Shown in pieces: positions 1 through 64,000 of a stretch of 64,000 bases of DNA. Numbering within the stretch: the stretch's first letter is position 1; each line of letters opens with the position of its first letter. The position numbers and the translations under genes are program-made. This DNA comes from an uncultured Pedobacter sp. (lineage in GTDB: Bacteria; Bacteroidota; Bacteroidia; Sphingobacteriales; Sphingobacteriaceae), in contig NZ_CAMLIG010000019.1 of the NCBI RefSeq assembly GCF_946480185.1, forward strand, positions 19,032-83,031, in the 5' to 3' direction. The notes under the pieces are model-generated. The model was given only the letters and a program-made list of their open reading frames with translations, was not told where the DNA came from and made no database searches.

Positions 1-1335
1 AGGTCAGAATCCGATTGGTTGGTTGGGATGAACGCTACACAGGCGTTAAGTATTTCAGCAGGCAATAGAGCCGTTTTATCTTTAGGAAGAGTACAAACGC
101 CAACCTTGGCCATGATTTGCAGTCGTTATATAGAAACAAAAAACTTTGTCCCAGAAATTTATTTTCAGGTTGCTATACAGTTAAGTAAAGAAGAAAGTTT
201 TTTTAGAGCCATCTCCACCAAAAACTATAAAACCAAGGAAGAAGCCGATGCTGTTTTAGCCCAGGTTTTAGATGTAGCCAGTGGACACCCAAAAGGTGGT
301 TTAATTGCTAACGTGGAAGCCAAGGCTAAAAAAGAACCGCCACCATTATTACATGATTTAAGCAGTTTACAGCAAGAAGCCAATAAAAAGAAAGGCTACA
401 CCGCAGACCAAACTTTAGGCATTTTACAAAATTTGTACGAAAGCAAATTGGTGACTTATCCGCGTACAGGAAGCCGTTATATTGGTGATGATGTTTTTGC
501 TACCATACCGGATTTGATTTCTAAATTCACCGATCACCCCTTATTCGGAAAGGATGCTGTTTTTCTTATGGAAAATAAACTGAACAAAAGGAGTGTAAAT
601 GCCAAAAAAGTAACAGATCACCATGCCATTTTGCCTACCGGAGAAAGTTCTGGGCAATTATCATCAGACCGACAGGCAGTTTACGATATGGTGGTGGGCA
701 GAATGCTGGAAGCTTTTCATCAAGAATGTTTAAAAGAAACCACTAAAATCACCGTAAGTTCAGGATCTGATTTTATTGCAAATGGAACCGTGATACAGTC
801 CGCAGGTTGGCGTTCTGTTTTTAATGATAACGATGAGGAGAAAAAAGATGAAGATAACGCTACTTTGCCCAAAGTAATTAAAGGAGAGAGTTTAGACATT
901 ACCAATAAAGCAGTGCTGGAAAAGCAAACCAAGCCAAAACCTTTATTTACCGAAGCTACCTTGCTTAAAGCTTTAGAAACTTGCGGTAAAGATATTGAAG
1001 ACGAGGAACTTAGGTATGCCATGAAAGAAAGTGGTTTAGGTACGCCAGCAACCAGAGCCTCTATCATCGAAACGTTAATTAAACGCGAATATATCGTAAG
1101 AGAGAAGAAAAACCTTGTTCCGTCAAAAAAAGGTTTAGCAGTTTATGACGTTGTAAAGAATAAAAAAATTGCTCAGGCAGAATTAACCGGACAATGGGAA
1201 AAAAGGCTGGAAGAAATACGTACAGGCGCTTCTGTAAAGGACTTTAAAGCAGAAATAGCCGAATATACTAAAAATATAACGCAAGAGTTATTAGTAGCAG
1301 GCACAAGTTTATATGCGGTTTTAAAAGAAAGTTAG
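1..1335 (+). CDS. topB: DNA topoisomerase III, C-terminal part (5' end outside window)
   Basis: Type IA topoisomerase that passes single DNA strands through a transient 5'-phosphotyrosine break. The reading frame is open from the first base, so the gene starts upstream of the window and only the last 444 residues are seen. The visible part opens with the family block S-D-W-L-V-G-M-N-A-T. The catalytic tyrosine is in L-V-T-Y-P-R-T-G-S-R-Y (codon at 457-459). Near the C-terminus is the conserved G-L-G-T-P-A-T-R-A motif. There is no zinc-finger tail; the protein ends shortly after the catalytic core, as in many Bacteroidota TopB-like proteins. A plasmid-type TopB cannot be excluded from a fragment, but no mobile genes are nearby. 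Confidence 0.93.
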   Translation, partial: RSESDWLVGMNATQALSISAGNRAVLSLGRVQTPTLAMICSRYIETKNFVPEIYFQVAIQLSKEESFFRAISTKNYKTKEEADAVLAQVLDVASGHPKGGLIANVEAKAKKEPPPLLHDLSSLQQEANKKKGYTADQTLGILQNLYESKLVTYPRTGSRYIGDDVFATIPDLISKFTDHPLFGKDAVFLMENKLNKRSVNAKKVTDHHAILPTGESSGQLSSDRQAVYDMVVGRMLEAFHQECLKETTKITVSSGSDFIANGTVIQSAGWRSVFNDNDEEKKDEDNATLPKVIKGESLDITNKAVLEKQTKPKPLFTEATLLKALETCGKDIEDEELRYAMKESGLGTPATRASIIETLIKREYIVREKKNLVPSKKGLAVYDVVKNKKIAQAELTGQWEKRLEEIRTGASVKDFKAEIAEYTKNITQELLVAGTSLYAVLKES

Positions 1336-1417
1336 CTTCAAATTAAAACTTTTAGCTTAACAATAACGTAAAACCTAATATTCATTTTTGCTTTAAGTAA
1401 AAGCCTTATTATTTTTT

Positions 1418-3190
1418 ATGAAATCAAAGATTTTGTTATTTAATTTTTCTCTAGATAACATATTTAAAGACCAAAAAGATTCTTTTTTAAAAGCTAAACA
1501 CAAAATACTTTTTATCGTGTTTATATTGACTTTTATTAAGGGAATATTAGCGGCTGGTACCGCAGCTTATTTTGACCAATATATCCAGTTTGTAAGAGCT
1601 ATAACCTACCTAATTGTTTATATCATTCTTTTCTACTGCTTTGTTAAAAAAATCATACCTTTTAAATTTATCGCTCATACTATTGTTATAGGTGGCTTAA
1701 TATTGGTTTATACCAATTTGTTTTTAACAGCAAAGTCTGTTAATATTATTACCTTACAATTTGTTTTCTCAATCATTTTATCCAGCTTTTATATACTAAA
1801 CTCGCGGTTTGGTATATTTTATTCTATAGTGGCAACTGTTCCTGTAATTATTTCTTTAGCTCTTGGTCATAATTTTAATAGCGAATCAGAGTTAGGTGCG
1901 CTGGCTTCTCCCGGTTATGAAATTATCGTTTTTATCAACTTTATCACTATTATTTATATTCCGTATTTATTTTACCAATCATTTGTAAAAACTGTAAATG
2001 AGAAAGAAGAATTAAATATTCAACTACAGTTGGCTGTAAAAACTGCAAATGAGGCAGTACAAGTAAAATCCAACTTTCTTTCTACCATGTCACACGAGTT
2101 GCGTACTCCTTTAAATACAGTAATTGGAACTACAGATTTATTGCTTTCTGACACTTATGAACCGCATCAGGCGGAAAACTTAAAAGATTTGAAATTTTCC
2201 GCAAATACCTTATTAAATATCATTAACGATATACTTGATTATAACAAGCTGGAATCTTCCAAATTAACTTTAGAAACCGTTAATGTAGATGTGGTAAAAT
2301 TGCTCAATACCGTTTGTTCTGGATTGCACAATCAAGCGATTAATAAACATATAGCTTTAAAGCTCGAAATTGACGAGGATTTAAACAATTATGATCTTAT
2401 TACAGATCCCACTCGTATCACTCAAATTTTCTACAATCTGATTGGGAATGCTATTAAGTTTACTTCGGTAGGAGAAGTGCTTGTAAAATTGGATATTTTA
2501 AGTAAACAGGAAGATGAAATGATAATCCGTTTTTCTGTTAAAGATACTGGAATTGGCATTAGTGAAGAAGAGCAAACTGTGGTATTTGAACCTTTTAGCC
2601 AAGCATCATCAAGTATTACCCGTGATTTCGGCGGTACAGGTTTAGGTTTGTCCATCGTTAAACGTTTACTTTCACTTTTTGATAGTCAAATTAATTTGGT
2701 GAGTAACGTTCATCAGGGTTCTAAGTTTTTTTTCGATATTAACTTTAAAACTCAGCCGAAAATCAATAAATCAACTGCAAGAACAACTTTAGAAAAAATT
2801 GTTGAAAAGGATATCAGCGATTTAAATGTACTGGTTGCAGAAGATAATTTAATGAACCGAGTATTAATAAAAAAAGTATTTGCAAAGTGGAATAATACGC
2901 CTGTATTTGCAGAAAACGGTCAGCAAGCTATTGAAATGGCAGAAAAAACTAAGTTTGATATTATTTTAATGGATTTACACATGCCAGTTGTTGATGGTTA
3001 CTTAGCGGCAAAGACCATTAAATTTGGAAAGAACAAAATAAACCAGGAAACGCATATTATCGCCTTTACAGCCTCTATCTCTAATGAAATATTAAAGGAA
3101 GTTAATGATGCTGGGATGATAGATTATATTTATAAGCCTTTTGATGCAAACGAGATGTATAATAAATTGAGAAGTTTATATCCAATCTAG
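1418..3190 (+). CDS. Hybrid sensor histidine kinase with C-terminal receiver
   Basis: 590-residue membrane kinase. Residues ~28-190 form about six hydrophobic segments with no recognisable extracellular sensor domain. A short coiled linker leads to the HisKA domain with M-S-H-E-L-R-T-P-L (phospho-acceptor His226). The HATPase domain follows, with N box (N-L-I-G-N-A-I-K-F), G1 (D-T-G-I-G-I) and G2 (G-G-T-G-L-G-L). The C-terminal receiver has the acidic pair in V-A-E-D-N, phospho-acceptor Asp519 in M-D-L-H-M-P, and a lysine in Y-K-P-F. It is an orphan: no adjacent response regulator or DNA-binding partner. The signal is unknown; a lipid or redox cue sensed by the membrane domain is only inference. 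Confidence 0.92.
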   Translation: MKSKILLFNFSLDNIFKDQKDSFLKAKHKILFIVFILTFIKGILAAGTAAYFDQYIQFVRAITYLIVYIILFYCFVKKIIPFKFIAHTIVIGGLILVYTNLFLTAKSVNIITLQFVFSIILSSFYILNSRFGIFYSIVATVPVIISLALGHNFNSESELGALASPGYEIIVFINFITIIYIPYLFYQSFVKTVNEKEELNIQLQLAVKTANEAVQVKSNFLSTMSHELRTPLNTVIGTTDLLLSDTYEPHQAENLKDLKFSANTLLNIINDILDYNKLESSKLTLETVNVDVVKLLNTVCSGLHNQAINKHIALKLEIDEDLNNYDLITDPTRITQIFYNLIGNAIKFTSVGEVLVKLDILSKQEDEMIIRFSVKDTGIGISEEEQTVVFEPFSQASSSITRDFGGTGLGLSIVKRLLSLFDSQINLVSNVHQGSKFFFDINFKTQPKINKSTARTTLEKIVEKDISDLNVLVAEDNLMNRVLIKKVFAKWNNTPVFAENGQQAIEMAEKTKFDIILMDLHMPVVDGYLAAKTIKFGKNKINQETHIIAFTASISNEILKEVNDAGMIDYIYKPFDANEMYNKLRSLYPI

Positions 3191-3205
3191 AACGTCAAAA
3201 CGGCA

Positions 3206-5329
3206 TTATACCTTTTCACTTATTTTAGAAATTTCAGCAGCTAAATTGGTAATTAATTCTAACTGTTCTGTAATCTGAGGATCCACATTTTTATCTGAAA
3301 GATGTATGTGAAGTTTAGTTTGAGTGCTTCCTTCAACCTTATTGTTAATTTTTTCAGCGGCTTCTTCCAAATAAAAACGGCTTTTTCTAATGAGTTTTAA
3401 CTGCTCTGAGTTAATGCTTGCGCCACTATCTGTAAAACTTGCCGAAAGGTTGGCCAAATAAGATGACAGAATATGGTTAAGCACCACAAATTTGTGGATT
3501 TCTTTGATGTGATGCTGTTTGCTTTTAGGTTCCTGCAACATCCGCTGAAATGCCCCCGCTAGGTTTGCAGTGTTTACATAAACATTTTTACGTGCTAACT
3601 TGTATTCTGTAACGCTTATTGGCAATAAAGACTGGCGCAAAATAATATGCTCCAAATAATTCAAATTTGCCTTTATCATACTAGGCAAAAAATTCCTTAA
3701 CTGTGCCGATTCCCAATCGGGAAACAAAATATAGCTGGATAAAAAAGCTAACACAGAACCTATTAAAGTATCAACAATACGCTCGCTTGCGATAACGGTG
3801 GTGTTATTTGCCACGTTAAGAAAGCTAAAAAGTATGAGGATGAATGGTGTCATAAAAATAACACCTAACACATATCTAATTCTAATAATGCTATAGGTAA
3901 CCAGCATAAACATTATTAAAAGTACAAACCTTGCAGTTTCATCCTTTACCAACATTAAAATTACCGCACCCAATACGCCACCTATTAAAGTGCCGGCAAC
4001 GCGTTCGTAATTTCTTTGTTTGGTACTACTAAATCCGGGCTTCATAATTACCAGAATAGTTAAAATAATCCAATAGCTATGGTGCCCAAGCGGAAACATT
4101 TTACCTACAAAAAAACCCACTAAACAAATTATAGCAATGCGTAAAGAATATTTAAAAACACTGGACTGAAAATTTAAGTTGTTTCTAAAAATCTTCCAAT
4201 CAAAACTTTGATGGCTTGCAAAACGTGAAAGTTCTGTAGGAGAGGAGCTCCGCTTTGTTTCGATAATTTCCTTATCAAAGTAATTTGCAATATCTGCTGC
4301 TTTGTTATAAATATTCCTGAGATTGATTAAAATCTTCTTCAAAATCAAAACAGACGTACCTCCACGTTCTAGCTCGTCTATTTTAGCTTTCAGTAAATCT
4401 AAATCTGTGATAGAAAGGTATTTGTCTGTAGGTTTTTGCTGATGAATTAAGCAGAAACCTATATAATCTATTTCATCGGCTATTTTTTCAATCGTACTGG
4501 AAAAAGCGGGCAAAATATCCAAACCACCAAAACGAGTTCTAATCGTATCATAATCATTATGCGTAGCCATTGTTTGCTCAAAAATATCTACCGTATCCAC
4601 AAAAATCTGCACCATCAATCTACCTATATTGGTAGATTCGTTCATTAATTTGCGGGTTTTAAATAATGCATCTCTTACATTGTCCTGTAACTCACTCACT
4701 TTAACTTGTTGGCTTACAAGCGCCTTAAAGTTATCTTCTACAGAAACTTCATTGCCGTAAAACCTTGCCCTTAAACGCATATATTTCCCAACTTCGCTGA
4801 TGCTTTCGCCCAAAGTTTGTTGTGCATATCTATAAGGTTTTATTCTTGAAAAAAGAGTACTCAATAAAAAATACCAAACACCGCCACCCAACACCAAAAA
4901 TGAATGTTCAAATGGATTTAGCGCTGTTTTTCCGGGAATAATATCTAACACCATTATTAAAAGTGCGGCCGTACCCACAGAAGCAGCTCTGGTGCCGTAC
5001 AGGTAAAACATAGAAAACAGAAATACCAATAAAAAAATCTCTGTTGCAACCAGGTAAACATTGGTATTTATGGAAACAGTTAATAACGCTGTTAAAAAGA
5101 TGAAAATATTGGTAAAAAGCATTCCGGTTTTACGGTGCGACCATGGACCCGGTGTGTCTGCTATGCTAACACACAGAGCGCCCAAAGAAAGTGTAATTCC
5201 AATCTCAAGCATGTTAAACTGAAAAAAGATTAAAGAGGGGAGTAGTACACCTAAAGTAACTTTAACACCGTCAGAAAAATACTGGGTGTACATGAAATTT
5301 TTGAAATCATCGATTGGGTTACTCTTCAT
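3206..5329 (-). CDS. FUSC family (YccS-like) inner-membrane protein
   Basis: 707-residue protein with two hydrophobic blocks (about residues 20-160 and 390-530) separated by a long helical soluble region, the layout of YccS/FUSC-type putative efflux proteins related to aromatic acid exporters. The second block carries the family pattern H-x-Y-W-I-I-L-T followed by R-N-Y-E-R-V-A-G-T-L-I-G-G. Starts with ATG. It converges with the histidine kinase, with only 15 bases between the two stop codons. Substrate is unknown; the family call is solid, the transport role is inferred from relatives. Confidence 0.85.
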   Translation of the reverse strand: MKSNPIDDFKNFMYTQYFSDGVKVTLGVLLPSLIFFQFNMLEIGITLSLGALCVSIADTPGPWSHRKTGMLFTNIFIFLTALLTVSINTNVYLVATEIFLLVFLFSMFYLYGTRAASVGTAALLIMVLDIIPGKTALNPFEHSFLVLGGGVWYFLLSTLFSRIKPYRYAQQTLGESISEVGKYMRLRARFYGNEVSVEDNFKALVSQQVKVSELQDNVRDALFKTRKLMNESTNIGRLMVQIFVDTVDIFEQTMATHNDYDTIRTRFGGLDILPAFSSTIEKIADEIDYIGFCLIHQQKPTDKYLSITDLDLLKAKIDELERGGTSVLILKKILINLRNIYNKAADIANYFDKEIIETKRSSSPTELSRFASHQSFDWKIFRNNLNFQSSVFKYSLRIAIICLVGFFVGKMFPLGHHSYWIILTILVIMKPGFSSTKQRNYERVAGTLIGGVLGAVILMLVKDETARFVLLIMFMLVTYSIIRIRYVLGVIFMTPFILILFSFLNVANNTTVIASERIVDTLIGSVLAFLSSYILFPDWESAQLRNFLPSMIKANLNYLEHIILRQSLLPISVTEYKLARKNVYVNTANLAGAFQRMLQEPKSKQHHIKEIHKFVVLNHILSSYLANLSASFTDSGASINSEQLKLIRKSRFYLEEAAEKINNKVEGSTQTKLHIHLSDKNVDPQITEQLELITNLAAEISKISEKV

Positions 5330-5351
5330 AAACAGTAAAAATAAGCCATTT

Positions 5352-5379
5352 TATTGAGATGTGAGTATTGAGATGTGAG
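5352..5379. repeat. Perfect 14-bp tandem duplication
   Basis: Two head-to-tail copies of TATTGAGATGTGAG in the gap between the FUSC gene and the helicase. Too short for a VNTR call by itself, but it adjoins further degenerate repeats. Confidence 0.8.
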
Positions 5380-5453
5380 ACTGACTTGCAGACTGCCAAC
5401 TGATAATTTTAAATGAATGAAGGAGAGAACGATGGAATGCTATGCAGTCCCTA

Positions 5454-5525
5454 ACAACTAATGACCAATGAACTAAAAAACCACAAAACGAGGCTAATGA
5501 CTAATGAATCAGTGAACTACTAATA
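5454..5525. repeat. Degenerate CTAATGA/CCAATGA short-repeat tract
   Basis: A stretch made of variants of ACTAATGA, CCAATGAAC, CTAATGACTAATGA and AATCAGTGAAC. It is non-coding and lies just before the helicase promoter. Function unknown. Confidence 0.6.
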
Positions 5526-5543
5526 TGCTCAATTTTATTTGAT

Positions 5544-5551
5544 TACCTTTG
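5544..5551 (+). promoter_or_regulatory. Bacteroidota -7 box for the helicase gene
   Basis: TACCTTTG matches the Bacteroidota sigma-ABfr -7 consensus TAnnTTTG. No clear -33 TTG at the expected spacing. Expected leader about 15 nt. Confidence 0.5.
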
Positions 5552-5570
5552 CGCATTAAATAAAACAAAA

Positions 5571-6698
5571 TTGAAAAATTTCCAAGAACTGGGTATTGAT
5601 GAACAATTCATCAAAGCATTAACAGAAAACAACATACAAATACCAACTGAAATTCAGCAAAAAGCGATTCCGTTTTTATTGGAGGCACAAGGAAAAGATT
5701 TTATTGGGCAGGCACAAACAGGTACGGGCAAAACTGCAGCTTATGGCTTGCCTATTTTACAACGCATAAATCCCGACTTAAAACAAATACAAGCTATAGT
5801 GATTAGTCCGACTAGGGAGTTGGCACAACAGATAGCAAAACAGCTCTTTAGATTTACCAAATATGCTGATAAAAAGATTTTTACTGAATCTGTTTATGGT
5901 GGCGAAAAAATTGATTTACAAATTAGCAGGTTACGCAGGCCTACGCATATTGTGGTATCAACACCGGGGCGTTTAATTGATTTGCTGGAGCGTAATGCTA
6001 TTAATTTAGAAAACGTTAAAACCGTAGTTTTGGATGAAGCCGACGAAATGTTGAGCATGGGCTTTAAAGCTGATGTTGACAAGATTTTAAGCTATACAAA
6101 TGCCAAGAAAAGCAATACATGGCTTTTCTCTGCTACAATGCCTGCCGCTTTAAAAGAAATCATCGACGAATTTATGGACGACGATGCTTTTACAGTTACC
6201 GTGTCAAAAGACAACGTGGTTAACCAAGGGATTGCGCATCAGTATTTAATTGCAGATATTAAAGACAAAGTTGACGTATTATCTAGATTTTTAAAAGCGC
6301 AGGGCGAAAAAAGAGGGATTATTTTCTGTAGAACTAAGGCCGGAACGCAAACTTTAGAAAAACAGCTACAGGCCAAAAATATTAAGGCAGAAGCAATCCA
6401 TGGAGATTTAGGGCAACGAGACAGAGACCGTGTGATGCGTTTGTTCAAATCAAAAAGATTGCAGATTTTAATTGCGACGGATATTTCTGCCAGAGGGATT
6501 GATGTTGATAATTTAGCATACGTTTTGCATTACCAATTGCCAGATCAGCTAGAATATTATACGCACAGAAGCGGAAGAACCGCCAGGGCAGGGAAACAAG
6601 GCTTTTCGATTGCTTTTGTTGCGCCATCTGAACTTGGTAAAATAGCTGATTTAGAAAGGGATTTGAAAATTTCTTTCGAAAAAGTAGACACCCTATAA
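5571..6698 (+). CDS. DEAD-box RNA helicase (short form)
   Basis: ATP-dependent RNA helicase of 375 residues. All core motifs are present in order: Q motif region, motif I A-Q-T-G-T-G-K-T (Lys54), Ia P-T-R-E-L-A, S-T-P-G-R, motif II D-E-A-D (156-159), motif III S-A-T, then R-G-I-D-V and H-R-S-G-R-T-A-R-A-G in the second RecA domain. The protein ends immediately after the core and lacks the basic or RNA-binding tail found in RhlE or CsdA. Start is TTG; no in-frame ATG lies near and the protein begins naturally with K-N-F-Q-E-L-G-I. A PAP2 gene follows after 5 bases. Confidence 0.93.
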   Translation: MKNFQELGIDEQFIKALTENNIQIPTEIQQKAIPFLLEAQGKDFIGQAQTGTGKTAAYGLPILQRINPDLKQIQAIVISPTRELAQQIAKQLFRFTKYADKKIFTESVYGGEKIDLQISRLRRPTHIVVSTPGRLIDLLERNAINLENVKTVVLDEADEMLSMGFKADVDKILSYTNAKKSNTWLFSATMPAALKEIIDEFMDDDAFTVTVSKDNVVNQGIAHQYLIADIKDKVDVLSRFLKAQGEKRGIIFCRTKAGTQTLEKQLQAKNIKAEAIHGDLGQRDRDRVMRLFKSKRLQILIATDISARGIDVDNLAYVLHYQLPDQLEYYTHRSGRTARAGKQGFSIAFVAPSELGKIADLERDLKISFEKVDTL

Positions 6699-6703
6699 AT
6701 TAC

Positions 6704-7420
6704 TTGAAAAGGTTCAAAATACTTTTTAAACAATACATTAACGACTATAAGTTAGTCCCAGAATTTAGCACCATCATTATTGCGTTTGTTATAATGGTTT
6801 TAGCCATCATCTGTTTTTATGGCTTAACTGAGGAACTCTCTGATGATAAATTAAAATTTTATGATGATTTAGTAATTGGTCAAATTGTGAGTTTTAGAAC
6901 TCCAATAAATACCGAGATCATGAAAAGCATGACTTTTATAGGTAACTTAATTGGCTATGCTTTAATTATTCCCATACTCACTATCTTTTTTATCATCAGA
7001 AAAACTTGGCGTTTATCTTTAGAAATTACGCTGGTTTTGTTATTGTCATCTGGTTTAAACATTGTTTTAAAAAACATCATTGAACGCCAGCGACCGCCAG
7101 AAATTGGGCGTTTGGTTTTTGCCCAATTTTATAGTTTCCCGAGCGGACACGCAATGAGTGCCATGGTTTTTTATGGATTTATCATTTATTTATCGATAAT
7201 TCTGGTTAAAAAGAATTGGTTAAAATATGGGATTACTTTAGTTTGTGTGTTTATGACGTTATTGATAGGGGTTAGCCGTATTTATTTAGGAGTGCATTAT
7301 CCATCGGATATTTTAGCAGGATACATTGGAGGTTTGGCTTGGCTAATGTTATGTATTTTAATCTTAAATCTCATCACGCTAAGTAAAATCAAGTTAAAGG
7401 AAGCTAATATTTTACATTAA
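6704..7420 (+). CDS. PAP2-family phosphatase
   Basis: 238-residue integral membrane phosphatase of the type that dephosphorylates lipid phosphates such as undecaprenyl pyrophosphate or phosphatidate. The three signature motifs are K-x6-R-P (K-N-I-I-E-R-Q-R-P), P-S-G-H-A-M-S and S-R-x-Y-L-G-V-H-Y-P-S-D, set among about six membrane segments. It begins with TTG five bases after the helicase stop, so the two are probably co-transcribed. Substrate cannot be told from sequence. Confidence 0.9.
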   Translation: MKRFKILFKQYINDYKLVPEFSTIIIAFVIMVLAIICFYGLTEELSDDKLKFYDDLVIGQIVSFRTPINTEIMKSMTFIGNLIGYALIIPILTIFFIIRKTWRLSLEITLVLLLSSGLNIVLKNIIERQRPPEIGRLVFAQFYSFPSGHAMSAMVFYGFIIYLSIILVKKNWLKYGITLVCVFMTLLIGVSRIYLGVHYPSDILAGYIGGLAWLMLCILILNLITLSKIKLKEANILH

Positions 7421-7423
7421 TAA

Positions 7424-7452
7424 TTGATATCGTGTTAAAAATGCTATCTTTG
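7424..7452 (+). promoter_or_regulatory. Promoter for the cold-shock-domain gene
   Basis: TTG (7424-7426), 18-base spacer, TATCTTTG (7445-7452): a full Bacteroidota -33/-7 promoter. It starts just after the PAP2 stop and predicts a transcript start near 7458. Confidence 0.65.
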
Positions 7453-7457
7453 TGAAA

Positions 7458-7657
7458 TTCAAAAGCATTTCAAATCCTTTAGCGAAATTTTTAAGCGGTT
7501 TTAACAACCAAAACCAAAATATTGGTTCTTTTAAATCTTGCTTATTTGCAATTAACCTTTCAATTTCATTATTGATGCTATCAATACCAAATTGACTTTT
7601 CATTAGCTTGATTTTTATGCTTTGATATAAAACAGATTTAAAAACAATAAACAATCA
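7458..7657 (+). promoter_or_regulatory. Long (~200 nt) leader of the cold-shock-domain gene
   Basis: Stretch between the predicted start site and the ATG at 7658. It is AT-rich and holds an open minus-strand frame (7412-7603 from an internal ATG, 63 residues) that I do not call as a gene. Long 5' leaders are a known feature of cold-shock mRNAs; a regulatory role here is inference. Confidence 0.4.
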
Positions 7658-8107
7658 ATGGGTAGATCACAAGAAACTTTTAGCAAAAAAGAAAATGAAA
7701 AAAAGCGTTTAAAGAAGAGACAAGAAAAACAGCAAAAGAAAGAAGAGCGCAAGGAAAACTCCGCGGGCGGTAGTTTAGAGAGCATGATGGCTTATGTAGA
7801 TGAATACGGAAACATTACAGATACGCCACCAGATCCAATCCGTAAGAAAAAAGAAATTGATGCCAGCACTATAGAAATTGGTATCCCTAAGCAAGAAGCG
7901 GAAGATTTAACGCTTCCGAAAAAAGGTAAAATAGATTTCTTTAACGATCAAAAAGGATTTGGATTTATCCGCGAGGACAGTACACAAGAAAAATACTTTG
8001 TACATGTTAACGGTTTAACAGAAGAAGTACGCGAAGGTGATAAAGTTAGTTTTGAGCTTGAAAAAGGCCTTAAAGGTATGAACGCTATTAACGTTAAAAG
8101 AATATAA
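7658..8107 (+). CDS. Cold-shock-domain protein with basic N-terminal extension
   Basis: 149 residues. The C-terminal ~62 residues form a cold-shock OB fold: K-G-K-I-D-F-F-N-D-Q-K-G-F-G-F-I, which carries the RNP1-like aromatic patch, followed by Y-F-V-H-V (RNP2-like). The N-terminal ~35 residues are almost entirely Lys, Glu, Gln and Arg, predicting a charged helix. Likely a single-stranded nucleic-acid binder or RNA chaperone. It has its own promoter, long leader and terminator, so it is monocistronic. Confidence 0.9.
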   Translation: MGRSQETFSKKENEKKRLKKRQEKQQKKEERKENSAGGSLESMMAYVDEYGNITDTPPDPIRKKKEIDASTIEIGIPKQEAEDLTLPKKGKIDFFNDQKGFGFIREDSTQEKYFVHVNGLTEEVREGDKVSFELEKGLKGMNAINVKRI

Positions 8108-8115
8108 ATTTTAAG

Positions 8116-8152
8116 TTCCCTGAGATGCAAATTTCAGGGAATTTATTTTTTG
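8116..8152 (+). terminator. Terminator after the cold-shock-domain gene
   Basis: Stem TTCCCTGA/TCAGGGAA (8116-8123, 8134-8141) followed by a T-rich run. Confidence 0.75.
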
Positions 8153-8385
8153 TTTCAAAAACTTCCCAAAGTTTAAAAGAAGCATTCTATAATAATATTC
8201 AGCAGGCATTCTCAAATCCATTCAATTCATCTTCATTCTATTTTTCTGTAGAAATCTCTGAAAACTAAAACGTAATATTTGTCCTATAATTTATATTATG
8301 TTAAGTAGTATTTCACTGAACTCACCTGTTTCGTTTGCTTAATACGCCGGGCGGTTTTTACCTATGTTTAATGTACGCCCCGTGA

Positions 8386-9123
8386 TTAAAGTTCTTTAAT
8401 CAACTTATGAAACAAAGCCATAGCTTCCATTTTACTATCCGTTAAGCTATAATCAATCTTGTGCATTAGGTAGTCCACCAAATCAAAATCTGAACGCATT
8501 TCCATATTTTCAAAGATTTTCAAACGGCTGTTTAAACCAAATTTCAAAGCTTCATTAAGTTGCGTAATAAAAACTTCATCCAACTTCTTATTACTTACCC
8601 AAGCGGCAAAAACAAACTCTAATCCTGTGAAATTTTTCCATTCGGCGGCCAAATCATATACATAAAAATGTTTGTCAACTTTACCAAAGGTTCTGTCGCC
8701 TATTTGCACAAAAGCAGTTTTAGGATGTGTTGAGCGTCCGTATTCTTTTGCTTTGTAAACCAATTCTGGTTCAACCTTCCAATAGTTTTTTAATAAAACT
8801 AATGCTAGGTTGTTGGATGATTTAGATTGAGGATCTAACTGAAGATATTTTATATCTTTAACGGGGCAATTACTAAATATAAATACCGAATTTACAGCTC
8901 CGTTAGCACCTATGCAATAATCAGAAACGATATGCCATTCGGGTAAATCTAAAATTGCCGCAACCGGAATTAGACCGATATCAACTTTGTTTTCCACTAG
9001 TTTATCAGCACATAATGCTGGAATATCTAAGCTTAATTCGATATTTTTTTTAATAGAATGGTATTGTAAACCGTAAATAAACGGAATCGTATTGGTGTAA
9101 CTTACCGCCGAAATCTTAACCAT
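8386..9123 (-). CDS. mqnA: Chorismate dehydratase MqnA (futalosine menaquinone pathway)
   Basis: 245 residues of the MqnA/MqnD periplasmic-binding-protein fold. It converts chorismate to 3-enolpyruvyl-benzoate, the first step of the futalosine route. The N-terminal S-A-V-S-Y-T-N-T-I-P-F pattern and I-G-L-I-P-V-A fit MqnA. The paralogue MqnD has a similar fold but typically a different N-terminus. The gene is last in the operon mqnE - histidine phosphatase - mqnA and its first 8 bases overlap the phosphatase 3' end, implying translational coupling. Confidence 0.87.
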   Translation of the reverse strand: MVKISAVSYTNTIPFIYGLQYHSIKKNIELSLDIPALCADKLVENKVDIGLIPVAAILDLPEWHIVSDYCIGANGAVNSVFIFSNCPVKDIKYLQLDPQSKSSNNLALVLLKNYWKVEPELVYKAKEYGRSTHPKTAFVQIGDRTFGKVDKHFYVYDLAAEWKNFTGLEFVFAAWVSNKKLDEVFITQLNEALKFGLNSRLKIFENMEMRSDFDLVDYLMHKIDYSLTDSKMEAMALFHKLIKEL

Positions 9124-9751
9124 AAACCTGTTGTAAATGCGCTACACTATTGAAAACCTCAATACTAAAATCTTTACCGTCATAATCTAAAACATATAAA
9201 GAAGTATTTTTGTGTGGAAAATCATCCATGTGGTTAAAAGTTTTATTCATTAATGCACAAAGCAATAAACGCAGAGCTCTTCCATGCATGCAGATCAGCA
9301 CGGTTTTTTCCTGTTTTTTCGCTAAAATATGGTTCATCGCCTCAGCTTGTCTAAGATGTACTTCATTCGGACTCTCCCCTCCTTCCGCTTTGTTGTCATA
9401 ATCACCTTCCGCCCAAGATTTTACTAATTTATTAAAGCTTACATTTAATTCAGGAGAATGTTCTTTTCCTTCATATATGCCCCAACCAAATTCGTCTAAT
9501 CCGGCTAACTGCTCCCAAGGAATACCTTTTTCAATAAATTTAGCTACAGTTTGGTGCGTACGTTTTAAATCAGAGGTATAAATTTTATCAAAAAGCACAT
9601 CTTTATAGTATTGATAAAATTCTTCAGCTTGTTGTCTTCCGGTATCATTTAAATCAGCATCTACTCCTCTTCCTTGTACAACGTTGTTTTTATTTAAATC
9701 GGTTTCACCATGTCTGATGATGTATAATCTTTTTATTTGGGAATCGCTCAT
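9116..9751 (-). CDS. Histidine phosphatase family protein in the mqn operon
   Basis: 211 residues of the phosphoglycerate-mutase-like superfamily. The phospho-histidine motif is I-I-R-H-G-E-T-D, the second conserved arginine is in T-S-D-L-K-R-T, and the second catalytic histidine is in C-M-H-G-R-A-L-R. It starts 3 bases after the mqnE stop and overlaps mqnA by 8 bases. The substrate is unknown. Its position suggests a link to menaquinone synthesis, but the family is broad and it may simply be a hitch-hiker. Confidence 0.9.
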   Translation of the reverse strand: MSDSQIKRLYIIRHGETDLNKNNVVQGRGVDADLNDTGRQQAEEFYQYYKDVLFDKIYTSDLKRTHQTVAKFIEKGIPWEQLAGLDEFGWGIYEGKEHSPELNVSFNKLVKSWAEGDYDNKAEGGESPNEVHLRQAEAMNHILAKKQEKTVLICMHGRALRLLLCALMNKTFNHMDDFPHKNTSLYVLDYDGKDFSIEVFNSVAHLQQVYG

Positions 9752-9754
9752 AAA

Positions 9755-10948
9755 TTATTTTAAAACAGGTAAAGCGTAGTATCTTGGTTTCACATCGTCT
9801 GCAAATTCAACGTTCTCGAAATCCGTAATTACATTATAAAGTGTATCGCGTTCAATTGGTTGTCTGCCAACAGCTTTTATCAGCTTGACCAAATCTTTTG
9901 TACTCATTGCCGGATGTTGCTCCTCAGCGCCAGCCATACTGTAAATCTTCGTGGTATCGTCCAAAGTTCCATCGATATCATCCACACCAAAGTTTAAAGA
10001 AAGCTGTGCAGTATTTCTACTGATCATAGCCCAATAAGCTTTGATATGGTCAAAATTATCTAGGTAGATTCTTGATACGGCATAATTCCGTAAATCTTCT
10101 ACTACAGATGATTCAGCTACATCAGACATTTGGTTGTCCTTATTCCTGAATTTTAATGGAATAAAAGTTTGGAAACCGCCGGTTTTATCTTGTAGCTGTC
10201 TTAAGCGCTCCAAATGATCTATTCGGTGCGTAAAATTTTCGATATGTCCGTAAAGCATAGTTGCATTAGATCGCATTCCTAATTTATGCCACTCTTCATG
10301 TATCTGCAGCCACTGTTCGGCGTTACATTTATCTTTGGCAATCTTGTTTCTGATTTCTGGATCAAAAATTTCTGCACCTCCGCCCGGCAATGATTCTAAA
10401 CCGGCTTCTTTCATTAATTTCATCCCTGTAGCATAATCAATTTTCGCTTTTTTAAAGATGTAATGATACTCAACTGGAGTTAATGCTTTTACGTGTAACT
10501 CAGGACGATGCTTTTTTATAGCAGAGAACAAACTGGTATAAAATTCCAAATCGTATTGAGGCAAAACCCCTCCTACTATGTGTGCTTCTGTTACAGGCTG
10601 ATCATCATAAGATTTTACAATGTTAAGCATCTCATCCATAGTGTATTCCCATCCTTCACTTCGTTCTTTAATTAAAACAGAATAAGAGCAAAATTTGCAA
10701 TCGTAAACGCAAAGATTGGTAGGTTCTATATGGAAATTCCTGTTGAAATAAGTTTTGTTGCCATGACGTTTTTCTCTGATATAATTAGCTAGAATACCTA
10801 GGTAAGAAAGTTCTCCTTTTTCAAACAAATACACACCTTCATCAAAAGTAATGCGTTCTCCGTTTTTAACTTTTAAGGCAATGTTTCTATGTTGGTCACT
10901 TAAATTTTTATTAGCTAATAAACTCTCAATCTGGTGGCTTGAATTCAT
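9755..10948 (-). CDS. mqnE: Aminofutalosine synthase MqnE (radical SAM)
   Basis: 397-residue radical SAM enzyme joining 3-enolpyruvyl-benzoate to SAM-derived adenosine to give aminofutalosine. The 4Fe-4S ligands are Cys80, Cys84 and Cys87 (C-V-Y-D-C-K-F-C). The G-L-E-S-L-P-G-G-G-A-E-I block is typical of the MqnE/MqnC/CofH group. MqnE rather than MqnC is chosen because a separate, better MqnC match lies at 26.5 kb. It heads the operon with the phosphatase and mqnA, which supports pathway membership. Confidence 0.92.
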   Translation of the reverse strand: MNSSHQIESLLANKNLSDQHRNIALKVKNGERITFDEGVYLFEKGELSYLGILANYIREKRHGNKTYFNRNFHIEPTNLCVYDCKFCSYSVLIKERSEGWEYTMDEMLNIVKSYDDQPVTEAHIVGGVLPQYDLEFYTSLFSAIKKHRPELHVKALTPVEYHYIFKKAKIDYATGMKLMKEAGLESLPGGGAEIFDPEIRNKIAKDKCNAEQWLQIHEEWHKLGMRSNATMLYGHIENFTHRIDHLERLRQLQDKTGGFQTFIPLKFRNKDNQMSDVAESSVVEDLRNYAVSRIYLDNFDHIKAYWAMISRNTAQLSLNFGVDDIDGTLDDTTKIYSMAGAEEQHPAMSTKDLVKLIKAVGRQPIERDTLYNVITDFENVEFADDVKPRYYALPVLK

Positions 10949-10965
10949 ATATATTAGAATTTTGT

Positions 10966-10973
10966 CAAAAATA
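10966..10973 (-). promoter_or_regulatory. -7 box for the mqnE operon
   Basis: On the minus strand this reads TATTTTTG, matching TAnnTTTG, 17 bases before the mqnE ATG. No clear -33 box. Confidence 0.45.
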
Positions 10974-11026
10974 GCAAAAACCCCATTTAATTAGGTTTAA
11001 TTAATGTAAAACAAGTGTGAATGTGT

Positions 11027-11034
11027 TAAGTTTG
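11027..11034 (+). promoter_or_regulatory. -7 box for the Cys/Met PLP enzyme
   Basis: TAAGTTTG matches TAnnTTTG and lies 17 bases before the ATG at 11052. Confidence 0.45.
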
Positions 11035-11051
11035 GAAGAAAAAAATAAATA

Positions 11052-12164
11052 ATGAAAATTGAAACATTAGCTATTCATGCTGGAAATGAATCTGATAAAA
11101 GCACCGGCGCTGTTGTACAACCTTTAACACTTTCCACTACGTTTTTGCGGGGTCCACAAGGAGATTACCCAGGTGGCTATATGTATTCAAGAGCAGAAAA
11201 TCCGAATAGAAAAGCGCTAGAAAATGTTCTGGCTAAACTGGAAAACGGAGTTGACGCTTGTGCTTTTTCATCGGGCAATGCGGCGGGGATGTCGGTTTTT
11301 CAGGCTTTGGAACCGGGCAGCCACATTATTTGCCCTGATGATATGTACCACGGTTTGCGTAACCAGCTAAAATTAATGTTTAAAGGGATTTTGACTTTTG
11401 ATTTTATAGATTTTACCGATGTTGAACTTATTTTTAATACCATTAAACGCGAGACGAGGTTGATTTGGGCAGAAACGCCTTCAAATCCCTTAATGAAACT
11501 TTGTGATATCGGAGCTATTGCGCATATCGCCCGTGAGCATCAGATTACTTTTGTAATCGATAACACTTTTGCTTCTCCCATTTGCCAAAAACCCTTGGAT
11601 TTAGGAGCCGATATTGTGATGCATTCTACCACTAAGTACATGAACGGACATAGTGATGTTTCTGGCGGTGCTTTAATTACAAAGGAAGAAAGTGATTTGT
11701 GGAGCAAAATTAGAATTGTACAGGGTTATGGCGGTGCAATCCCCTCTCCTTTTGATTGTTATATGGTAACAAGAGGAATTAAAACTTTACCTTACCGCAT
11801 GCGTGGACATGTTGAAAATGCAACAGCTTTGGCTAACTATTTAGAAAATCATCCGGCTGTTGAAGCTGTTTTTTATCCTGGTTTGGCGTCGCATCCGCAA
11901 CATCAGCTAGCGCAACAACAGATGCTTTCTTACGGTGGGATGTTGTCGTTTTTATTAAAGGGCGGAGAGGAAAAGGCACATAGCGTTGTAAACGCCTTGA
12001 AAATATTTACACAGGCAACAAGTTTAGGAGGCGTAGAAAGTTTAATTGAGCACAGGTATTCTGTTGAAGGACCAGATACAAAAACTCCGAAAAACTTATT
12101 AAGGGTTTCTGTTGGTTTAGAGCATATTGATGATTTAATTGCCGATTTAGAGGCTGCGCTATAA
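11052..12164 (+). CDS. Cys/Met metabolism PLP-dependent enzyme (cystathionine gamma-synthase/lyase or methionine gamma-lyase type)
   Basis: 370-residue fold-type I PLP enzyme. The Schiff-base lysine is Lys195 in H-S-T-T-K-Y-M-N-G-H, Asp170 in F-V-I-D-N-T-F binds the pyridine nitrogen, and S-S-G-N-A-A-G-M forms the phosphate-binding turn. The family acts in trans-sulfuration or methionine breakdown; members with different reactions look alike, so the exact reaction is left open. Own promoter upstream and a shared terminator downstream make it monocistronic. Confidence 0.9.
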   Translation: MKIETLAIHAGNESDKSTGAVVQPLTLSTTFLRGPQGDYPGGYMYSRAENPNRKALENVLAKLENGVDACAFSSGNAAGMSVFQALEPGSHIICPDDMYHGLRNQLKLMFKGILTFDFIDFTDVELIFNTIKRETRLIWAETPSNPLMKLCDIGAIAHIAREHQITFVIDNTFASPICQKPLDLGADIVMHSTTKYMNGHSDVSGGALITKEESDLWSKIRIVQGYGGAIPSPFDCYMVTRGIKTLPYRMRGHVENATALANYLENHPAVEAVFYPGLASHPQHQLAQQQMLSYGGMLSFLLKGGEEKAHSVVNALKIFTQATSLGGVESLIEHRYSVEGPDTKTPKNLLRVSVGLEHIDDLIADLEAAL

Positions 12165-12169
12165 AGTTA

Positions 12170-12207
12170 AAATCAATTGGATGATTAATCATCCAACTGA
12201 TTTTTTA
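12170..12207. terminator. Bidirectional terminator between PLP enzyme and ppx
   Basis: Long near-perfect inverted repeat centred on GGATGATTAATCATCC, with an A-run on the left and a T-run on the right. It serves both converging genes. Confidence 0.8.
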
Positions 12208-12211
12208 AGAC

Positions 12212-13093
12212 CTACTTCTTAAAATTCTTTTCTATCAATAAGTTGATAATTCCATCTACCATACCCACCTTGGGAACATGGATTTGTTTAATGGAAGCAT
12301 AACTCATCACTGTTAAAAAAATCTGACAGGCTGGAATAATAACATCTGCCCTATCTTGGTTTAAACCTAAAGTAAATATCCGTTCTTTTAAAGAGTGTGC
12401 ATTTAAATGATCATATTGGGCTTTTAGTTTAGCAAAACTTAAAGGCGTCCCGTCTTTTTCTCCTGCTAACCTAAAAAGCTTATTAATGTTACCGCCGGTA
12501 CCAATGCCCATTAAGTTTTTATAGTTTTTGGTTTCGGTCTTAATCCACAATTTTAAATCCTCCCAGGTTTCGTCTTTATCCTGGTGATCTAAAATTCTGA
12601 TGGTACCCAAATTAAAAGATTTTGAGGCTACAGGTTTGCCTTCAGAAAATATAGATAATTCTGTGCTACCACCGCCTACGTCAATATAAAGGTAATTCGC
12701 ATTATGTTCAAAATCCTGATCGATATGACTTGAATAAATAATGTTTGCTTCTTTTTGTCCTTCAACAATTTCTAAATCTATACCGGCTTCCTCTTTAATT
12801 CTCCGTACCAAATCTGGTCCGTTTTCAGCCTCACGTAAGGCCGAAGTTGCGCAGGCCATATAATCTTCTACATGGTAAACATCCATGAGGTTTTTAAAGG
12901 CAATCATTGTTTTTACCAGCTCCTCCGCTTTTTTATCACAAATATGATGGTCGATAAAAGCATTATCTCCTAATCTTAACGGCACCCTAATTAATGAGGT
13001 TTTTTTGAAAGTTGTTTTTCCTTCGATTGATAAAATGGAAGCAATTAATAATCTGATGGCATTAGAACCGATGTCAATAGCTGCGTATCTCAA
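12212..13093 (-). CDS. Ppx/GppA-family exopolyphosphatase
   Basis: 293 residues of the ASKHA fold. It has the phosphate-1 loop A-I-D-I-G-S-N-A-I-R-L-L, Y-I-D-V-G-G-G-S-T-E in the middle, and G-I-G-T-G-G-N in the C-terminal part. These enzymes hydrolyse polyphosphate ends or pppGpp. It lacks the long C-terminal domains of E. coli Ppx (513 residues), as is usual in Bacteroidota. The TTG start overlaps the ppk1 TGA stop in the tetranucleotide TTGA, so translation of the two is probably coupled. Confidence 0.9.
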   Translation of the reverse strand: MRYAAIDIGSNAIRLLIASILSIEGKTTFKKTSLIRVPLRLGDNAFIDHHICDKKAEELVKTMIAFKNLMDVYHVEDYMACATSALREAENGPDLVRRIKEEAGIDLEIVEGQKEANIIYSSHIDQDFEHNANYLYIDVGGGSTELSIFSEGKPVASKSFNLGTIRILDHQDKDETWEDLKLWIKTETKNYKNLMGIGTGGNINKLFRLAGEKDGTPLSFAKLKAQYDHLNAHSLKERIFTLGLNQDRADVIIPACQIFLTVMSYASIKQIHVPKVGMVDGIINLLIEKNFKK

Positions 13094-15150
13094 TTTTGCT
13101 GAATTTTATTTTTTAAATAATTATAAGTATCAATCTGTGTACGATAAGGTACTTTGACACCCGTTTTGCGGTACTTGTTGTTATTAAGTGCATTAATTTC
13201 CCTGGCTTTGGTATTATCCATTAACTGGATATCTATCAGTTCGATAATTTCCTTTTTGATTAATGGATCATAAATCGGGAAACCAACCTCAATTCTATGG
13301 TCGAGATTACGTGTCATTAAATCTGCGGAAAGCAAATAAACCTCTTCCTTTCCGTTATTTCCAAAAATCCAAATGCGGGCGTGTTCCAAAAACTTATCTA
13401 TAATAGAAATCACTTCAATATTTTCACTAAAACCGACTTGGTTAGGTACTAAACAGCACATCCCCCTTACAATTAGCTTAATTTTAACTCCAGCATTACT
13501 TGCTTCATACAGCTTTTTGATGGTAAGCTCATCTGCCAACGAGTTCATTTTTAAAGTCAAATACGCATTCTTTTTAGCTTTAGCATTTTTAATCTCTCTG
13601 TCAATAAAAGAAAACAGCTTTTTACGAGTTTCTGTTGGCGAAACAATTAAATGCTCATAATCTTTAGAGATTTTTTTGTTTTCTATATTTGTAAAAAGCT
13701 TACTTAGTTCTTTAGTGATGTTTTCGTTTGCGGTAAAAAGACTGTGATCACAATAAAGTTTTGCTGTTTTTTCATTGTAATTACCGGTGGATAAATTTGC
13801 ATAATAAACCGTTTTACCTTTTTCTATACGGGTAATCATGCAAATTTTGGTATGTACTTTATACCCAGTAATTCCATAATTAACCTCTACACCTTCTTCT
13901 TCCAGCTTGCCTGTCCAGTAAATGTTTGCCTGCTCATCAAACCTGGCTTTTAGCTCCACCAAACAAATCACCTTTTTGCCATTCCTTGAAGCATTGATCA
14001 GCGCATTTATAATTCTTGAATTTTGTGCTAAACGGTAAAGGGTAATGTGTATGGTGGTAACGCGAGGGTCAATTGCTGCTTCGCGTAAAAAATGGATAAT
14101 GTAATCAAAGGACTGATAAGGCAAATTGATTAAGTAATCTTGCTTCTTGATCAACTCAAGCATTCCTTTATTTACACTTAAATCTTTAACAGGGAGCGGT
14201 TTAATACTTCTATAGCTTAAAGTTTCAGGCCCAACGTTTGGAAAAGCGATAAAGTCTTTAAAATTATGATACTTATTGCCTGGAATTAAACTTTCTGAAT
14301 ACAGATTTAATTTGCTTACTACTACGTTTAGCATATCAATAGGCATACTGCTATCGTAAAGTAGGCGCATCGGCTTTCCTTTTTTTCTTTTCTGTAGGCT
14401 TTTTGAAAGTGCTTCAATAAATCTGTCGCTCACATTTGTATCTAAATCAAGTGCGGCATCACGTGTTACCTGTAAAGAGTACGCTTCAATAATATTGTAA
14501 TGAAAAATAAAGAAGATTTCATCTAAACAATAGCGTATTACATCATCTAAAAGAATGATAAACTTTAAATCGTTTGTATCCGGAAGAATTAAAAATCGGT
14601 CTAAACTTTCTGGGATTTCAATTAGCGCATACTTAATTTTAGCCTTGCTGTCATTGTGGCTAAGTTTTACTAAAAAGTAAATTACCCGATCCCGTAATTC
14701 AGGGAAAGGTTTATTGTCATCGATTATGATAGGGACAATTGCTGGTAGTATTTTTTCGCGGAAATAACTTTTAACAAATCCTCCTCTGCTTACGTTGAGC
14801 TGTTGATCGTTTAAAATAAAGATTTTATTTTCTGCAAGTTCTTTGATGATTTGCTCATAAAGCAGGTTAAATTTCTTTTCCTGCTTTACAACAATATTTT
14901 TAATTTGATTAAGTATTTTTTTAGGATTAAACCCGAGCTCATCTTTGGTTTTGCTAACCACAGTTACCAAACGGTTAAGTGTTGCTACCCTCACCCTATA
15001 AAATTCGTCAAGGTTGGAAGAAAAAATCGCCAAAAACTTTATTCTTTCTATTAACGGGACAGACTTATCTGCCGCTTCTTGCAAAACTCTTGCGTTAAAA
15101 TAAAGCCAACTAATTTCTCTGTTAAGTAAAGGCGGTTTTTCTTTATTCAT
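13090..15150 (-). CDS. ppk1: Polyphosphate kinase 1
   Basis: 686-residue polyphosphate kinase that builds polyphosphate from ATP. The N-terminal domain begins N-R-E-I-S-W-L-Y-F-N-A-R-V. The C1 and C2 phospholipase-D-like domains follow, with the phosphohistidine in V-H-T-K-I-C-M-I and the later L-I-V-R-G-M-C-C-L and D-H-R-I-E-V-G-F-P-I blocks. ATG at 15150 is chosen: an in-frame TTG 42 bases upstream is possible, but the N-terminus of the family matches the ATG. It is coupled to ppx, a common pairing. Confidence 0.94.
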   Translation of the reverse strand: MNKEKPPLLNREISWLYFNARVLQEAADKSVPLIERIKFLAIFSSNLDEFYRVRVATLNRLVTVVSKTKDELGFNPKKILNQIKNIVVKQEKKFNLLYEQIIKELAENKIFILNDQQLNVSRGGFVKSYFREKILPAIVPIIIDDNKPFPELRDRVIYFLVKLSHNDSKAKIKYALIEIPESLDRFLILPDTNDLKFIILLDDVIRYCLDEIFFIFHYNIIEAYSLQVTRDAALDLDTNVSDRFIEALSKSLQKRKKGKPMRLLYDSSMPIDMLNVVVSKLNLYSESLIPGNKYHNFKDFIAFPNVGPETLSYRSIKPLPVKDLSVNKGMLELIKKQDYLINLPYQSFDYIIHFLREAAIDPRVTTIHITLYRLAQNSRIINALINASRNGKKVICLVELKARFDEQANIYWTGKLEEEGVEVNYGITGYKVHTKICMITRIEKGKTVYYANLSTGNYNEKTAKLYCDHSLFTANENITKELSKLFTNIENKKISKDYEHLIVSPTETRKKLFSFIDREIKNAKAKKNAYLTLKMNSLADELTIKKLYEASNAGVKIKLIVRGMCCLVPNQVGFSENIEVISIIDKFLEHARIWIFGNNGKEEVYLLSADLMTRNLDHRIEVGFPIYDPLIKKEIIELIDIQLMDNTKAREINALNNNKYRKTGVKVPYRTQIDTYNYLKNKIQQN

Positions 15151-15243
15151 TTGAAATAAAAAGAAGTCCCGGGCAATTGTCCGGAACGTCAAAAGTGCGA
15201 ATAAGCTGAGAATTAATTATTAAGTTAATGTTAACAATTAAAT

Positions 15244-15999
15244 TTATCCTCTTTTATATTTGTTTCTTGGGCCAGCCTCTAAAGGTAGGTCTGTATTTTG
15301 AGGCTTGGTATCTGATTTTGGTATTGGAGATTTCGTTCTTCTTTTGCTCACTACCGGAGTTTCTGGATGGGTATTTTCTACTGCTGAATTTGTAGTTTCT
15401 TTTTCTTCAGCAGGTTTTGTAGCCACTTTTGCAACTGGTTTTGTGACTGTCTTTTTAACAGGAACCGTTTTTTTGGCTTCTGCTACTGCTTTTTTAACAA
15501 CTGTTTTTGTTGCAACTTTATTAACAGGTACAGCAGCTTTGCTAACTTCTTCTTTAACGACCGCCACTGCTTTTTTAACAACTGGCTTTGCTACAACTTT
15601 TTTAGTTGATATCGCTTTTTCAACTTCTTTAGAAATAGCTGGCAATACATCAACTGTTTTTACCGAGCCTGCCTTTTTAACTACTTTCTTTGTGTCTTTT
15701 TTAGCCTGACTTACAATTTTATCAAGTTTATCAACGTTCTTTTTAACGTCTGCTTTTTTAGACTTTTTAACCTGAGAAACCTTATCGTCTATAGATTTTT
15801 TGGCTTCTTTTAATTTACGGTTTAATCTTTTTGCTAAAACCTTACTTGTTTTTTTTATTTCATCACCTATATCTTCTGCATCATGCCCCAAGCTAAATAC
15901 AAAATCCTTTATTTTTTTCCTTAAACTAATTTCAAGTTTTTCGGTAGCTTTTTTGCCAGCTTTAATTGTTGATTTCGTTTTCTGAGATTTCATTGCCAT
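15244..15999 (-). CDS. Lysine/alanine-rich histone-H1-like protein
   Basis: 251 residues with extreme composition. Residues ~20-90 form a basic helical region. Residues ~90-210 consist of degenerate V-V-K-K-A-V-A / K-P-V-A-K-V type repeats, like bacterial H1-type Lys/Ala/Pro tails. The C-terminus is less repetitive and ends R-N-K-Y-K-R-G. Likely a DNA- or polyanion-binding protein; the repeats resemble HctB/H1-like tails but no fold can be assigned. It lies on the same strand 93 bases upstream of the ppk1 start. Two nearby in-frame Met codons (positions 1 and 3) are both possible starts. The long open frame on the opposite strand is a composition artefact. Confidence 0.75.
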   Translation of the reverse strand: MAMKSQKTKSTIKAGKKATEKLEISLRKKIKDFVFSLGHDAEDIGDEIKKTSKVLAKRLNRKLKEAKKSIDDKVSQVKKSKKADVKKNVDKLDKIVSQAKKDTKKVVKKAGSVKTVDVLPAISKEVEKAISTKKVVAKPVVKKAVAVVKEEVSKAAVPVNKVATKTVVKKAVAEAKKTVPVKKTVTKPVAKVATKPAEEKETTNSAVENTHPETPVVSKRRTKSPIPKSDTKPQNTDLPLEAGPRNKYKRG

Positions 16000-16056
16000 G
16001 GTTTAAAATTTTAAATTTATCTTTATTTTTTTATTATAACAAATAATATTCCAAAC

Positions 16057-16551
16057 ATGCCTTCTTTTGATATTGTTAGCAAAATAGATGCTCAAAACTT
16101 AGATAATGCAGTGAATAACGCTAAAAAAGAAATTTTAAACCGTTATGATTTTAACACTTCTAAAAGTACAGTTGAACTGGATAAGAAAACAAATGTACTG
16201 ACTGTTGTTACAGAAGATGATATGCGTTTGAAAGCAATTACAGATGCAATCATTTCCAGATTTGTAAAACAGAACATAGATCCAAAAGCTTTAGATTTCG
16301 AAAAACCTTTTATTTCCGTTACAGGAAATATGATTAAAAAAGAAATTATAGTGAAAGAGGGAATTGATAAGGAAGCAGCAAAAAAAGTAGTAAAGAAAAT
16401 TAAAGATTCGGGGTTAAAGGTACAAGCGGCTATTATGGAAGACCAAGTACGTGTAACGGGCAAAAAATTAGACGATTTGCAGGCAGTAATTGCTTTATGC
16501 CGAACGGAAGATTTTGGCCAGCCTTTGCAGTATATTAATATGAGAAGCTAG
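16057..16551 (+). CDS. YajQ-family nucleotide-binding protein
   Basis: 164 residues, full length for the family, starting M-P-S-F-D-I-V-S-K-I-D and ending P-L-Q-Y-I-N-M-R, both family hallmarks. YajQ proteins have two ferredoxin-like domains. Some Xanthomonas members bind cyclic di-GMP and others bind nucleotides or RNA, so the ligand here is not known. The gene diverges from the lysine-rich protein with 57 bases between starts. Confidence 0.93.
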   Translation: MPSFDIVSKIDAQNLDNAVNNAKKEILNRYDFNTSKSTVELDKKTNVLTVVTEDDMRLKAITDAIISRFVKQNIDPKALDFEKPFISVTGNMIKKEIIVKEGIDKEAAKKVVKKIKDSGLKVQAAIMEDQVRVTGKKLDDLQAVIALCRTEDFGQPLQYINMRS

Positions 16552-16617
16552 ATTTTGGTTGCTAAATGGAGAGTTTTGGAAGCAATAAAGTATTACGCTT
16601 TTAAATCTTTGATAATT

Positions 16618-16654
16618 AGTCCTGTTGCTGTAACGGATTATCAACAACAGGACT
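16618..16654. terminator. Bidirectional hairpin between yajQ and the GH28 gene
   Basis: Perfect 10-bp stem AGTCCTGTTG/CAACAGGACT with a 17-base loop, placed between two convergent genes. T-runs are weak. Confidence 0.55.
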
Positions 16655-16662
16655 AACAATCA

Positions 16663-17952
16663 TTATTGAATAAAATCTGCGTGAGTAGTCTCAAGTTTGT
16701 TTTTTCCTTGTTTGGTAATGATGTTACAATCTTTAAACTGGATACCTTTTGCAAAGAAAACACCAAATGCTTTGTCTGCTTTTATATTTACATTTTTGAA
16801 AATCACGTTGGTAACCGGTGCTTCTGGCAAGCCCCAAATTAAGCCTGCCCGTTTGCCAGATTGAACAGTAGCTGTAATATTTTCGAAAGTAAAATTGCGG
16901 TAAATTGGAGTTTTTTCTGCAACAGGTGCAGACGGATAAGTGTCTGCAATTTCAGGGGTGATTTTTTGTAAATCCCTATATTCTTTTCCCACTGCCATGT
17001 AAGAGGCATATATTAAAATAGGAATGCCTACGTTGGTCATTTTTAAATTCCGGTAAGTTATATTTTCAACAACTCCTCCTCTATCTCTGTCTGTCTTAAT
17101 ACGGATACCACAGTCTGTATTGGTAAAAGTGCAGTTTTCAACAGTAATGTTAGCTACTCCTCCGTTGGTATAACTACCAATTGAAACGCCATGTCCGTTG
17201 CCGTAATTACAATTTCTAATGAGTACATCAGAGGTATTTCCTCCGCAAGTATAATCGTCATCACCCACGCTTACGTTACAGTTCTCTACTAAAATATGAT
17301 GCCCAGAAACATCACAGGCATCTGTATTATGGCTTGGGTTTACCGGATCTGTTGATGACGGCGCAGCAACGGTTACGCCACTAACGGTTACGTTTGACGC
17401 TCCACTTATTGCAATATGAAATTTTGGAGAATTGGTTAAAGTAACATCTTTAATTAAAATTTTCTCGCAATGTCCAAAAGAAATCATTTTGGGGCGATTA
17501 GCACCTTTCGTTTTTGCATAAGGCCACCAAGGACTTCCTTGCCCATCAATAGTTCCTTTTCCGGTGATAGCAATGTCATGAAGTTTTGAGCCGGTTATAA
17601 AACTGGTTCCTTCTTTCAGTCCGCCAGGATACCTGTCTATTGGTAAAAACCGAAGGACAGCAGCAGAATCAATCTGTAAATTAATGTTGTTGTTAAACTG
17701 TAATGAACCGCATAAATATTCGCCTACAGGTATCTCAACTTTTCCTCCGCCTACTTTTACGGCAGCATCTATTGCATTTTGGATAGCTTGGGTATTGTCT
17801 GTTTGGTTATCACTAACTGCGCCAAATGTTTTAATGTTGAACACTTTATTTGGAATAAATGGCAATTCCGGTGCTACATAGGCTGATTGAGCTTTCGCTG
17901 ATTGCAGAACGAAAAATGTTAAACCTAAGAATAAATAATGGGTTGGTTTCAT
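16663..17952 (-). CDS. Glycoside hydrolase family 28 (polygalacturonase-like), secreted
   Basis: 429 residues with a signal peptide (M-K-P-T-H-Y-L-F-L-G-L-T-F-F-V... ending A-K-A-Q). The mature part is a right-handed beta-helix beginning F-N-I-K-T-F-G-A-V-S-D, with the G-x-I-D-G-Q-G repeat, N-T-D-A-C-D, G-D-D-D-Y and G-H-G-V-S-I-G catalytic blocks of GH28, and later I-R-I-K-T-D. The usual GH28 motif is N-T-D-G; here it is N-T-D-A, and G-D-D-D-Y replaces the more common Q-D-D. Substrate may be a pectin-like glycan. ATG at 17952 gives a normal signal peptide; a TTG 36 bases upstream would spoil it. Confidence 0.88.
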   Translation of the reverse strand: MKPTHYLFLGLTFFVLQSAKAQSAYVAPELPFIPNKVFNIKTFGAVSDNQTDNTQAIQNAIDAAVKVGGGKVEIPVGEYLCGSLQFNNNINLQIDSAAVLRFLPIDRYPGGLKEGTSFITGSKLHDIAITGKGTIDGQGSPWWPYAKTKGANRPKMISFGHCEKILIKDVTLTNSPKFHIAISGASNVTVSGVTVAAPSSTDPVNPSHNTDACDVSGHHILVENCNVSVGDDDYTCGGNTSDVLIRNCNYGNGHGVSIGSYTNGGVANITVENCTFTNTDCGIRIKTDRDRGGVVENITYRNLKMTNVGIPILIYASYMAVGKEYRDLQKITPEIADTYPSAPVAEKTPIYRNFTFENITATVQSGKRAGLIWGLPEAPVTNVIFKNVNIKADKAFGVFFAKGIQFKDCNIITKQGKNKLETTHADFIQ

Positions 17953-18145
17953 TTGTTTGAGTTGGAATGGTTTGAAATAAAAAAACAATTTCGTGATTTT
18001 TTATTGTAAAGACGCTGATTTATTGTTTGGAGGCAATTTATTTACTGAGTCCCAAATTCTGATATGAAAAATGTATTTCTCAATATTTTAGATTAGGTAT
18101 GTTCATTCAGAAAAAGACAATAAAGAATGATTTTTAAAAATATCT

Positions 18146-19447
18146 CTAATTATACTCCCACTCAATATCCTCAATATCAACAATATATTTATTCAGTAAT
18201 AAAAAGTCGAAAAGCGGTTTAGCTTCTGGTGAAACTTCTAAATTTTTAGAAGTCACAATTTTCTTGTTTTTAATATCCCGATAAGGAAAAGTGAGGAGTT
18301 TTACGTTTCCGCTAAACAAATCACTCACATAAGCCAAAAGCTCATTGGTATAGTTGCTTCCATAATTTTCGGAAAGGAAAATATGCTTTAAATTTGCAAT
18401 ATTGGTAGTGATTCCAACACTTTGAGGTTTGCACTTGGCCAAGTATTTAGCCAATTTATTATGACGGTTAAAGTTAGAGATAATTACCGAATGACCTATT
18501 TCCAATATTTCTGCTGCTCTTTTTGAAATTCTGGCAAGCTGTTCATTATCCGCACAGGAGTTTGTTTCCATCATATTATTGAGCGTAAGCTCTACCATGG
18601 TGAGCGAGTCTGCGTCTTTAATATCCATGTGAAACTTATATTGCTTTACTGCGTTGTTAAAAAGATCGAAATCTGGCTTTACTTTTTGATTAAAGCGGGT
18701 ACGCAAAATCATGATGTGCTTTTTGTACATCAAATCTTTTGCCTGCATCACTCCTTCTTTAGGGATAAAAACCGCAGCCGGTGAAAACCCTTTTTGTATT
18801 AAATAAAGATTTACCAAAACCTCACTTACATCAGCGAAAGCTGGACCTTTAACACTAATTAAGTCAATTTCAACCGAGCCGGGACTTAAATTGTCTGCCA
18901 AAGATTCAATCATCCTTTGCGTATCATGATGGTGAAAAAAGGCCGCATAAACCAGATTCACACCTAAAATACCCAATATATTCTGCTGCAAAGTGGCGTC
19001 ACTATCCAACAAACGGACGTGAAAAATAATTTCATTTGCCGGTCCGCAGGGTTCCAACTGAAACTTAATACCCAGCCAGCCGTGTGGATCGTTTGATTTG
19101 TTGTAATTTAAAGTAGTTACGGTATCTGCAAAAGAGAAAAACTTGCGCTGTTCATACTTTACGCCGTGTAAACGTTCGCACAGCAGTTCAAACTCGTGGT
19201 TGAGCATTTTTTCTAAACGGGATTTAGAAACGTACCTTCCGGATTCTTCTGCGCCGTAAATCTCGTTGCTAAAAGTCATATCGTAGGCCGACATGGTTTT
19301 AGCGATTGTCCCGGAAGCGGCGCCAGCTGTAAAAAAGTTTCGGGCAACTTCCTGTCCTGCGCCTATTTCTGCAAATGTACCGTATATGTTTTGATCTAAA
19401 TTTATAGTTAGTGCCTTACGGCGGGTATCAATTGTTTCTAATAACAT
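18146..19447 (-). CDS. Conserved uncharacterised protein, T-F-A-E-I-G-A-G-Q-E family
   Basis: 433 residues with a highly conserved N-terminus (T-F-A-E-I-G-A-G-Q-E-V-A-R-N-F-F, then G-T-I-A-K-T-M-S-A-Y-D-M-T-F). From memory, relatives in several phyla carry database names such as nicotinate-nucleotide adenylyltransferase or TonB-related. I see no H-x-G-H or other adenylyltransferase motif, no signal peptide and no TonB box, so I do not transfer those names. It is third in a minus-strand operon after an HDAC-like gene and a nucleoid-associated protein, 32 bases behind the latter. Function unknown. Confidence 0.75.
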   Translation of the reverse strand: MLLETIDTRRKALTINLDQNIYGTFAEIGAGQEVARNFFTAGAASGTIAKTMSAYDMTFSNEIYGAEESGRYVSKSRLEKMLNHEFELLCERLHGVKYEQRKFFSFADTVTTLNYNKSNDPHGWLGIKFQLEPCGPANEIIFHVRLLDSDATLQQNILGILGVNLVYAAFFHHHDTQRMIESLADNLSPGSVEIDLISVKGPAFADVSEVLVNLYLIQKGFSPAAVFIPKEGVMQAKDLMYKKHIMILRTRFNQKVKPDFDLFNNAVKQYKFHMDIKDADSLTMVELTLNNMMETNSCADNEQLARISKRAAEILEIGHSVIISNFNRHNKLAKYLAKCKPQSVGITTNIANLKHIFLSENYGSNYTNELLAYVSDLFSGNVKLLTFPYRDIKNKKIVTSKNLEVSPEAKPLFDFLLLNKYIVDIEDIEWEYN

Positions 19448-19479
19448 GGGGCTAATTTAAGAATAAATTAATCTTTAGT

Positions 19480-20535
19480 TTAAGCCTCTTTATCGTAAAA
19501 CAGCGTAATATAATTCTTCCCTTTAATATCATCAAAACCCTGTTCCAACAAACTTCTATCGCCATGAATATATACGTGGAAATTTTTATCCAGTTTTAAA
19601 ACTGTTTTATAGTTAGCGTTCTGTTTCTTAACTGCTTGTGCAGAAATATCGAAACCATTACTTAAAGGAGTCTCAAACTCTTGCTCGTAACTGCTCATCA
19701 TGTTTTTGAAAGATTGTGATGCAACTTCATTCCCTATCACCTCATCAGAAAATTCCTCAAAATCAAACTTTTCTTTTTCCTTAAAATACTTCATTGATTT
19801 ATTAAGCAAATCAATTTTATCAGGTTTTGAAATCTCAAAAGTTTCGTCGATTTTTTCGGTGACAAAGTTTTTGTATAGCCCTAAAACGTTATGTGTTTGG
19901 TTAAAACTATCGTTACGGATTTTAAGTTTTAAAAAATCATCTTTCCAATAAACCGCTTCGCCACTTTTGTTAGTTTGGTCAATTACCACAACTTTATAAC
20001 CTTCTTCTAATTCGGTATTGACAATCAAACAACCTTTGTCAAGTTTCTGTATATTAATGGCTTCCTGCTCGTAACTTAAAGAAAAACCTCCGGCATCCGG
20101 ATAAACTTTTAAATAGGTTTCTTTGGTTTCTGATTTAAAAATCCCAATCGCTTTATGCAATTCTCCTTCAATTTGCACCGACTCGAAATTAACGATATAC
20201 ACTTCTCCTGCCTTAATTTTTGGATGTGTAGAAACATCATACAAATGGCGAGTGATCTGTTGGCTGATTTCGTGGAAATTGCTGCCACTTTCAAAGGCTT
20301 TTTTAGCGAAATGATAAATCTCGTTTAGCGCCAAATCGTTTGTGGCGTGTGTAAACCGATAAACCTCATTTACTTTTTCAAAAGGTTTTAAAAAGTAGGT
20401 CATTAATAGGTTTTTCAGCATTTCATCCTCAATACCTAAAGGCTCTTCAGATAAAACAAAGTATTCGTCATGCGCCTTATTGCCTACTTTATGTACCGAT
20501 ATTTGATTTAACGATGCTTCAAATGATGTAATCAT
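19480..20535 (-). CDS. Nucleoid-associated protein (NdpA/YejK family)
   Basis: 351 residues resembling the 37-kDa nucleoid-associated family (PF04245). It has an N-terminal block with Q-I-S-V-H-K-V-G-N-K and a C-terminal block ending N-Y-I-T-L-F-Y-D. Members bind the nucleoid in gamma-proteobacteria; the molecular role is poorly known. It starts 3 bases after the stop of the HDAC-like gene, so the two are co-transcribed. Confidence 0.8.
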   Translation of the reverse strand: MITSFEASLNQISVHKVGNKAHDEYFVLSEEPLGIEDEMLKNLLMTYFLKPFEKVNEVYRFTHATNDLALNEIYHFAKKAFESGSNFHEISQQITRHLYDVSTHPKIKAGEVYIVNFESVQIEGELHKAIGIFKSETKETYLKVYPDAGGFSLSYEQEAINIQKLDKGCLIVNTELEEGYKVVVIDQTNKSGEAVYWKDDFLKLKIRNDSFNQTHNVLGLYKNFVTEKIDETFEISKPDKIDLLNKSMKYFKEKEKFDFEEFSDEVIGNEVASQSFKNMMSSYEQEFETPLSNGFDISAQAVKKQNANYKTVLKLDKNFHVYIHGDRSLLEQGFDDIKGKNYITLFYDKEA

Positions 20536-20538
20536 ATT

Positions 20539-21441
20539 TTAAAAATAAATTTGTTCTGCAGTTTTAAAAGTGTTACAATGTGCATCAACAATAACTTTAA
20601 TATCAGCAGAGTAACCGCCTCCCATACTTACCTGTACAGGTATTTTGCGCTGATAACATTCCTCAAAAACCATTTGGTCCCTTTGCTGGCAACCTTTTAA
20701 ACTGAGCGCAAGTTTACCTAATTTATCTGTCTCTAGCACATCAACACCAGAAAGAAAAAATACAAAATCGGGTTTTACCTTATCGAACAAAGTTGGAAGA
20801 TGCTGGACCAGAATCTGTAAATAAGCGTCGTCTTTAACGCCATCTGGCAAGGGGATATCTAAATCAGATTTTTCCTTACGGAAAGGGAAATTCTTTTCTC
20901 CATGAACAGAAAAGGTAAAAACGTTTGGATTGTTTTCAAAGATTTGCGCAGTACCGTTTCCCTGATGAACATCTAAATCAATAATTAAAATAGAAGAGGC
21001 TAATTTGTTAGCCAATAAATAATTAGATGCAATAGCTTGATCGTTCAACAAACAAAAACCTTCGCCCCAGTTGCTTCCGGCATGATGGGTTCCTCCGGCA
21101 ACATTAAAGGCAACGCCGTTCTCAATAGCATAATGGCTGGCATCAATTGTCCCTTGCGCAATACGCAATTCCCTTTGTACCAATTGGACGTTTAACGGAA
21201 ATCCTGTGCGCTTTTCTTCCTGATAACTTAAATTAAGATTTTTTAATTTTTGCCAGTAGTCCGCTTCATGCGTTAATAAAACCCATTTTTCATCGCAAAT
21301 AGCTGGAGAAAAAAGGTTTTCATCTGTAATGATTCCTTCGTGTTTAAGTTGGAGCGGAATCAACTCGTACTTCAGCATCGGGAAACGATGTCCTGCGGGC
21401 AGAGGATGGGCGTAAACTGGATCGAATACAATTTTAAGCAT
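20539..21441 (-). CDS. HDAC-family deacetylase
   Basis: 300 residues of the histone deacetylase / acetoin utilisation / acetylpolyamine amidohydrolase superfamily. All active-site residues are visible: the His pair H119-H120 in G-G-T-H-H-A-G, zinc ligands D157 and H159 in D-L-D-V-H-Q-G-N-G-T, D234 in S-G-V-D-V, and the transition-state tyrosine Y277 in M-G-G-G-Y. It is therefore probably an active zinc amidohydrolase. The substrate may be acetyl-lysine protein or a small acetylated amine. Its operon partner, a nucleoid-associated protein, makes a chromatin substrate an attractive but unproven idea. Confidence 0.9.
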   Translation of the reverse strand: MLKIVFDPVYAHPLPAGHRFPMLKYELIPLQLKHEGIITDENLFSPAICDEKWVLLTHEADYWQKLKNLNLSYQEEKRTGFPLNVQLVQRELRIAQGTIDASHYAIENGVAFNVAGGTHHAGSNWGEGFCLLNDQAIASNYLLANKLASSILIIDLDVHQGNGTAQIFENNPNVFTFSVHGEKNFPFRKEKSDLDIPLPDGVKDDAYLQILVQHLPTLFDKVKPDFVFFLSGVDVLETDKLGKLALSLKGCQQRDQMVFEECYQRKIPVQVSMGGGYSADIKVIVDAHCNTFKTAEQIYF

Positions 21442-21524
21442 CCGCCAAGATATTATTTCTCATGGTATTACGCTGCTTAAACAATTTAAAATCGGATATT
21501 TTTTGTTCTTTCCTAACCAAGAAA

Positions 21525-22340
21525 CTAGGGCTTAATTGCTTCCCAATGTGTTTTGTGCTTTAGATTTAATATCATTTGTATTAAAACTAATATCGCTAAA
21601 AGCGCCATACCGTATAAACAGACCTGCATCAGCAGTGGATATTGTTGTGCATCAACCTGTTCTCTTTTTAAATATATTCCATATAATGACCAAACAGCCA
21701 CCAAACCAAAAAACCAGTTGCGCTTTGCTAAAATCATAAAAACTGAAAGCAGAATAACCACAGAGACCATAAGCACAGCCCAAACCCCTGGATTAATTCC
21801 AAAACCGTCCCAATTAAAATAAACTAAACACACAGATATGTTAGCAACATTTGCTACGCATAACCATGCAAAATAAATACTTAAAGGAAACTGGGTAAAA
21901 AGCTTGTTATTAAAGGTTTTACTTCTATCAAAAAGATTCAATTTTACAAAAATCATCACTAAAGTAATGAGCTGGATAATGATTAATATGGTTGAGGTTA
22001 AGATATATTGATAAGTAAAAGCAAACACCCAAAACGTAGTTGCAATATTGTTTACGATAAACAAATTCCCAATTCGTAAAACATCCTGACTGTTTTCTGA
22101 GTGGACATCATCTTTATAGGCCTTAATTAAACTGCGTATTGTGAAAATAAATAAGGAGAGATAGATAATGCCCCAAATAGCGAAGGTTAAACCCGCTGGC
22201 GTAAATACAGTGTTATATTTGTTTGAGATGTCAGCATTGGTAACACCGCCAAATAATTTTAACTGACTTAAATTAGCAACAGCGAAGGCAATTGCATAAA
22301 ACACTAAGTTTAAAATGGCTAATTTTTTTACTCTTCCCAT
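21525..22340 (-). CDS. TspO-like tryptophan-rich membrane protein
   Basis: 271 residues with about seven or eight hydrophobic segments, and F-T-P-A-G-L-T-F-A-I-W-G-I-I-Y in the N-terminal part, which matches the P-x-W-x-W-G-x-x-Y region of the tryptophan-rich sensory/TspO-MBR group. It is longer than classical TspO (~160). The group is linked to tetrapyrrole or lipid binding; the ligand here is unknown. It lies 83 bases upstream of the HDAC start on the same strand and may or may not share its transcript. Confidence 0.7.
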   Translation of the reverse strand: MGRVKKLAILNLVFYAIAFAVANLSQLKLFGGVTNADISNKYNTVFTPAGLTFAIWGIIYLSLFIFTIRSLIKAYKDDVHSENSQDVLRIGNLFIVNNIATTFWVFAFTYQYILTSTILIIIQLITLVMIFVKLNLFDRSKTFNNKLFTQFPLSIYFAWLCVANVANISVCLVYFNWDGFGINPGVWAVLMVSVVILLSVFMILAKRNWFFGLVAVWSLYGIYLKREQVDAQQYPLLMQVCLYGMALLAILVLIQMILNLKHKTHWEAIKP

Positions 22341-22487
22341 AATATTTATAGTTTAAATCATCGTAGTAAACCGAATTTTTTGATTTTTATGCTTACCCCA
22401 AAACGGCAGCTTTGAATATGCCCAACAAAAAAACAGCCAATTATGTTATTATATAACCTTGGTTTTTAGACTGTTTTAGTTGAAACA

Positions 22488-24290
22488 TTACTCGTTAACG
22501 TTTAATCCTATAGCTTTCAATAAAATAGATGCATTAAAAGTTTTGCACTCGCCAACTTTAATCTTATAATCAAAATACATTTCTTCGTTTTTAATCTGGA
22601 TATCAAAATGATAGTTTCTGATCTGTTGAGGAAATTCGTTGGCCAGTTCGGCAATCTGTAAATCATGGGTGGCAATAAAGCCAGGCGTATGCTGCTTAAT
22701 CAACGCTTTAATAAAAACCTTTGAACCCAGATATTTATCCCGGCTGTTTGTTCCCCTTAGCATTTCATCTACCAAAACGAAAGTATGTTCGTCTGTTTTA
22801 GTAATATCTAATATCATTTTCAAGCGGTCAATCTCTGCTTTAAAAGTAGAGGTTTGACTTGCCAAAGAATCTTTAATACGCATGTAGGTTATCAGATTAA
22901 AAACGGAAGATTCAAATTGGTTTGCACAAACATTTGCCCCGGCAAAAGCCAAAACCATATTTACCCCCACGGTACGTAAAAATGTTGATTTACCTGCCAT
23001 ATTTGAACCGGTAATTATAGCTATCGTGGGATTTTTTGCCAGCTGAAAATTATTTGAAACTCTATTTTCAACCTTAATTAGCGGATGCCCAAGGTCTTGA
23101 GCATTAAACAAATAGCTGTCGCTGATTACAGGAGTTGACCATTTAGGATGATTGAGGTTAAGCGTTGCCAAGGTAATTAGCGCTTCAAACTCGCCAATAA
23201 GGCTTATTCCTTTTACAATATTTGTTTGATTATTCCGCTCCCATTTAGCCAGTCTTTTTAAACAGCGCAAATCCCACTGAAAAAACAAGTTTAAAAATAC
23301 ACCTACAATTAGGTTTAGCCTACTATTCAGTGAATTTAATATACCTGCCAAATCAGCAATTTGCTGATGCAGAGGCTGGCTGCTTTTAATGTCGTTTGCT
23401 TTTTCTTGTAATAGCTCACTTTGCCAATTAACTTCCTCAATCCATTTGATATTTGGCGCATAGCCTTGCAATACCGTTACACTGCTCCCAATGTTTTCGT
23501 GGATATGGTCAATTTTAGCTTTGTATATAAAGTAAAGAGTTGCGCTTGCCAAAAGCCCTAAGGATAATAAACTCCAGAAAACACCTCCAATAAAAACTGC
23601 AAACATGAACAGTATCGGGTTTATAATAGTTACCGCAATTATCATGAACGATACGAATTTCGAACTCACAAATCCAATATTAGCGGGCAAATAATCCTTA
23701 AAAAAGTTCTCGATTTTTGGTGCTTGGTTAATGTCCAGATTAAAAAGTCGGGTTCTAAAATTAAGAATTTCTTCTTTGTAGATAGCAATCTCTTTTATAG
23801 CACTTTGCCTTTTCTCAATTGTAGTTTTTATTGCGGATTTATTTAACCAGTTTGCTAATATTGATTTCCCTTTTATGGTGACTGTTCTATTGAGATAAGC
23901 GAAAAGCGAAAACTCACCAAAAACATCTAAATCATCGGTATATACATGATTGGGGTCTTGGTATTCATTTCCGTTTGGATAAATGTTTGCTGTACCGATA
24001 GAAAGTCCGATCTCGTTTTCGACTAACTGAAGTTTTGTTTGGGCAAAATCATAAACCGACTGATATTTTACCTGCTGTTTAACGAGGATTAAAAATGCAA
24101 CAATCATCAATAAAGCAATAACAGAAAGCGCAACTAAGCCTTTGTTGAAAAACAAATATGCCCCCAAAACAGCAACAGCAAAAACAGTTAATCGGCAGTA
24201 AGAATAAATATTAATGAACCGCTTTAGTTTGCCAAGCTGAATCTCTAATTCAGCTTTCAAGGCTTCGTAATTTATATTAGGGTTTGCCAT
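22488..24290 (-). CDS. Membrane-anchored MutS-like ATPase
   Basis: 600 residues. The N-terminal third has two pairs of hydrophobic segments (around residues 30-70 and 190-250). The C-terminus is the MutS domain V ATPase: Walker A G-S-N-M-A-G-K-S-T, the S-x-F-x-A-E signature as Q-T-S-T-F-K-A-E, Walker B F-V-L-V-D-E-M, G-T-N-S-x-D and A-T-H-D. It lacks the mismatch-recognition domain and F-x-E motif, so it is not mismatch-repair MutS1; the role is unknown. ATG at 24290 is chosen because a longer frame (to 24350) would run back through the terminator of the OmpA-like gene. Confidence 0.85.
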   Translation of the reverse strand: MANPNINYEALKAELEIQLGKLKRFINIYSYCRLTVFAVAVLGAYLFFNKGLVALSVIALLMIVAFLILVKQQVKYQSVYDFAQTKLQLVENEIGLSIGTANIYPNGNEYQDPNHVYTDDLDVFGEFSLFAYLNRTVTIKGKSILANWLNKSAIKTTIEKRQSAIKEIAIYKEEILNFRTRLFNLDINQAPKIENFFKDYLPANIGFVSSKFVSFMIIAVTIINPILFMFAVFIGGVFWSLLSLGLLASATLYFIYKAKIDHIHENIGSSVTVLQGYAPNIKWIEEVNWQSELLQEKANDIKSSQPLHQQIADLAGILNSLNSRLNLIVGVFLNLFFQWDLRCLKRLAKWERNNQTNIVKGISLIGEFEALITLATLNLNHPKWSTPVISDSYLFNAQDLGHPLIKVENRVSNNFQLAKNPTIAIITGSNMAGKSTFLRTVGVNMVLAFAGANVCANQFESSVFNLITYMRIKDSLASQTSTFKAEIDRLKMILDITKTDEHTFVLVDEMLRGTNSRDKYLGSKVFIKALIKQHTPGFIATHDLQIAELANEFPQQIRNYHFDIQIKNEEMYFDYKIKVGECKTFNASILLKAIGLNVNE

Positions 24291-24307
24291 AAGTTTATGA
24301 AAAAACA

Positions 24308-24340
24308 TAAAAAAAACCGCCGGAGATATCAGCGGTTTTA
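24308..24340 (-). terminator. Terminator of the OmpA-like gene
   Basis: Minus-strand hairpin AAACCGC...GCGGTTT (24314-24320 with 24332-24338) followed by a run of eight T on the minus strand. Confidence 0.8.
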
Positions 24341-24364
24341 AATTTATCAAATTTAATGCTTGTT

Positions 24365-24958
24365 TTATTTTTCCGGAGCAATTTCAACTCTACGGTTTAA
24401 AGCTCTACCAGCTTCTGTTGAGTTGTCTGCAACTGGCTGAGACTCGCCAAAACCTTTGGTGATTAAACGGTTTGATGCAATTCCGTTGTTAACCAAGTAA
24501 TTTTTAACAGCATTGGCTCTGTCAACAGAAAGCGCCATATTTCTTTGCGCTGTACCCTCCGCAGATGAGTGTCCGTTCACCAAAAATTTACCATTCCCAG
24601 AGTTTTTAATCTGCTGTGCAATTTTCTCTAAAACTGCATAAGAAGATGTTTTTAAAACAGATGAATTAAATTCAAACTGGATATTTTTATAATCGTAAAC
24701 TTTCATTTTCTCTATAGGGCAACCATTATTGGATGCATCGCCTTTAACTTCCGGACATTCGTCTTTAGAATCAGAAATACCATCGCCATCTGTATCAACT
24801 TCTTTTACGGGTTCAACAGGTTTTGCTGGCTCTACAACCTCTTTTGGTTCTTCTTTGGGTTGAATTATAGGTTTTTTTGACTTACAAGAAGTGTAAAACA
24901 AGGCAATCAGCGATAAGCTTAATGCGAAAACAACGGTTTTAAAATTTACTTTAATCAT
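24365..24958 (-). CDS. OmpA-family lipoprotein
   Basis: 197 residues from ATG at 24958. The lipobox is F-Y-T-S-C-K. A Pro/Glu/Val-rich linker precedes a thrombospondin-type-3-like calcium motif D-T-D-G-D-G-I-S-D-S-K-D. The C-terminal ~110 residues form the OmpA peptidoglycan-binding domain with V-N-G-H-S-S-A-E-G-T, the N-x-x-L-S-x-x-R-A pattern (N-M-A-L-S-V-D-R-A) and R-A-L-N-R-R-V-E-I. It tethers the outer membrane to the cell wall. A TTG 24 bases upstream is a less likely start. It is monocistronic with its own terminator. Confidence 0.92.
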   Translation of the reverse strand: MIKVNFKTVVFALSLSLIALFYTSCKSKKPIIQPKEEPKEVVEPAKPVEPVKEVDTDGDGISDSKDECPEVKGDASNNGCPIEKMKVYDYKNIQFEFNSSVLKTSSYAVLEKIAQQIKNSGNGKFLVNGHSSAEGTAQRNMALSVDRANAVKNYLVNNGIASNRLITKGFGESQPVADNSTEAGRALNRRVEIAPEK

Positions 24959-25253
24959 AATTGTATATCTTGAAATGTTCAAATAATTGCAATTATAACA
25001 CCAAAATATTGAAATATAGAATCAAAAAAATAATCACTTTTAAAGTTGGAAAAACTCTACTTTAGTTTAGTGTGTAAGGCTTTACCCGTACATGTTGTTA
25101 AAAAACAGAGGAAATTTTACACTGCATGTTAATAAAAACCATGTTATTATTAAATCATAAAAAAATATTTATAAATCTGTTTTAAACCTGCGAAATAAAT
25201 AATTACTTTTATTCGTTCAGATTTAAAACACAAATAGTTTTGGCTTATCCACT
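24959..25253. other. Intergenic AT-rich divergent promoter region
   Basis: 295 bases between the divergent OmpA-like and response-regulator genes. No repeat, RNA or small gene recognised. The only motif I can name is the -7 box at 25235. Confidence 0.5.
25235..25242 (+). promoter_or_regulatory. -7 box close to the response-regulator start
   Basis: TAGTTTTG matches TAnnTTTG and lies only 11 bases before the ATG, predicting a leader of a few bases or none. Confidence 0.4.
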
Positions 25254-25631
25254 ATGAAGAAGATTTTAATAATAGACGACGAGATTGGGATATGCTTGAT
25301 TATGTCTAAATTTTTAACGAAGAATGGGTATCAAACCGTTACTGCTGAAAGCGGTGCAACAGCTTTTGAATATTTAGAAAACGAAAAATTTGATCTCGTA
25401 CTTAGTGATTTTAGGTTGGAAGATACCGATGGACGCGAAATTTTAAGACGCATCAAATCAGATTTCCCTGAGTTGATTGTTATCATCGTAAGCGGGTTTG
25501 GCGACCCTAATTTAGCGGCAGAGTTAATTAGAATGGGTGCTTATGACTTTATTAATAAGCCTATCTATCCCAATGTTATTCTTGAAACCGTACAAAGAGC
25601 TTTAGAAGGAAACGACGCTGTGTTAAATTAA
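25254..25631 (+). CDS. Single-domain response regulator
   Basis: 125 residues consisting only of a CheY-like receiver. It has acidic residues in I-I-D-D-E, the phospho-acceptor Asp in L-V-L-S-D-F-R-L-E-D, a Ser in I-V-S-G-F-G and the switch lysine in I-N-K-P-I. No output domain. The V-L-S-D-F and V-S-G-F-G style resembles receivers of NtrC-type regulators. No kinase is adjacent; the hybrid kinase at 1.4 kb is far off. Confidence 0.93.
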   Translation: MKKILIIDDEIGICLIMSKFLTKNGYQTVTAESGATAFEYLENEKFDLVLSDFRLEDTDGREILRRIKSDFPELIVIIVSGFGDPNLAAELIRMGAYDFINKPIYPNVILETVQRALEGNDAVLN

Positions 25632-25768
25632 AACCGATAATAATTTTTCATCTTAAAGAAGTTTAAATTTTCCATCTTCTTTTCCGGCTTTACGCTTTAC
25701 TTTATGTAAAGATTGTAAATGACTTTTTAAAAAATCTACATCTTTTCTGTTAAAGTAAAAGCAAATCT

Positions 25769-26242
25769 ATGAAAATCACTTTGATAGCAATTGGCAAAAC
25801 TGACGATGCTTATATCATCGAAGGAATAAACAAATACCTTAAACGCTTAAAGCATTACGTCAAATTTGAGATAAAGATTATCCCAGATTTGAAGAAAACA
25901 AAGAACCTGAGCGAGGATGAACAAAAAAGCAAAGAAGCAGAGCTGTTTTTGAAAAACATTAACCCAACAGATGAGGTTATTGTTTTAGATGAACGTGGTG
26001 TGGAATTGAGTTCAATGCATTTTGCAGATTTGCTAAACAAAAAAATGATTGGAAGTGTACAAAATATAGTTTTTTTAATCGGCGGACCTTACGGCTTTGA
26101 TAACTCTATATATCAAAGAGCGCATTATAAACTGTCGCTGTCACGCATGACTTTCTCTCATCAAATGATACGGTTGTTTTTTGCGGAGCAGATTTACAGA
26201 GCATTTACCATTTTAAAAGGCGAACCCTATCATCACGAATAA
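25769..26242 (+). CDS. rlmH: 23S rRNA (pseudouridine1915-N3)-methyltransferase RlmH
   Basis: 157-residue SPOUT methyltransferase, full length for the family. It has the SAM-binding knot motif F-L-I-G-G-P-Y-G-F and the C-terminal S-R-M-T-F-S-H-Q-M-I-R-L-F-F-A-E-Q-I-Y-R-A block ending P-Y-H-H-E. It methylates pseudouridine 1915 in helix 69 of 23S rRNA. A 40-residue membrane peptide gene follows 12 bases downstream. Confidence 0.96.
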   Translation: MKITLIAIGKTDDAYIIEGINKYLKRLKHYVKFEIKIIPDLKKTKNLSEDEQKSKEAELFLKNINPTDEVIVLDERGVELSSMHFADLLNKKMIGSVQNIVFLIGGPYGFDNSIYQRAHYKLSLSRMTFSHQMIRLFFAEQIYRAFTILKGEPYHHE

Positions 26243-26254
26243 AAGAATACAAAT

Positions 26255-26377
26255 ATGTTTGGAAACAAAAGACATTATTCCTTTAAAAGCGGAAACAACA
26301 GTAACGAGAAGCGACTGTTTTGGATATTGGCTATTCTGGTGAGTCTCATTTTTATCATCATTTCCAGATACGTTTAA
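26255..26377 (+). CDS. Small single-pass membrane protein downstream of rlmH
   Basis: 40 residues: a basic, Asn/Ser-rich N-terminus (M-F-G-N-K-R-H-Y-S-F-K-S-G) followed by one clear transmembrane helix (W-I-L-A-I-L-V-S-L-I-F-I-I-I). The positive-inside rule predicts N-terminus in the cytoplasm. It starts 12 bases after the rlmH stop on the same strand, consistent with co-transcription. I do not recognise a family; the coding call rests on amphipathic organisation and position. Confidence 0.55.
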   Translation: MFGNKRHYSFKSGNNSNEKRLFWILAILVSLIFIIISRYV

Positions 26378-26483
26378 CAAAACAACTTCTCTCCTGCTCT
26401 ATTTTCATCTTAAACTAAAATCAAAAAACCGTCACCATTTAAAAATGGAAGGGGGCAAATCAAACAAAATTGAAAATTAGCTG

Positions 26484-26491
26484 TACTTTTG
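26484..26491 (+). promoter_or_regulatory. -7 box at the mqnC start, possibly leaderless
   Basis: TACTTTTG matches TAnnTTTG and ends 3 bases before the ATG at 26495, so transcription would begin at or near the start codon. Confidence 0.45.
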
Positions 26492-26494
26492 GAT

Positions 26495-27619
26495 ATGAAT
26501 ATTCCTGAGCTATTAAACAGGGCACTAAACTTTGAGTTTTTAAGTTTGGAAGAAGGCCTTCATTTATACCATAACGCCACCACTCCGGAGTTAATGTACG
26601 TTGCCAACGAGTTAAGAAAAATTCAGGTTCCGCATGGAAAAGTAACTTGGCAAATAGATAGAAATGTAAATACCACCAACGTTTGCATTGCAAACTGTAA
26701 GTTTTGTAATTTTTACAGAAGACCCGGGCATGAGGAAAGTTACATCACAGATATTGAAAGCTACAAACAAAAGATAGAAGAAACCATTAAGCTTGGAGGT
26801 GATCAGTTGCTTTTACAAGGCGGGCATCATCCAGATTTAGGCCTTCAGTTCTACGCCGATTTATTTAAACAGCTAAAATCGCTTTATCCAACTATTAAAC
26901 TCCACGCTTTAGGTCCACCAGAAATTGCTCACGTTGCAAAACTGGAAAACATGAGCCATTATGATGTTTTAAAAGCGTTGAAAGAAGCAGGCTTAGATTC
27001 ACTTCCTGGTGCTGGTGCAGAGATTTTAAATGATAGAGTTCGTCGGTTAATATCTAAAGGTAAGTGTGGCGGGCAAGAATGGTTAGATGTAATGCGGGCC
27101 GCACACCAGTTAAATATTCCAACTTCTGCAACTATGATGTTTGGGCATATAGAAACTATTGAAGAACGCTTTGAGCATTTAATTTGGATCCGCGAGGTAC
27201 AAAGCGAAAAACCCGAAGGTAATTATGGCTTTATAGCTTTTATTCCTTGGCCTTTTCAGGATGATGGAACTTTGCTTAAAAAAGTACGTGGAATTACCAA
27301 CAATGTAAATGGCGACGAATATATCAGAATGATAGCACTCAGCAGAATTATGTTGCCAAACGTTAAAAATATACAGGCATCATGGTTAACCGTTGGAAAA
27401 CAAGTTGCGCAAATTTGCCTACATGCAGGTGCAAATGATTTTGGTTCTATCATGATTGAAGAAAACGTAGTAAGCGCCGCTGGTGCTCCTCATCGTTTTA
27501 CCTCAAATGGAATCCAGGAATCTATAAAGGAAGCTGGATTTGAGCCACAGTTGCGTACACAGCGTTATGAGTGGAGAACTGATGTACATGAGTTAACTCA
27601 GCAGGTGATTGATTATTAA
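26495..27619 (+). CDS. mqnC: Cyclic dehypoxanthinyl futalosine synthase MqnC
   Basis: 374-residue radical SAM enzyme that cyclises dehypoxanthine futalosine. The cluster ligands are Cys64, Cys68 and Cys71 in N-V-C-I-A-N-C-K-F-C-N-F. The Q-G-G-H-H-P block and G-L-D-S-L-P-G-A-G-A-E-I are typical of MqnC. It completes three of the futalosine-specific steps in this window with mqnA and mqnE, but is 16 kb away in a separate unit. ATG at 26495 is preferred over a TTG two codons upstream that lies in the promoter box. Confidence 0.95.
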   Translation: MNIPELLNRALNFEFLSLEEGLHLYHNATTPELMYVANELRKIQVPHGKVTWQIDRNVNTTNVCIANCKFCNFYRRPGHEESYITDIESYKQKIEETIKLGGDQLLLQGGHHPDLGLQFYADLFKQLKSLYPTIKLHALGPPEIAHVAKLENMSHYDVLKALKEAGLDSLPGAGAEILNDRVRRLISKGKCGGQEWLDVMRAAHQLNIPTSATMMFGHIETIEERFEHLIWIREVQSEKPEGNYGFIAFIPWPFQDDGTLLKKVRGITNNVNGDEYIRMIALSRIMLPNVKNIQASWLTVGKQVAQICLHAGANDFGSIMIEENVVSAAGAPHRFTSNGIQESIKEAGFEPQLRTQRYEWRTDVHELTQQVIDY

Positions 27620-27620
27620 T

Positions 27621-27683
27621 GAAGGATTGAAGGATTGAGTTTTTTCACTCAATACCCACTACGCAGTACTCATTACTCACTAC
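27621..27683. repeat. Degenerate short-repeat tract before scpB
   Basis: GAAGGATT twice in tandem followed by GAG, then variants of ACTCATTACTCACTAC. It has the same style as the tract at 5454-5525 (roughly its complement in wording: ATGA/TCAT-rich). Non-coding. Confidence 0.5.
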
Positions 27684-27693
27684 TTTTACCAAC

Positions 27694-28251
27694 ATGATTG
27701 ATCAGTATATTGAAGCTCTAATTTTTGCCTCTGATGCGAGTTTACGTATTGAAGAAATTATAATTTGTTTGCAAAGTGCCCTGGAAAAAGATTTTGAAGA
27801 CAAGGAAGTAAAAGAAGCTATCGAGAACATAAAAAAACGATATACAGAACAATCTTCAGCGCTTGAGCTGGTTGAAATTTCTGGAGGTTATCAGTTTTTA
27901 ACCCGAAAAGCGATGCAACCCATCGTAAACCAATTGCATATCCAAAAATCAAAAAAGAAATTAAGTCAGTCCGCTTTAGAAACCTTGTCCATCATCGCCT
28001 ATAGGCAACCCATTACCAAGCTAGAGATTGAACAAATTAGAGGCGTAAACTGCGATTATACGATACAGAAACTGTTGGACAAAGATTTAATTAGCATTTC
28101 CGGCAAGGCTGATGGCCCCGGAAGGCCGCTTTTATACAACCTTAGCCAATATTTTTTAGATTATTTTGGCATTAATTCTATTACGGATTTGCCTCAGTTA
28201 AAGGACATTGAAGAAACGGCACAAATTGAAATTGGTGATAAGTCAGAATAA
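27694..28251 (+). CDS. scpB: Segregation and condensation protein B
   Basis: 185 residues with two winged-helix domains. It has the family blocks E-A-L-I-F-A-S-D, S-Q-S-A-L-E-T-L-S-I-I-A-Y-R-Q-P-I-T-K-L-E-I-E-Q-I-R-G-V and G-R-P-L-L-Y (the last is usually G-R-P-x-L-Y). ScpB dimerises and binds ScpA/SMC to condense and segregate chromosomes. No scpA is nearby. Confidence 0.95.
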   Translation: MIDQYIEALIFASDASLRIEEIIICLQSALEKDFEDKEVKEAIENIKKRYTEQSSALELVEISGGYQFLTRKAMQPIVNQLHIQKSKKKLSQSALETLSIIAYRQPITKLEIEQIRGVNCDYTIQKLLDKDLISISGKADGPGRPLLYNLSQYFLDYFGINSITDLPQLKDIEETAQIEIGDKSE

Positions 28252-28266
28252 TTTTAAATGAATTTT

Positions 28267-28294
28267 TTGAAATTCAAATTTCCTTATATTTTTG
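28267..28294 (+). promoter_or_regulatory. Full promoter for the acidic small protein
   Basis: TTG (28267-28269) in a T-run, 17-base spacer, TATTTTTG (28287-28294). Predicts a ~75-nt leader before the ATG at 28372. Confidence 0.65.
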
Positions 28295-28371
28295 CCTCAG
28301 GATAAACACCAAAAAAAATATTTTTATAAGATTTTTAAAAGTACTAAATTAGTAAAGTAAAAGAAATCACA

Positions 28372-28563
28372 ATGGCAAAGCAAACCAAACCCACTAAAAG
28401 CCCAACCCCTAAAGTTACAGACGAGGATGAGGACGACAACCTTGAGATTGACCCAAAAGCAAAAAGCAAGTTTTCTGATGATGACGACGACGACTTTGAT
28501 GCGCCTTTAGATGATCTCGATGGTTTCGATGATTTAAGTTTTGATGACGACGATGATTTTTAA
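28372..28563 (+). CDS. Small aspartate-rich acidic protein
   Basis: 63 residues. The first ~15 are Lys/Thr/Pro-rich and basic. The rest is dominated by Asp, with D-D-D-D-D-D-F-D, D-D-L-D-G-F-D-D and a D-D-D-D-D-F terminus. It is expected to be disordered and strongly acidic, perhaps metal binding or a nucleic-acid mimic; no family name is claimed. It has a good promoter and a strong terminator of its own, which supports real and high expression. Confidence 0.8.
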   Translation: MAKQTKPTKSPTPKVTDEDEDDNLEIDPKAKSKFSDDDDDDFDAPLDDLDGFDDLSFDDDDDF

Positions 28564-28587
28564 ATCATTTTTAATATAGCTGTTTTA

Positions 28588-28618
28588 AAAGCATCCAATA
28601 AAAAAGGATGCTTTTTTT
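28588..28618 (+). terminator. Terminator after the acidic protein
   Basis: Perfect 9-bp stem AAAGCATCC/GGATGCTTT followed by a T-run. Confidence 0.9.
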
Positions 28619-28636
28619 ATATCCTTACCTAATTAT

Positions 28637-29755
28637 ATGAAAATTTTAGAGGTTGATTCTCCAAAAAGAAAAAGAGAATTTTTAGATGTTGCCCGCGTAA
28701 TTTATAAAAATGACGACGTTTGGGTTTGCCCGTTAGATAAGGATATTGATACCATATTTGATCCAGCAAAAAATAGTTTCCATAAACACGGAAAGGCAAA
28801 GCGATGGATTTTATTAGATGATAGTGACCGACTAATTGGAAGAATTGCTGCGTTCATAAACGATAGAAAGGCTTACACATTTGATAAACCAACCGGTGGT
28901 GTGGGTTTTGTAGAATGTATTGATGATTCTGAAGCGTTTAAACTGCTGTTTGACACTGCAAAGAAATGGTTGCAAGAAAACGGAATGGAAGCCATGTTGG
29001 GCCCAATAAACTTCGGTGAAAACGACACCTTTTGGGGATTGCTAATTGAGGGGTATACTCATCCGTCATACGGAATGAATTATAATAAACCGTATTACCA
29101 CCAACATTTTAAAGATTATGGTTTTAAAACAGAGTATGAACAATTAACCAACCATTTGGATTTACACAAAGATTTTCCAGAGAGGTTTACAAAAATAGCA
29201 AACTGGGTTTCCAACAAACCGGGTTATACATTTGAACACCTGGATCCAAAAAACTTTGATAAGTACGCTAAGGATTTTATGGAAATTTATAACGACGGAT
29301 GGAAAAGCTTCGATAATTTTTCGCCTATAAAACTTAGTACTGTTAAAGAAAGTTTTGAACAGATGAAGTTAATTATGGATCCAAAGCTGATTTGGTTTGC
29401 CTATATAAATGGCGAGCCAGCCTCGTTTGTAGTTATTTTACCCGATGCCAATTTAATGATTAAACCCTTAAACGGTAAACTTGATTTAATAGGCAAGCTG
29501 AAATTTATGTATAAAAAAATCAGAGGTGTAAACAGAATGCGGGCTATTGTAATGGGAACAAAAGAAAAGTTTCAGAAACATGGATTGGAGTCTGCTATTT
29601 TCATCAAGCTAAAAGAATATGTTATACCTAAAAACCAATACGATGAATTGGAACTTTCATGGGTTGGCGATTTTAACGATAAAATGTTGGCCATTCATAG
29701 CGCTACAGGTTCCGTTTTCGGAAAAAGACATGCTACCTTAAGGTATGATTTCTAA
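28637..29755 (+). CDS. GNAT-like N-acetyltransferase family protein
   Basis: 372 residues. The architecture resembles large GNAT-fold proteins found across Bacteroidota: an N-terminal half with L-I-G-R-I-A-A-F-I-N and G-x-x-x-M-L-G-P-I-N-F-G-E-N-D, and a C-terminal half with I-W-F-A-Y-I-N-G-E-P-A-S-F-V. A standard R/Q-x-x-G-x-G/A acetyl-CoA loop is not obvious. Substrate unknown. It is flanked by terminators on both sides, so probably monocistronic. Confidence 0.7.
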   Translation: MKILEVDSPKRKREFLDVARVIYKNDDVWVCPLDKDIDTIFDPAKNSFHKHGKAKRWILLDDSDRLIGRIAAFINDRKAYTFDKPTGGVGFVECIDDSEAFKLLFDTAKKWLQENGMEAMLGPINFGENDTFWGLLIEGYTHPSYGMNYNKPYYHQHFKDYGFKTEYEQLTNHLDLHKDFPERFTKIANWVSNKPGYTFEHLDPKNFDKYAKDFMEIYNDGWKSFDNFSPIKLSTVKESFEQMKLIMDPKLIWFAYINGEPASFVVILPDANLMIKPLNGKLDLIGKLKFMYKKIRGVNRMRAIVMGTKEKFQKHGLESAIFIKLKEYVIPKNQYDELELSWVGDFNDKMLAIHSATGSVFGKRHATLRYDF

Positions 29756-29774
29756 AATCCAATAAGCCATAAAG

Positions 29775-29813
29775 AAAAAGGGTCTGAGAATTAATATTCT
29801 CAGACCCTTTTTC
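29775..29813. terminator. Strong bidirectional terminator
   Basis: Perfect inverted repeat AAAAAGGGTCTGAGAAT / ATTCTCAGACCCTTTTT with a short TA-rich loop. It separates the GNAT-like gene from the convergent DUF5606 gene. Confidence 0.92.
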
Positions 29814-29834
29814 AATGATATAAGTAGCGTTGGC

Positions 29835-30377
29835 TTATGGATTTTTACTTCCGCCAGCTTTTTTAGTAGCTACAGATTTAGTATTCGTTTTAACGTTTTT
29901 AGGTTTCGCAGTTTTCACTGTGTCCTGTTTCGATACCTTCGGAGCGTCTTTTTTAACTTCAGCTTTTTCTTCTTTAGCTTCATCAGCAAGCGGAGCTGCT
30001 TCGTTAAATAAAGGCATATCCTTTAAAATATGAAACCAGTTTACAATTTTCTTAATATCAGATGAATAAACTTTTTCCTCGTCATGCTGTGGCGCAACTT
30101 CAAAAAAGAAAGTTCTTAAAACTTTACCATCAGCTTTAGCATCCGGAACGTTTTTGGCACCTTTCATTTTCTCAAAGATATCCTTAAGCCTTAAATCGTC
30201 ATCTTCGCCGTAAACGGTGATATCTTCTAATGAAGCTAATTTAGCTGTAGAGATATTTACAATTGTTTTGACTTTTTGGTCGTCTAAGCTTTCTAAAATA
30301 TAGCCCGATTTATTTTGGCCAATTAGTTTGTGCAATCCGGGTTTGCCCGAAACCGCTACAATTCCTGCTAAATTCAT
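29835..30377 (-). CDS. DUF5606-domain protein with basic disordered tail
   Basis: 180 residues. Residues 1-125 match the Bacteroidota DUF5606 family (M-N-L-A-G-I-V-A-V-S-G-K-P-G-L-H), followed by a Lys/Ala/Asp-rich tail ending K-A-G-G-S-K-N-P. The function of the family is unknown. It lies 11 bases downstream of the cyclophilin gene, so the two are probably one transcript. Confidence 0.8.
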   Translation of the reverse strand: MNLAGIVAVSGKPGLHKLIGQNKSGYILESLDDQKVKTIVNISTAKLASLEDITVYGEDDDLRLKDIFEKMKGAKNVPDAKADGKVLRTFFFEVAPQHDEEKVYSSDIKKIVNWFHILKDMPLFNEAAPLADEAKEEKAEVKKDAPKVSKQDTVKTAKPKNVKTNTKSVATKKAGGSKNP

Positions 30378-30388
30378 AGTGTTGTTTA

Positions 30389-30850
30389 TTAAGCTTCAAT
30401 AATATCTATACTGATGATTTTGTCACCTTGTTTAATGGCGTCAACAACGTCAACGTTTTCAACAACTTTACCAAAACAAGTATGGTTTCTGTCTAAATGT
30501 GCAGTGTTGTTTCTGCTATGGCAAATAAAAAATTGCGAACCGCCAGTATTTCTGCCTGCATGCGCCATTGACAGTACACCTCTATCATGATATTGGTTTT
30601 CGCCACTTAACTCACAGTCAATCTGGTAACCTGGGCCGCCAGAACCTGCTTTGTATGCTGTGGCTTCTTCTTTAGAAAAAGGGCAACCGCCTTGAATCAC
30701 AAAATCAGGAATAACACGGTGAAAGGTCAATCCATTATAAAAACCTTCTTTAGCTAGTTTTTTAAAATTTTCAACAGTTTTTGGGGCGTCGTTATCATAA
30801 AACTCAACGGTCATGTCGCCTTTCGCAGTTTTTATTATCGCTTTGCTCAT
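30389..30850 (-). CDS. Cyclophilin-type peptidyl-prolyl isomerase
   Basis: 153 residues, cytoplasmic type with no signal peptide. Key residues: [13 protein letters not shown] (catalytic Arg), [15 protein letters not shown] and [12 protein letters not shown]. It accelerates prolyl bond isomerisation in protein folding. First gene of a two-gene unit with DUF5606. Confidence 0.94.
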
Positions 30851-30874
30851 CTTTAATTATTTTATTAAGAGTCG

Positions 30875-30882
30875 CAAAATTA
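30875..30882 (-). promoter_or_regulatory. -7 box for the cyclophilin gene
   Basis: Minus strand reads TAATTTTG, matching TAnnTTTG, 24 bases before the ATG. Confidence 0.4.
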
Positions 30883-30937
30883 GCAAAATTTTCTGCCCAG
30901 CTAAACGTTTTGGTGTAATATCCTTATTTTTAGAAAA

Positions 30938-32194
30938 ATGAAAGTAAAATATCTATTTGTAATTCTTGTTTTTTTATCAATAAAAACCTTTGCATCATCC
31001 ATTTTGATACCAATGGATGAAAGCCAAAAGAACCATTTAAAAGCTTATGGATTAGCTTTTTATACACTAAAAAAGAATTTGGAGGTTGATTGGCTTTTAA
31101 ATTATAGAGGTGGCAGTTTCCTGATATCATACAACCAACAAATTGAAGCCGAATTAAAAATAAGAGGAGTTAGTTACGATGTGTTGCCCGATGCGAAAGT
31201 GAATGCCATACTTACAGAAATTAACCAGCCAGACGTTAACATGGATATTGTTAAGCTGGAAAAAGCACCTAAAATTGCTGTTTATTCGCCCAAAAGCAAA
31301 TTGCCTTGGGATGATGCCGTAACCTTGGTTTTAACTTACGCAGAAATCCCCTACGACGTAATTTACGATGAAGACGTAATTGGAGGCAAACTACCGGAAT
31401 ATGATTGGTTGCACTTACACCACGAAGATTTTACCGGACAGTACGGACGTTTTTGGGCAAATTATCGTGGAGAAAGTTGGTATCAGGATGACGTGAGGAA
31501 CCAAGAAGCGATGGCTAAAAAGCTAGGGTTTTCTAAAGTTTCGTTGATGAAATTGGCTGTCGCACAAAAAATCAAAGATTTTTGTGGTGGTGGAGGATTT
31601 TTATTTGCCATGTGTTCTGGCACAGATAGTTTTGATATTGCTTTGGCAGCAACCGGTGTTGATATTTGCGAGAGTATGTTTGATGGTGATGCTGCAGATG
31701 CGCAAGCGCAATCAAAATTGGATTATTCAAAATGTTTTGCTTTCCAAAACTTTAAGCTGGATTTAAACCCCATGAATTATGAGTTTTCTGATATTGATGT
31801 TACGCAAACTAGGCAAGTAGATAGAACTAGAGATTATTTTACACTTTTTGATTTCTCTGCAAAATGGGATGTTGTGCCCACTATGCTTACCCAAAACCAC
31901 GAAAAGGTAATTAAAGGTTTTATGGGGCAAACCACCGCGTTTAGGTCTTCTTTATTAAAACCCGATGTTTTGGTGATGGGCGAATTAAAATCTGCTGGAG
32001 AAGCAAGATACATCCATGGTGAATATGGTAAAGGACAATGGACATTTTACGGAGGGCATGATCCCGAAGATTACCAGCATAAAGTTGGCGACCCTCCTAC
32101 TGATCTAAGTTTATACCCAAATTCCCCAGGTTACCGTTTGATTTTAAACAATATTCTTTTCCCTGCGGCAAAAAAGAAGAAGCAAAAAACTTAG
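30938..32194 (+). CDS. Secreted conserved protein, commonly misnamed asparagine synthetase B
   Basis: 418 residues with a signal peptide (M-K-V-K-Y-L-F-V-I-L-V-F-L-S... T-F-A). Close relatives in Bacteroidota carry, from memory, the name asparagine synthetase B. However, this protein has no N-terminal catalytic cysteine, no PP-loop S-G-G-x-D-S and is exported, so that reaction is not supported. The block G-G-G-G-F-L-F-A-M-C-S-G-T-D looks like a class I glutamine-amidotransferase-like nucleophile elbow, and H-L-H-H-E-D is also conserved-looking. The Lys-rich C-terminus (K-K-K-K-Q-K-T) is odd. Function unknown. Confidence 0.8.
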   Translation: MKVKYLFVILVFLSIKTFASSILIPMDESQKNHLKAYGLAFYTLKKNLEVDWLLNYRGGSFLISYNQQIEAELKIRGVSYDVLPDAKVNAILTEINQPDVNMDIVKLEKAPKIAVYSPKSKLPWDDAVTLVLTYAEIPYDVIYDEDVIGGKLPEYDWLHLHHEDFTGQYGRFWANYRGESWYQDDVRNQEAMAKKLGFSKVSLMKLAVAQKIKDFCGGGGFLFAMCSGTDSFDIALAATGVDICESMFDGDAADAQAQSKLDYSKCFAFQNFKLDLNPMNYEFSDIDVTQTRQVDRTRDYFTLFDFSAKWDVVPTMLTQNHEKVIKGFMGQTTAFRSSLLKPDVLVMGELKSAGEARYIHGEYGKGQWTFYGGHDPEDYQHKVGDPPTDLSLYPNSPGYRLILNNILFPAAKKKKQKT

Positions 32195-32254
32195 CAACTG
32201 TTTAAATTTCAATACACACTGTTGTATCAGATAATTTTCCTTAATTCGCATCAA

Positions 32255-32938
32255 ATGTTAGAAATTATCCATCAAGATGAAGATTTGGTTCTCATTAACA
32301 AGCTACACGGTTTGTTGGTTCACCAATCTCCTATTGCAAGAGATGCAGAAGAATTTGCACTTCAGTTATTAAGAGACCAATTACAGAAAAATGTTTGGCC
32401 CGCACATCGGCTTGATAGAAAAACCGGCGGATTGTTACTTTTTGCCCTTAATAAAGAGACTAACGTTTTACTACAGATGCTTTTTAGAGATAACCTCATC
32501 AAAAAAAAGTATTTAGCTATTGTACGTGGTCATACTCCAGATGAAATGGATATAGATTATCCTTTAAAAAAGGAAAACGGCGTTATGCAGGAAGCTTTCA
32601 CACATTTTAAAACTTTGCAAAGGGCCGAAATTCCGGTTGCTTTTGGGAAACATGAAAGTTCACGCTACTCGCTTGTAGAAGCTGCTCCGCAAACCGGACG
32701 CATGCATCAGCTAAGAAAACATTTCGCACATATTAACCACCCTATTATTGGCGACCGACCTCATGGTTGCAATAAACAGAATAAGCTTTTTAAAGATACT
32801 TGGCAAATGGACACCATGATGTTGCATGCCTCTGAACTTAGTTTTATACATCCCTACTCCAAAAAAGAGGTTCATTTTAAAGCAAATATACAAACAGAGT
32901 TTTTACGGATGTTTGGATTAATGGGGTTCTCAATTTAA
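32255..32938 (+). CDS. RluA-family pseudouridine synthase, TruC-like
   Basis: 227 residues with the catalytic aspartate in A-H-R-L-D-R-K-T-G-G-L-L, then K-K-Y-L-A-I-V-R-G and Q-T-G-R-M-H-Q-L-R-K-H. The lack of an S4 domain and the N-terminal I-I-H-Q-D-E-D-L-V-L-I-N-K fit TruC, which makes pseudouridine 65 in tRNA, although other RluA-group targets are possible. ATG at 32255 aligns with the family start; a TTG 33 bases upstream adds an unlikely extension. Confidence 0.9.
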   Translation: MLEIIHQDEDLVLINKLHGLLVHQSPIARDAEEFALQLLRDQLQKNVWPAHRLDRKTGGLLLFALNKETNVLLQMLFRDNLIKKKYLAIVRGHTPDEMDIDYPLKKENGVMQEAFTHFKTLQRAEIPVAFGKHESSRYSLVEAAPQTGRMHQLRKHFAHINHPIIGDRPHGCNKQNKLFKDTWQMDTMMLHASELSFIHPYSKKEVHFKANIQTEFLRMFGLMGFSI

Positions 32939-33102
32939 ACCTTTTATTTAAACGAATGTTAAACGTACTTTAAGGCAAAAATCAACAATTGCTTTAAATC
33001 GATTAATTAGGGAGTCTTGTAGCTAATTTTCAGCTAGTGGTATCATTTAATTTCAGTTTGTTTTATCAATTATAAATTTGTTCAACTAATATTATTATTA
33101 AA

Positions 33103-33933
33103 ATGAAAATTAATGTATTAAAATACGGTAGTGCAATGCTTTTTGCCTCGTTGTTTAATGTTTTCTCTGTTTCTGCTCAAAAAATAGCTGATATTCAAGA
33201 AGAAAGTTTAGTAGTCTCCAAAATAAATGTTGATGGCAAAGCAAACGATTGGATAACACCTTTAAAAGCTTTTAATAAAAGTACTGGTTTAGCTTATACC
33301 ATTGCAAATGATGATAAAAAGCTTTATATCATTATGCAGGCAAAGGATGCTACAACGACCCGTAAAATTTTAATGGGTGGTATAACCTTTAGTTTAAATG
33401 CAGATGGCAAAAAAAGGTCGAAAGAATTATTGAATTTAACTTATCCGGTAATTACCCGTAATAGCCGAAGAGCAGCTATGGGTGGCGGAGGGCAAAGGGC
33501 TGCTTATGGCTCCTACCAAACCATGACACAGGAACAACGCGACTCTATGCAAAACGCTATTGGACAAAGAGAACTGGATGGTGCAAAGGATATACGCATT
33601 TCGGGCTTCAAAGACGTTACCGATACATTAGTTTCTATTTTCAATGAATATAGTATTAAAGCAATGGCCAGCTTGGATAAAAACGGAACTTATACTTATG
33701 AAATTGGAATTCCCCTAGAATTATTACCTGTCGATATTCACAAAGAATTTGGTTATAACATAAAAGTTAATGGTTTAGAGATGAGAAACTTTGGCGGAGG
33801 CAACAGAGGCGGAGACCGACCAGCAGGTGGTTTTGGTGGCGGAGGTCAGCGAGATGGCGGAAGAGGTGGATTTAACTTCCAGGATTTGATGACGCCCACA
33901 GATTTTTGGGGAAAATATACAATAGCTAAATAA
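33103..33933 (+). CDS. Secreted protein with CBM9-like N-terminal half and Gly/Arg-rich tail
   Basis: 276 residues with a signal peptide ending V-S-A-Q. After it, I-N-V-D-G-K-A-N-D-W-I followed by a strand-rich region resembles the CBM9-like fold of xylanase-associated and surface proteins. Two low-complexity segments stand out: G-G-G-G-Q-R-A-A near residue 128 and a long C-terminal stretch of Gly, Arg, Asp and Phe (about residues 228-260). It lies 27 bases upstream of an outer-membrane barrel gene that has its own Gly/Arg-rich insert, so the products may cooperate. Confidence 0.65.
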   Translation: MKINVLKYGSAMLFASLFNVFSVSAQKIADIQEESLVVSKINVDGKANDWITPLKAFNKSTGLAYTIANDDKKLYIIMQAKDATTTRKILMGGITFSLNADGKKRSKELLNLTYPVITRNSRRAAMGGGGQRAAYGSYQTMTQEQRDSMQNAIGQRELDGAKDIRISGFKDVTDTLVSIFNEYSIKAMASLDKNGTYTYEIGIPLELLPVDIHKEFGYNIKVNGLEMRNFGGGNRGGDRPAGGFGGGGQRDGGRGGFNFQDLMTPTDFWGKYTIAK

Positions 33934-33960
33934 ATTTTATAGGTTTTTTCCCCATTATAT

Positions 33961-36801
33961 ATGAAAACTTTTTACCGACGCTTGGCGAGTTTTTCTTTCT
34001 GCATCCTGTTAACAGCAAGTTGCTTAACTACCATTGCACAAACAACAGAAAAAGCAAAACCCATTCTTTACAGACAAGTGAGCGGGATTGTAAAAGATTC
34101 TACAAACCAAGCGATTATTGGCGCAACGGTTACTTTAACGTCGTCTGCAGACACATTAAGAACAAGTACCAATGAAGACGGAATCTTTGTTTTTAGAAAT
34201 GTAAAATCCTGGGTATTTACCATCAGCGTAGGCTCACTTGGCTACGTAGGCAAAGTAATTTCGGGCAAATATAACGATGCCACTCCCCGACTGACTTTGG
34301 ATCCCATTGTTTTGAAAAGCGATTCCAGAATGTTGGATGCGGTCACCGTAAACGGTACGCCTTCAATAGTTTACAAAACAGACACCATAGAATATAGGGC
34401 AAGCGATTATGTGGTAAGAGCCGGAGCAACTGTTGATGAGCTTCTGCAAAAAATGGAAGGCATGGAGGTGGGTAATGACGGGTCTGTAACGGTAAACGGA
34501 ACAGCGATTGTAAAGGCTAGGCTAAACGGTAAAGATATTTACGGAGGCGATGTAGCTACTACGGTACAAAACTTACCTGCTGAGATTGTTGACAAAATAC
34601 AAGTTGTTGATGATTACGGAAATACCGCTGCCAAAACCGGGATAAAAGACGGTGACCCTACCAAGGTTTTAAATATCACTACCAAAACCGAAAAATCTGT
34701 AGGCAATATGGCTCGGTTAAATTTTGGCGTTGGTACTATGAACCAGCTAGAAGCAAGCGCCAACATTACCCGAATAAACATGAACCAAACCCTTACGGCA
34801 AACGGTACTTTTATGCAGACACCAAATGGTATTGCCGGTGGCAATAGTAGCATCGGGCGTTTAGGTTCCGGCAACAACCGTGGCGGAAGAAGCGGTAGCG
34901 GATTTGGCGGAGGCGGTAGCGGAAGCGCATCTGGCGGAGAAAGCTTAAGAACTTCTCCTTCATTTACCTATCGTGATAAGTTTGGGAAAAAAGTAGAATT
35001 TTTGGCTAATTACGCTTATAGATACAATGACAATAATACCATTACTGACAGCTATTCAGAGTTCAACAATATTTTGCCAGATAAAAGTGTAGAGAAAACA
35101 TTGACCAAAAGAAACTCTGACAATAAGAACTTCGGAGGAACTCACAATATAAATTTTGAGATCGAATACAATATAGACAGTGCTAATTTCCTGCAATTCA
35201 GGCCTTCGATATCGCTTTCAAATAGCAACTCAGAAAATTCTTCGAACACGTTTCAAACGGGCTTTATACATCAAGACCAGAAGAACAACAGTAAGGTTAT
35301 CGGAAAAACCCCAAACGTAGGCGGAACGGTTGCTTATCAACACATTTGGTTGCGCAAGCCGGGACGAGTTTTTTCTGCAGAAGCAACGCTTGGTTCTCAG
35401 AAAAATGATAACGAATCTGAACAAAATAACACCATTAGGTATTATGACGGAGATTCGAATAATGTTTTAAAAGATTCAACCATCCACAGGGCAATAAATA
35501 CTAATAATTTGCAAAAGAGTTACAGGGCAAGTTTGACCTATTCTGAGCCAATTACAACCTTATCACGGTTAGAATTCAATTCGAACGTTGAACGCAGGGG
35601 TTATGATAATAGTAAGATAACAAGCAATATCGACAACTCAAATAACCGCTTTGTAATCGACTCGTTAAGCAATATTTTCAACTACTTTTTTACGCAGTAC
35701 CGAAACTCTGTAAATTATAAATACGGAAACAACCAAAGTAAATACAGTTTTTCTTTAGGTTTAACAGGCGTTAACACTTCTTTAGTGGGTGAAAAGGTAA
35801 GTTTGGGTACAAAAACAGACCAAACCTATTTTAAAATCATTCCAATTGCCCGCTTTCAATTGCGGTTATCCAGCACACACCAATTAGCTATATATTATAA
35901 CGGAAGCGCAAATGAGCCAAATTTTGATCAAATACAGCCTGTACGTGATGTATCAAATCCGCAACATCCAATTGTGGGTAATCCCGATTTGAAAGCAGCG
36001 TTTACACACTCGGTTATAGGGCAGTATAGCAATTATATCGCAAACTCAAAATTGAATTATTATATCCGGTTAAATTCATCTTTTACCGAAAATCAGGTAA
36101 CAAGCAATACTGTTGCTATAAAAGATGTTTATGGAAGTTTTAAAAACGAAACACGTTACGTAAACATTAACGGCAACAATAGGCAAAGTGCCGATTATTC
36201 AATATCTAAGCAGAGCAACGACCGAAAGTATAATTTTTCTTTAACAGGAAGCATTGATAAAAATGCTAGGGTAGCAATGAGTAATGGCGAAAAAACAACT
36301 TCAGATACTTGGGGTTTTAAAGAGAGTTTGGGTCCTCGTATCAACCCAACAGATTGGTTAGAAATTAACCCTTATCTTTCCTATGATTTTAATAAAACCA
36401 GTTATTCAATCGCTAATGGTATTACACAAAAAATTTGGTCCCTAAGTTTAGATGGAAATGTTTACTTTTTAAAGAACATGCAGTTTGGTTATGCCTTAAG
36501 CAAAAATTATGTTAGTGGTATAAATAACAACGTTACTAACAACCCATTTGTAATTAATACAATGTTGGAAATGAAGGTCTTTAAAAACAGAGGTGCTTTA
36601 CAGTTACGAGCCTATGACTTATTGAACCAGAACAACTTTATAAACAGAACCACTAGCGACAATGGCTTTACCGAGATTGCTACCAACCCAAATAGCAGGT
36701 ATGTGATGCTGAATTTAAGTATGAACCTTCAAAAATGGACAGGCGCAATGGGCAAAAAAGGAAACAGCATCAGAAGAAAAGGCGACGGAAGCTTTTATTA
36801 A
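33961..36801 (+). CDS. Outer-membrane beta-barrel protein (TonB-receptor-like)
   Basis: 946 residues with a signal peptide (ending T-I-A-Q), a carboxypeptidase-regulatory-like domain (residues ~38-115), a plug-like region with G-A-T-V-D-E-L-L-Q-K-M-E-G, and a long barrel. This is the architecture of the OMP-beta-barrel-3 family related to TonB-dependent receptors. A Gly/Ser/Arg-rich insert lies near residues 300-322. The C-terminus R-R-K-G-D-G-S-F-Y lacks the usual terminal aromatic barrel strand. Ligand unknown; peptide or protein uptake or surface assembly are options. Confidence 0.87.
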   Translation: MKTFYRRLASFSFCILLTASCLTTIAQTTEKAKPILYRQVSGIVKDSTNQAIIGATVTLTSSADTLRTSTNEDGIFVFRNVKSWVFTISVGSLGYVGKVISGKYNDATPRLTLDPIVLKSDSRMLDAVTVNGTPSIVYKTDTIEYRASDYVVRAGATVDELLQKMEGMEVGNDGSVTVNGTAIVKARLNGKDIYGGDVATTVQNLPAEIVDKIQVVDDYGNTAAKTGIKDGDPTKVLNITTKTEKSVGNMARLNFGVGTMNQLEASANITRINMNQTLTANGTFMQTPNGIAGGNSSIGRLGSGNNRGGRSGSGFGGGGSGSASGGESLRTSPSFTYRDKFGKKVEFLANYAYRYNDNNTITDSYSEFNNILPDKSVEKTLTKRNSDNKNFGGTHNINFEIEYNIDSANFLQFRPSISLSNSNSENSSNTFQTGFIHQDQKNNSKVIGKTPNVGGTVAYQHIWLRKPGRVFSAEATLGSQKNDNESEQNNTIRYYDGDSNNVLKDSTIHRAINTNNLQKSYRASLTYSEPITTLSRLEFNSNVERRGYDNSKITSNIDNSNNRFVIDSLSNIFNYFFTQYRNSVNYKYGNNQSKYSFSLGLTGVNTSLVGEKVSLGTKTDQTYFKIIPIARFQLRLSSTHQLAIYYNGSANEPNFDQIQPVRDVSNPQHPIVGNPDLKAAFTHSVIGQYSNYIANSKLNYYIRLNSSFTENQVTSNTVAIKDVYGSFKNETRYVNINGNNRQSADYSISKQSNDRKYNFSLTGSIDKNARVAMSNGEKTTSDTWGFKESLGPRINPTDWLEINPYLSYDFNKTSYSIANGITQKIWSLSLDGNVYFLKNMQFGYALSKNYVSGINNNVTNNPFVINTMLEMKVFKNRGALQLRAYDLLNQNNFINRTTSDNGFTEIATNPNSRYVMLNLSMNLQKWTGAMGKKGNSIRRKGDGSFY

Positions 36802-36820
36802 AATAGCAACATTTCCTACA

Positions 36821-36853
36821 AAAAAGGGCTGTCTGAATAGATAGTCCTTTTTG
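36821..36853. terminator. Bidirectional terminator between the barrel gene and dps
   Basis: Imperfect hairpin AAAAAGGGCTGTCT / AGATAGTCCTTTTT with a GAAT loop and A/T runs on both sides. Confidence 0.7.
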
Positions 36854-36875
36854 TTTCATAGGTTTTAAGCAGACG

Positions 36876-37358
36876 TTATTGTTTTCCAGACCAGGCCCTA
36901 AACATCCAGCTGGTTTTTTCTTTAAATTTCAAGAAACCGATAATCATATCAGCAGTTCCTTCATCGTTTGCATTTTCAGATGCGTTTTCAATTACTTCAC
37001 GCTCAAGTTCAATTAATTGTTTAAAATCGCCTAAAATGGCTTCCACCATTTTTTCTTCTGATAAACCATCAGTTTTTATTTCCTTGATGCTTGAGTTTTT
37101 GATATAATCTGCATACGTACTCATTGGCGATTTTCCTAATGTCAGAATACGTTCTGCAAGCTCATCAATAGTTAGCTGAGCGTTATTGTATAATTCTTCA
37201 AACTTAACGTGTAAATCAAAAAAATGATGCCCTTTCACATTCCAGTGACAACCTCTAACCTTCTGATAGTGAATCTGATAATTTGCCAAAAGAATATTTA
37301 AATGATCTGCTAATTCAATTACTGGTTTGTTTTTTAATCCAATTTTATTTACTGTCAT
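36876..37358 (-). CDS. dps: Dps-type ferritin (DNA protection during starvation)
   Basis: 160-residue Dps/ferritin-like protein. The ferroxidase site pattern C-H-W-N-V-K-G-H-H-F-F-D-L-H-x3-E (His38, His50, Glu54) and A-E-R-I-L are present. It oxidises iron with peroxide and stores it in a dodecamer, protecting DNA. It is likely oxidative-stress regulated, but no operator could be seen. Confidence 0.93.
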   Translation of the reverse strand: MTVNKIGLKNKPVIELADHLNILLANYQIHYQKVRGCHWNVKGHHFFDLHVKFEELYNNAQLTIDELAERILTLGKSPMSTYADYIKNSSIKEIKTDGLSEEKMVEAILGDFKQLIELEREVIENASENANDEGTADMIIGFLKFKEKTSWMFRAWSGKQ

Positions 37359-37387
37359 AACTTTATACTTTTAATGACCTCTTGTGT

Positions 37388-38725
37388 TTAAACAATAAGC
37401 TTTTTCACAATAAGGTTGTAATTTTCTATCTTGGATACTACAATATCCGTTCCATTATCAATGTATCCATCGTTAGAAATTGCTTGATACCATTCGCCAT
37501 CAATTTCAATTTTTCCAGACGGTCTTAAGTCTGTTTTTGCGAAACCTTTTTTACCTAATAGTTCAAAATTTGGTTTGGTAACTTGGTAACCTTTTGATGA
37601 CTGTTGCTCATCCTGTAAAACAAGCTTTTGAAAAGTTTTTGAGCGTAATATATTCCCTCCAAAAACTACTGATAAAAAGACAGCACCTATAATAGAGCCC
37701 AGTACAAGTAAGAAAGATTGTACAATCCGCTCGTTACCGCTTACACTTAAATCAAAGAAATTATTTAACACCAAGCTCATGGCCAAACCTACCACCATAC
37801 AAACAATGCCTACTATGCCAAAAACACCAAATCCGGGTATCAAAAAAAATTCTAAGGCTAAAAATACTATGCCCAAAAGGAAGAGTAAAATTTCCCAATT
37901 TGCCGCTAAACCTTCGATATAAAGTGGTGCAAAAAACAGTAAGCCTGCCACTATAGCTATTAATAAAGCAAAACCAATTCCTGGAGACTGCAGTTCAAAA
38001 TAGATCCCACCAATCATCAATAAAATAAGGACACTGCTCACGGCAGGGTTAGTTAGTATTCCAATTATAGTATCAGAAAAAGTAGGCACATAAACTTGTG
38101 TTTTGTAATTGCTCATGTTTTCCTGTTTTAAAACATCGTCTATAGATATAGCTTCTCCATTACAATATCCATTTTTAATGGCCTCGGCAGTGGTGAGCGT
38201 AAGTACTTTCCCTTTCGGATTAATGCCTGCTATTTCTACATCGGCATCAACAAAAGCTTCAGCAATTTTCGGGTCGCGACCTTTAGCCTCTGCGGTGGTA
38301 CGCATCAATCCTCTCATATAAGATTGAAATTTCTCTGGCAACACCTCCCCTTGTCCATTTACAACACTTGCTGCGCCAATTGTAGCGCCTTTGCTCATGT
38401 AAATTTTGTCACATGCAATAGAAATCAAAGCTCCTGCTGATGCCGCATTATTGTCGATGAACACGATGGTTTTTAGCTTGCTGTTTAAAATTTTAGTTCT
38501 AATGGAGTCTGCATAGTCCAACATACCGCCATAAGTATTCATATCAATAATCAAAACCTCAGCTCCGTTGGCTTTTGCAGCGTCGAAGGCTTTTTGTGTA
38601 GAGCGCCAAGCAGCAGGATTAATCTCGTCTTTTAAATTTAATTGATAAACTTTTGTTTGTGCAGATGCCAATAAATTAAAACAGCAAAGTAAAAAAAACA
38701 CCGCCAAACCCTTAATGAATTTCAT
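37388..38725 (-). CDS. NfeD-family membrane serine protease
   Basis: 445 residues. A signal peptide is followed by a ClpP/SppA-like protease domain with the catalytic serine in N-A-A-S-A-G-A-L (Ser96). The middle has about five transmembrane segments, and the C-terminal ~80 residues form the NfeD OB-fold (K-G-F-A-K-T-D-L-R-P-S-G-K-I-E-I-D-G). Full-length STOPP/NfeD proteases cleave membrane proteins such as stomatins. The usual partner slipin gene is not adjacent here. It diverges from the DUF4905 gene with 20 bases between starts. Confidence 0.9.
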   Translation of the reverse strand: MKFIKGLAVFFLLCCFNLLASAQTKVYQLNLKDEINPAAWRSTQKAFDAAKANGAEVLIIDMNTYGGMLDYADSIRTKILNSKLKTIVFIDNNAASAGALISIACDKIYMSKGATIGAASVVNGQGEVLPEKFQSYMRGLMRTTAEAKGRDPKIAEAFVDADVEIAGINPKGKVLTLTTAEAIKNGYCNGEAISIDDVLKQENMSNYKTQVYVPTFSDTIIGILTNPAVSSVLILLMIGGIYFELQSPGIGFALLIAIVAGLLFFAPLYIEGLAANWEILLFLLGIVFLALEFFLIPGFGVFGIVGIVCMVVGLAMSLVLNNFFDLSVSGNERIVQSFLLVLGSIIGAVFLSVVFGGNILRSKTFQKLVLQDEQQSSKGYQVTKPNFELLGKKGFAKTDLRPSGKIEIDGEWYQAISNDGYIDNGTDIVVSKIENYNLIVKKLIV

Positions 38726-38731
38726 AATTGT

Positions 38732-38739
38732 TAGTTTTG
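38732..38739 (+). promoter_or_regulatory. -7 box just before the DUF4905 start
   Basis: TAGTTTTG matches TAnnTTTG and ends 6 bases before the ATG at 38746; the mRNA would be almost leaderless. Confidence 0.45.
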
Positions 38740-38745
38740 AAAGAA

Positions 38746-39495
38746 ATGGTTACAAATAAAGATACGTTAAAGCTTGCATACTCTGCCAAATGTGAAGGTA
38801 TAATCTGGAAAATTATTTTAGATGAAACCGAAGAAACAATAGTTTGGGAATGCAGAACAGCAGATAAAAAAGTTTCATTTTACGCGTATAACCTCAAAAA
38901 CCAGACTCTTTTATTAAACAATTTCAAATTTGCTGACGACTGGGAAGTAAGTATTAACAACGTAGTTAACGGTATTCTTTACTTTAACGGATTCGAATCT
39001 GATTTTTCTCCGGTGCAAAAAGGTTTGATAGCTTTTGACTTGCAAACCCGTAAAATTCTGTGGCAGAATTTTAGCATTGGCGCACAACTGTTCACCAATG
39101 AAGGTATCGTAGTTTTTGACACGAAAATTTTACCCAGAAAATATCGTATTGCAAACTACCAAAATGGAAATATGGTAAAGGATATGGAAGCCGTTGAATT
39201 AAAAGATTTAAAATCGTTACAAAACAATATTTTTCTACCAACAATGCAAGAAAGTGAAAACATTTTACTTACTAGCTACCACCTTACCTACAAAGGTTTA
39301 AATATTTCTTCTTTTTATAAAGCGCAAGGTGCTGCTTTTGACCAATATATCAGCGTTGAAAAAAACGGTAATATTTTAATTAACGAAATATTGAACAACC
39401 AGATACAAAAGATGAGTTTTGATACGTTCTTTGTATGGCACAATCATTTATTTTATATCAGAAACAAATCTGAAATTGTGAGTTATTTCGTATAA
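38746..39495 (+). CDS. DUF4905-domain protein
   Basis: 249 residues matching a Bacteroidota family of unknown function. The sequence alternates short beta-strand blocks (G-I-I-W-K-I-I-L, G-L-I-A-F-D-L-Q-T-R-K-I-L-W-Q) that look like PQQ-type propeller repeats, which is inference. No signal peptide. ATG at 38746 is chosen over a TTG 18 bases upstream that overlaps the promoter box. A LysM protein follows after 16 bases. Confidence 0.75.
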   Translation: MVTNKDTLKLAYSAKCEGIIWKIILDETEETIVWECRTADKKVSFYAYNLKNQTLLLNNFKFADDWEVSINNVVNGILYFNGFESDFSPVQKGLIAFDLQTRKILWQNFSIGAQLFTNEGIVVFDTKILPRKYRIANYQNGNMVKDMEAVELKDLKSLQNNIFLPTMQESENILLTSYHLTYKGLNISSFYKAQGAAFDQYISVEKNGNILINEILNNQIQKMSFDTFFVWHNHLFYIRNKSEIVSYFV

Positions 39496-39511
39496 TTGCA
39501 AAATTTTTAAA

Positions 39512-40474
39512 ATGAATAAATATCATTTCATGAATTACAAAAACATTCTTTTTTTCTTAGTCATGTTAACATCTGCTAATGTTTTCGCCGGAAGTTTAAT
39601 TGACTCTATAGGTGTTGAAAACCTAGATGGCAAAAAAGTTATTTTACATAAAATTGAACCTAAAGAAACCTATTATGCGCTAGGCAGACGCTATAATTTA
39701 AGTCCGACTAAAATTATGGAATTTAACAAAAGCATAGCCTTGCATCCAGGGGAAACTGTTAAAATTCCTACCGGAGAAAGTTTTATCGCCTCAAAGGCAG
39801 TTCCTGCTCAAACAGCAACTTCTAAATCCGTTGTTTTTACTTCACCAGCAAAAGAAAATCCTCCAAAAAAGAAAGAAAAAACGCATAAAGTTGCACCCGG
39901 AGAAACGCTTTACGGAATTGCCAGCCATTACAATATGCGAGTGGATGATTTAAAACTTTTGAATGGATTGAAAAACAGCACTTTAACAGTGGGTCAAAGC
40001 CTTAAAGTCATTAGTAGTGACGAAGTAGCGCTTAATCCAACGGTTCAGAAAAATGATGCTGGAAAACCGGTGTTAGTTGAGAAAAAACCTGATAATAAAA
40101 TTGGCACTCCCAATCCTAATAAAATAAAGTATTTAGATTCTACCGACTCGCAAAATACCGTAGAAATTCCAAAGAACAGATACGGCATTACGGAAATGAA
40201 CGACAAAGGTTTAGCCGTTTGGATTGATGACAATAACCTAGATGCTACAAAAAGCTATGCCTTACACCGAGTTGCGCCAGTTGGAACCATTATAAAAATA
40301 ACCAACCCAATGACCAACAAAAGTGTTTTCGCTAAGGTGGTTGGAAGATTTACAGAAAACGAAACTACAAAAGATGTAATTGTTGTAGTTACTAAATCAT
40401 GCGCTGATGCAATTGGCGCCTTAGATAAAAGATTTTTAGTAAACATAACATTTGGCTTGCCTAATGAGCAATAA
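39512..40474 (+). CDS. Secreted protein with two LysM domains and RlpA-like barrel
   Basis: 320 residues with a signal peptide (cleavage near V-F-A-G). LysM 1 spans about residues 46-88 (E-T-Y-Y-A-L-G-R-R-Y-N-L-S-P-T-K). LysM 2 spans about 124-168 (G-E-T-L-Y-G-I-A-S-H-Y-N-M). The C-terminal ~90 residues (A-L-H-R-V-A-P-V-G-T-I-I-K-I-T-N, then V-V-G-R-F) resemble the RlpA double-psi barrel. It likely binds or remodels peptidoglycan. The uridine kinase start lies inside its last codons (11-base overlap). Confidence 0.85.
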   Translation: MNKYHFMNYKNILFFLVMLTSANVFAGSLIDSIGVENLDGKKVILHKIEPKETYYALGRRYNLSPTKIMEFNKSIALHPGETVKIPTGESFIASKAVPAQTATSKSVVFTSPAKENPPKKKEKTHKVAPGETLYGIASHYNMRVDDLKLLNGLKNSTLTVGQSLKVISSDEVALNPTVQKNDAGKPVLVEKKPDNKIGTPNPNKIKYLDSTDSQNTVEIPKNRYGITEMNDKGLAVWIDDNNLDATKSYALHRVAPVGTIIKITNPMTNKSVFAKVVGRFTENETTKDVIVVVTKSCADAIGALDKRFLVNITFGLPNEQ

Positions 40475-41102
40475 TAAACCTTACGTACTGGGTGTTGCTG
40501 GTGGAAGTGGTTCGGGAAAAACCTTTTTTTTAAAAGCTTTCTTAAATCACTTTTCAAATGAAGAGGTTTGTTTAGTTTCTCAGGATGATTACTACATTCC
40601 GCAAGGAGAAATGACTGCGGAAGAAAACAGGCTGCATAATTTTGATTTGCCTACCTGCATTGAGGTTAACCAGTTTGAAAATGATGTTTTTGATTTATTA
40701 AACTACAAAACAGTTTACAAACAAGAATATACGTTCAATAATCCAAGCCTTAAACCTCAGCTATTGGAGATAAAGCCCGCTCCTATTTTGATCTTAGAAG
40801 GTTTGTTTATTTACCATTATCAAAAGATAGATGCAATTTTTGATTATCGCATTTTTATGGATGCCGCCACAGAAATTGCATTAGAGCGCAGGTTGAAACG
40901 TGATTTGATTGAGCGTGGTTACTCGCAAGAAGACGTCATGTACAAATGGCAAAACCACGTTATGCCTTCGTACAATGAATACCTTTTGCCATATAGAAGC
41001 AAATGCGATAGCATAATTGACAATTCTACCAATGAACTGCAAAGCATTTTAGACATTACTAAAGAAATTTCATCGGACCTTAGAAAGACGCTGAACATAT
41101 AA
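40464..41102 (+). CDS. udk: Uridine kinase
   Basis: 212 residues of the P-loop nucleoside kinase family. Walker A is G-G-S-G-S-G-K-T, with Q-D-D-Y-Y near the substrate site, I-L-E-G-L-F and the lid region R-R-L-K-R-D. It phosphorylates uridine or cytidine for salvage; phosphoribulokinase-like substrates are less likely. ATG at 40464 overlaps the LysM gene by 11 bases, suggesting coupling. A TTG 12 bases earlier is not needed. Confidence 0.88.
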   Translation: MSNNKPYVLGVAGGSGSGKTFFLKAFLNHFSNEEVCLVSQDDYYIPQGEMTAEENRLHNFDLPTCIEVNQFENDVFDLLNYKTVYKQEYTFNNPSLKPQLLEIKPAPILILEGLFIYHYQKIDAIFDYRIFMDAATEIALERRLKRDLIERGYSQEDVMYKWQNHVMPSYNEYLLPYRSKCDSIIDNSTNELQSILDITKEISSDLRKTLNI

Positions 41103-41213
41103 CGATTATGTTATAATTTAGCAGCTAATTGCTTTTTGCAATAAGATGTACTATATTTATCCACTGCATTTTAAATAATTTATTCCTCATAAAATATAAA
41201 ATCCGGTAATTAA

Positions 41214-41254
41214 AAAGACAAAGGTTTCATTAGATTTGCATAAATCTTGTCTTT
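41214..41254. promoter_or_regulatory. Inverted repeat around the DUF4290 promoter
   Basis: AAAGACAA (41214-41221) pairs with TTGTCTTT (41247-41254), and GATTT/AAATC with a 4-base loop lies inside. TAGATTTG (41231-41238), a -7 match, overlaps the inner stem. Could be an operator or leader hairpin. Confidence 0.4.
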
Positions 41255-41294
41255 AGTGACGGAAAAAGCTTCTCAGAAGCTCTAAATTTCAAAA

Positions 41295-42029
41295 ATGGTT
41301 AATACAACAGAACAAACTTTTGATTACAATACTTCAAGAGAAAAACTCATTTTAGCAGAATACGGCCGAAATGTTCAAAACATGGTTGAATATATTGTGG
41401 CTTTACCAACTAAAGAAGAGCGCAATAGATACGCACAAGTTGTGATAGATATGATGGGTTTTTTAAATCCTCATTTAAGAGATGTGCCAGATTTCAAACA
41501 TAAGTTATGGGATCATTTACAAATCATCTCAAAATTTAAAATCGATGTAGATTCTCCATACCCAAGTCCAACAGCTGAAGAAATCAACTTTAAGCCAGAA
41601 GTTTTAACTTATCCACAAAAGCGCATTAAATTTAAGCACTATGGGCATACGGTAGAAATGATGATTAAAAAAGCGAAGGAAATAACCGAGCCGGAAAAAA
41701 GAGAGCACATGACGAATTCAATTGCCAATTTTATGAAAATGGCTTACGTTGTTTGGAACAAGGATCATGTTGCTGATGAACAGATTTTAAATGACTTAAC
41801 AGTATTATCCAATAATGAGCTTGATGTTACTAATATTGTTCTCAACAAAGTTGATTTAAAACCAGCTAATACAGGTAGCAGAGATGCTAGTAATAGTGGC
41901 GGAGGCCGTTCACAAAAAACTAACGGAGGCAGAAGTAACGGAGGCAGACAACAGAGCAATAACAACAATAAAGGTCGTCAAAAAAGCTATAGCAATAATA
42001 ACGGCGGTGGTGGCAGAAGACCTAATTAA
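41295..42029 (+). CDS. DUF4290-domain protein with Gly/Asn/Arg-rich tail
   Basis: 244 residues. Residues ~10-190 match the helical DUF4290 family of Bacteroidota (L-I-L-A-E-Y-G-R-N-V-Q-N-M-V). The last ~50 residues are a disordered Gly/Arg/Asn/Ser tail with repeated G-G-R and N-N-N-G units, which looks like an RNA-binding RGG-type tail. It is 49 bases upstream of murA on the same strand, the usual neighbour of this family as far as I recall. Confidence 0.82.
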   Translation: MVNTTEQTFDYNTSREKLILAEYGRNVQNMVEYIVALPTKEERNRYAQVVIDMMGFLNPHLRDVPDFKHKLWDHLQIISKFKIDVDSPYPSPTAEEINFKPEVLTYPQKRIKFKHYGHTVEMMIKKAKEITEPEKREHMTNSIANFMKMAYVVWNKDHVADEQILNDLTVLSNNELDVTNIVLNKVDLKPANTGSRDASNSGGGRSQKTNGGRSNGGRQQSNNNNKGRQKSYSNNNGGGGRRPN

Positions 42030-42078
42030 TCAAAATTTCTCTAACTAAAATCCAACCCCTAAACTATATATAAATTTT

Positions 42079-43383
42079 ATGAACGCATTTGAGATTCGTG
42101 GAGGCAAGCCCTTAAAAGGTGAAATTATACCTCAAGGAGCAAAAAATGAAGCATTACAAATTCTTTCGGCGGTATTATTAACCTCGGAAAAAATAACCGT
42201 AAGTAATATTCCCGATATTAAGGATGTTGTTAAACTTATCGAATTACTTGGCGATTTAGGAGTTGATGTCAAAAGAATTTCAAAAGATACTTACGAGTTT
42301 CAGGCAGCAAATATCAATTTAGAGTTTTTTCAGTCACAAACGTTCAAGGCGAAAGGCGGAAGCTTACGCGGTTCTATCATGATTGTTGGCCCGCTATTGG
42401 CCAGGTTTGGAAAAGCGGCCATACCAAAACCCGGAGGTGATAAAATTGGAAGACGTAGGTTAGATACCCACTTTTTAGGATTCGAAAAATTGGGTGCTAA
42501 GTTCATTTATAATGCCGAAACCGGTTTCTTTAATATTGATGCCAGCCAGTTAAAAGGTACTTTCATTTTATTGGATGAAGCATCAGTAACCGGAACAGCA
42601 AATATTGTTATGGCGGCGGTTTTAGCGCAGGGAACTACCACCATTTATAATGCCGCTTGCGAACCATACCTGCAACAGCTTTGTAAAATGCTTAACCGCA
42701 TGGGCGCAAAAATAACGGGAATAGGTTCTAATTTATTAACCATTGAAGGTGTTAAAGAGCTAAGCGGAACAGAACACCGTTTATTGCCGGATATGATTGA
42801 GATTGGTTCTTTCATCGGTTTAGCCGCAATGACAGAGTCTGAAATCACGATTAAAGATGTTTGTTACCAAGAATTAGGAATTATTCCCGATGTTTTTAGA
42901 AGAATAGGAATCCAGTTCGAGTTGCGTGGTGATGATATTTATATCCCGGCTCAAAAAAGTTATGAAATAGAAACTTTTATCGATGGTTCAATACTAACTG
43001 TAGCAGATGCGCCATGGCCGGGTTTTACGCCAGATTTACTTTCCATTTTATTAGTGGTAGCAACGCAGGCTAAAGGATCTGTTCTTATTCACCAAAAAAT
43101 GTTTGAAAGCCGCCTGTTTTTTGTGGACAAACTGATTGATATGGGTGCACAAATTATTCTTTGCGACCCACACAGAGCTACAGTTATAGGTTTAGATAAA
43201 AGATACCAATTAAAAGGAATCGAAATGACATCGCCAGATATCAGAGCTGGAGTTTCTTTATTAATTGCCGCTTTATCTGCCTCGGGAAGAAGCACCATTT
43301 ACAATATAGAACAGATTGAGCGAGGTTATCAGGATATTGATACCAGGTTAAAAGCACTCGGTGCAGATATTAGAAGAATTTAA
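42079..43383 (+). CDS. murA: UDP-N-acetylglucosamine 1-carboxyvinyltransferase MurA, Asp-type
   Basis: 434 residues with the EPSP-synthase-like fold. It transfers enolpyruvate from PEP to UDP-GlcNAc, the first committed step of peptidoglycan synthesis. Recognisable blocks are G-A-K-N-E-A-L at the N-terminus, G-G-S-L-R-G-S, and D-I-R-A-G-V-S near the C-terminus. In the flexible loop the catalytic cysteine (Cys115 in E. coli) is replaced by aspartate: P-G-G-D-K-I-G, Asp121. Asp-type MurA enzymes are intrinsically insensitive to fosfomycin in other bacteria. A terminator follows. Confidence 0.95.
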   Translation: MNAFEIRGGKPLKGEIIPQGAKNEALQILSAVLLTSEKITVSNIPDIKDVVKLIELLGDLGVDVKRISKDTYEFQAANINLEFFQSQTFKAKGGSLRGSIMIVGPLLARFGKAAIPKPGGDKIGRRRLDTHFLGFEKLGAKFIYNAETGFFNIDASQLKGTFILLDEASVTGTANIVMAAVLAQGTTTIYNAACEPYLQQLCKMLNRMGAKITGIGSNLLTIEGVKELSGTEHRLLPDMIEIGSFIGLAAMTESEITIKDVCYQELGIIPDVFRRIGIQFELRGDDIYIPAQKSYEIETFIDGSILTVADAPWPGFTPDLLSILLVVATQAKGSVLIHQKMFESRLFFVDKLIDMGAQIILCDPHRATVIGLDKRYQLKGIEMTSPDIRAGVSLLIAALSASGRSTIYNIEQIERGYQDIDTRLKALGADIRRI

Positions 43384-43390
43384 TTTAAAA

Positions 43391-43417
43391 AAGCTCTCCG
43401 AAATGGAGAGTTTTTTA
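43391..43417 (+). terminator. Terminator after murA
   Basis: Stem CTCTCC/GGAGAG with a 5-base loop, followed by a T-run. Confidence 0.85.
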
Positions 43418-43521
43418 TTTATAGTAGATTCTTCGGCTAAACTTAAAACGATTTTCTGTTTTAAGTGTTATTAAAAACCATAGTATTTATTCTACCGTAA
43501 TTATTAAAAATTCAAAATATC

Positions 43522-44319
43522 ATGAAAAAACTTCAGAATATAACAGCTGCTTTACTACTTGCTGTGGCAACAGTTGCCTGCACTAACGGAGCACCAAAAA
43601 ACAATACCACTCAGGAAGCCCTAAAAACAGAGACTTCCAACAACAATGAGGGAGCTATTAAGGTAAACCACTCCGCATTTGATAAGCTGTTACAAGCAAA
43701 TGTTTCTGATAAAGGAAGTGTTAACTATAAAGGATTTGTTAATGATAAAGCCTCTTTAGAGAATTATATCATAAGCTTAACGAAAATAAATACAGCTAAC
43801 CTTTCAAAAAATGAGAAAACTGCATTTTGGATAAATGCGTATAATGCCTTAACCATAGATCAAATTGTAAGACACTATCCGGTAGCATCAATTACCAATA
43901 TTGCGGGTGGGAAAATTTGGGACCAAGCGCTCCCTTTTAAATTTGAAGGCAAAACATTCGCCTTAAATGATATCGAGAAAAAGATTTTATTAGGTAGTGA
44001 TTTATTTGATGGACGTATCCACTTTGCCGTAAATTGTGCAGCGATGTCTTGTCCTACCCTATCAAACCATGCTTTTACAGGTGATAACGTTCAAGAAATG
44101 CTAACTAAGAATACTAAAGCAGCTTTGGCGAATCCAAACTTCAACAAGATAACAGAGAAAAGTGCCGCTATCTCCAAATTATTTGACTGGTACAAAGCAG
44201 ATTTTATAAAAGCCGAAGGAAGCGTAGTGAATTTTATCAATAAATATTCGTCAACAAAAATTAGCGATAAAACAAAAATCAGCTATCTTGATTATAATTG
44301 GAGCTTAAACGGAAAATAA
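43522..44319 (+). CDS. DUF547-domain lipoprotein
   Basis: 265 residues with a lipobox V-A-T-V-A-C-T, an Asn/Thr-rich spacer and a DUF547 domain (residues ~55-250). The hallmark blocks are F-W-I-N-A-Y-N-A-L-T-I and I-H-F-A-V-N-C-A-A-M-S-C-P, with two cysteines six apart. The function of DUF547 is unknown. It is the first gene of an operon: the FAD oxidoreductase starts 14 bases after its stop. Confidence 0.85.
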   Translation: MKKLQNITAALLLAVATVACTNGAPKNNTTQEALKTETSNNNEGAIKVNHSAFDKLLQANVSDKGSVNYKGFVNDKASLENYIISLTKINTANLSKNEKTAFWINAYNALTIDQIVRHYPVASITNIAGGKIWDQALPFKFEGKTFALNDIEKKILLGSDLFDGRIHFAVNCAAMSCPTLSNHAFTGDNVQEMLTKNTKAALANPNFNKITEKSAAISKLFDWYKADFIKAEGSVVNFINKYSSTKISDKTKISYLDYNWSLNGK

Positions 44320-44333
44320 TAGTTAACCGCAGC

Positions 44334-45656
44334 ATGAAAATTGTAATTATCGGTAACGGAATAGCTGGAATTACCACCGCCAGACATATCAGAAAACAAA
44401 GCGATCACGAAATTTTAGTTATTTCTGCCGAGTCTGACCATTTTTTTTCGAGAACTGCACTCATGTATATTTACATGGGGCACATGAAATACGAACATAC
44501 CAAACCCTATGAAGATTGGTTTTGGGAGAAAAACAGAATAGCGTTAAAAAACGCATATATCGCCGATATTGATTTTAAAAATAAAACGTTAAAAACTGCT
44601 GCAGGAGAAGAAATTGTTTATGATAAACTGGTCATCTCTACCGGTTCTGTTCCTAAAACATTTGGCTGGCCCGGAGAAAATTTGAAAGGCGTACAAGGTT
44701 TGTACAGCAAGCAAGACGTGGAATTAATGGAAGAAAATACCAAGAATGTTAAACAGTCCGTAATTGTGGGTGGCGGTTTAATTGGTATTGAAATGGCAGA
44801 AATGCTGAACAGCCGGGGAATTGAAGTCACCTTTTTAATTAGAGAAAAGCATTATTGGAACAGTGTTCTGCCTTTAGAAGAAGCGCAGTTGGTAAGCAGA
44901 CATATTCATGAACACCACATCAATTTATTGCCTAATACAGAGTTGGAAGAGATTTTGGCTGACGGAAATGGTTGGGTAAAAGCAGTTAAAACCAAAGACG
45001 GAAAAACCATCAATTGCCAATTTGTAGGTTTAACCACCGGAGTTATGCCAAACGTTAATTTTCTAAAAAACAGCGAATTAGAATTGGATGAAGGCATTTT
45101 GATCAATGAATTTTTAGAAACTAATATCGAGGATGTTTATGCTTTGGGCGATTGTGCACAGTTCAGAAATCCAAAAGAAAACCATCCACCGGTAGAAAAA
45201 CTTTGGTACACAGGCAAAATGCAGGGGAAAACTTTGGCAAAAACTATCTGTGGCAACAAGACCAAATACGAAAGGGGAATTTGGTTTAATTCCGCAAAGT
45301 TTTTGGATATTGAATATCAAACTTATGGCTTAATGTTTAAAAATCCTTTTAACGATGAGGCTACGTTTTATTGGGAACATCCGAAAGGTAAAATCTCTTT
45401 TCGGGCAAACTTTAGTAAATTAGACGGTAGCATTAAAGGTTTTAATTTTTTTGGAATCAGGTTTAAACAAACCCTTGCAGATACTTGGATCAGAAACGGA
45501 AACCACATCAGCAATTGCATTGCGCATTTAAACGAAGGTTTTTTTGATCCAGAATTTAGCGCCAACCCTCACAAAAAAATAATAGAACAGTTTAACAATA
45601 CTTATCCGCTTCACAAAGTGGAGCTTCCTAAAAAGAAAAAATTTTTAATTTTTTAA
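44334..45656 (+). CDS. FAD-dependent pyridine-nucleotide oxidoreductase
   Basis: 440 residues with two dinucleotide-binding motifs. The FAD site is G-N-G-I-A-G-I-T-T-A at the N-terminus and the NAD(P)H site is V-G-G-G-L-I-G-I-E-M-A, with T-G-S-V-P-K and A-L-G-D-C-A-Q closing the FAD site. No redox-active C-x4-C disulfide, so it resembles ferredoxin reductases, nitrite-reductase-type or NDH-2-like proteins rather than disulfide reductases. ATG at 44334 begins directly with the Rossmann strand. A likely electron partner is the membrane iron-sulfur protein 21 bases downstream. Confidence 0.88.
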   Translation: MKIVIIGNGIAGITTARHIRKQSDHEILVISAESDHFFSRTALMYIYMGHMKYEHTKPYEDWFWEKNRIALKNAYIADIDFKNKTLKTAAGEEIVYDKLVISTGSVPKTFGWPGENLKGVQGLYSKQDVELMEENTKNVKQSVIVGGGLIGIEMAEMLNSRGIEVTFLIREKHYWNSVLPLEEAQLVSRHIHEHHINLLPNTELEEILADGNGWVKAVKTKDGKTINCQFVGLTTGVMPNVNFLKNSELELDEGILINEFLETNIEDVYALGDCAQFRNPKENHPPVEKLWYTGKMQGKTLAKTICGNKTKYERGIWFNSAKFLDIEYQTYGLMFKNPFNDEATFYWEHPKGKISFRANFSKLDGSIKGFNFFGIRFKQTLADTWIRNGNHISNCIAHLNEGFFDPEFSANPHKKIIEQFNNTYPLHKVELPKKKKFLIF

Positions 45657-45677
45657 ATCCGATAGATTATAAAGAAC

Positions 45678-47210
45678 ATGAAAATCATTCAAAAAATCGG
45701 ACTTGCCATATTTATCATTTGTTTAGGCTTTTTTCTATCATTATTAAGTTTTGGGAAATATCAACTTACGGAAAAAGTATTTAATGCCTCTGTAACGGAT
45801 AGTACGCACAGGGCATTGCTAATGCCGAATATTAAAGCAATGTTTGGCAAAGAATATAATAGCAACATCAATTTCATTGCTGACTATAATAAAGCTTTAG
45901 ACAAAACCAATCAGAAATTTAAAGAAAACAAAGAATATGATAAAGTAATCAGTACAGATTATGCTTTATCGCTCACTAAAAACAGCACTATTGGTTTTTT
46001 AAAAGAAAACCAAATGCTTTTGTTCTATATCTGTTTTATAATTAGCGCTTTAAGTGGGGCTATTTATATGGTTGCTGATCTTTTTATTCAGCCTGTAGCG
46101 GGCATGAGAAATAACGGCATTTTTAAAACCGGAATTACCAGTCGCGGAACCATTGCTGTTTTATTCAGTGTCTTTTTGATTGTTTTTTACCTCTTTTTGT
46201 ACAAAGCACCTGCCTATTTAAGCAATTGGGTTTTGTTGGTAGATCCCTTAAGCTACACTTTAAACGGTAGCGAAGCCAGCCATTGGTTTTTATACGGATT
46301 TTTGTACTGCCTAATTATGGTAACTATGGGCATTAGAATGTATGTAAAATACCGCCACAATACCTATCAAATGGTACGCACTACTTCGGTTATATTTTTT
46401 CAAGTGGCTTTTGCTTTTTTAATTCCAAATATTTTATCAAAGTTGCAGTTGCCATCTGCAGACTTAAAAAACATGTGGCCGTTAGATTATACGTTCTTCT
46501 TTGATTATCATTTAAATACGCTTTTATCGTCCGGATTATTAGGTTATTGGATGTTAGGTTGGGGAATATTCTTATTTGTGGTTGGCGTACCGGTTATGGT
46601 TTATTTCTTCGGTAAAAGATGGTATTGTAGTTGGGTTTGCGGTTGCGGTGGTTTAGCAGAAACTTTTGGCGATCCGTTTAGACAATTATCTGATAAATCT
46701 TTAAAAGCCTGGAAATACGAAAGAGTAATTGTCCACAGCGTTTTAGTTTTTGCTATCCTGATGACGGTTGCTGTTTTATATACTTTCTTTACGGGTTCAT
46801 CCACCATTATAGGGATTAACACTTATGCTATAAGAGAGATTTACGCTTTTGCCATCGGGTTTATATTTGCCGGAGCAATTGGAACAGGTTTTTATCCCTT
46901 AATGGGAAGCAGGGTCTGGTGCAGGTTTGGTTGTCCCTTAGCAGCCTATTTAGGTTTGGTGCAAAGATTTAAATCACAATTTAGAATTACTACCAACGGC
47001 GGACAGTGCATATCTTGTGGCAATTGTTCTACCTATTGCGAAATGGGAATTGATGTGAGAGCTTATGCTCAAAAGGGAGAAAATATCATCAGGGCATCTT
47101 GTGTAGGTTGTGGGGTTTGTGCGGCAGTTTGTCCGAGAGGAGTTTTGAAATTAGAAAATTTAGCAGAAGAAGGTCGGTTTGATATTTACACCAGACCAGA
47201 AGAGAAGTAA
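45678..47210 (+). CDS. Polytopic membrane 4Fe-4S protein (NapH/CcoG-like)
   Basis: 510 residues. An N-terminal membrane anchor is followed by about six more membrane segments. Two C-x3-C-P-like membrane cysteine motifs are seen (Y-C-S-W-V-C-G-C-G-G and W-C-R-F-G-C-P-L-A-A). C-terminally there are two ferredoxin clusters, C-I-S-C-G-N-C-S-T-Y-C and C-V-G-C-G-V-C-A-A-V-C-P. This is the layout of NapH, NosR or CcoG-type electron-transfer proteins at the quinone/cytoplasm interface. No nap, nos or cco genes are present, so the pathway is unknown. Its stop overlaps the next start in TAATG. Confidence 0.85.
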   Translation: MKIIQKIGLAIFIICLGFFLSLLSFGKYQLTEKVFNASVTDSTHRALLMPNIKAMFGKEYNSNINFIADYNKALDKTNQKFKENKEYDKVISTDYALSLTKNSTIGFLKENQMLLFYICFIISALSGAIYMVADLFIQPVAGMRNNGIFKTGITSRGTIAVLFSVFLIVFYLFLYKAPAYLSNWVLLVDPLSYTLNGSEASHWFLYGFLYCLIMVTMGIRMYVKYRHNTYQMVRTTSVIFFQVAFAFLIPNILSKLQLPSADLKNMWPLDYTFFFDYHLNTLLSSGLLGYWMLGWGIFLFVVGVPVMVYFFGKRWYCSWVCGCGGLAETFGDPFRQLSDKSLKAWKYERVIVHSVLVFAILMTVAVLYTFFTGSSTIIGINTYAIREIYAFAIGFIFAGAIGTGFYPLMGSRVWCRFGCPLAAYLGLVQRFKSQFRITTNGGQCISCGNCSTYCEMGIDVRAYAQKGENIIRASCVGCGVCAAVCPRGVLKLENLAEEGRFDIYTRPEEK

Positions 47211-47914
47211 TGGTGAATGAGCTGACAAACAGGAAGGTTTATGTGATTATTCCTGCATATAATGAAGAAAAATCAATTGCGAAAGTTATCAATGATATAC
47301 CCAAATCTGTGGTAATGGAAGTTGTAGTTGGCAATAATAATTCGAAAGACAATACACAGTTGGAGGCCGAAAAAGCTGGCGCAACCGTAGTGTTGGCACC
47401 CATATCCGGTTACGGAAATGCCTGTTTAAAAGGTATCGAATATTTAAAAGCAAAAGCAAATCCTCAGGATATTGTTGTTTTTTTAGATGGCGATTATTCT
47501 GATTATCCAGAAGAAATTTCAAAATTAATTGCGCCTATTGATAATTTGGAAGCTGACTTGGTAATTGGGTCCAGAGCATTAGGAGCGAAAGAACGCGGTT
47601 CAATGACCTTGCCACAGGAATTCGGAAACTGGCTGGCCACGCATTTAATTGATCTATTTTATAAAGTAAAATTCACCGATTTAGGGCCTTTTAGAGCAAT
47701 TACTTGGGAAAAACTAATGCTAATTAATATGCAGGATACCACATACGGTTGGACGGTAGAAATGCAGGTAAAAGCAGTTAAACTCCATTTAAAATGTACG
47801 GAAATCCCAGTAAAATATAGAAAGCGGATTGGTGTAAGCAAGGTTTCTGGTACAATAAAAGGAGTGGTTTTAGCAGGTTATAAAATCATCTTTACAATTT
47901 TTAAAAACCTGTAA
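47210..47914 (+). CDS. GT2 glycosyltransferase, polyprenyl-phosphate type
   Basis: 234 residues with a GT-A fold: I-I-P-A-Y-N-E-E-K-S at the N-terminus, the D-x-D as F-L-D-G-D-Y-S-D-Y-P, and G-S-R-A-L-G. It resembles dolichyl/undecaprenyl-phosphate glucosyl- or mannosyltransferases. No membrane segment, so the product is probably made at the cytoplasmic face. The start codon overlaps the stop of the iron-sulfur gene (TAATG), a clear coupling signal. Confidence 0.88.
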   Translation: MVNELTNRKVYVIIPAYNEEKSIAKVINDIPKSVVMEVVVGNNNSKDNTQLEAEKAGATVVLAPISGYGNACLKGIEYLKAKANPQDIVVFLDGDYSDYPEEISKLIAPIDNLEADLVIGSRALGAKERGSMTLPQEFGNWLATHLIDLFYKVKFTDLGPFRAITWEKLMLINMQDTTYGWTVEMQVKAVKLHLKCTEIPVKYRKRIGVSKVSGTIKGVVLAGYKIIFTIFKNL

Positions 47915-47927
47915 TTTTACAACATAA

Positions 47928-49391
47928 ATGATTTGGCAAATTACAATATTGGTTTTGTACGTAATTTCACTTACCGTGATATTGTTGTTTAGCGTAGGGC
48001 AAGCTTTTCTCATTTATTTCTACTTAAAATCTAAAAAAACAAATTCCCCAAAGTTAAAGCTCCCCGAAAATCTTCCGATCATTACCATTCAACTTCCGCT
48101 TTTCAATGAACTTTATGTAACCGAGCGTTTAATAAATTCCGTTTGTAATTTAAATTATCCCAATAACAAATTAGAAATTCAGGTTTTAGATGATTCTAAC
48201 GACGAATCTTTGGCTTTAACTGCCAAATTGATTCTCGATAAAGTTGCTTTAGGTTTTGATATTCAGCATATTAAAAGAGGAAAAAATATTGGATTTAAAG
48301 CGGGGGCGCTTCAATACGGTTTAACACAAGCAAAAGGAGAGCTCATCGCAATTTTTGATGCTGATTTTTTACCAGAACCAGAATTTCTAAATCAACTTCT
48401 ACCCTATTTCGAAAACGATAATATCGGAATGGTGCAAAGTAGATGGGGACATATCAATAATGATTTTTCTTTGTTAACTAAAGTTCAAGGATTCGGATTG
48501 GACGGGCACTTTACCATTGAACAAACAGGTAGAAATTCGGCCCACCTATTCATGAATTTTAATGGAACCGCTGGTATATGGCGTAAAAAGTGCATTGAAG
48601 AAGCAGGTGGATGGCAACACGATACACTTACAGAAGACTTAGATTTAAGTTATCGAGCACAATTAAAAGGTTGGGAATTTAAGTATGTAGAAGAAATTAC
48701 AACACCCGCAGAACTGCCGGTAGAATTAAATTCGTTTAAATCTCAACAGCATCGCTGGACCAAAGGAGCCATTGAAACATCTAAGAAAATGATCACCTCA
48801 GTTTGGAAAACAGATATAGGTTTAAAAAGAAAGATATTTGCCAGTTTACATCTATTAAATTCTTACGCTTTCCTGTTTATTTTCTTAACAAGTGTATTGA
48901 GCATTCCGGTTTTATTTATAAAAAACAATACGGATATCCCCACTATCTATTTTCAACTCCTATCAATTTATGTGATCGGTTTTTTAATTGTCACTTTGTT
49001 TTACCTAATTGCCAGTTTTTCAAAACATAAAGATTACGGGTCGTTTATAAAGCTTTTCCCTATGTTTTTGTCCGTTTCTATGGCATTAAGTTTTCATAAC
49101 TCCATCGCAGTGTTGGAAGGTGTTTTTAATTTTAAATCAGATTTTATCCGAACACCAAAATTTAACGTCACTACTATTACCGATAGTTTCAAAAGCAATA
49201 TTTACCTAAAGCACAAACTTTCAGTATCTTTTTATGCCGAGTTATTGTTGTGTTTGTATTTCTTTACGGGAGTAATTGCAGCGTTTTATTACAAAGACTT
49301 TGCATTGCTACCTTTCCATCTGATGCTTTTTACGGGTTTTTGTGTTTTAAACTTTTATTCGCTTAAAAGCCATTTTATAAGCTCGTATTAG
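47928..49391 (+). CDS. Membrane GT2 glycosyltransferase, cellulose-synthase-like
   Basis: 487 residues. An N-terminal membrane helix is followed by a GT2 domain with V-L-D-D-S-N-D, F-D-A-D-F, T-E-D-L-D-L and Q-Q-H-R-W, the D, DxD, TED and QxxRW motifs of processive beta-glycosyltransferases. Four or five membrane segments follow. It could make a beta-linked glycan or glucosylate a lipid. Last gene of the operon beginning with the DUF547 lipoprotein, 13 bases after the first GT. Confidence 0.92.
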   Translation: MIWQITILVLYVISLTVILLFSVGQAFLIYFYLKSKKTNSPKLKLPENLPIITIQLPLFNELYVTERLINSVCNLNYPNNKLEIQVLDDSNDESLALTAKLILDKVALGFDIQHIKRGKNIGFKAGALQYGLTQAKGELIAIFDADFLPEPEFLNQLLPYFENDNIGMVQSRWGHINNDFSLLTKVQGFGLDGHFTIEQTGRNSAHLFMNFNGTAGIWRKKCIEEAGGWQHDTLTEDLDLSYRAQLKGWEFKYVEEITTPAELPVELNSFKSQQHRWTKGAIETSKKMITSVWKTDIGLKRKIFASLHLLNSYAFLFIFLTSVLSIPVLFIKNNTDIPTIYFQLLSIYVIGFLIVTLFYLIASFSKHKDYGSFIKLFPMFLSVSMALSFHNSIAVLEGVFNFKSDFIRTPKFNVTTITDSFKSNIYLKHKLSVSFYAELLLCLYFFTGVIAAFYYKDFALLPFHLMLFTGFCVLNFYSLKSHFISSY

Positions 49392-49556
49392 CTACTAAAA
49401 CGCACAAGCTCTTGCAGGCAACATGCTATAAGTGTTTAAAAATTGCTGGCAAATGCACTCATTCGCTTAAAGGCTTTCATTAAATTATTCAAGAAGATTC
49501 TGGCTGCAATCCATATTTTTTAAGATATTCAATCATTATTTATAAATCTTTTATAA

Positions 49557-49590
49557 GGGATTTATAGGGACTTTCTAGGGGATTCATAGG
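49557..49590. repeat. Short direct repeat upstream of the DUF6266 gene
   Basis: GGGATTTATAGG (49557-49568) and GGGATTCATAGG (49579-49590), 11 of 12 identical, spaced 22 bases. The rest of the 49392-49663 gap is AT-rich with no gene seen. Confidence 0.45.
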
Positions 49591-49663
49591 AATCTTTACC
49601 TTTAAAAACCCTATTTTGTATTTATTATATATTTTGAATATATTGTTTACTCGTTACTAAACT

Positions 49664-50281
49664 ATGGCTATTATCAAAAACGGAATCAACGGGGGATTTA
49701 GTGGGAAAGTGGGCAATGTAGTAGGCACAACTTGGCGTGGACTGGAAATCATACGTTCCAAACCTTGTCCGCCCCAAAAGTTTAGCGAGAAACAGCTCGC
49801 CAATCAGCTAAAGATGAAATTGGTGCAACTCTTCCTAAAAAAAATGGTGGAAGTGGTGCGGATTGGCTTTAGGGATGAAACTATTATTCCTACAGCTTTC
49901 AACAGTGCCCTATCCTACAATAAGAAGAATGCGATCATCGGCACCTACCCTGATCTGGTATTGGATTATACTTTGGTGCGCCTTGCCCAAGGCCACGTTT
50001 ATATGCCGGCATCCATCACTTTTTCTCAGGATGATGCGGGTATATATTTAGAATGGGACAGCATTTTGAAAGAAAATGCCCGAAGGGATGACCAATTACT
50101 TCTGGTGGTTTGGGACAAGGAATCGAGCACCTGCGAATATAGCCTGCAGGCCTATCGTTCAAACACCAAATTCAGCTTCCTGCCTCAACAGCTAAGAGCA
50201 GGCATGTACATTTGGGCAGCCTTCATCCGGCATGACCGTAGCATGCAAAGCAATAGCGTGTATTTAGGAGTAACAGTTTAA
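49664..50281 (+). CDS. DUF6266-family protein
   Basis: 205 residues matching a Bacteroidota family recognised by its N-terminus (M-A-I-I-K-N-G-I-N-G-G-F-S-G-K-V-G-N-V). No signal peptide or catalytic motif. Codon usage is visibly richer in G and C than in the neighbours, which suggests transfer. Function unknown; it marks the left edge of the repeat-rich accessory region. Confidence 0.75.
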   Translation: MAIIKNGINGGFSGKVGNVVGTTWRGLEIIRSKPCPPQKFSEKQLANQLKMKLVQLFLKKMVEVVRIGFRDETIIPTAFNSALSYNKKNAIIGTYPDLVLDYTLVRLAQGHVYMPASITFSQDDAGIYLEWDSILKENARRDDQLLLVVWDKESSTCEYSLQAYRSNTKFSFLPQQLRAGMYIWAAFIRHDRSMQSNSVYLGVTV

Positions 50282-50370
50282 TCTGATTTGGAATTTTATC
50301 CCGCAGAGGAAAAGAGTCCTCCCACACACAGGGCTGCCCTTATTAATCCCCGTCATGTCGACGACAGGAG

Positions 50371-50424
50371 ACATCCCACTTGCAAGTTTTTCCATTTGCA
50401 TCGCGTAACTTGCGTGTGGGATGT
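50371..50424. repeat. Large inverted repeat (18-bp arms)
   Basis: Left arm ACATCCCACTTGCAAGTT (50371-50388) and right arm AACTTGCGTGTGGGATGT (50407-50424) pair at 16 of 18 positions with an 18-base loop. No T-run, and it lies 90 bases after the DUF6266 stop. Confidence 0.75.
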
Positions 50425-50476
50425 ATCTTCAATAAACTAACGTTTTCACTCCGTTCAATATGGCGCATTGAAGGGG

Positions 50477-50654
50477 CCTAACTTTCTGAAGAGTTAAGCG
50501 TAGCGCTCTTCGGATTCTTCAATGAAAAAGAGTCTTCAGACTCTTTAAAGTTTTTAGTTTTAGGGAGCTATTGTTTTTTTAATTAGGGAGTTTGGAAACT
50601 CCTATTTATTATTTGATCCAGAGAGACGTTGCACTTAACTCTCAGGACAGATGG
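50477..50654. repeat. MITE-like element, copy A
   Basis: About 178 bases ending in imperfect inverted repeats (50482-50498 and 50634-50650). Inside are hairpin AAAGAGTCT/AGACTCTTT (50527-50546) and hairpin GGAGTTT/AAACTCC. A second copy lies at 57196-57370 in the same orientation; the 3' third is identical except for one base. Confidence 0.75.
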
Positions 50655-50735
50655 GGAAAAGTTTTAAATGAGCTATTGAATTTTGAGACTACACCTAAAA
50701 ATAGCAACAAACGAATAGACTAACAAAGTTGTATT

Positions 50736-51254
50736 ATGCAAATAAATAACCGAATTCTTCTTGCTCTTTTCTGTGCATTAGTGCTTTCTTTAAGCGCCTG
50801 TAAAAAAGACACCACAGCCACTTTAACCATTCATGTGTTAGACCCCAATCATAATGCTGCTCCAAGTATTGGCTTCGATATTTTAGAAAATACCGATAGG
50901 GTTTCTTATAGAAATCATATAGGTATTAGTACTGCTGACGGTGATGTGAATTTAACCCTGACTAAAGGAAAGAGCTATTTAATTTATTTGTTGGCTAGCG
51001 AAGCCTATTCAGACTGGTATATGGGTAATTCGGCGGCTACATTTGTTGCTACTGGTACCTTTAAATCTTTGGAAGAAATTAATCACAGCCCAATACAGAA
51101 ACCTACCCCAAAAGTTGGAGACACCAAATACGCTGATTTCAACGGTGACGGAGCAATTAACATTGACGACCTAGTTTTAAAGGTTGATTTAAAAGAGGAT
51201 ACGAAAATCACTGTCAATCTGATTGGTGGCAGGAATGCTTTTTATGGGCATTAG
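50736..51254 (+). CDS. Lipoprotein with dockerin/EF-hand-like calcium motif
   Basis: 172 residues with a lipobox L-S-L-S-A-C-K. The mature part starts with a beta-sandwich-like region (T-L-T-I-H-V-L-D-P-N), and the C-terminal half holds a single F-N-G-D-G-A-I-N-I-D-D-L calcium loop like one half of a dockerin. No family is recognised. It lies just inside copy A of the repeat element, at the left end of the accessory island. Confidence 0.6.
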   Translation: MQINNRILLALFCALVLSLSACKKDTTATLTIHVLDPNHNAAPSIGFDILENTDRVSYRNHIGISTADGDVNLTLTKGKSYLIYLLASEAYSDWYMGNSAATFVATGTFKSLEEINHSPIQKPTPKVGDTKYADFNGDGAINIDDLVLKVDLKEDTKITVNLIGGRNAFYGH

Positions 51255-51353
51255 GGTTATAATTTTATGACTTTGGTTAGCAGGGCAGTAACAAATATTC
51301 GCTAACTTTCCTAAAAGTTCAAGTTTAACAAGATCCAACCAAATGATTCAAGA

Positions 51354-52232
51354 TTATATCAATGCCGACTCTGCAGTAGCTTTTGAATAAGCATTCAACT
51401 CATCATGAGCTATCAAGTTCACACCTTTAGGTTTTTCTAATAACCTAATGGCATTATCATAAGCTTTAGACAAGCTCTTTGCCTTAGGCTTAGCTAAAAG
51501 CACATCAAACACATAATCTTTCTCATTGGCCATACTTTGAAGGTCTAAAAACTGACCGTAGTATTGATAGGCTTTCTTAGTAATAGCATCTTGCCTTGTT
51601 AAATCAAAGCTTACCGGTTTTACTAGATGCAAATGGTCATTTTCTTTCCATGCCACATCAAACTTAATCCTTGAACCATCATTTGGTTCAATGCTATAGT
51701 CAAAGTGGAATTTGTTGTTTTCTTTTATCGCCGTATTTTGATGGGAGAATTCCTTTAATAATTTTTTGTATTTGTTTAACAAAACGGATTCATCAACCCT
51801 TTTGGCAATGTTCTCCTGAAACTGGAAAACCGAAAAATACAAGTTGTATAACTGATTGGTGAGGTAATTGACGTCCTCTGTATACAGCACAGAAGTCCTG
51901 TAATTACCAAATTGTAAAGCAGACGAATCTGCCTGTAAAAATTCCTTCTCTACAAATACCTGTAGTGATTTGCTCAAATCATAATCCGCGAAAATCTCAG
52001 GATTCGCATTCAGTTCTCTTACCCGGCTATCAAAATATTTGAAATAAGCTTTGATGGTCTTATCAGGAACATTAGGATAGGCGAATCTTAATCGTATGAG
52101 CTTTTCAGGACAGATGAAAGCCAGCTTTTTAACATGCGGAAAATAAACCAGCAGGCCAATATTCAGCACTTCACCCAAAATTTGTGAGTGATGATACTGT
52201 AAAAGGCCATATGTAAAAGTTCCTTTATTCAT
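51354..52232 (-). CDS. DUF3037-domain protein, partner of the HipA-like kinase
   Basis: 292 residues. The N-terminus Y-G-L-L-Q-Y-H-H-S and G-E-V-L-N-I-G-L-L-V-Y-F match DUF3037. The C-terminal part is charged and helical with K-P-K-A-K. No helix-turn-helix is visible, so this is not a HipB-type antitoxin. Its ATG overlaps the kinase TGA in ATGA (4 bases), so the two proteins are made together. The function of DUF3037 is unknown; a role as regulator, cofactor or target of the kinase is inference. Confidence 0.8.
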   Translation of the reverse strand: MNKGTFTYGLLQYHHSQILGEVLNIGLLVYFPHVKKLAFICPEKLIRLRFAYPNVPDKTIKAYFKYFDSRVRELNANPEIFADYDLSKSLQVFVEKEFLQADSSALQFGNYRTSVLYTEDVNYLTNQLYNLYFSVFQFQENIAKRVDESVLLNKYKKLLKEFSHQNTAIKENNKFHFDYSIEPNDGSRIKFDVAWKENDHLHLVKPVSFDLTRQDAITKKAYQYYGQFLDLQSMANEKDYVFDVLLAKPKAKSLSKAYDNAIRLLEKPKGVNLIAHDELNAYSKATAESALI

Positions 52233-53056
52233 GCTATTAATCCCAACAAGACAATACGAAAATGATTTGAGTTTTGTTTCAGGTATCGAAGATAATCAAT
52301 TAATAAATTAGAATTGCCTGTTTTAATCTGATGATCATCTAACTCTTGAATGTATTCAACTATCCTATTTATATTTAATGTTCTTAAAGATTGCTCAAAA
52401 GTATCAAATAAATTCCTTTTGGAACCTTTATAATTTTTCAAGCTGTTATAAAAAATATGCTTTTGATAAAAACCTGGCCAAGAGCTTGCGTTAAAAACTT
52501 CCAATAGCTTGTTTAAGGAAGCATCATTTTCACTATCTATAAAATTTAACGTCAATTCATGATCTATCAATATAAAACCATCATCATCCAACAGTAAATT
52601 TGGTTTATTACGATGACCGCCTCGGTCTGTATTTAATATTAAGCAGTCAAAAGCAAATAAAGTTGCCCGATCATGCATATCGAAAGAATTGTACTTTAAG
52701 CTTACATTTATTAAGGAGGCATCTATTAGGGTACTGGCAAATGTCAATCCTTTATGTTTGCTGTTTAAGTTTGCTAATACTTCTTCATCCAGTGTGGCAA
52801 GAAAATCTTCCTGATGTAAATCAATCAAAAAAGCGGAAGGTATTACAAAATCAAATTCGCTAGCCAGCGTATTACAAATAAATTCTTTAGCGATGCTATT
52901 TCCTTGCAAAACATTATTCTCAGTGAATAGTTTAACCACCATGTTTCGTTCCTCTGGAATTTCCTCACCTTGCTGAATTGCCATTACCTTCCAAGGCTTT
53001 GTAGAGCCACCGGATTGCATATAACCATCAAATCTAACAGGTAATAATATTTCCAA
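52229..53056 (-). CDS. HipA-like kinase family protein
   Basis: 275 residues resembling the compact HipA-like kinase family (HipA_2 type). It has a Gly-Gly-Ser-x-Lys-Pro segment near the N-terminus, a candidate ATP lysine in V-V-K-L-F (Lys42), a catalytic loop N-T-D-R-G-G-H-R-N-K-P-N-L-L (Asp144, Asn153) and a metal-binding L-I-D-H-E (Asp165). It is much shorter than E. coli HipA (440). The start is TTG at 53056; the later ATG at 53020 would drop the conserved segment. It is the upstream gene of a two-gene unit with DUF3037. Substrate unknown. Confidence 0.8.
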   Translation of the reverse strand: MEILLPVRFDGYMQSGGSTKPWKVMAIQQGEEIPEERNMVVKLFTENNVLQGNSIAKEFICNTLASEFDFVIPSAFLIDLHQEDFLATLDEEVLANLNSKHKGLTFASTLIDASLINVSLKYNSFDMHDRATLFAFDCLILNTDRGGHRNKPNLLLDDDGFILIDHELTLNFIDSENDASLNKLLEVFNASSWPGFYQKHIFYNSLKNYKGSKRNLFDTFEQSLRTLNINRIVEYIQELDDHQIKTGNSNLLIDYLRYLKQNSNHFRIVLLGLIA

Positions 53057-53162
53057 AAAACAGCTAATTTAATGCTAAATATAGTTCAATTCTATTTAAC
53101 CAGAAACTCTTAGGTATTGTTTCAATCAAGCGACACATCTTCTTTACATCTATAACACCCAT

Positions 53163-54128
53163 TTATCGCCGCTGAAAGTTTTGATTAATAACATAGTGAA
53201 TATATAAGTCGACATCTGACTGCCCATTATAAATCCAAGGAGGCATTAAACTCAAAGCTTCTTTAATCTTTAAATCAATTAGTTTAGCTTGTACATCGGA
53301 GTGCTTAAACCTGGTAAGCTTAGCAACCGGATCAGTCATGATTAAGAAAGTTAGCTCTGAATGATCATCGGGAAAGTCTCCTGTAAATCGCTCACTATCG
53401 AAGCTCAACTGGTTGTCCGCTGCAATTTTATAGGAAACCTTGTATTTTTGATAAACATAGGTATCCCAATAGTTTTCAGGGACCTCGACTAGATCATTAA
53501 AAAGGTAATTGGCAAAGCTGTATCCTCCCATCGGTTCCGTAGCCGTAGTGTACTTTACATTGGGTACGTTTAAAATATACCATTCTTCTGTATTGTCATT
53601 TTGTATAACCCCACCCTTAGGAAATGGAGCTTCATTTTTGAGTAGATATTTTTTCGAGGCAAAATTATACTGAACAACTGGATTTTTTCCTTTTTTATCA
53701 TTAATTGTCCATAGACCGATGGGCTGATTAGCCTCGTAACTGCCCTGGCAAAGTACTGCACCTTTATCGTTATAATAGGTCCACTTCCCAATTTTGTTTC
53801 CCCTATCAAATTGACCGTCAACTTTAGATTGCCCCTTAACATTATACACCTCAACCTTGCCCTGGAGCAATCCATTTTGGTAATTAAATTTACGGATCAA
53901 CTTTCCTTTACGGCTATATGTTTTCCATTCCCCATCTTTTTGCCCGTTTAGAAATGCGCCATTTTCAATTAACAAGCCATTGCATTTCATCTCATACTGA
54001 CGGTTCAAAGCTGGCGAAACTTGTTCAATCTTGCTCTCGCAATTACAGTAATCAAGTTTTTCTATTTCTTGCCCATATGAAGTGTGGATGATGAATGCGG
54101 AAATTAATCCTAAAATTAGTTTTTTCAT
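53163..54128 (-). CDS. Secreted MORN-repeat protein
   Basis: 321 residues with a signal peptide (ending S-Y-G-Q). Four MORN_2-type repeats run from about residue 50 to 155, recognisable by G-x-x-x-G-x-W-x-x-Y (G-E-W-K-T-Y, G-K-W-T-Y-Y, G-L-W-T-I). The C-terminal half has a TonB-C-like ending (K-L-I-D-L-K-I-K-E-A-L..P-P-W). Some relatives are called YwqK-type antitoxins in databases, but the signal peptide argues against that role here. 106 bases upstream of the HipA-like start, same strand, no overlap. Confidence 0.7.
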   Translation of the reverse strand: MKKLILGLISAFIIHTSYGQEIEKLDYCNCESKIEQVSPALNRQYEMKCNGLLIENGAFLNGQKDGEWKTYSRKGKLIRKFNYQNGLLQGKVEVYNVKGQSKVDGQFDRGNKIGKWTYYNDKGAVLCQGSYEANQPIGLWTINDKKGKNPVVQYNFASKKYLLKNEAPFPKGGVIQNDNTEEWYILNVPNVKYTTATEPMGGYSFANYLFNDLVEVPENYWDTYVYQKYKVSYKIAADNQLSFDSERFTGDFPDDHSELTFLIMTDPVAKLTRFKHSDVQAKLIDLKIKEALSLMPPWIYNGQSDVDLYIHYVINQNFQRR

Positions 54129-54527
54129 GTGTCTTATAATGCTTGGTAAATATATTAGATCTAAGGCAAATTATGAGTATCAACTCATCACGTTTAATCG
54201 TCCCGTTCATTTAAATATTTTTGAAAACTAAGAAGTTTGTTGATGCTATTCTACATTTTAGCGTAGCGCATGTGGAATTTTTGATAGTGTGGATTTGCAA
54301 TCCACTTCGTACAAAAGCGTTTTTACGCGGATTACAAATCCGCTTCATTTAAGATTCGGGATGCGTTACGCTAACATACCGAACAGCTTGGATTAAACCC
54401 AAAAAATGATTAAACTCTATGTTCATTTGCCAATTATTATTAGTTTATATCTTCTTAGCTAATTGCTTTAGTGGTTATTTATATCGGTATGATTTTGATT
54501 TTTTAACCGAATAATCTAAATAACCAT
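54129..54527. other. Intergenic region with a REP/BIME-like element
   Basis: 399 bases without a gene. The middle (54258-54374) is the structured element listed separately. The right part, near 54375-54500, is AT-rich and shows nothing else. Confidence 0.6.
54258..54374. repeat. REP/BIME-like element with terminal inverted repeats
   Basis: 117 bases bounded by TTAGCGTAGCGCAT (54258-54271) and ATGCGTTACGCTAA (54361-54374), 13 of 14 complementary. Inside are two hairpins with related arms: GTGGATT-TGC-AATCCAC (54289-54305) and GCGGATT-ACA-AATCCGC (54327-54343). Confidence 0.78.
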
Positions 54528-55316
54528 TTACACAGAAACCGGTATTCCCTGCTCCTTTACGTTCTCTATTCGCTTGGGCAAATTTGGATGTGAAGATGCT
54601 TTTTCGGCAAACCATTTCCAGAAACCTGTTTCATAACTGGCATTTTCAAGGTATGCTTCCACATTCACCTTTTTGTAAGTTGTTTTACCTGAAGCAAGCA
54701 CCAGTAAACCTGAGCCCGATCCACTTGGACTAAGGGCATTCCCGATATTGTCGCAGGTATATTCGCAGGCTCTGGAATAGGCTGAGTTAAGAAAAGGAAT
54801 AAATATGGAAGGAAACAGCCAAAAACGCTTTTGAATATGCTTTCTTTTGATATGGCCCAACTCGTGGGCTAATACGAAGCTGAGTTCGTCCATTCCTCCC
54901 TCGAAAGCCAAATCGAATATCTCAGAATAGATTAACACATAGTCTTTACCGATAAATCTTGTGGCAAAGGCATTGAGCAACCCACCGTGTTGCATCATAT
55001 AAACCGGAGGGATGGGCATTCCTAAGCGGTCACATTGTTTTTCGAGCACTTGGTAAACTTCAGGGAATTGTCGTTCGGTAATTCTTACTGCATTGCCTTT
55101 AATATGCCCCACCAAAATGCCATGAGCAAAGAAAAAATAAAGCATAATGAATACAGCATAAAGGGTTAAAGGCAGAAAGACCATTAACTTAGCTTCTGTT
55201 GTAAACAGCGCATAAATGCCATAAAGTATGAGCGCATAAAGGGGAATGCTCACCATTAATTTGGTGATGAAATAGCGGTTTTCTTTTGGATGAATTTCGT
55301 ACTGTAAAGGTTCCAT
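54528..55316 (-). CDS. M48-family membrane metallopeptidase
   Basis: 262 residues. Two membrane segments (about residues 15-70) precede the peptidase domain with the zinc motif H151-E-L-G-H155 in F-V-L-A-H-E-L-G-H-I-K, and the third ligand glutamate in C-E-Y-T-C-D (Glu185). It belongs to the HtpX/Ste24-like group that degrades misfolded membrane proteins or processes precursors. It follows a small membrane-protein gene after 26 bases on the same strand, likely one operon. Confidence 0.92.
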   Translation of the reverse strand: MEPLQYEIHPKENRYFITKLMVSIPLYALILYGIYALFTTEAKLMVFLPLTLYAVFIMLYFFFAHGILVGHIKGNAVRITERQFPEVYQVLEKQCDRLGMPIPPVYMMQHGGLLNAFATRFIGKDYVLIYSEIFDLAFEGGMDELSFVLAHELGHIKRKHIQKRFWLFPSIFIPFLNSAYSRACEYTCDNIGNALSPSGSGSGLLVLASGKTTYKKVNVEAYLENASYETGFWKWFAEKASSHPNLPKRIENVKEQGIPVSV

Positions 55317-55342
55317 TGGTTTTATAGAAATTGATTTTTAAT

Positions 55343-55825
55343 TTAAGAATTTGGTATTTGTTGCGGTTCTTTGTTTACCCATGCATATTCTTTTTTATTG
55401 AGCGCTCTATAAAAGAGTACAAGCAATATGATTTCGAGGCGGAAGGTTACGGCGTAGCCATCAGCAATGATCGGCAGGATCAGCATCACCAGTACACAAA
55501 TAACCACTCCCAAAACGGCGTCAATTTTACCCAACAAAAACGCATAATCTTTCTCAAACCATAAGGCGTAGGCGGTAAATCCTTTGAACAGCATCAGCGT
55601 GATTAATAAGAAACCAATAGCTGATAATGGGTTGTTTGTACTGATGCCGTACAGCGAAAGATAGGTTTCTTTCCAGGTTGCCACCATTGCTAAACTTAAC
55701 GGTGCAATAACACCCATAGCCATAAATAACCAGCAAAATGCTTTGATCCACCAGGGCAATAAATCTCTTCGGGAAAAACCCTCATGATTTTGTAGCGGTA
55801 AAGACTCTTGTAAATGTTCTTCCAT
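55343..55825 (-). CDS. Four-helix membrane protein upstream of the M48 peptidase
   Basis: 160 residues from the ATG at 55825. After a charged N-terminus (M-E-E-H-L-Q-E-S-L) there are four hydrophobic segments (around residues 27-48, 66-90, 100-122 and 125-140 in this numbering). No family recognised. The frame stays open up to a TTG at 55924, so a longer protein of 193 residues is possible, but the extension has no clear features. It probably acts with, or is a substrate of, the peptidase encoded next to it. Confidence 0.55.
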   Translation of the reverse strand: MEEHLQESLPLQNHEGFSRRDLLPWWIKAFCWLFMAMGVIAPLSLAMVATWKETYLSLYGISTNNPLSAIGFLLITLMLFKGFTAYALWFEKDYAFLLGKIDAVLGVVICVLVMLILPIIADGYAVTFRLEIILLVLFYRALNKKEYAWVNKEPQQIPNS

Positions 55826-55924
55826 ATATTTATCATTATCGATATGCTGACCACACACCATCAAAAATAGAGATGGTTCACCTTCCCATTCCAAACAGCG
55901 GATAATACTTAATTTTAAATTCAA

Positions 55925-56422
55925 TATCCAATCACCACAGTCCGCACCACCATGTCATGCGATGATTTTCTTCTTACCGCGAACCAATAAATTCATTAGT
56001 TAAGGGATTTTCCAAGCGTTTTAGGTTTGGAACTAAAATTAGCTTTTTATTAACAATAAAGCAAGTATATTATTTGTTAATTTATGAATGTGCTACATGA
56101 AATTCGGAATTTGCGCTGGAGGAGGTAAATTTTCGTAGGCTTGTTGACGTGATAACGTCCCCTAGCTTCCTCAATGCTATTATTTAAGAAAATATTCACT
56201 TGAGGACGAAACATCTCACAAGCAAGGTCTGCTCATAGAATTTATTACCTATTTTTGTGATTTTTCACTACGTTCAAAATGACGAAACGCTTAACTTGAT
56301 AACATTGCAAGTCTCCAGCGGGGGACATCTTGCTTGTGCTCTTTAATTATCGGTAGATTAACCGCATATAAATTTTTAATTTAATTAGCTATATTTAAAG
56401 CACTAATTAAAAACCAATCAAA
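55925..56422. other. Repeat-rich intergenic region
   Basis: 498 bases without a gene. Seen here: GACGTGATAACGTC hairpin near 56148; CACAAGCAAG (56217-56226) facing CTTGCTTGTG (56329-56338); a degraded tract GGACGAAACATCTCA ... TTTTTCACTACGTTCAAAATGACG. The segment GGCTTGTTGACGTG near 56139 recurs as GGCTTGTTGATGTG near 57146, just before repeat copy B. Confidence 0.6.
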
Positions 56423-57121
56423 ATGAAATTCACTTTTCTTTTCGCCTGTTTTTGTATTTTATTGTTCCATTCAGCTTTTGCTCAGACCTATGAAAAGCCT
56501 TACGTAGAAAGTGTGGGCGATAGGCTCTGTTACATCACCAAGGTTGAATTCACCAAGCGGAACACCATTGTTAGCTTTGAGCATTTGAACAACAAGGGCT
56601 GGATACGCTTAAGTGACCACATCCAAATTAGAACGCCAGAAAATAAAAGTTACCACTATATCAAATCGGAAGGAATCAGCATTGCGCCAGAAATGTATCA
56701 TTTTAAAGCGGATGAACAGAAACATGCCTTTACGGTGTACTTTGAGCCTTTACCTAAAAACACTAAAATATTTGATGTGATAGAAGTTGAACCCGGAAGC
56801 AAGTTTGACTTTAATTTTTATGGCATCAACCTTGAAAAGCAAAGAACTACTGACCTACAGATTCCTCATTTTCAAGCAAGAGAGATAACAGATACAGTGC
56901 TTGTTTCTCCGCCTCCACCTCCTTTTTCAGCAGGATTCACAGCCAATAGCTTTAAAGAGATCTACCAATCTTCCCTACAGGGATTAACCGATTATTTTAA
57001 ACAGCCCGAAGTGTTGAAAGAGCAAGCACATTTAAGAAAAGCTTTTTATGATGCCCTGCTTGCCGAAGGCTTTACCAGTGAACAGGCTATGCAGATTTTG
57101 GTTTCCACCCCGTTCAAATAA
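56423..57121 (+). CDS. Secreted protein of unknown function
   Basis: 232 residues with a clear signal peptide (ending A-F-A-Q). The mature protein begins with a strand-rich region (I-T-K-V-E-F-T-K-R-N-T-I-V-S-F-E) that suggests a beta-sandwich, then a Pro-rich hinge (P-P-P-P-P-F near residue 165), then a helical C-terminus. No family recognised. It is the right-hand gene of the accessory island, 75 bases from repeat copy B. Confidence 0.65.
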   Translation: MKFTFLFACFCILLFHSAFAQTYEKPYVESVGDRLCYITKVEFTKRNTIVSFEHLNNKGWIRLSDHIQIRTPENKSYHYIKSEGISIAPEMYHFKADEQKHAFTVYFEPLPKNTKIFDVIEVEPGSKFDFNFYGINLEKQRTTDLQIPHFQAREITDTVLVSPPPPPFSAGFTANSFKEIYQSSLQGLTDYFKQPEVLKEQAHLRKAFYDALLAEGFTSEQAMQILVSTPFK

Positions 57122-57195
57122 TCTGTAAAATCTTTTGCATGAGGGCTTGTTGATGTGCTAAGGGTCTTATCGAGGGCATCAACCTCCCCACAGCC

Positions 57196-57370
57196 CCTAA
57201 CTGTCTGTAGAGTTAAGCGTAGTGCTCTTCGGATTCTTAAATGGAAAAGAGTCTCCAGACTCTTTAAAGTTTTAGTTCTCGCAACTATTCCTTTTTAATT
57301 AAGGAGTTTGGAAACTCCTATTTATTATTTAATCCAGAGAGACGTTGCACTTAACTCTCAGGACAGATGG
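57196..57370. repeat. MITE-like element, copy B
   Basis: About 175 bases, same orientation as copy A. Terminal inverted repeats CTGTCTGTAGAGTTAAG (57201-57217) and CTTAACTCTCAGGACAG (57350-57366) match at 14 of 17. Internal hairpins AAAGAGTCT/AGACTCTTT and AGGAGTTT/AAACTCCT are conserved. Confidence 0.75.
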
Positions 57371-57414
57371 CTTGCGAGTGCTTTTTAATCATTATCGGGC
57401 TTGTCGATTGGCAA

Positions 57415-57456
57415 TAAAAAGGCTCACGATTTAATCAACCGAAAGCCTCTTTAATT
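57415..57456 (-). terminator. Terminator of the DUF2911 gene
   Basis: Minus strand: GAGGCT ... AGCCTTTTTATT, a 5-bp stem around an inner partial stem, followed by a T-run. Confidence 0.55.
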
Positions 57457-57467
57457 TTCAATAGTAT

Positions 57468-57986
57468 TTATTTAACCGTAAACGGTACAATTACATTTCC
57501 CCACATTAATTTTACCTCGCCCGATTTTTCAATCTTAAAAGTCATTTTTTCGGTGAAATCTTTAGCGGTCATTGCGTTAACTTTAATACGTAAAGCATCA
57601 TCAGCTTCTGCATATTTAGTACCCCACTGGTTCCAGGTTTTGTTGAAAATGATAGTCCATTCTTTTGCACCAGGAATGCTGTATAAACCATATTTACCAG
57701 CCGCCAATGCTTTCCCATTGATTTTAACATCCTTATTCACTTCAAAAACGGTAGCTTCATTAGCTCCTGTTCTCCAAACTTTACCGTAAGGCGCAATCTC
57801 GTTTCCAATGGTTCTGCCTTTAACAGAGGGTTGGCTGTAATCAATCGAGACAGTTACTCCTGATTTTAAGGTTTCAGTAACTTTATCTGGCGGACTAGGT
57901 CTTTTGCTCTTGTCGGTTTGTGCGTTTACATTAACGGTGGCAAATAAAATAAACAGACTGGCAATAATTGCGATTTGTTTTTTCAT
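57468..57986 (-). CDS. DUF2911-domain secreted protein
   Basis: 172 residues with a signal peptide (ending V-N-A-Q). The DUF2911 signature is present: I-D-Y-S-Q-P-S-V-K-G-R-T, Y-G-K-V-W-R-T-G-A-N-E-A-T and G-K-Y-G-L-Y-S-I-P. Family function unknown; it is common in Bacteroidota periplasms. Monocistronic. Confidence 0.88.
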   Translation of the reverse strand: MKKQIAIIASLFILFATVNVNAQTDKSKRPSPPDKVTETLKSGVTVSIDYSQPSVKGRTIGNEIAPYGKVWRTGANEATVFEVNKDVKINGKALAAGKYGLYSIPGAKEWTIIFNKTWNQWGTKYAEADDALRIKVNAMTAKDFTEKMTFKIEKSGEVKLMWGNVIVPFTVK

Positions 57987-58135
57987 GATGTGTTTTCTTT
58001 AAAAATTTATGATTTTAGGTTACAAACGTTCATTTATACAATAATGTTTTAGCATATTAAACTCTAATCTATAAAACATTTTTTAAACCTGCATGTTTTA
58101 GCAATGAAACAGTACATTTAAGCGTTTAGCTTTAC

Positions 58136-58143
58136 TACATTTG
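58136..58143 (+). promoter_or_regulatory. -7 box for the TonB receptor gene
   Basis: TACATTTG matches TAnnTTTG, 35 bases before the ATG at 58179. No clear -33 TTG. Confidence 0.45.
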
Positions 58144-58178
58144 AAAAAAATATTATCCTCAACAAGCATTATATATTG

Positions 58179-60515
58179 ATGAAAATTAAATTTCTGTTGC
58201 TTTTCTTGTCTTCCATTTGTTTTCTCAATATTAACTCGGTGCTTGCCCAAAAAAACTACGTTTTAAATGGCGTTTTAAAAGACGCTACCAGTGGAGAAAC
58301 CTTAATTGGCGCTTCTGTGCAGCTATATGGTAGTGCTACAATGGGAACCGTTACAAATGCTTATGGTTACTATTCGCTAAGCGTTCCAGCTGGTGTTTAT
58401 CAGGTGGTTTACAGCTATGTAGGCTATCAAACCATCAAAAAAAATATTAGCCTTAATGGCGATATTACCCAGAATATTTCCCTTTCATCTGCAAATCAGT
58501 TAAATGAAGTGGTGGTTACCGATGAAAAGCGCAATAACAATGTGGAAAATCCTTTAATGGGCGTTCAAAAGTTAAACGTTAAGGAAATCAATAATATTCC
58601 TGTTTTGTTTGGAGAGCGTGATATTTTAAAAACGCTACAACTGTTACCGGGTATAAAATCTGCCGGAGAAGGAAATAGCGGTTTTTATGTCAGAGGAGGC
58701 TCGACCGACCAAAACCTAATTTTGTTAGATGAGGCGCCAGTTTATAATGCCTCTCACCTACTGGGTTTTTTCTCTACTTTTAATTCAGATGCCATAAAGG
58801 ATGTTACTGTTTATAAAGGAGATATGCCTGCACAATACGGTGGCAGATTAGCCTCAGTTTTGGATATTAAAATGAACGATGGCAATAAAAAAGCCTATAC
58901 CGTTGAAGGCGGACTTGGATTAATTGCTTCGCGATTGAAAGTTGAAGGACCCATAAAGAAAGACAAAAGTTCATTTATGATTAGCGGAAGAAGAACTTAC
59001 GCCGATACCTTTTTAGCTTTTTCGCCCGATACCAGCGTTAGGGGAAGCAAGCTTTATTTTTATGATTTAAATGCCAAAATGAACTTTATTTTGGATAGCA
59101 AAAACAGCCTCTACTTTTCAGGCTATTTTGGTAGAGATAAATTGGGGATTAAAAACAGTTTCGGATTTGATTGGGGAAACACTACCGGAACCATCAGGTT
59201 AAATCACTTGTTTTCCAACCGACTTTTTTCTAACACTTCTTTAATTTACAGCAATTACAATTACCTAATTGAAAGCTTATTGTCTGATAATGATTTTAAC
59301 GTTAAATCTTCGATCAGAGATTTTAATTTAAAACAGGATTTTCAGTTTACCGCCAACAATGCCCACGAGATTAAATTTGGTTTAAATGCCATATATCACA
59401 CCATCATCCCCGGTAAAATTACGGCAAGCCAAAGCTCAAGTGTAAACGAAAGCCAAATAGAGAACCGTAACGGATTAGAATTGGCCGCTTATTTTTCTGA
59501 CGAATATAAGATTACCGATGGGCTTAATGTGGCTTATGGCGCAAGGTTTAGCGATTTTGCCGCTTTAGGCTCAGGCACATTTAAAACTTATGACAAAGAC
59601 GGCAACGAAACCAGCTCAACAAGCTACACAGCCGGAGAAGTAGTGAAAAACTATTTTAATTTGGAACCACGTATTTCGGTGGCCTACAAATTATCAGACA
59701 GTAAATCCATAAAGGTATCTTTTGCCAGAAATACGCAAAACTTGCATTTAATGTCTAACTCTACGGCAACTTCTCCTACCGATTTATACATTATGAACAG
59801 CAATAATGTGAAACCGGAAATCTCGGATCAGGTTGCTTTAGGTTATTTCAGCAATTTCAAAAACGACAGTTACGAGTTTTCTTCAGAAATCTATTACAAA
59901 AACATGAAGAACCAAATTGAATACCGTAACGGTACGGATTTACGTGGAAACAAAAACGTAGAATCTGATTTGCTGTTTGGCGATGGAAGAGCTTATGGTA
60001 TTGAGCTATTCTTAAAAAAGCGCTTCGGTAATTTTAACGGTTGGATTGGTTATACCTTAGCAAAAACCGAAAGACAGTTTCAACAAATTAACAATGGAAA
60101 ATGGTTTAACGCAAAGCAAGACCGTACGCATGACCTTTCTTTAGTTGGAATTTACAAGGCTAGCAAACGCTGGACTTTATCTTCAACTTTTGTTTACAGT
60201 ACCGGAAACGCCATTACTTATCCCAGTGGCAAATATCAGTTAAACGGACAAACTGTTTTTTATTACTCAGAAAAAAACGGTTACCGCACTCCTGCTTATC
60301 ACCGTTTAGATTTATCCGCAACTTTAGAACCTAAAGTAAATCCAAACAGAAAATACCAGTCGAGCTGGTCTTTCGGGATTTATAATGTTTACAACAGAAA
60401 AAATGCTTATTCTATTGATTTTAAAAACGATCCGGATAATCCAAGTAAAACCCAAGCGGTGCAAACTTCCTTATTTGGCATTATACCATCTGTTACCTGG
60501 AATTTTAAGTTTTAA
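58179..60515 (+). CDS. TonB-dependent receptor with carboxypeptidase-like domain
   Basis: 778 residues with a signal peptide (ending V-L-A-Q), an N-terminal regulatory-like beta-sandwich (T-S-G-E-T-L-I-G-A-S-V), a plug domain (G-F-Y-V-R-G-G-S-T-D-Q-N-L-I-L-L-D-E) and a barrel ending in a final strand S-V-T-W-N-F-K-F with terminal Phe. It transports a substrate across the outer membrane using TonB energy. ATG at 58179 is used; a TTG one codon upstream adds only one residue. The DUF4249 gene starts 3 bases after its stop. Confidence 0.93.
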   Translation: MKIKFLLLFLSSICFLNINSVLAQKNYVLNGVLKDATSGETLIGASVQLYGSATMGTVTNAYGYYSLSVPAGVYQVVYSYVGYQTIKKNISLNGDITQNISLSSANQLNEVVVTDEKRNNNVENPLMGVQKLNVKEINNIPVLFGERDILKTLQLLPGIKSAGEGNSGFYVRGGSTDQNLILLDEAPVYNASHLLGFFSTFNSDAIKDVTVYKGDMPAQYGGRLASVLDIKMNDGNKKAYTVEGGLGLIASRLKVEGPIKKDKSSFMISGRRTYADTFLAFSPDTSVRGSKLYFYDLNAKMNFILDSKNSLYFSGYFGRDKLGIKNSFGFDWGNTTGTIRLNHLFSNRLFSNTSLIYSNYNYLIESLLSDNDFNVKSSIRDFNLKQDFQFTANNAHEIKFGLNAIYHTIIPGKITASQSSSVNESQIENRNGLELAAYFSDEYKITDGLNVAYGARFSDFAALGSGTFKTYDKDGNETSSTSYTAGEVVKNYFNLEPRISVAYKLSDSKSIKVSFARNTQNLHLMSNSTATSPTDLYIMNSNNVKPEISDQVALGYFSNFKNDSYEFSSEIYYKNMKNQIEYRNGTDLRGNKNVESDLLFGDGRAYGIELFLKKRFGNFNGWIGYTLAKTERQFQQINNGKWFNAKQDRTHDLSLVGIYKASKRWTLSSTFVYSTGNAITYPSGKYQLNGQTVFYYSEKNGYRTPAYHRLDLSATLEPKVNPNRKYQSSWSFGIYNVYNRKNAYSIDFKNDPDNPSKTQAVQTSLFGIIPSVTWNFKF

Positions 60516-60518
60516 CAC

Positions 60519-61313
60519 ATGAAGAAAGTACACCTTATACTTTGCGCAATAGTAGCTTTAGCTTTAAATGCTTGCGAAAAAGTAATTGATATAAATTTAA
60601 AGAACGCAAAACCTGTAATTGTAATTGAAGCTAACGTAAACGACGAATATATGCCTCAGGTTATAAAAGTGACACAAACTAAACCTTTTACAGAAGACAA
60701 TAGTTTGAGCGTGGTTAGTGATGCCGTTATTACCTTAAAAGATTTAACAGAAAATAAAACTTACCATGTTGGAACTGCGGATGCTGAGGGGAATTATTTT
60801 TCTGAGCGTTTTAGAGGTAAGCCGGGCAATACTTATCAAATAAGTGTAAAATCAGACGATGTTACTTACACTGCAAAATCAACAATGCCAAAAAAAGTGA
60901 TATTAGATTCATTGTCAGTTACAGAGATATCGTTTTTCGGGAAGTCACAAAAATATGTTAAGGTAAATTATGCCGATACCTACGACGTACCCAACCAATA
61001 CAGGTACATCTTAACCGTAAACAATAAACTGGTTGAGGGCTATTTTGTAGATTCCGACAGATTTAACGATGGCAAATATGTTAGCAATACATTGTTTAAC
61101 AGTAAACCCGAGCTTAAATCTGGCGATGAGATCAAGCTTGAATTTCAGTGTATTGATATGAATGTTTATCGATATTTCTTTGCCATCTCTCAAATTTCAG
61201 GAAACGGTGGGCCGCCAACGGCACCTTCAAATCCAGACTCTAATTTTGATAACGGGGCTTTAGGTTATTTTAATGCGCACACTACCGAAACTAAAACAGC
61301 TATTATTAAGTAG
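60519..61313 (+). CDS. DUF4249-domain lipoprotein, receptor partner
   Basis: 264 residues with a lipobox A-L-A-L-N-A-C-E followed by the family N-terminus I-D-I-N-L-K-N-A-K-P-V-I-V-I-E-A. DUF4249 proteins in Bacteroidota are regularly encoded after TonB receptors, as here, and are thought to be surface lipoproteins of the uptake complex. The substrate is unknown. The C-terminus G-A-L-G-Y-F is typical of the family. Confidence 0.88.
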   Translation: MKKVHLILCAIVALALNACEKVIDINLKNAKPVIVIEANVNDEYMPQVIKVTQTKPFTEDNSLSVVSDAVITLKDLTENKTYHVGTADAEGNYFSERFRGKPGNTYQISVKSDDVTYTAKSTMPKKVILDSLSVTEISFFGKSQKYVKVNYADTYDVPNQYRYILTVNNKLVEGYFVDSDRFNDGKYVSNTLFNSKPELKSGDEIKLEFQCIDMNVYRYFFAISQISGNGGPPTAPSNPDSNFDNGALGYFNAHTTETKTAIIK

Positions 61314-61394
61314 TTTTTAGATTTTATAAAGTGGCAAAAAGCAAATCTCAAATTAAATTAGAAACACTATAAATTACTTAACTTTCATTAATTT

Positions 61395-61426
61395 TTGAAA
61401 TTAATAAGTGTTTATGGCTATGTTTG
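61395..61426 (+). promoter_or_regulatory. Promoter for cydAB
   Basis: TTTTTG ending at 61397, 21-base spacer, TATGTTTG (61419-61426): a -33/-7 pair with slightly long spacing. Leader of about 17 nt. Confidence 0.55.
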
Positions 61427-61448
61427 GATATTTTCAATTTGACAACAA

Positions 61449-62771
61449 ATGGATGATTTTTTAGCCGCCAGATCTCAAATGGCTCTTTCCCTGGGCTTTC
61501 ACATTATATTTTCGTGTATTGGGATGGTAATGCCGTTTTTTATGGCAGTATCACATTATTTGTACTTGAAAACCAATAACATCACCTATAAAAACATTAC
61601 AAAAGCTTGGACTAAAGGAGTTGCTATATTTTTTGCAACCGGCGCCGTATCCGGTACGGTATTGTCTTTTGAACTCGGCTTATTATGGCCCAAATTTATG
61701 GAGCATGCCGGTCCAATTTTCGGAATGCCTTTTTCTTTAGAAGGAACTGCCTTTTTTATCGAAGCCATTGCACTAGGTTTCTTTCTTTACGGATGGGACA
61801 GATTTAACAAATGGTTTCATTGGTTTACAGGCGTTGTAGTTGGCATAAGCGGTTTATTATCAGGAATTTTAGTAGTTGCAGCAAATGCCTGGATGAACAG
61901 CCCATCGGGTTTTGATTATATAGACGGCAAATATTTGAATATAGACCCGATAGCAGCGATGTTTAACGATGCTTGGTTTTCGCAAGCCCTGCACATGTGT
62001 ATTGCCGCTTTTGCCGCAACCGGATTTGCCGTAGCCGGCGTTCACGCTCTCATGATTTTAAAAAAACAAAGTGTTGATTTTCATACAAAATCTTTTAAAA
62101 TCGCAGCTATTTTCGCAACAATTGCAGCAGTTCTACAACCGCTTAGCGGAGACATTTCAGCAAAATTTGTTGCAAAAAACCAACCTGCAAAACTGGCCGC
62201 TATGGAAGCCCATTTCCATACAGAAAAAAGCGCACCCTTAATTATTGGCGGTATCCCGGATACAGAAAAACAGGAAGTTAATTATGCCATTAAAATTCCG
62301 GGAGCGCTAAGTTTTATGGTTCACGGCGATTTCAATACAGAAGTTATCGGACTAGATCAAATCCCGAAAGAAAACCAACCACCGGTTGCAGTTACGCATT
62401 ATGCTTTTCAAATTATGGTTGGAATTGGGATGCTGTTAATGGCTATTAGTTTTGCCTATTTTATTGCTTTATGGAAAAAAAGAAATTGGCTTGATCAAAA
62501 ATGGCTACTGAAACTTTTTGTTTGTGCAACGCCATTAGGTTTTATAGCGGTTGAAGCCGGCTGGACAGTTACCGAAGTTGGCCGACAGCCTTGGATTATT
62601 AAAAATGTTATGCGTACAGCCGATGCTGTTACCCCAATGCCGGGCATCATTTACTCTTTTTACATATTTACCGCCGTTTATATTTCCCTATCTATTATTG
62701 TGGTGTTTATGTTGTACCGCCAAATTAAAATGGTTCCTAAACTTTACGATTCACCAAATATAGCCGACTAA
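61449..62771 (+). CDS. cydA: Cytochrome bd oxidase subunit I
   Basis: 440 residues, about nine membrane helices. It has the haem b595 histidine near the N-terminus in S-L-G-F-H-I-I-F (His18), and G-W-T-V-T-E-V-G-R-Q-P-W. The Q-loop is short, unlike the long-loop E. coli CydA (522 residues). It oxidises quinol and reduces oxygen to water; with mqnA, mqnC and mqnE in this window the donor is expected to be menaquinol. It is followed by cydB after 5 bases. Confidence 0.95.
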   Translation: MDDFLAARSQMALSLGFHIIFSCIGMVMPFFMAVSHYLYLKTNNITYKNITKAWTKGVAIFFATGAVSGTVLSFELGLLWPKFMEHAGPIFGMPFSLEGTAFFIEAIALGFFLYGWDRFNKWFHWFTGVVVGISGLLSGILVVAANAWMNSPSGFDYIDGKYLNIDPIAAMFNDAWFSQALHMCIAAFAATGFAVAGVHALMILKKQSVDFHTKSFKIAAIFATIAAVLQPLSGDISAKFVAKNQPAKLAAMEAHFHTEKSAPLIIGGIPDTEKQEVNYAIKIPGALSFMVHGDFNTEVIGLDQIPKENQPPVAVTHYAFQIMVGIGMLLMAISFAYFIALWKKRNWLDQKWLLKLFVCATPLGFIAVEAGWTVTEVGRQPWIIKNVMRTADAVTPMPGIIYSFYIFTAVYISLSIIVVFMLYRQIKMVPKLYDSPNIAD

Positions 62772-62776
62772 AAGCC

Positions 62777-63790
62777 ATGATATACGTTGTTATTATATTT
62801 CTTTGGACAGCAATTTTACTTTACCTCATTTTAGGCGGAGCAGATTTTGGCGCTGGTATTTTAGAGCTTTTCACCTCAGATAATAATAAAAACAAAACGC
62901 GTAAAACCATGTATAGGGCAATTGGTCCAATTTGGGAGGCCAACCACATGTGGTTAATTATTGCTGTTGTGATACTATTTGTAGGTTTCCCTAAAATATA
63001 CACTACCATGTCCACTTACATGCATATTCCGTTGGTTTTAATGCTTTTAGGAATTATTGCCAGAGGAACAGCATTTACTTTTAGACATTACGATGCGGTA
63101 AAGGACGAAATGCAACAGGTTTATAATAAAATTTTTGTTTATTCCAGCTTTATTACCCCATTATTTTTAGGAATTATTGCCGGTAGCACCGTAACCGAGA
63201 AAATAAATCCCACGGCAACTAATTTTTTAGATGCCTATATTTTTAGCTGGGTAAATGGTTTTTCTTTCACTGTTGGCTTGTTTACCGTTGCAATTTGCGG
63301 TTTTTTGGCGGCAGTTTTTATTATCGGGCAAACGCCTGAAGCTTCAGAAAAACAAAGATTTATCAAAAAGGCAAAGTGGTTTAACGTTTTGGCTGTCATT
63401 TGCGGAGGTTTAGTTTTTATCGCATCATTAATTGAAAAGATACCTTTAGCCACTTGGGTTTTTGATAATTGGCCCGGAATAATTGCTTTTACATTGGCTA
63501 CTATTTCTGTAGTAATTCTTTGGCTTATTTGGAATACAGAACATACCAATACCATGCGTTTTTTAGCAGGATTTCAGGTCACCATGATTTTGTTTATTAC
63601 CACTTGGAAACATTATCCGAATATCATCCTATTAAAAGGCGGTACCACACTTTCTTTATTAGAAGAACAGGGAAATCAAAAAACCATTGAAGCTTTAGGT
63701 TGGGCTTTATTAATTGGCAGCGTGTTTATTTTACCAACGCTAATTTATCTAATCTATAGTTTTCAGGTAAAGCAACCGAAGAGCGCATAA
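62777..63790 (+). CDS. cydB: Cytochrome bd oxidase subunit II
   Basis: 337 residues with about eight membrane helices and the family N-terminus L-Y-L-I-L-G-G-A-D-F-G-A-G-I-L-E, then P-I-W-E-A-N-H-M-W-L-I. It forms the heterodimer with CydA. No small cydX-like frame was seen in the 210 bases after it. Confidence 0.95.
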   Translation: MIYVVIIFLWTAILLYLILGGADFGAGILELFTSDNNKNKTRKTMYRAIGPIWEANHMWLIIAVVILFVGFPKIYTTMSTYMHIPLVLMLLGIIARGTAFTFRHYDAVKDEMQQVYNKIFVYSSFITPLFLGIIAGSTVTEKINPTATNFLDAYIFSWVNGFSFTVGLFTVAICGFLAAVFIIGQTPEASEKQRFIKKAKWFNVLAVICGGLVFIASLIEKIPLATWVFDNWPGIIAFTLATISVVILWLIWNTEHTNTMRFLAGFQVTMILFITTWKHYPNIILLKGGTTLSLLEEQGNQKTIEALGWALLIGSVFILPTLIYLIYSFQVKQPKSA

Positions 63791-64000
63791 AAAAGAGTAA
63801 AGATCGCTTCTGGCATAGATTTAAGAAAAAAGACCGCTTCGCTGAAAGAAAAAAGACTGATTTTCTGTGGTGAAAAGAATTTTTATACTTCTCACTTTTA
63901 ACTTAGAAGCTGTCTAAAAATTATATTGCAATTTCTTTTATAGGTTTCTTTTTGAGGGAAAATAGCGCCCATCACGTCATGTTGATCCGCCAACTGGCGG
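63791..64000. other. Intergenic end of window with start of a repeat
   Basis: No gene seen. Two AAAAAGACCGCTTC-like direct repeats lie near 63805-63850. The last 30 bases read like a GTCATGTTGATC... repeat and end in the palindrome CCGCCAACTGGCGG (63987-64000), which is cut by the window edge. Confidence 0.5.

Follow-up and report, generated by a model that had tools for sequence, protein, structure and literature searches.

A HipA_2 kinase/DUF3037 gene pair on a small accessory stretch in Pedobacter, a probable toxin-antitoxin-like anti-phage unit of the PDC-M66/HipAD family

Two systems that pair a HipA-like kinase with a DUF3037 protein are in print, and both were met when the literature was searched for DUF3037 together with HipA-type kinase names, PDC-M66, HipAD and prophage defence. 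According to the available text on Retron-Sda1, its HipA-like kinase and DUF3037 gene confer protection from phage Bas51, this defence is lost once the kinase is deleted, the construct becomes toxic once DUF3037 is deleted, and the retron reverse transcriptase and ncRNA are dispensable for defence by the unit (PMC12548924). The same text gives the unit its PADLOC name, PDC-M66, notes a C-terminal resemblance to a DNA-binding protein of retrons and describes a strong association of DUF3037 with HipA-like proteins (PMC12548924). The other system, DS-6, renamed HipAD, consists of a kinase and a DUF3037/DUF1829 protein; the available part of the DefensePredictor paper cites for HipAD the work of Brenes and Laub 2025 on E. 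coli prophages, states that mutating a predicted catalytic residue of DS-6A abolishes defence, and presents an AlphaFold3 prediction of a DS-6A/DS-6B complex together with a weaker DNA contact (PMC13092281). Neither available text names a kinase target for this family, be it an aminoacyl-tRNA synthetase or another protein. DUF3037 is nowhere mentioned in the available text of a 2021 HipA phylogeny (PMC8262856). An earlier note on the locus studied here, made from the sequence alone, had known of no experimental description of the pair; with DS-6/HipAD (PMC13092281) and Retron-Sda1 (PMC12548924) published, at least as far as the available texts go, that statement is outdated, and a novel undescribed system is ruled out by PDC-M66, DS-6/HipAD and Retron-Sda1.

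The locus lies in a stretch of Pedobacter DNA of 64,000 nucleotides, which we call the window. The pair consists of the following features.

52229..53056, minus strand: kinase of the HipA_2 family with a TTG start, 275 aa; a HipAD-type kinase (PDC-M66A) and the predicted toxin/effector
51354..52232, minus strand: long DUF3037 protein, 292 aa, ATG start; predicted neutraliser of the kinase (PDC-M66B)
52229..52232, minus strand: ATGA overlap of the kinase stop and the DUF3037 start, read directly from the sequence

The positions of the two-gene HipA-like kinase/DUF3037 module with its 4-base ATGA overlap, as first proposed, were confirmed on the minus strand. The kinase matches HipA_2 of Pfam at 48.2 bits against a cut-off of 27, and in PADLOC the kinase matches PDC-M66A (88 bits) and the partner PDC-M66B (120.8 bits), each over approximately its full length. 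The Pfam score of the partner for DUF3037 is 20.3 bits, slightly under the cut-off of 22.6, and NCBIfam gave nothing useful for either protein. PDC-M66A is matched by all 66 aligned kinases and PDC-M66B by all 65 aligned partners (PADLOC), the alignments of relatives having taken in 64 of the 120 matches listed in one search and 65 of the 113 matches in the other. The module had also been described as lacking an HTH antitoxin, and indeed no significant HTH family was found in either protein with Pfam, NCBIfam and PADLOC or in five neighbouring ORFs with Pfam; one Myb/SANT-like match in the DUF3037 partner was sub-threshold (E 0.057). The next gene upstream, on the same strand, has a weak MORN match, and the next gene downstream is convergent and encodes a small protein whose match to dockerin is weak. 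For the DUF3037 protein, no match at E 1e-5 was found in curated records of plasmids and phages. Judged by these sequence matches, the pair belongs, as a Bacteroidota representative, to the already described PDC-M66/HipAD kinase/partner family. Anatomy, family membership by sequence models, catalytic residues, modelled folds, accessory location (by one comparison) and co-occurrence of the two genes were established for this pair.

The likeness to the described systems is close and incomplete. HipAD/DS-6, compared by description from the available text, shares with the window pair a two-gene arrangement of HipA-related kinase and DUF3037 protein with no HipB similarity, whereas DS-6B joins DUF3037 to DUF1829 and no sequence link to DUF1829 was found for the C-terminal domain of the window's partner. 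The Retron-Sda1 unit, likewise compared by description from the available text, has the same two kinds of gene and combines standalone defence with toxin/neutraliser behaviour; it differs in having a reverse transcriptase, none being reported beside the window pair. No reverse transcriptase was found among the Pfam matches of seven proteins, nor among the 23 PADLOC families matched by the 57 ORFs of the window; one window ORF matches the cold-shock model CSD_V, which we take to be retron-associated. Both models of the PADLOC defence candidate PDC-M66 match the window pair, although this label is broader than the pair, spanning at least two kinds including the near-core short pairs described below. 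HipBA and HipBST resemble the window kinase in their HipA/HipT-type kinase fold, the window kinase being short and HipT-sized. Unlike the window pair, in which the partner is DUF3037, HipBA has the HTH antitoxin HipB in its operon, and HipBST has HipB and HipS genes beside the short HipT whereas the window holds a two-gene unit without either.

Since the kinase of Retron-Sda1 is needed for defence and loss of its DUF3037 gene is toxic, according to the available text (PMC12548924), we favour a toxin/neutraliser reading of the window pair. It is probably, with a probability of about 0.76, a two-gene toxin-antitoxin-like anti-phage unit of the PDC-M66/HipAD family situated on a small accessory stretch, its function being judged from that of its relatives. 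The HipA_2 kinase would be potentially growth-stopping, and the co-translated DUF3037 protein would bind it and hold it off. Phage infection would disturb this inhibition, and the freed kinase would phosphorylate a host (or phage) target, so that growth of the infected cell and of the phage would come to a halt. The N-terminal DUF3037 domain, common to the short near-core pairs, may be the kinase-binding part and the degenerate nuclease-like C-terminal domain an added sensing or DNA-binding part. We infer this division of labour, as well as the trigger, the target and the whole mechanism in the Pedobacter organism. A toxin-antitoxin-like unit for phage defence, in which DUF3037 acts on the kinase, had been suggested before, and the suggestion is supported by the experiments on Retron-Sda1 and DS-6A in the available texts (PMC12548924, PMC13092281). 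Weighed in favour of defence were the PADLOC matches, the invariant catalytic residues, the frequent pairing and 4-bp overlap, the patchy long form, the empty site in the genome G120, restriction and MADS models near long-set loci and a pair on a predicted viral contig; weighed against it were the lone position of the unit in the window, the failure to find a DUF1829 link, the sub-threshold Pfam score for DUF3037, the match of the PDC-M66 models to near-core short pairs, the mixed ancestry of the long type and the existence of unpaired kinases and partners.

The kinase has intact catalytic residues. Lys42, Asp144, Asn153 and Asp165, picked out in the earlier note as HipA-type catalytic residues, are invariant in the 66 aligned kinases, as are E58 and R145, and the AF2 model (pLDDT 93.9) has a protein-kinase fold of the HipA/HipT type. 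The relative in Pedobacter mendelii is also a TTG-start ORF and overlaps its own partner by 4 bp.

The partner can be divided into two domains.

51825..52232, minus strand: DUF3037 N-terminal domain, residues 1-136, homologous to short near-core DUF3037
51357..51803, minus strand: C-terminal domain, residues 144-292, modelled fold PD-(D/E)XK-like, Leu standing in place of the motif acid

The N-terminal domain aligned with short DUF3037 in hhalign with a probability of 85% (E 5.8e-6). The C-terminal half has a PD-(D/E)XK nuclease-like fold in the structure model (Foldseek/VIA over residues 147-292), and this match would fit a system that has an active nuclease in the C-terminal domain as its true effector, with the kinase as the regulator. 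E148, D192 and K205 are largely retained and D210 is invariant in close relatives of the domain, so a shifted active site is conceivable. However, the D...(D/E)xK active site of PD-(D/E)XK nucleases is absent from the domain, the motif-acid position being Leu in 65/65 close relatives and holding an acid in none of the 37 proteins of a wider set. Because the motif acid is missing, we think an active nuclease in the DUF3037 partner unlikely; furthermore, the kinase of Sda1 is essential and loss of its partner is toxic in the available account (PMC12548924), and a nuclease effector under kinase control is in our view highly improbable. Homology of the C-terminal domain to DUF1829 was also considered and not found: against 13 DUF1829 proteins hhalign gave a probability of 1.6%, and DUF1829 had no Pfam match in the window's partner.

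The genome survey of HipA_2 and DUF3037 proposed in the earlier note bore out their association. In a phylum set of 296 genomes, DUF3037 was detected in 67 and HipA_2 in 74, and HipA_2 lay directly upstream on the same strand for 65 of the 69 DUF3037 matches, the short proteins being so paired in 50/50 cases and the long in 15/19. Four of those 19 long proteins were without a detectable kinase, and tblastn found no kinase in G100, which carries a lone long DUF3037. Seen from the kinase side, 65 of 78 HipA_2 matches were paired with DUF3037 and 13 had no Pfam-detectable DUF3037 alongside. By eye, three of these 13 have a downstream ORF of ~280-300 aa that starts like DUF3037, one of which is not adjacent and lies beside a broken kinase with a stop, and ten have none; therefore, unpaired kinases exist. 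The exact 4-bp overlap was present in 16 of the 22 long-set loci in which both ORFs were found; in two of the 22 the DUF3037 ORF is short (177 and 130 aa). A pair was also seen on IMGVR_UViG_3300049015_000086 (L150, L151), a predicted viral contig of 41 kb, where a kinase and a DUF3037 relative are adjacent by coordinates. HipA-like kinases, not necessarily of the HipA_2 type, are recorded in five 'Gratiaviridae' gut phages in the available text of PMC8008677.

The family has at least two tiers, of patchy long-form pairs and near-core short-form pairs. This was seen in a set of 201 genomes from the family of P. mendelii, a species that carries both short and long forms and whose partner is 63% identical to that of the window. 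A strong short-type DUF3037 match was present in 161/201 genomes, in none of which the best E was weaker than 5.2e-40; the phylum set gave matches of this strength for frames of 131-181 codons, and frames of at least 278 codons reached 1.1e-21 at best. The long form, searched for with the window's alignment, was found in 12/201 genomes, several of the matches being partial or distant. Among 31 short loci (the 30 best-scoring and that of P. mendelii) a HipA_2 ORF lay upstream of the short DUF3037 in all, abutting in 30 and ~200 bp off in one. The near-core short pair is like the window pair in its gene order, overlapping genes and homologous N-terminal DUF3037 domain. It differs in its short DUF3037 (127-133 aa in the 16 loci measured), in an overlap of 23 bp with the kinase in 12/16, in its separate kinase clade and in having DHG for DHE: the third residue of the DHx motif is Gly in 43/43 short-type kinases and mostly Glu in the window's kin (12/12 and 13/20). 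The available literature on DUF3037, HipAD and Retron-Sda1 yielded no description of this short pair.

In the kinase tree the 43 short-type kinases group together with 100% bootstrap support and the window's kinase lies outside them, in a clade of 80% support apart from the short clade; an earlier FastTree run with midpoint rooting gave 0.43 at the short-clade node. Eight long-type kinases, largely of a second long group, join the short clade at 100%, and in hhalign the long proteins of this second group show no link to the C-terminal half of the window's partner (probability 1.0%) and a weak one to its N-terminal half (7.3%). By these sequence comparisons the long types are not one lineage, and therefore many of the long-set neighbour ORFs considered next belong to other groups.

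The neighbour test, which excluded ORFs of at least 900 aa, submitted to PADLOC 138 of the 187 listed ORFs of 29 long-set loci, the genes of the pair and any ORFs beyond six per locus being dropped, and 95 of the 127 ORFs of 16 short loci. In some of the 29 long-set loci the partner is partial, short or split (L096, L097, L102-L104). The 138 long-set ORFs matched 377 PADLOC families at E 1e-8, a number inflated by redundant models; top among the 25 families listed were type IIG and type I restriction and MADS, at 3-4 of 138 ORFs each. The 95 short-set ORFs matched 33 families, likewise inflated, and the 25 of these listed were mostly helicase and included no restriction subunits (type IIG, type I). 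In six of the 16 short loci (L036-L051; e.g. L047:7373-8534) a serine acetyltransferase-like gene and a PLP-dependent (cysteine-synthase-like) gene come immediately after the pair. Furthermore, the near-core short pairs keep the same catalytic residues, K42, D144 and N153 being present in 42/42 short-type kinases covered. The near-core distribution, the neighbourhoods free of restriction genes among the families listed, the biosynthetic companions and the conserved residues would suit a regulatory pair that plays no part in defence, in which DUF3037 activates a non-toxic kinase, is its substrate or serves it as a scaffold; this may hold for the short pairs, which sit among ordinary genes. For the window pair we regard this as unlikely, since its kinase is outside the 100% bootstrap short clade, its form is patchy, and loss of DUF3037 is toxic in the related Retron-Sda1 pair according to the available text (PMC12548924).

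The proposal that HipA_2 with DUF3037 forms a defence unit therefore stands in part: the available reports on relatives support it, whereas the near-core short form, which showed no association with defence genes, speaks against extending it to every such pair. In the two short pairs tested with PADLOC, the PDC-M66 models match both genes, and therefore the PDC-M66 label is not defence-specific; some caution is warranted, as in PADLOC it will fall on near-core genes possibly unrelated to defence.

The pair itself was already known; what is new here is the near-core short tier, the nuclease-like add-on and the accessory setting. A lone Bacteroidota locus is placed in a defence family with two tested members in the available texts, one an E. 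coli system and the other the Sda1 unit. The contrast of long and short forms would allow a direct test of the putative kinase-binding part (the shared N-terminal domain) against the putative phage-sensing part (the extra C-terminal domain), and the short tier and the add-on together offer a testable story of a regulator turned immune sensor. Tentatively, we suggest that HipA_2/DUF3037 may at root be a near-core chromosomal kinase/regulator pair of Bacteroidota, linked at some loci with genes of cysteine biosynthesis, and that defence forms such as that of the window could have arisen, perhaps repeatedly, by the regulator gaining a degenerate nuclease-like domain that senses phage DNA or DNA damage and couples this to release of the kinase. 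If this were true, one regulator fold would serve both an immune effector and a housekeeping kinase switch.

The surroundings of the window pair comprise the following features.

49392..57467, no strand assigned: accessory stretch of ~8.1 kb, absent from G120
50477..50654, plus strand: left copy of a 178-bp direct repeat
57196..57370, plus strand: right copy of this repeat, with 90% identity to the left one

In G120, the best-matching genome sampled, homologues of 38728-49391 and 57468-61313 are collinear, and those of 47928-49391 and 57468-57986 are ~200 bp apart where the window has 8.1 kb. This means that 49392-57467 was either inserted in the lineage of the window or lost from G120. Since the right-flank genes were not found within 7.5-11 kb beyond the left flank in G077, G093 and G042, in which the left flank is present, the accessory status is carried by one genome, G120. 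Thus, of the repeat-flanked accessory island seen at the outset, the repeats were confirmed and the accessory nature comes from a single comparison. The pair sits between the two repeat copies, inside the accessory stretch. The repeat was not found at the G120 site or in the other loci fetched for comparison, no Rfam or tRNA match was obtained at the stretch or to the repeat, and by eye the repeat holds small inverted repeats. The stretch also carries an M48-family peptidase (54528-55316), with a partial match in only 1/201 family genomes (E 1e-20).

This location between direct repeats, in a stretch missing from G120, together with the toxin/antitoxin-like behaviour of the Retron-Sda1 relative in the available text (PMC12548924), is what an addiction module stabilising the accessory stretch would predict, with defence a by-product or absent. 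However, Pfam recognised no mobility gene among seven of the eight large ORFs of the stretch, and relatives confer measurable defence in the available texts (PMC12548924, PMC13092281), which makes a purely stabilising module very unlikely beside the anti-phage unit that we favour. PADLOC recognised no clear defence system near the pair among the 57 ORFs of the window, and the pair therefore looks like a lone unit; the other families matched were mostly helicase, plus MotB-like, cold-shock (CSD_V) and one PDC-M43B match.

Some relatives depart from the two-gene arrangement. Long DUF3037 adjoins a DUF3800 protein in one locus (L108:6678-8428) and a 1006-aa ORF in another (L111:4643-8585), neither neighbour having a HipA_2 match, and from these settings DUF3037 may be a modular partner. 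Long DUF3037 copies are broken or split in G080:C5 and G030:C25/C11, one with a stop codon. Three further loci (L110, L115, L119) hold three-gene strings with overlaps of 4 to 25 bp, in which an ORF of 261-264 aa (that of L115 without a Pfam match at E 0.01) precedes the kinase and the long DUF3037 gene.
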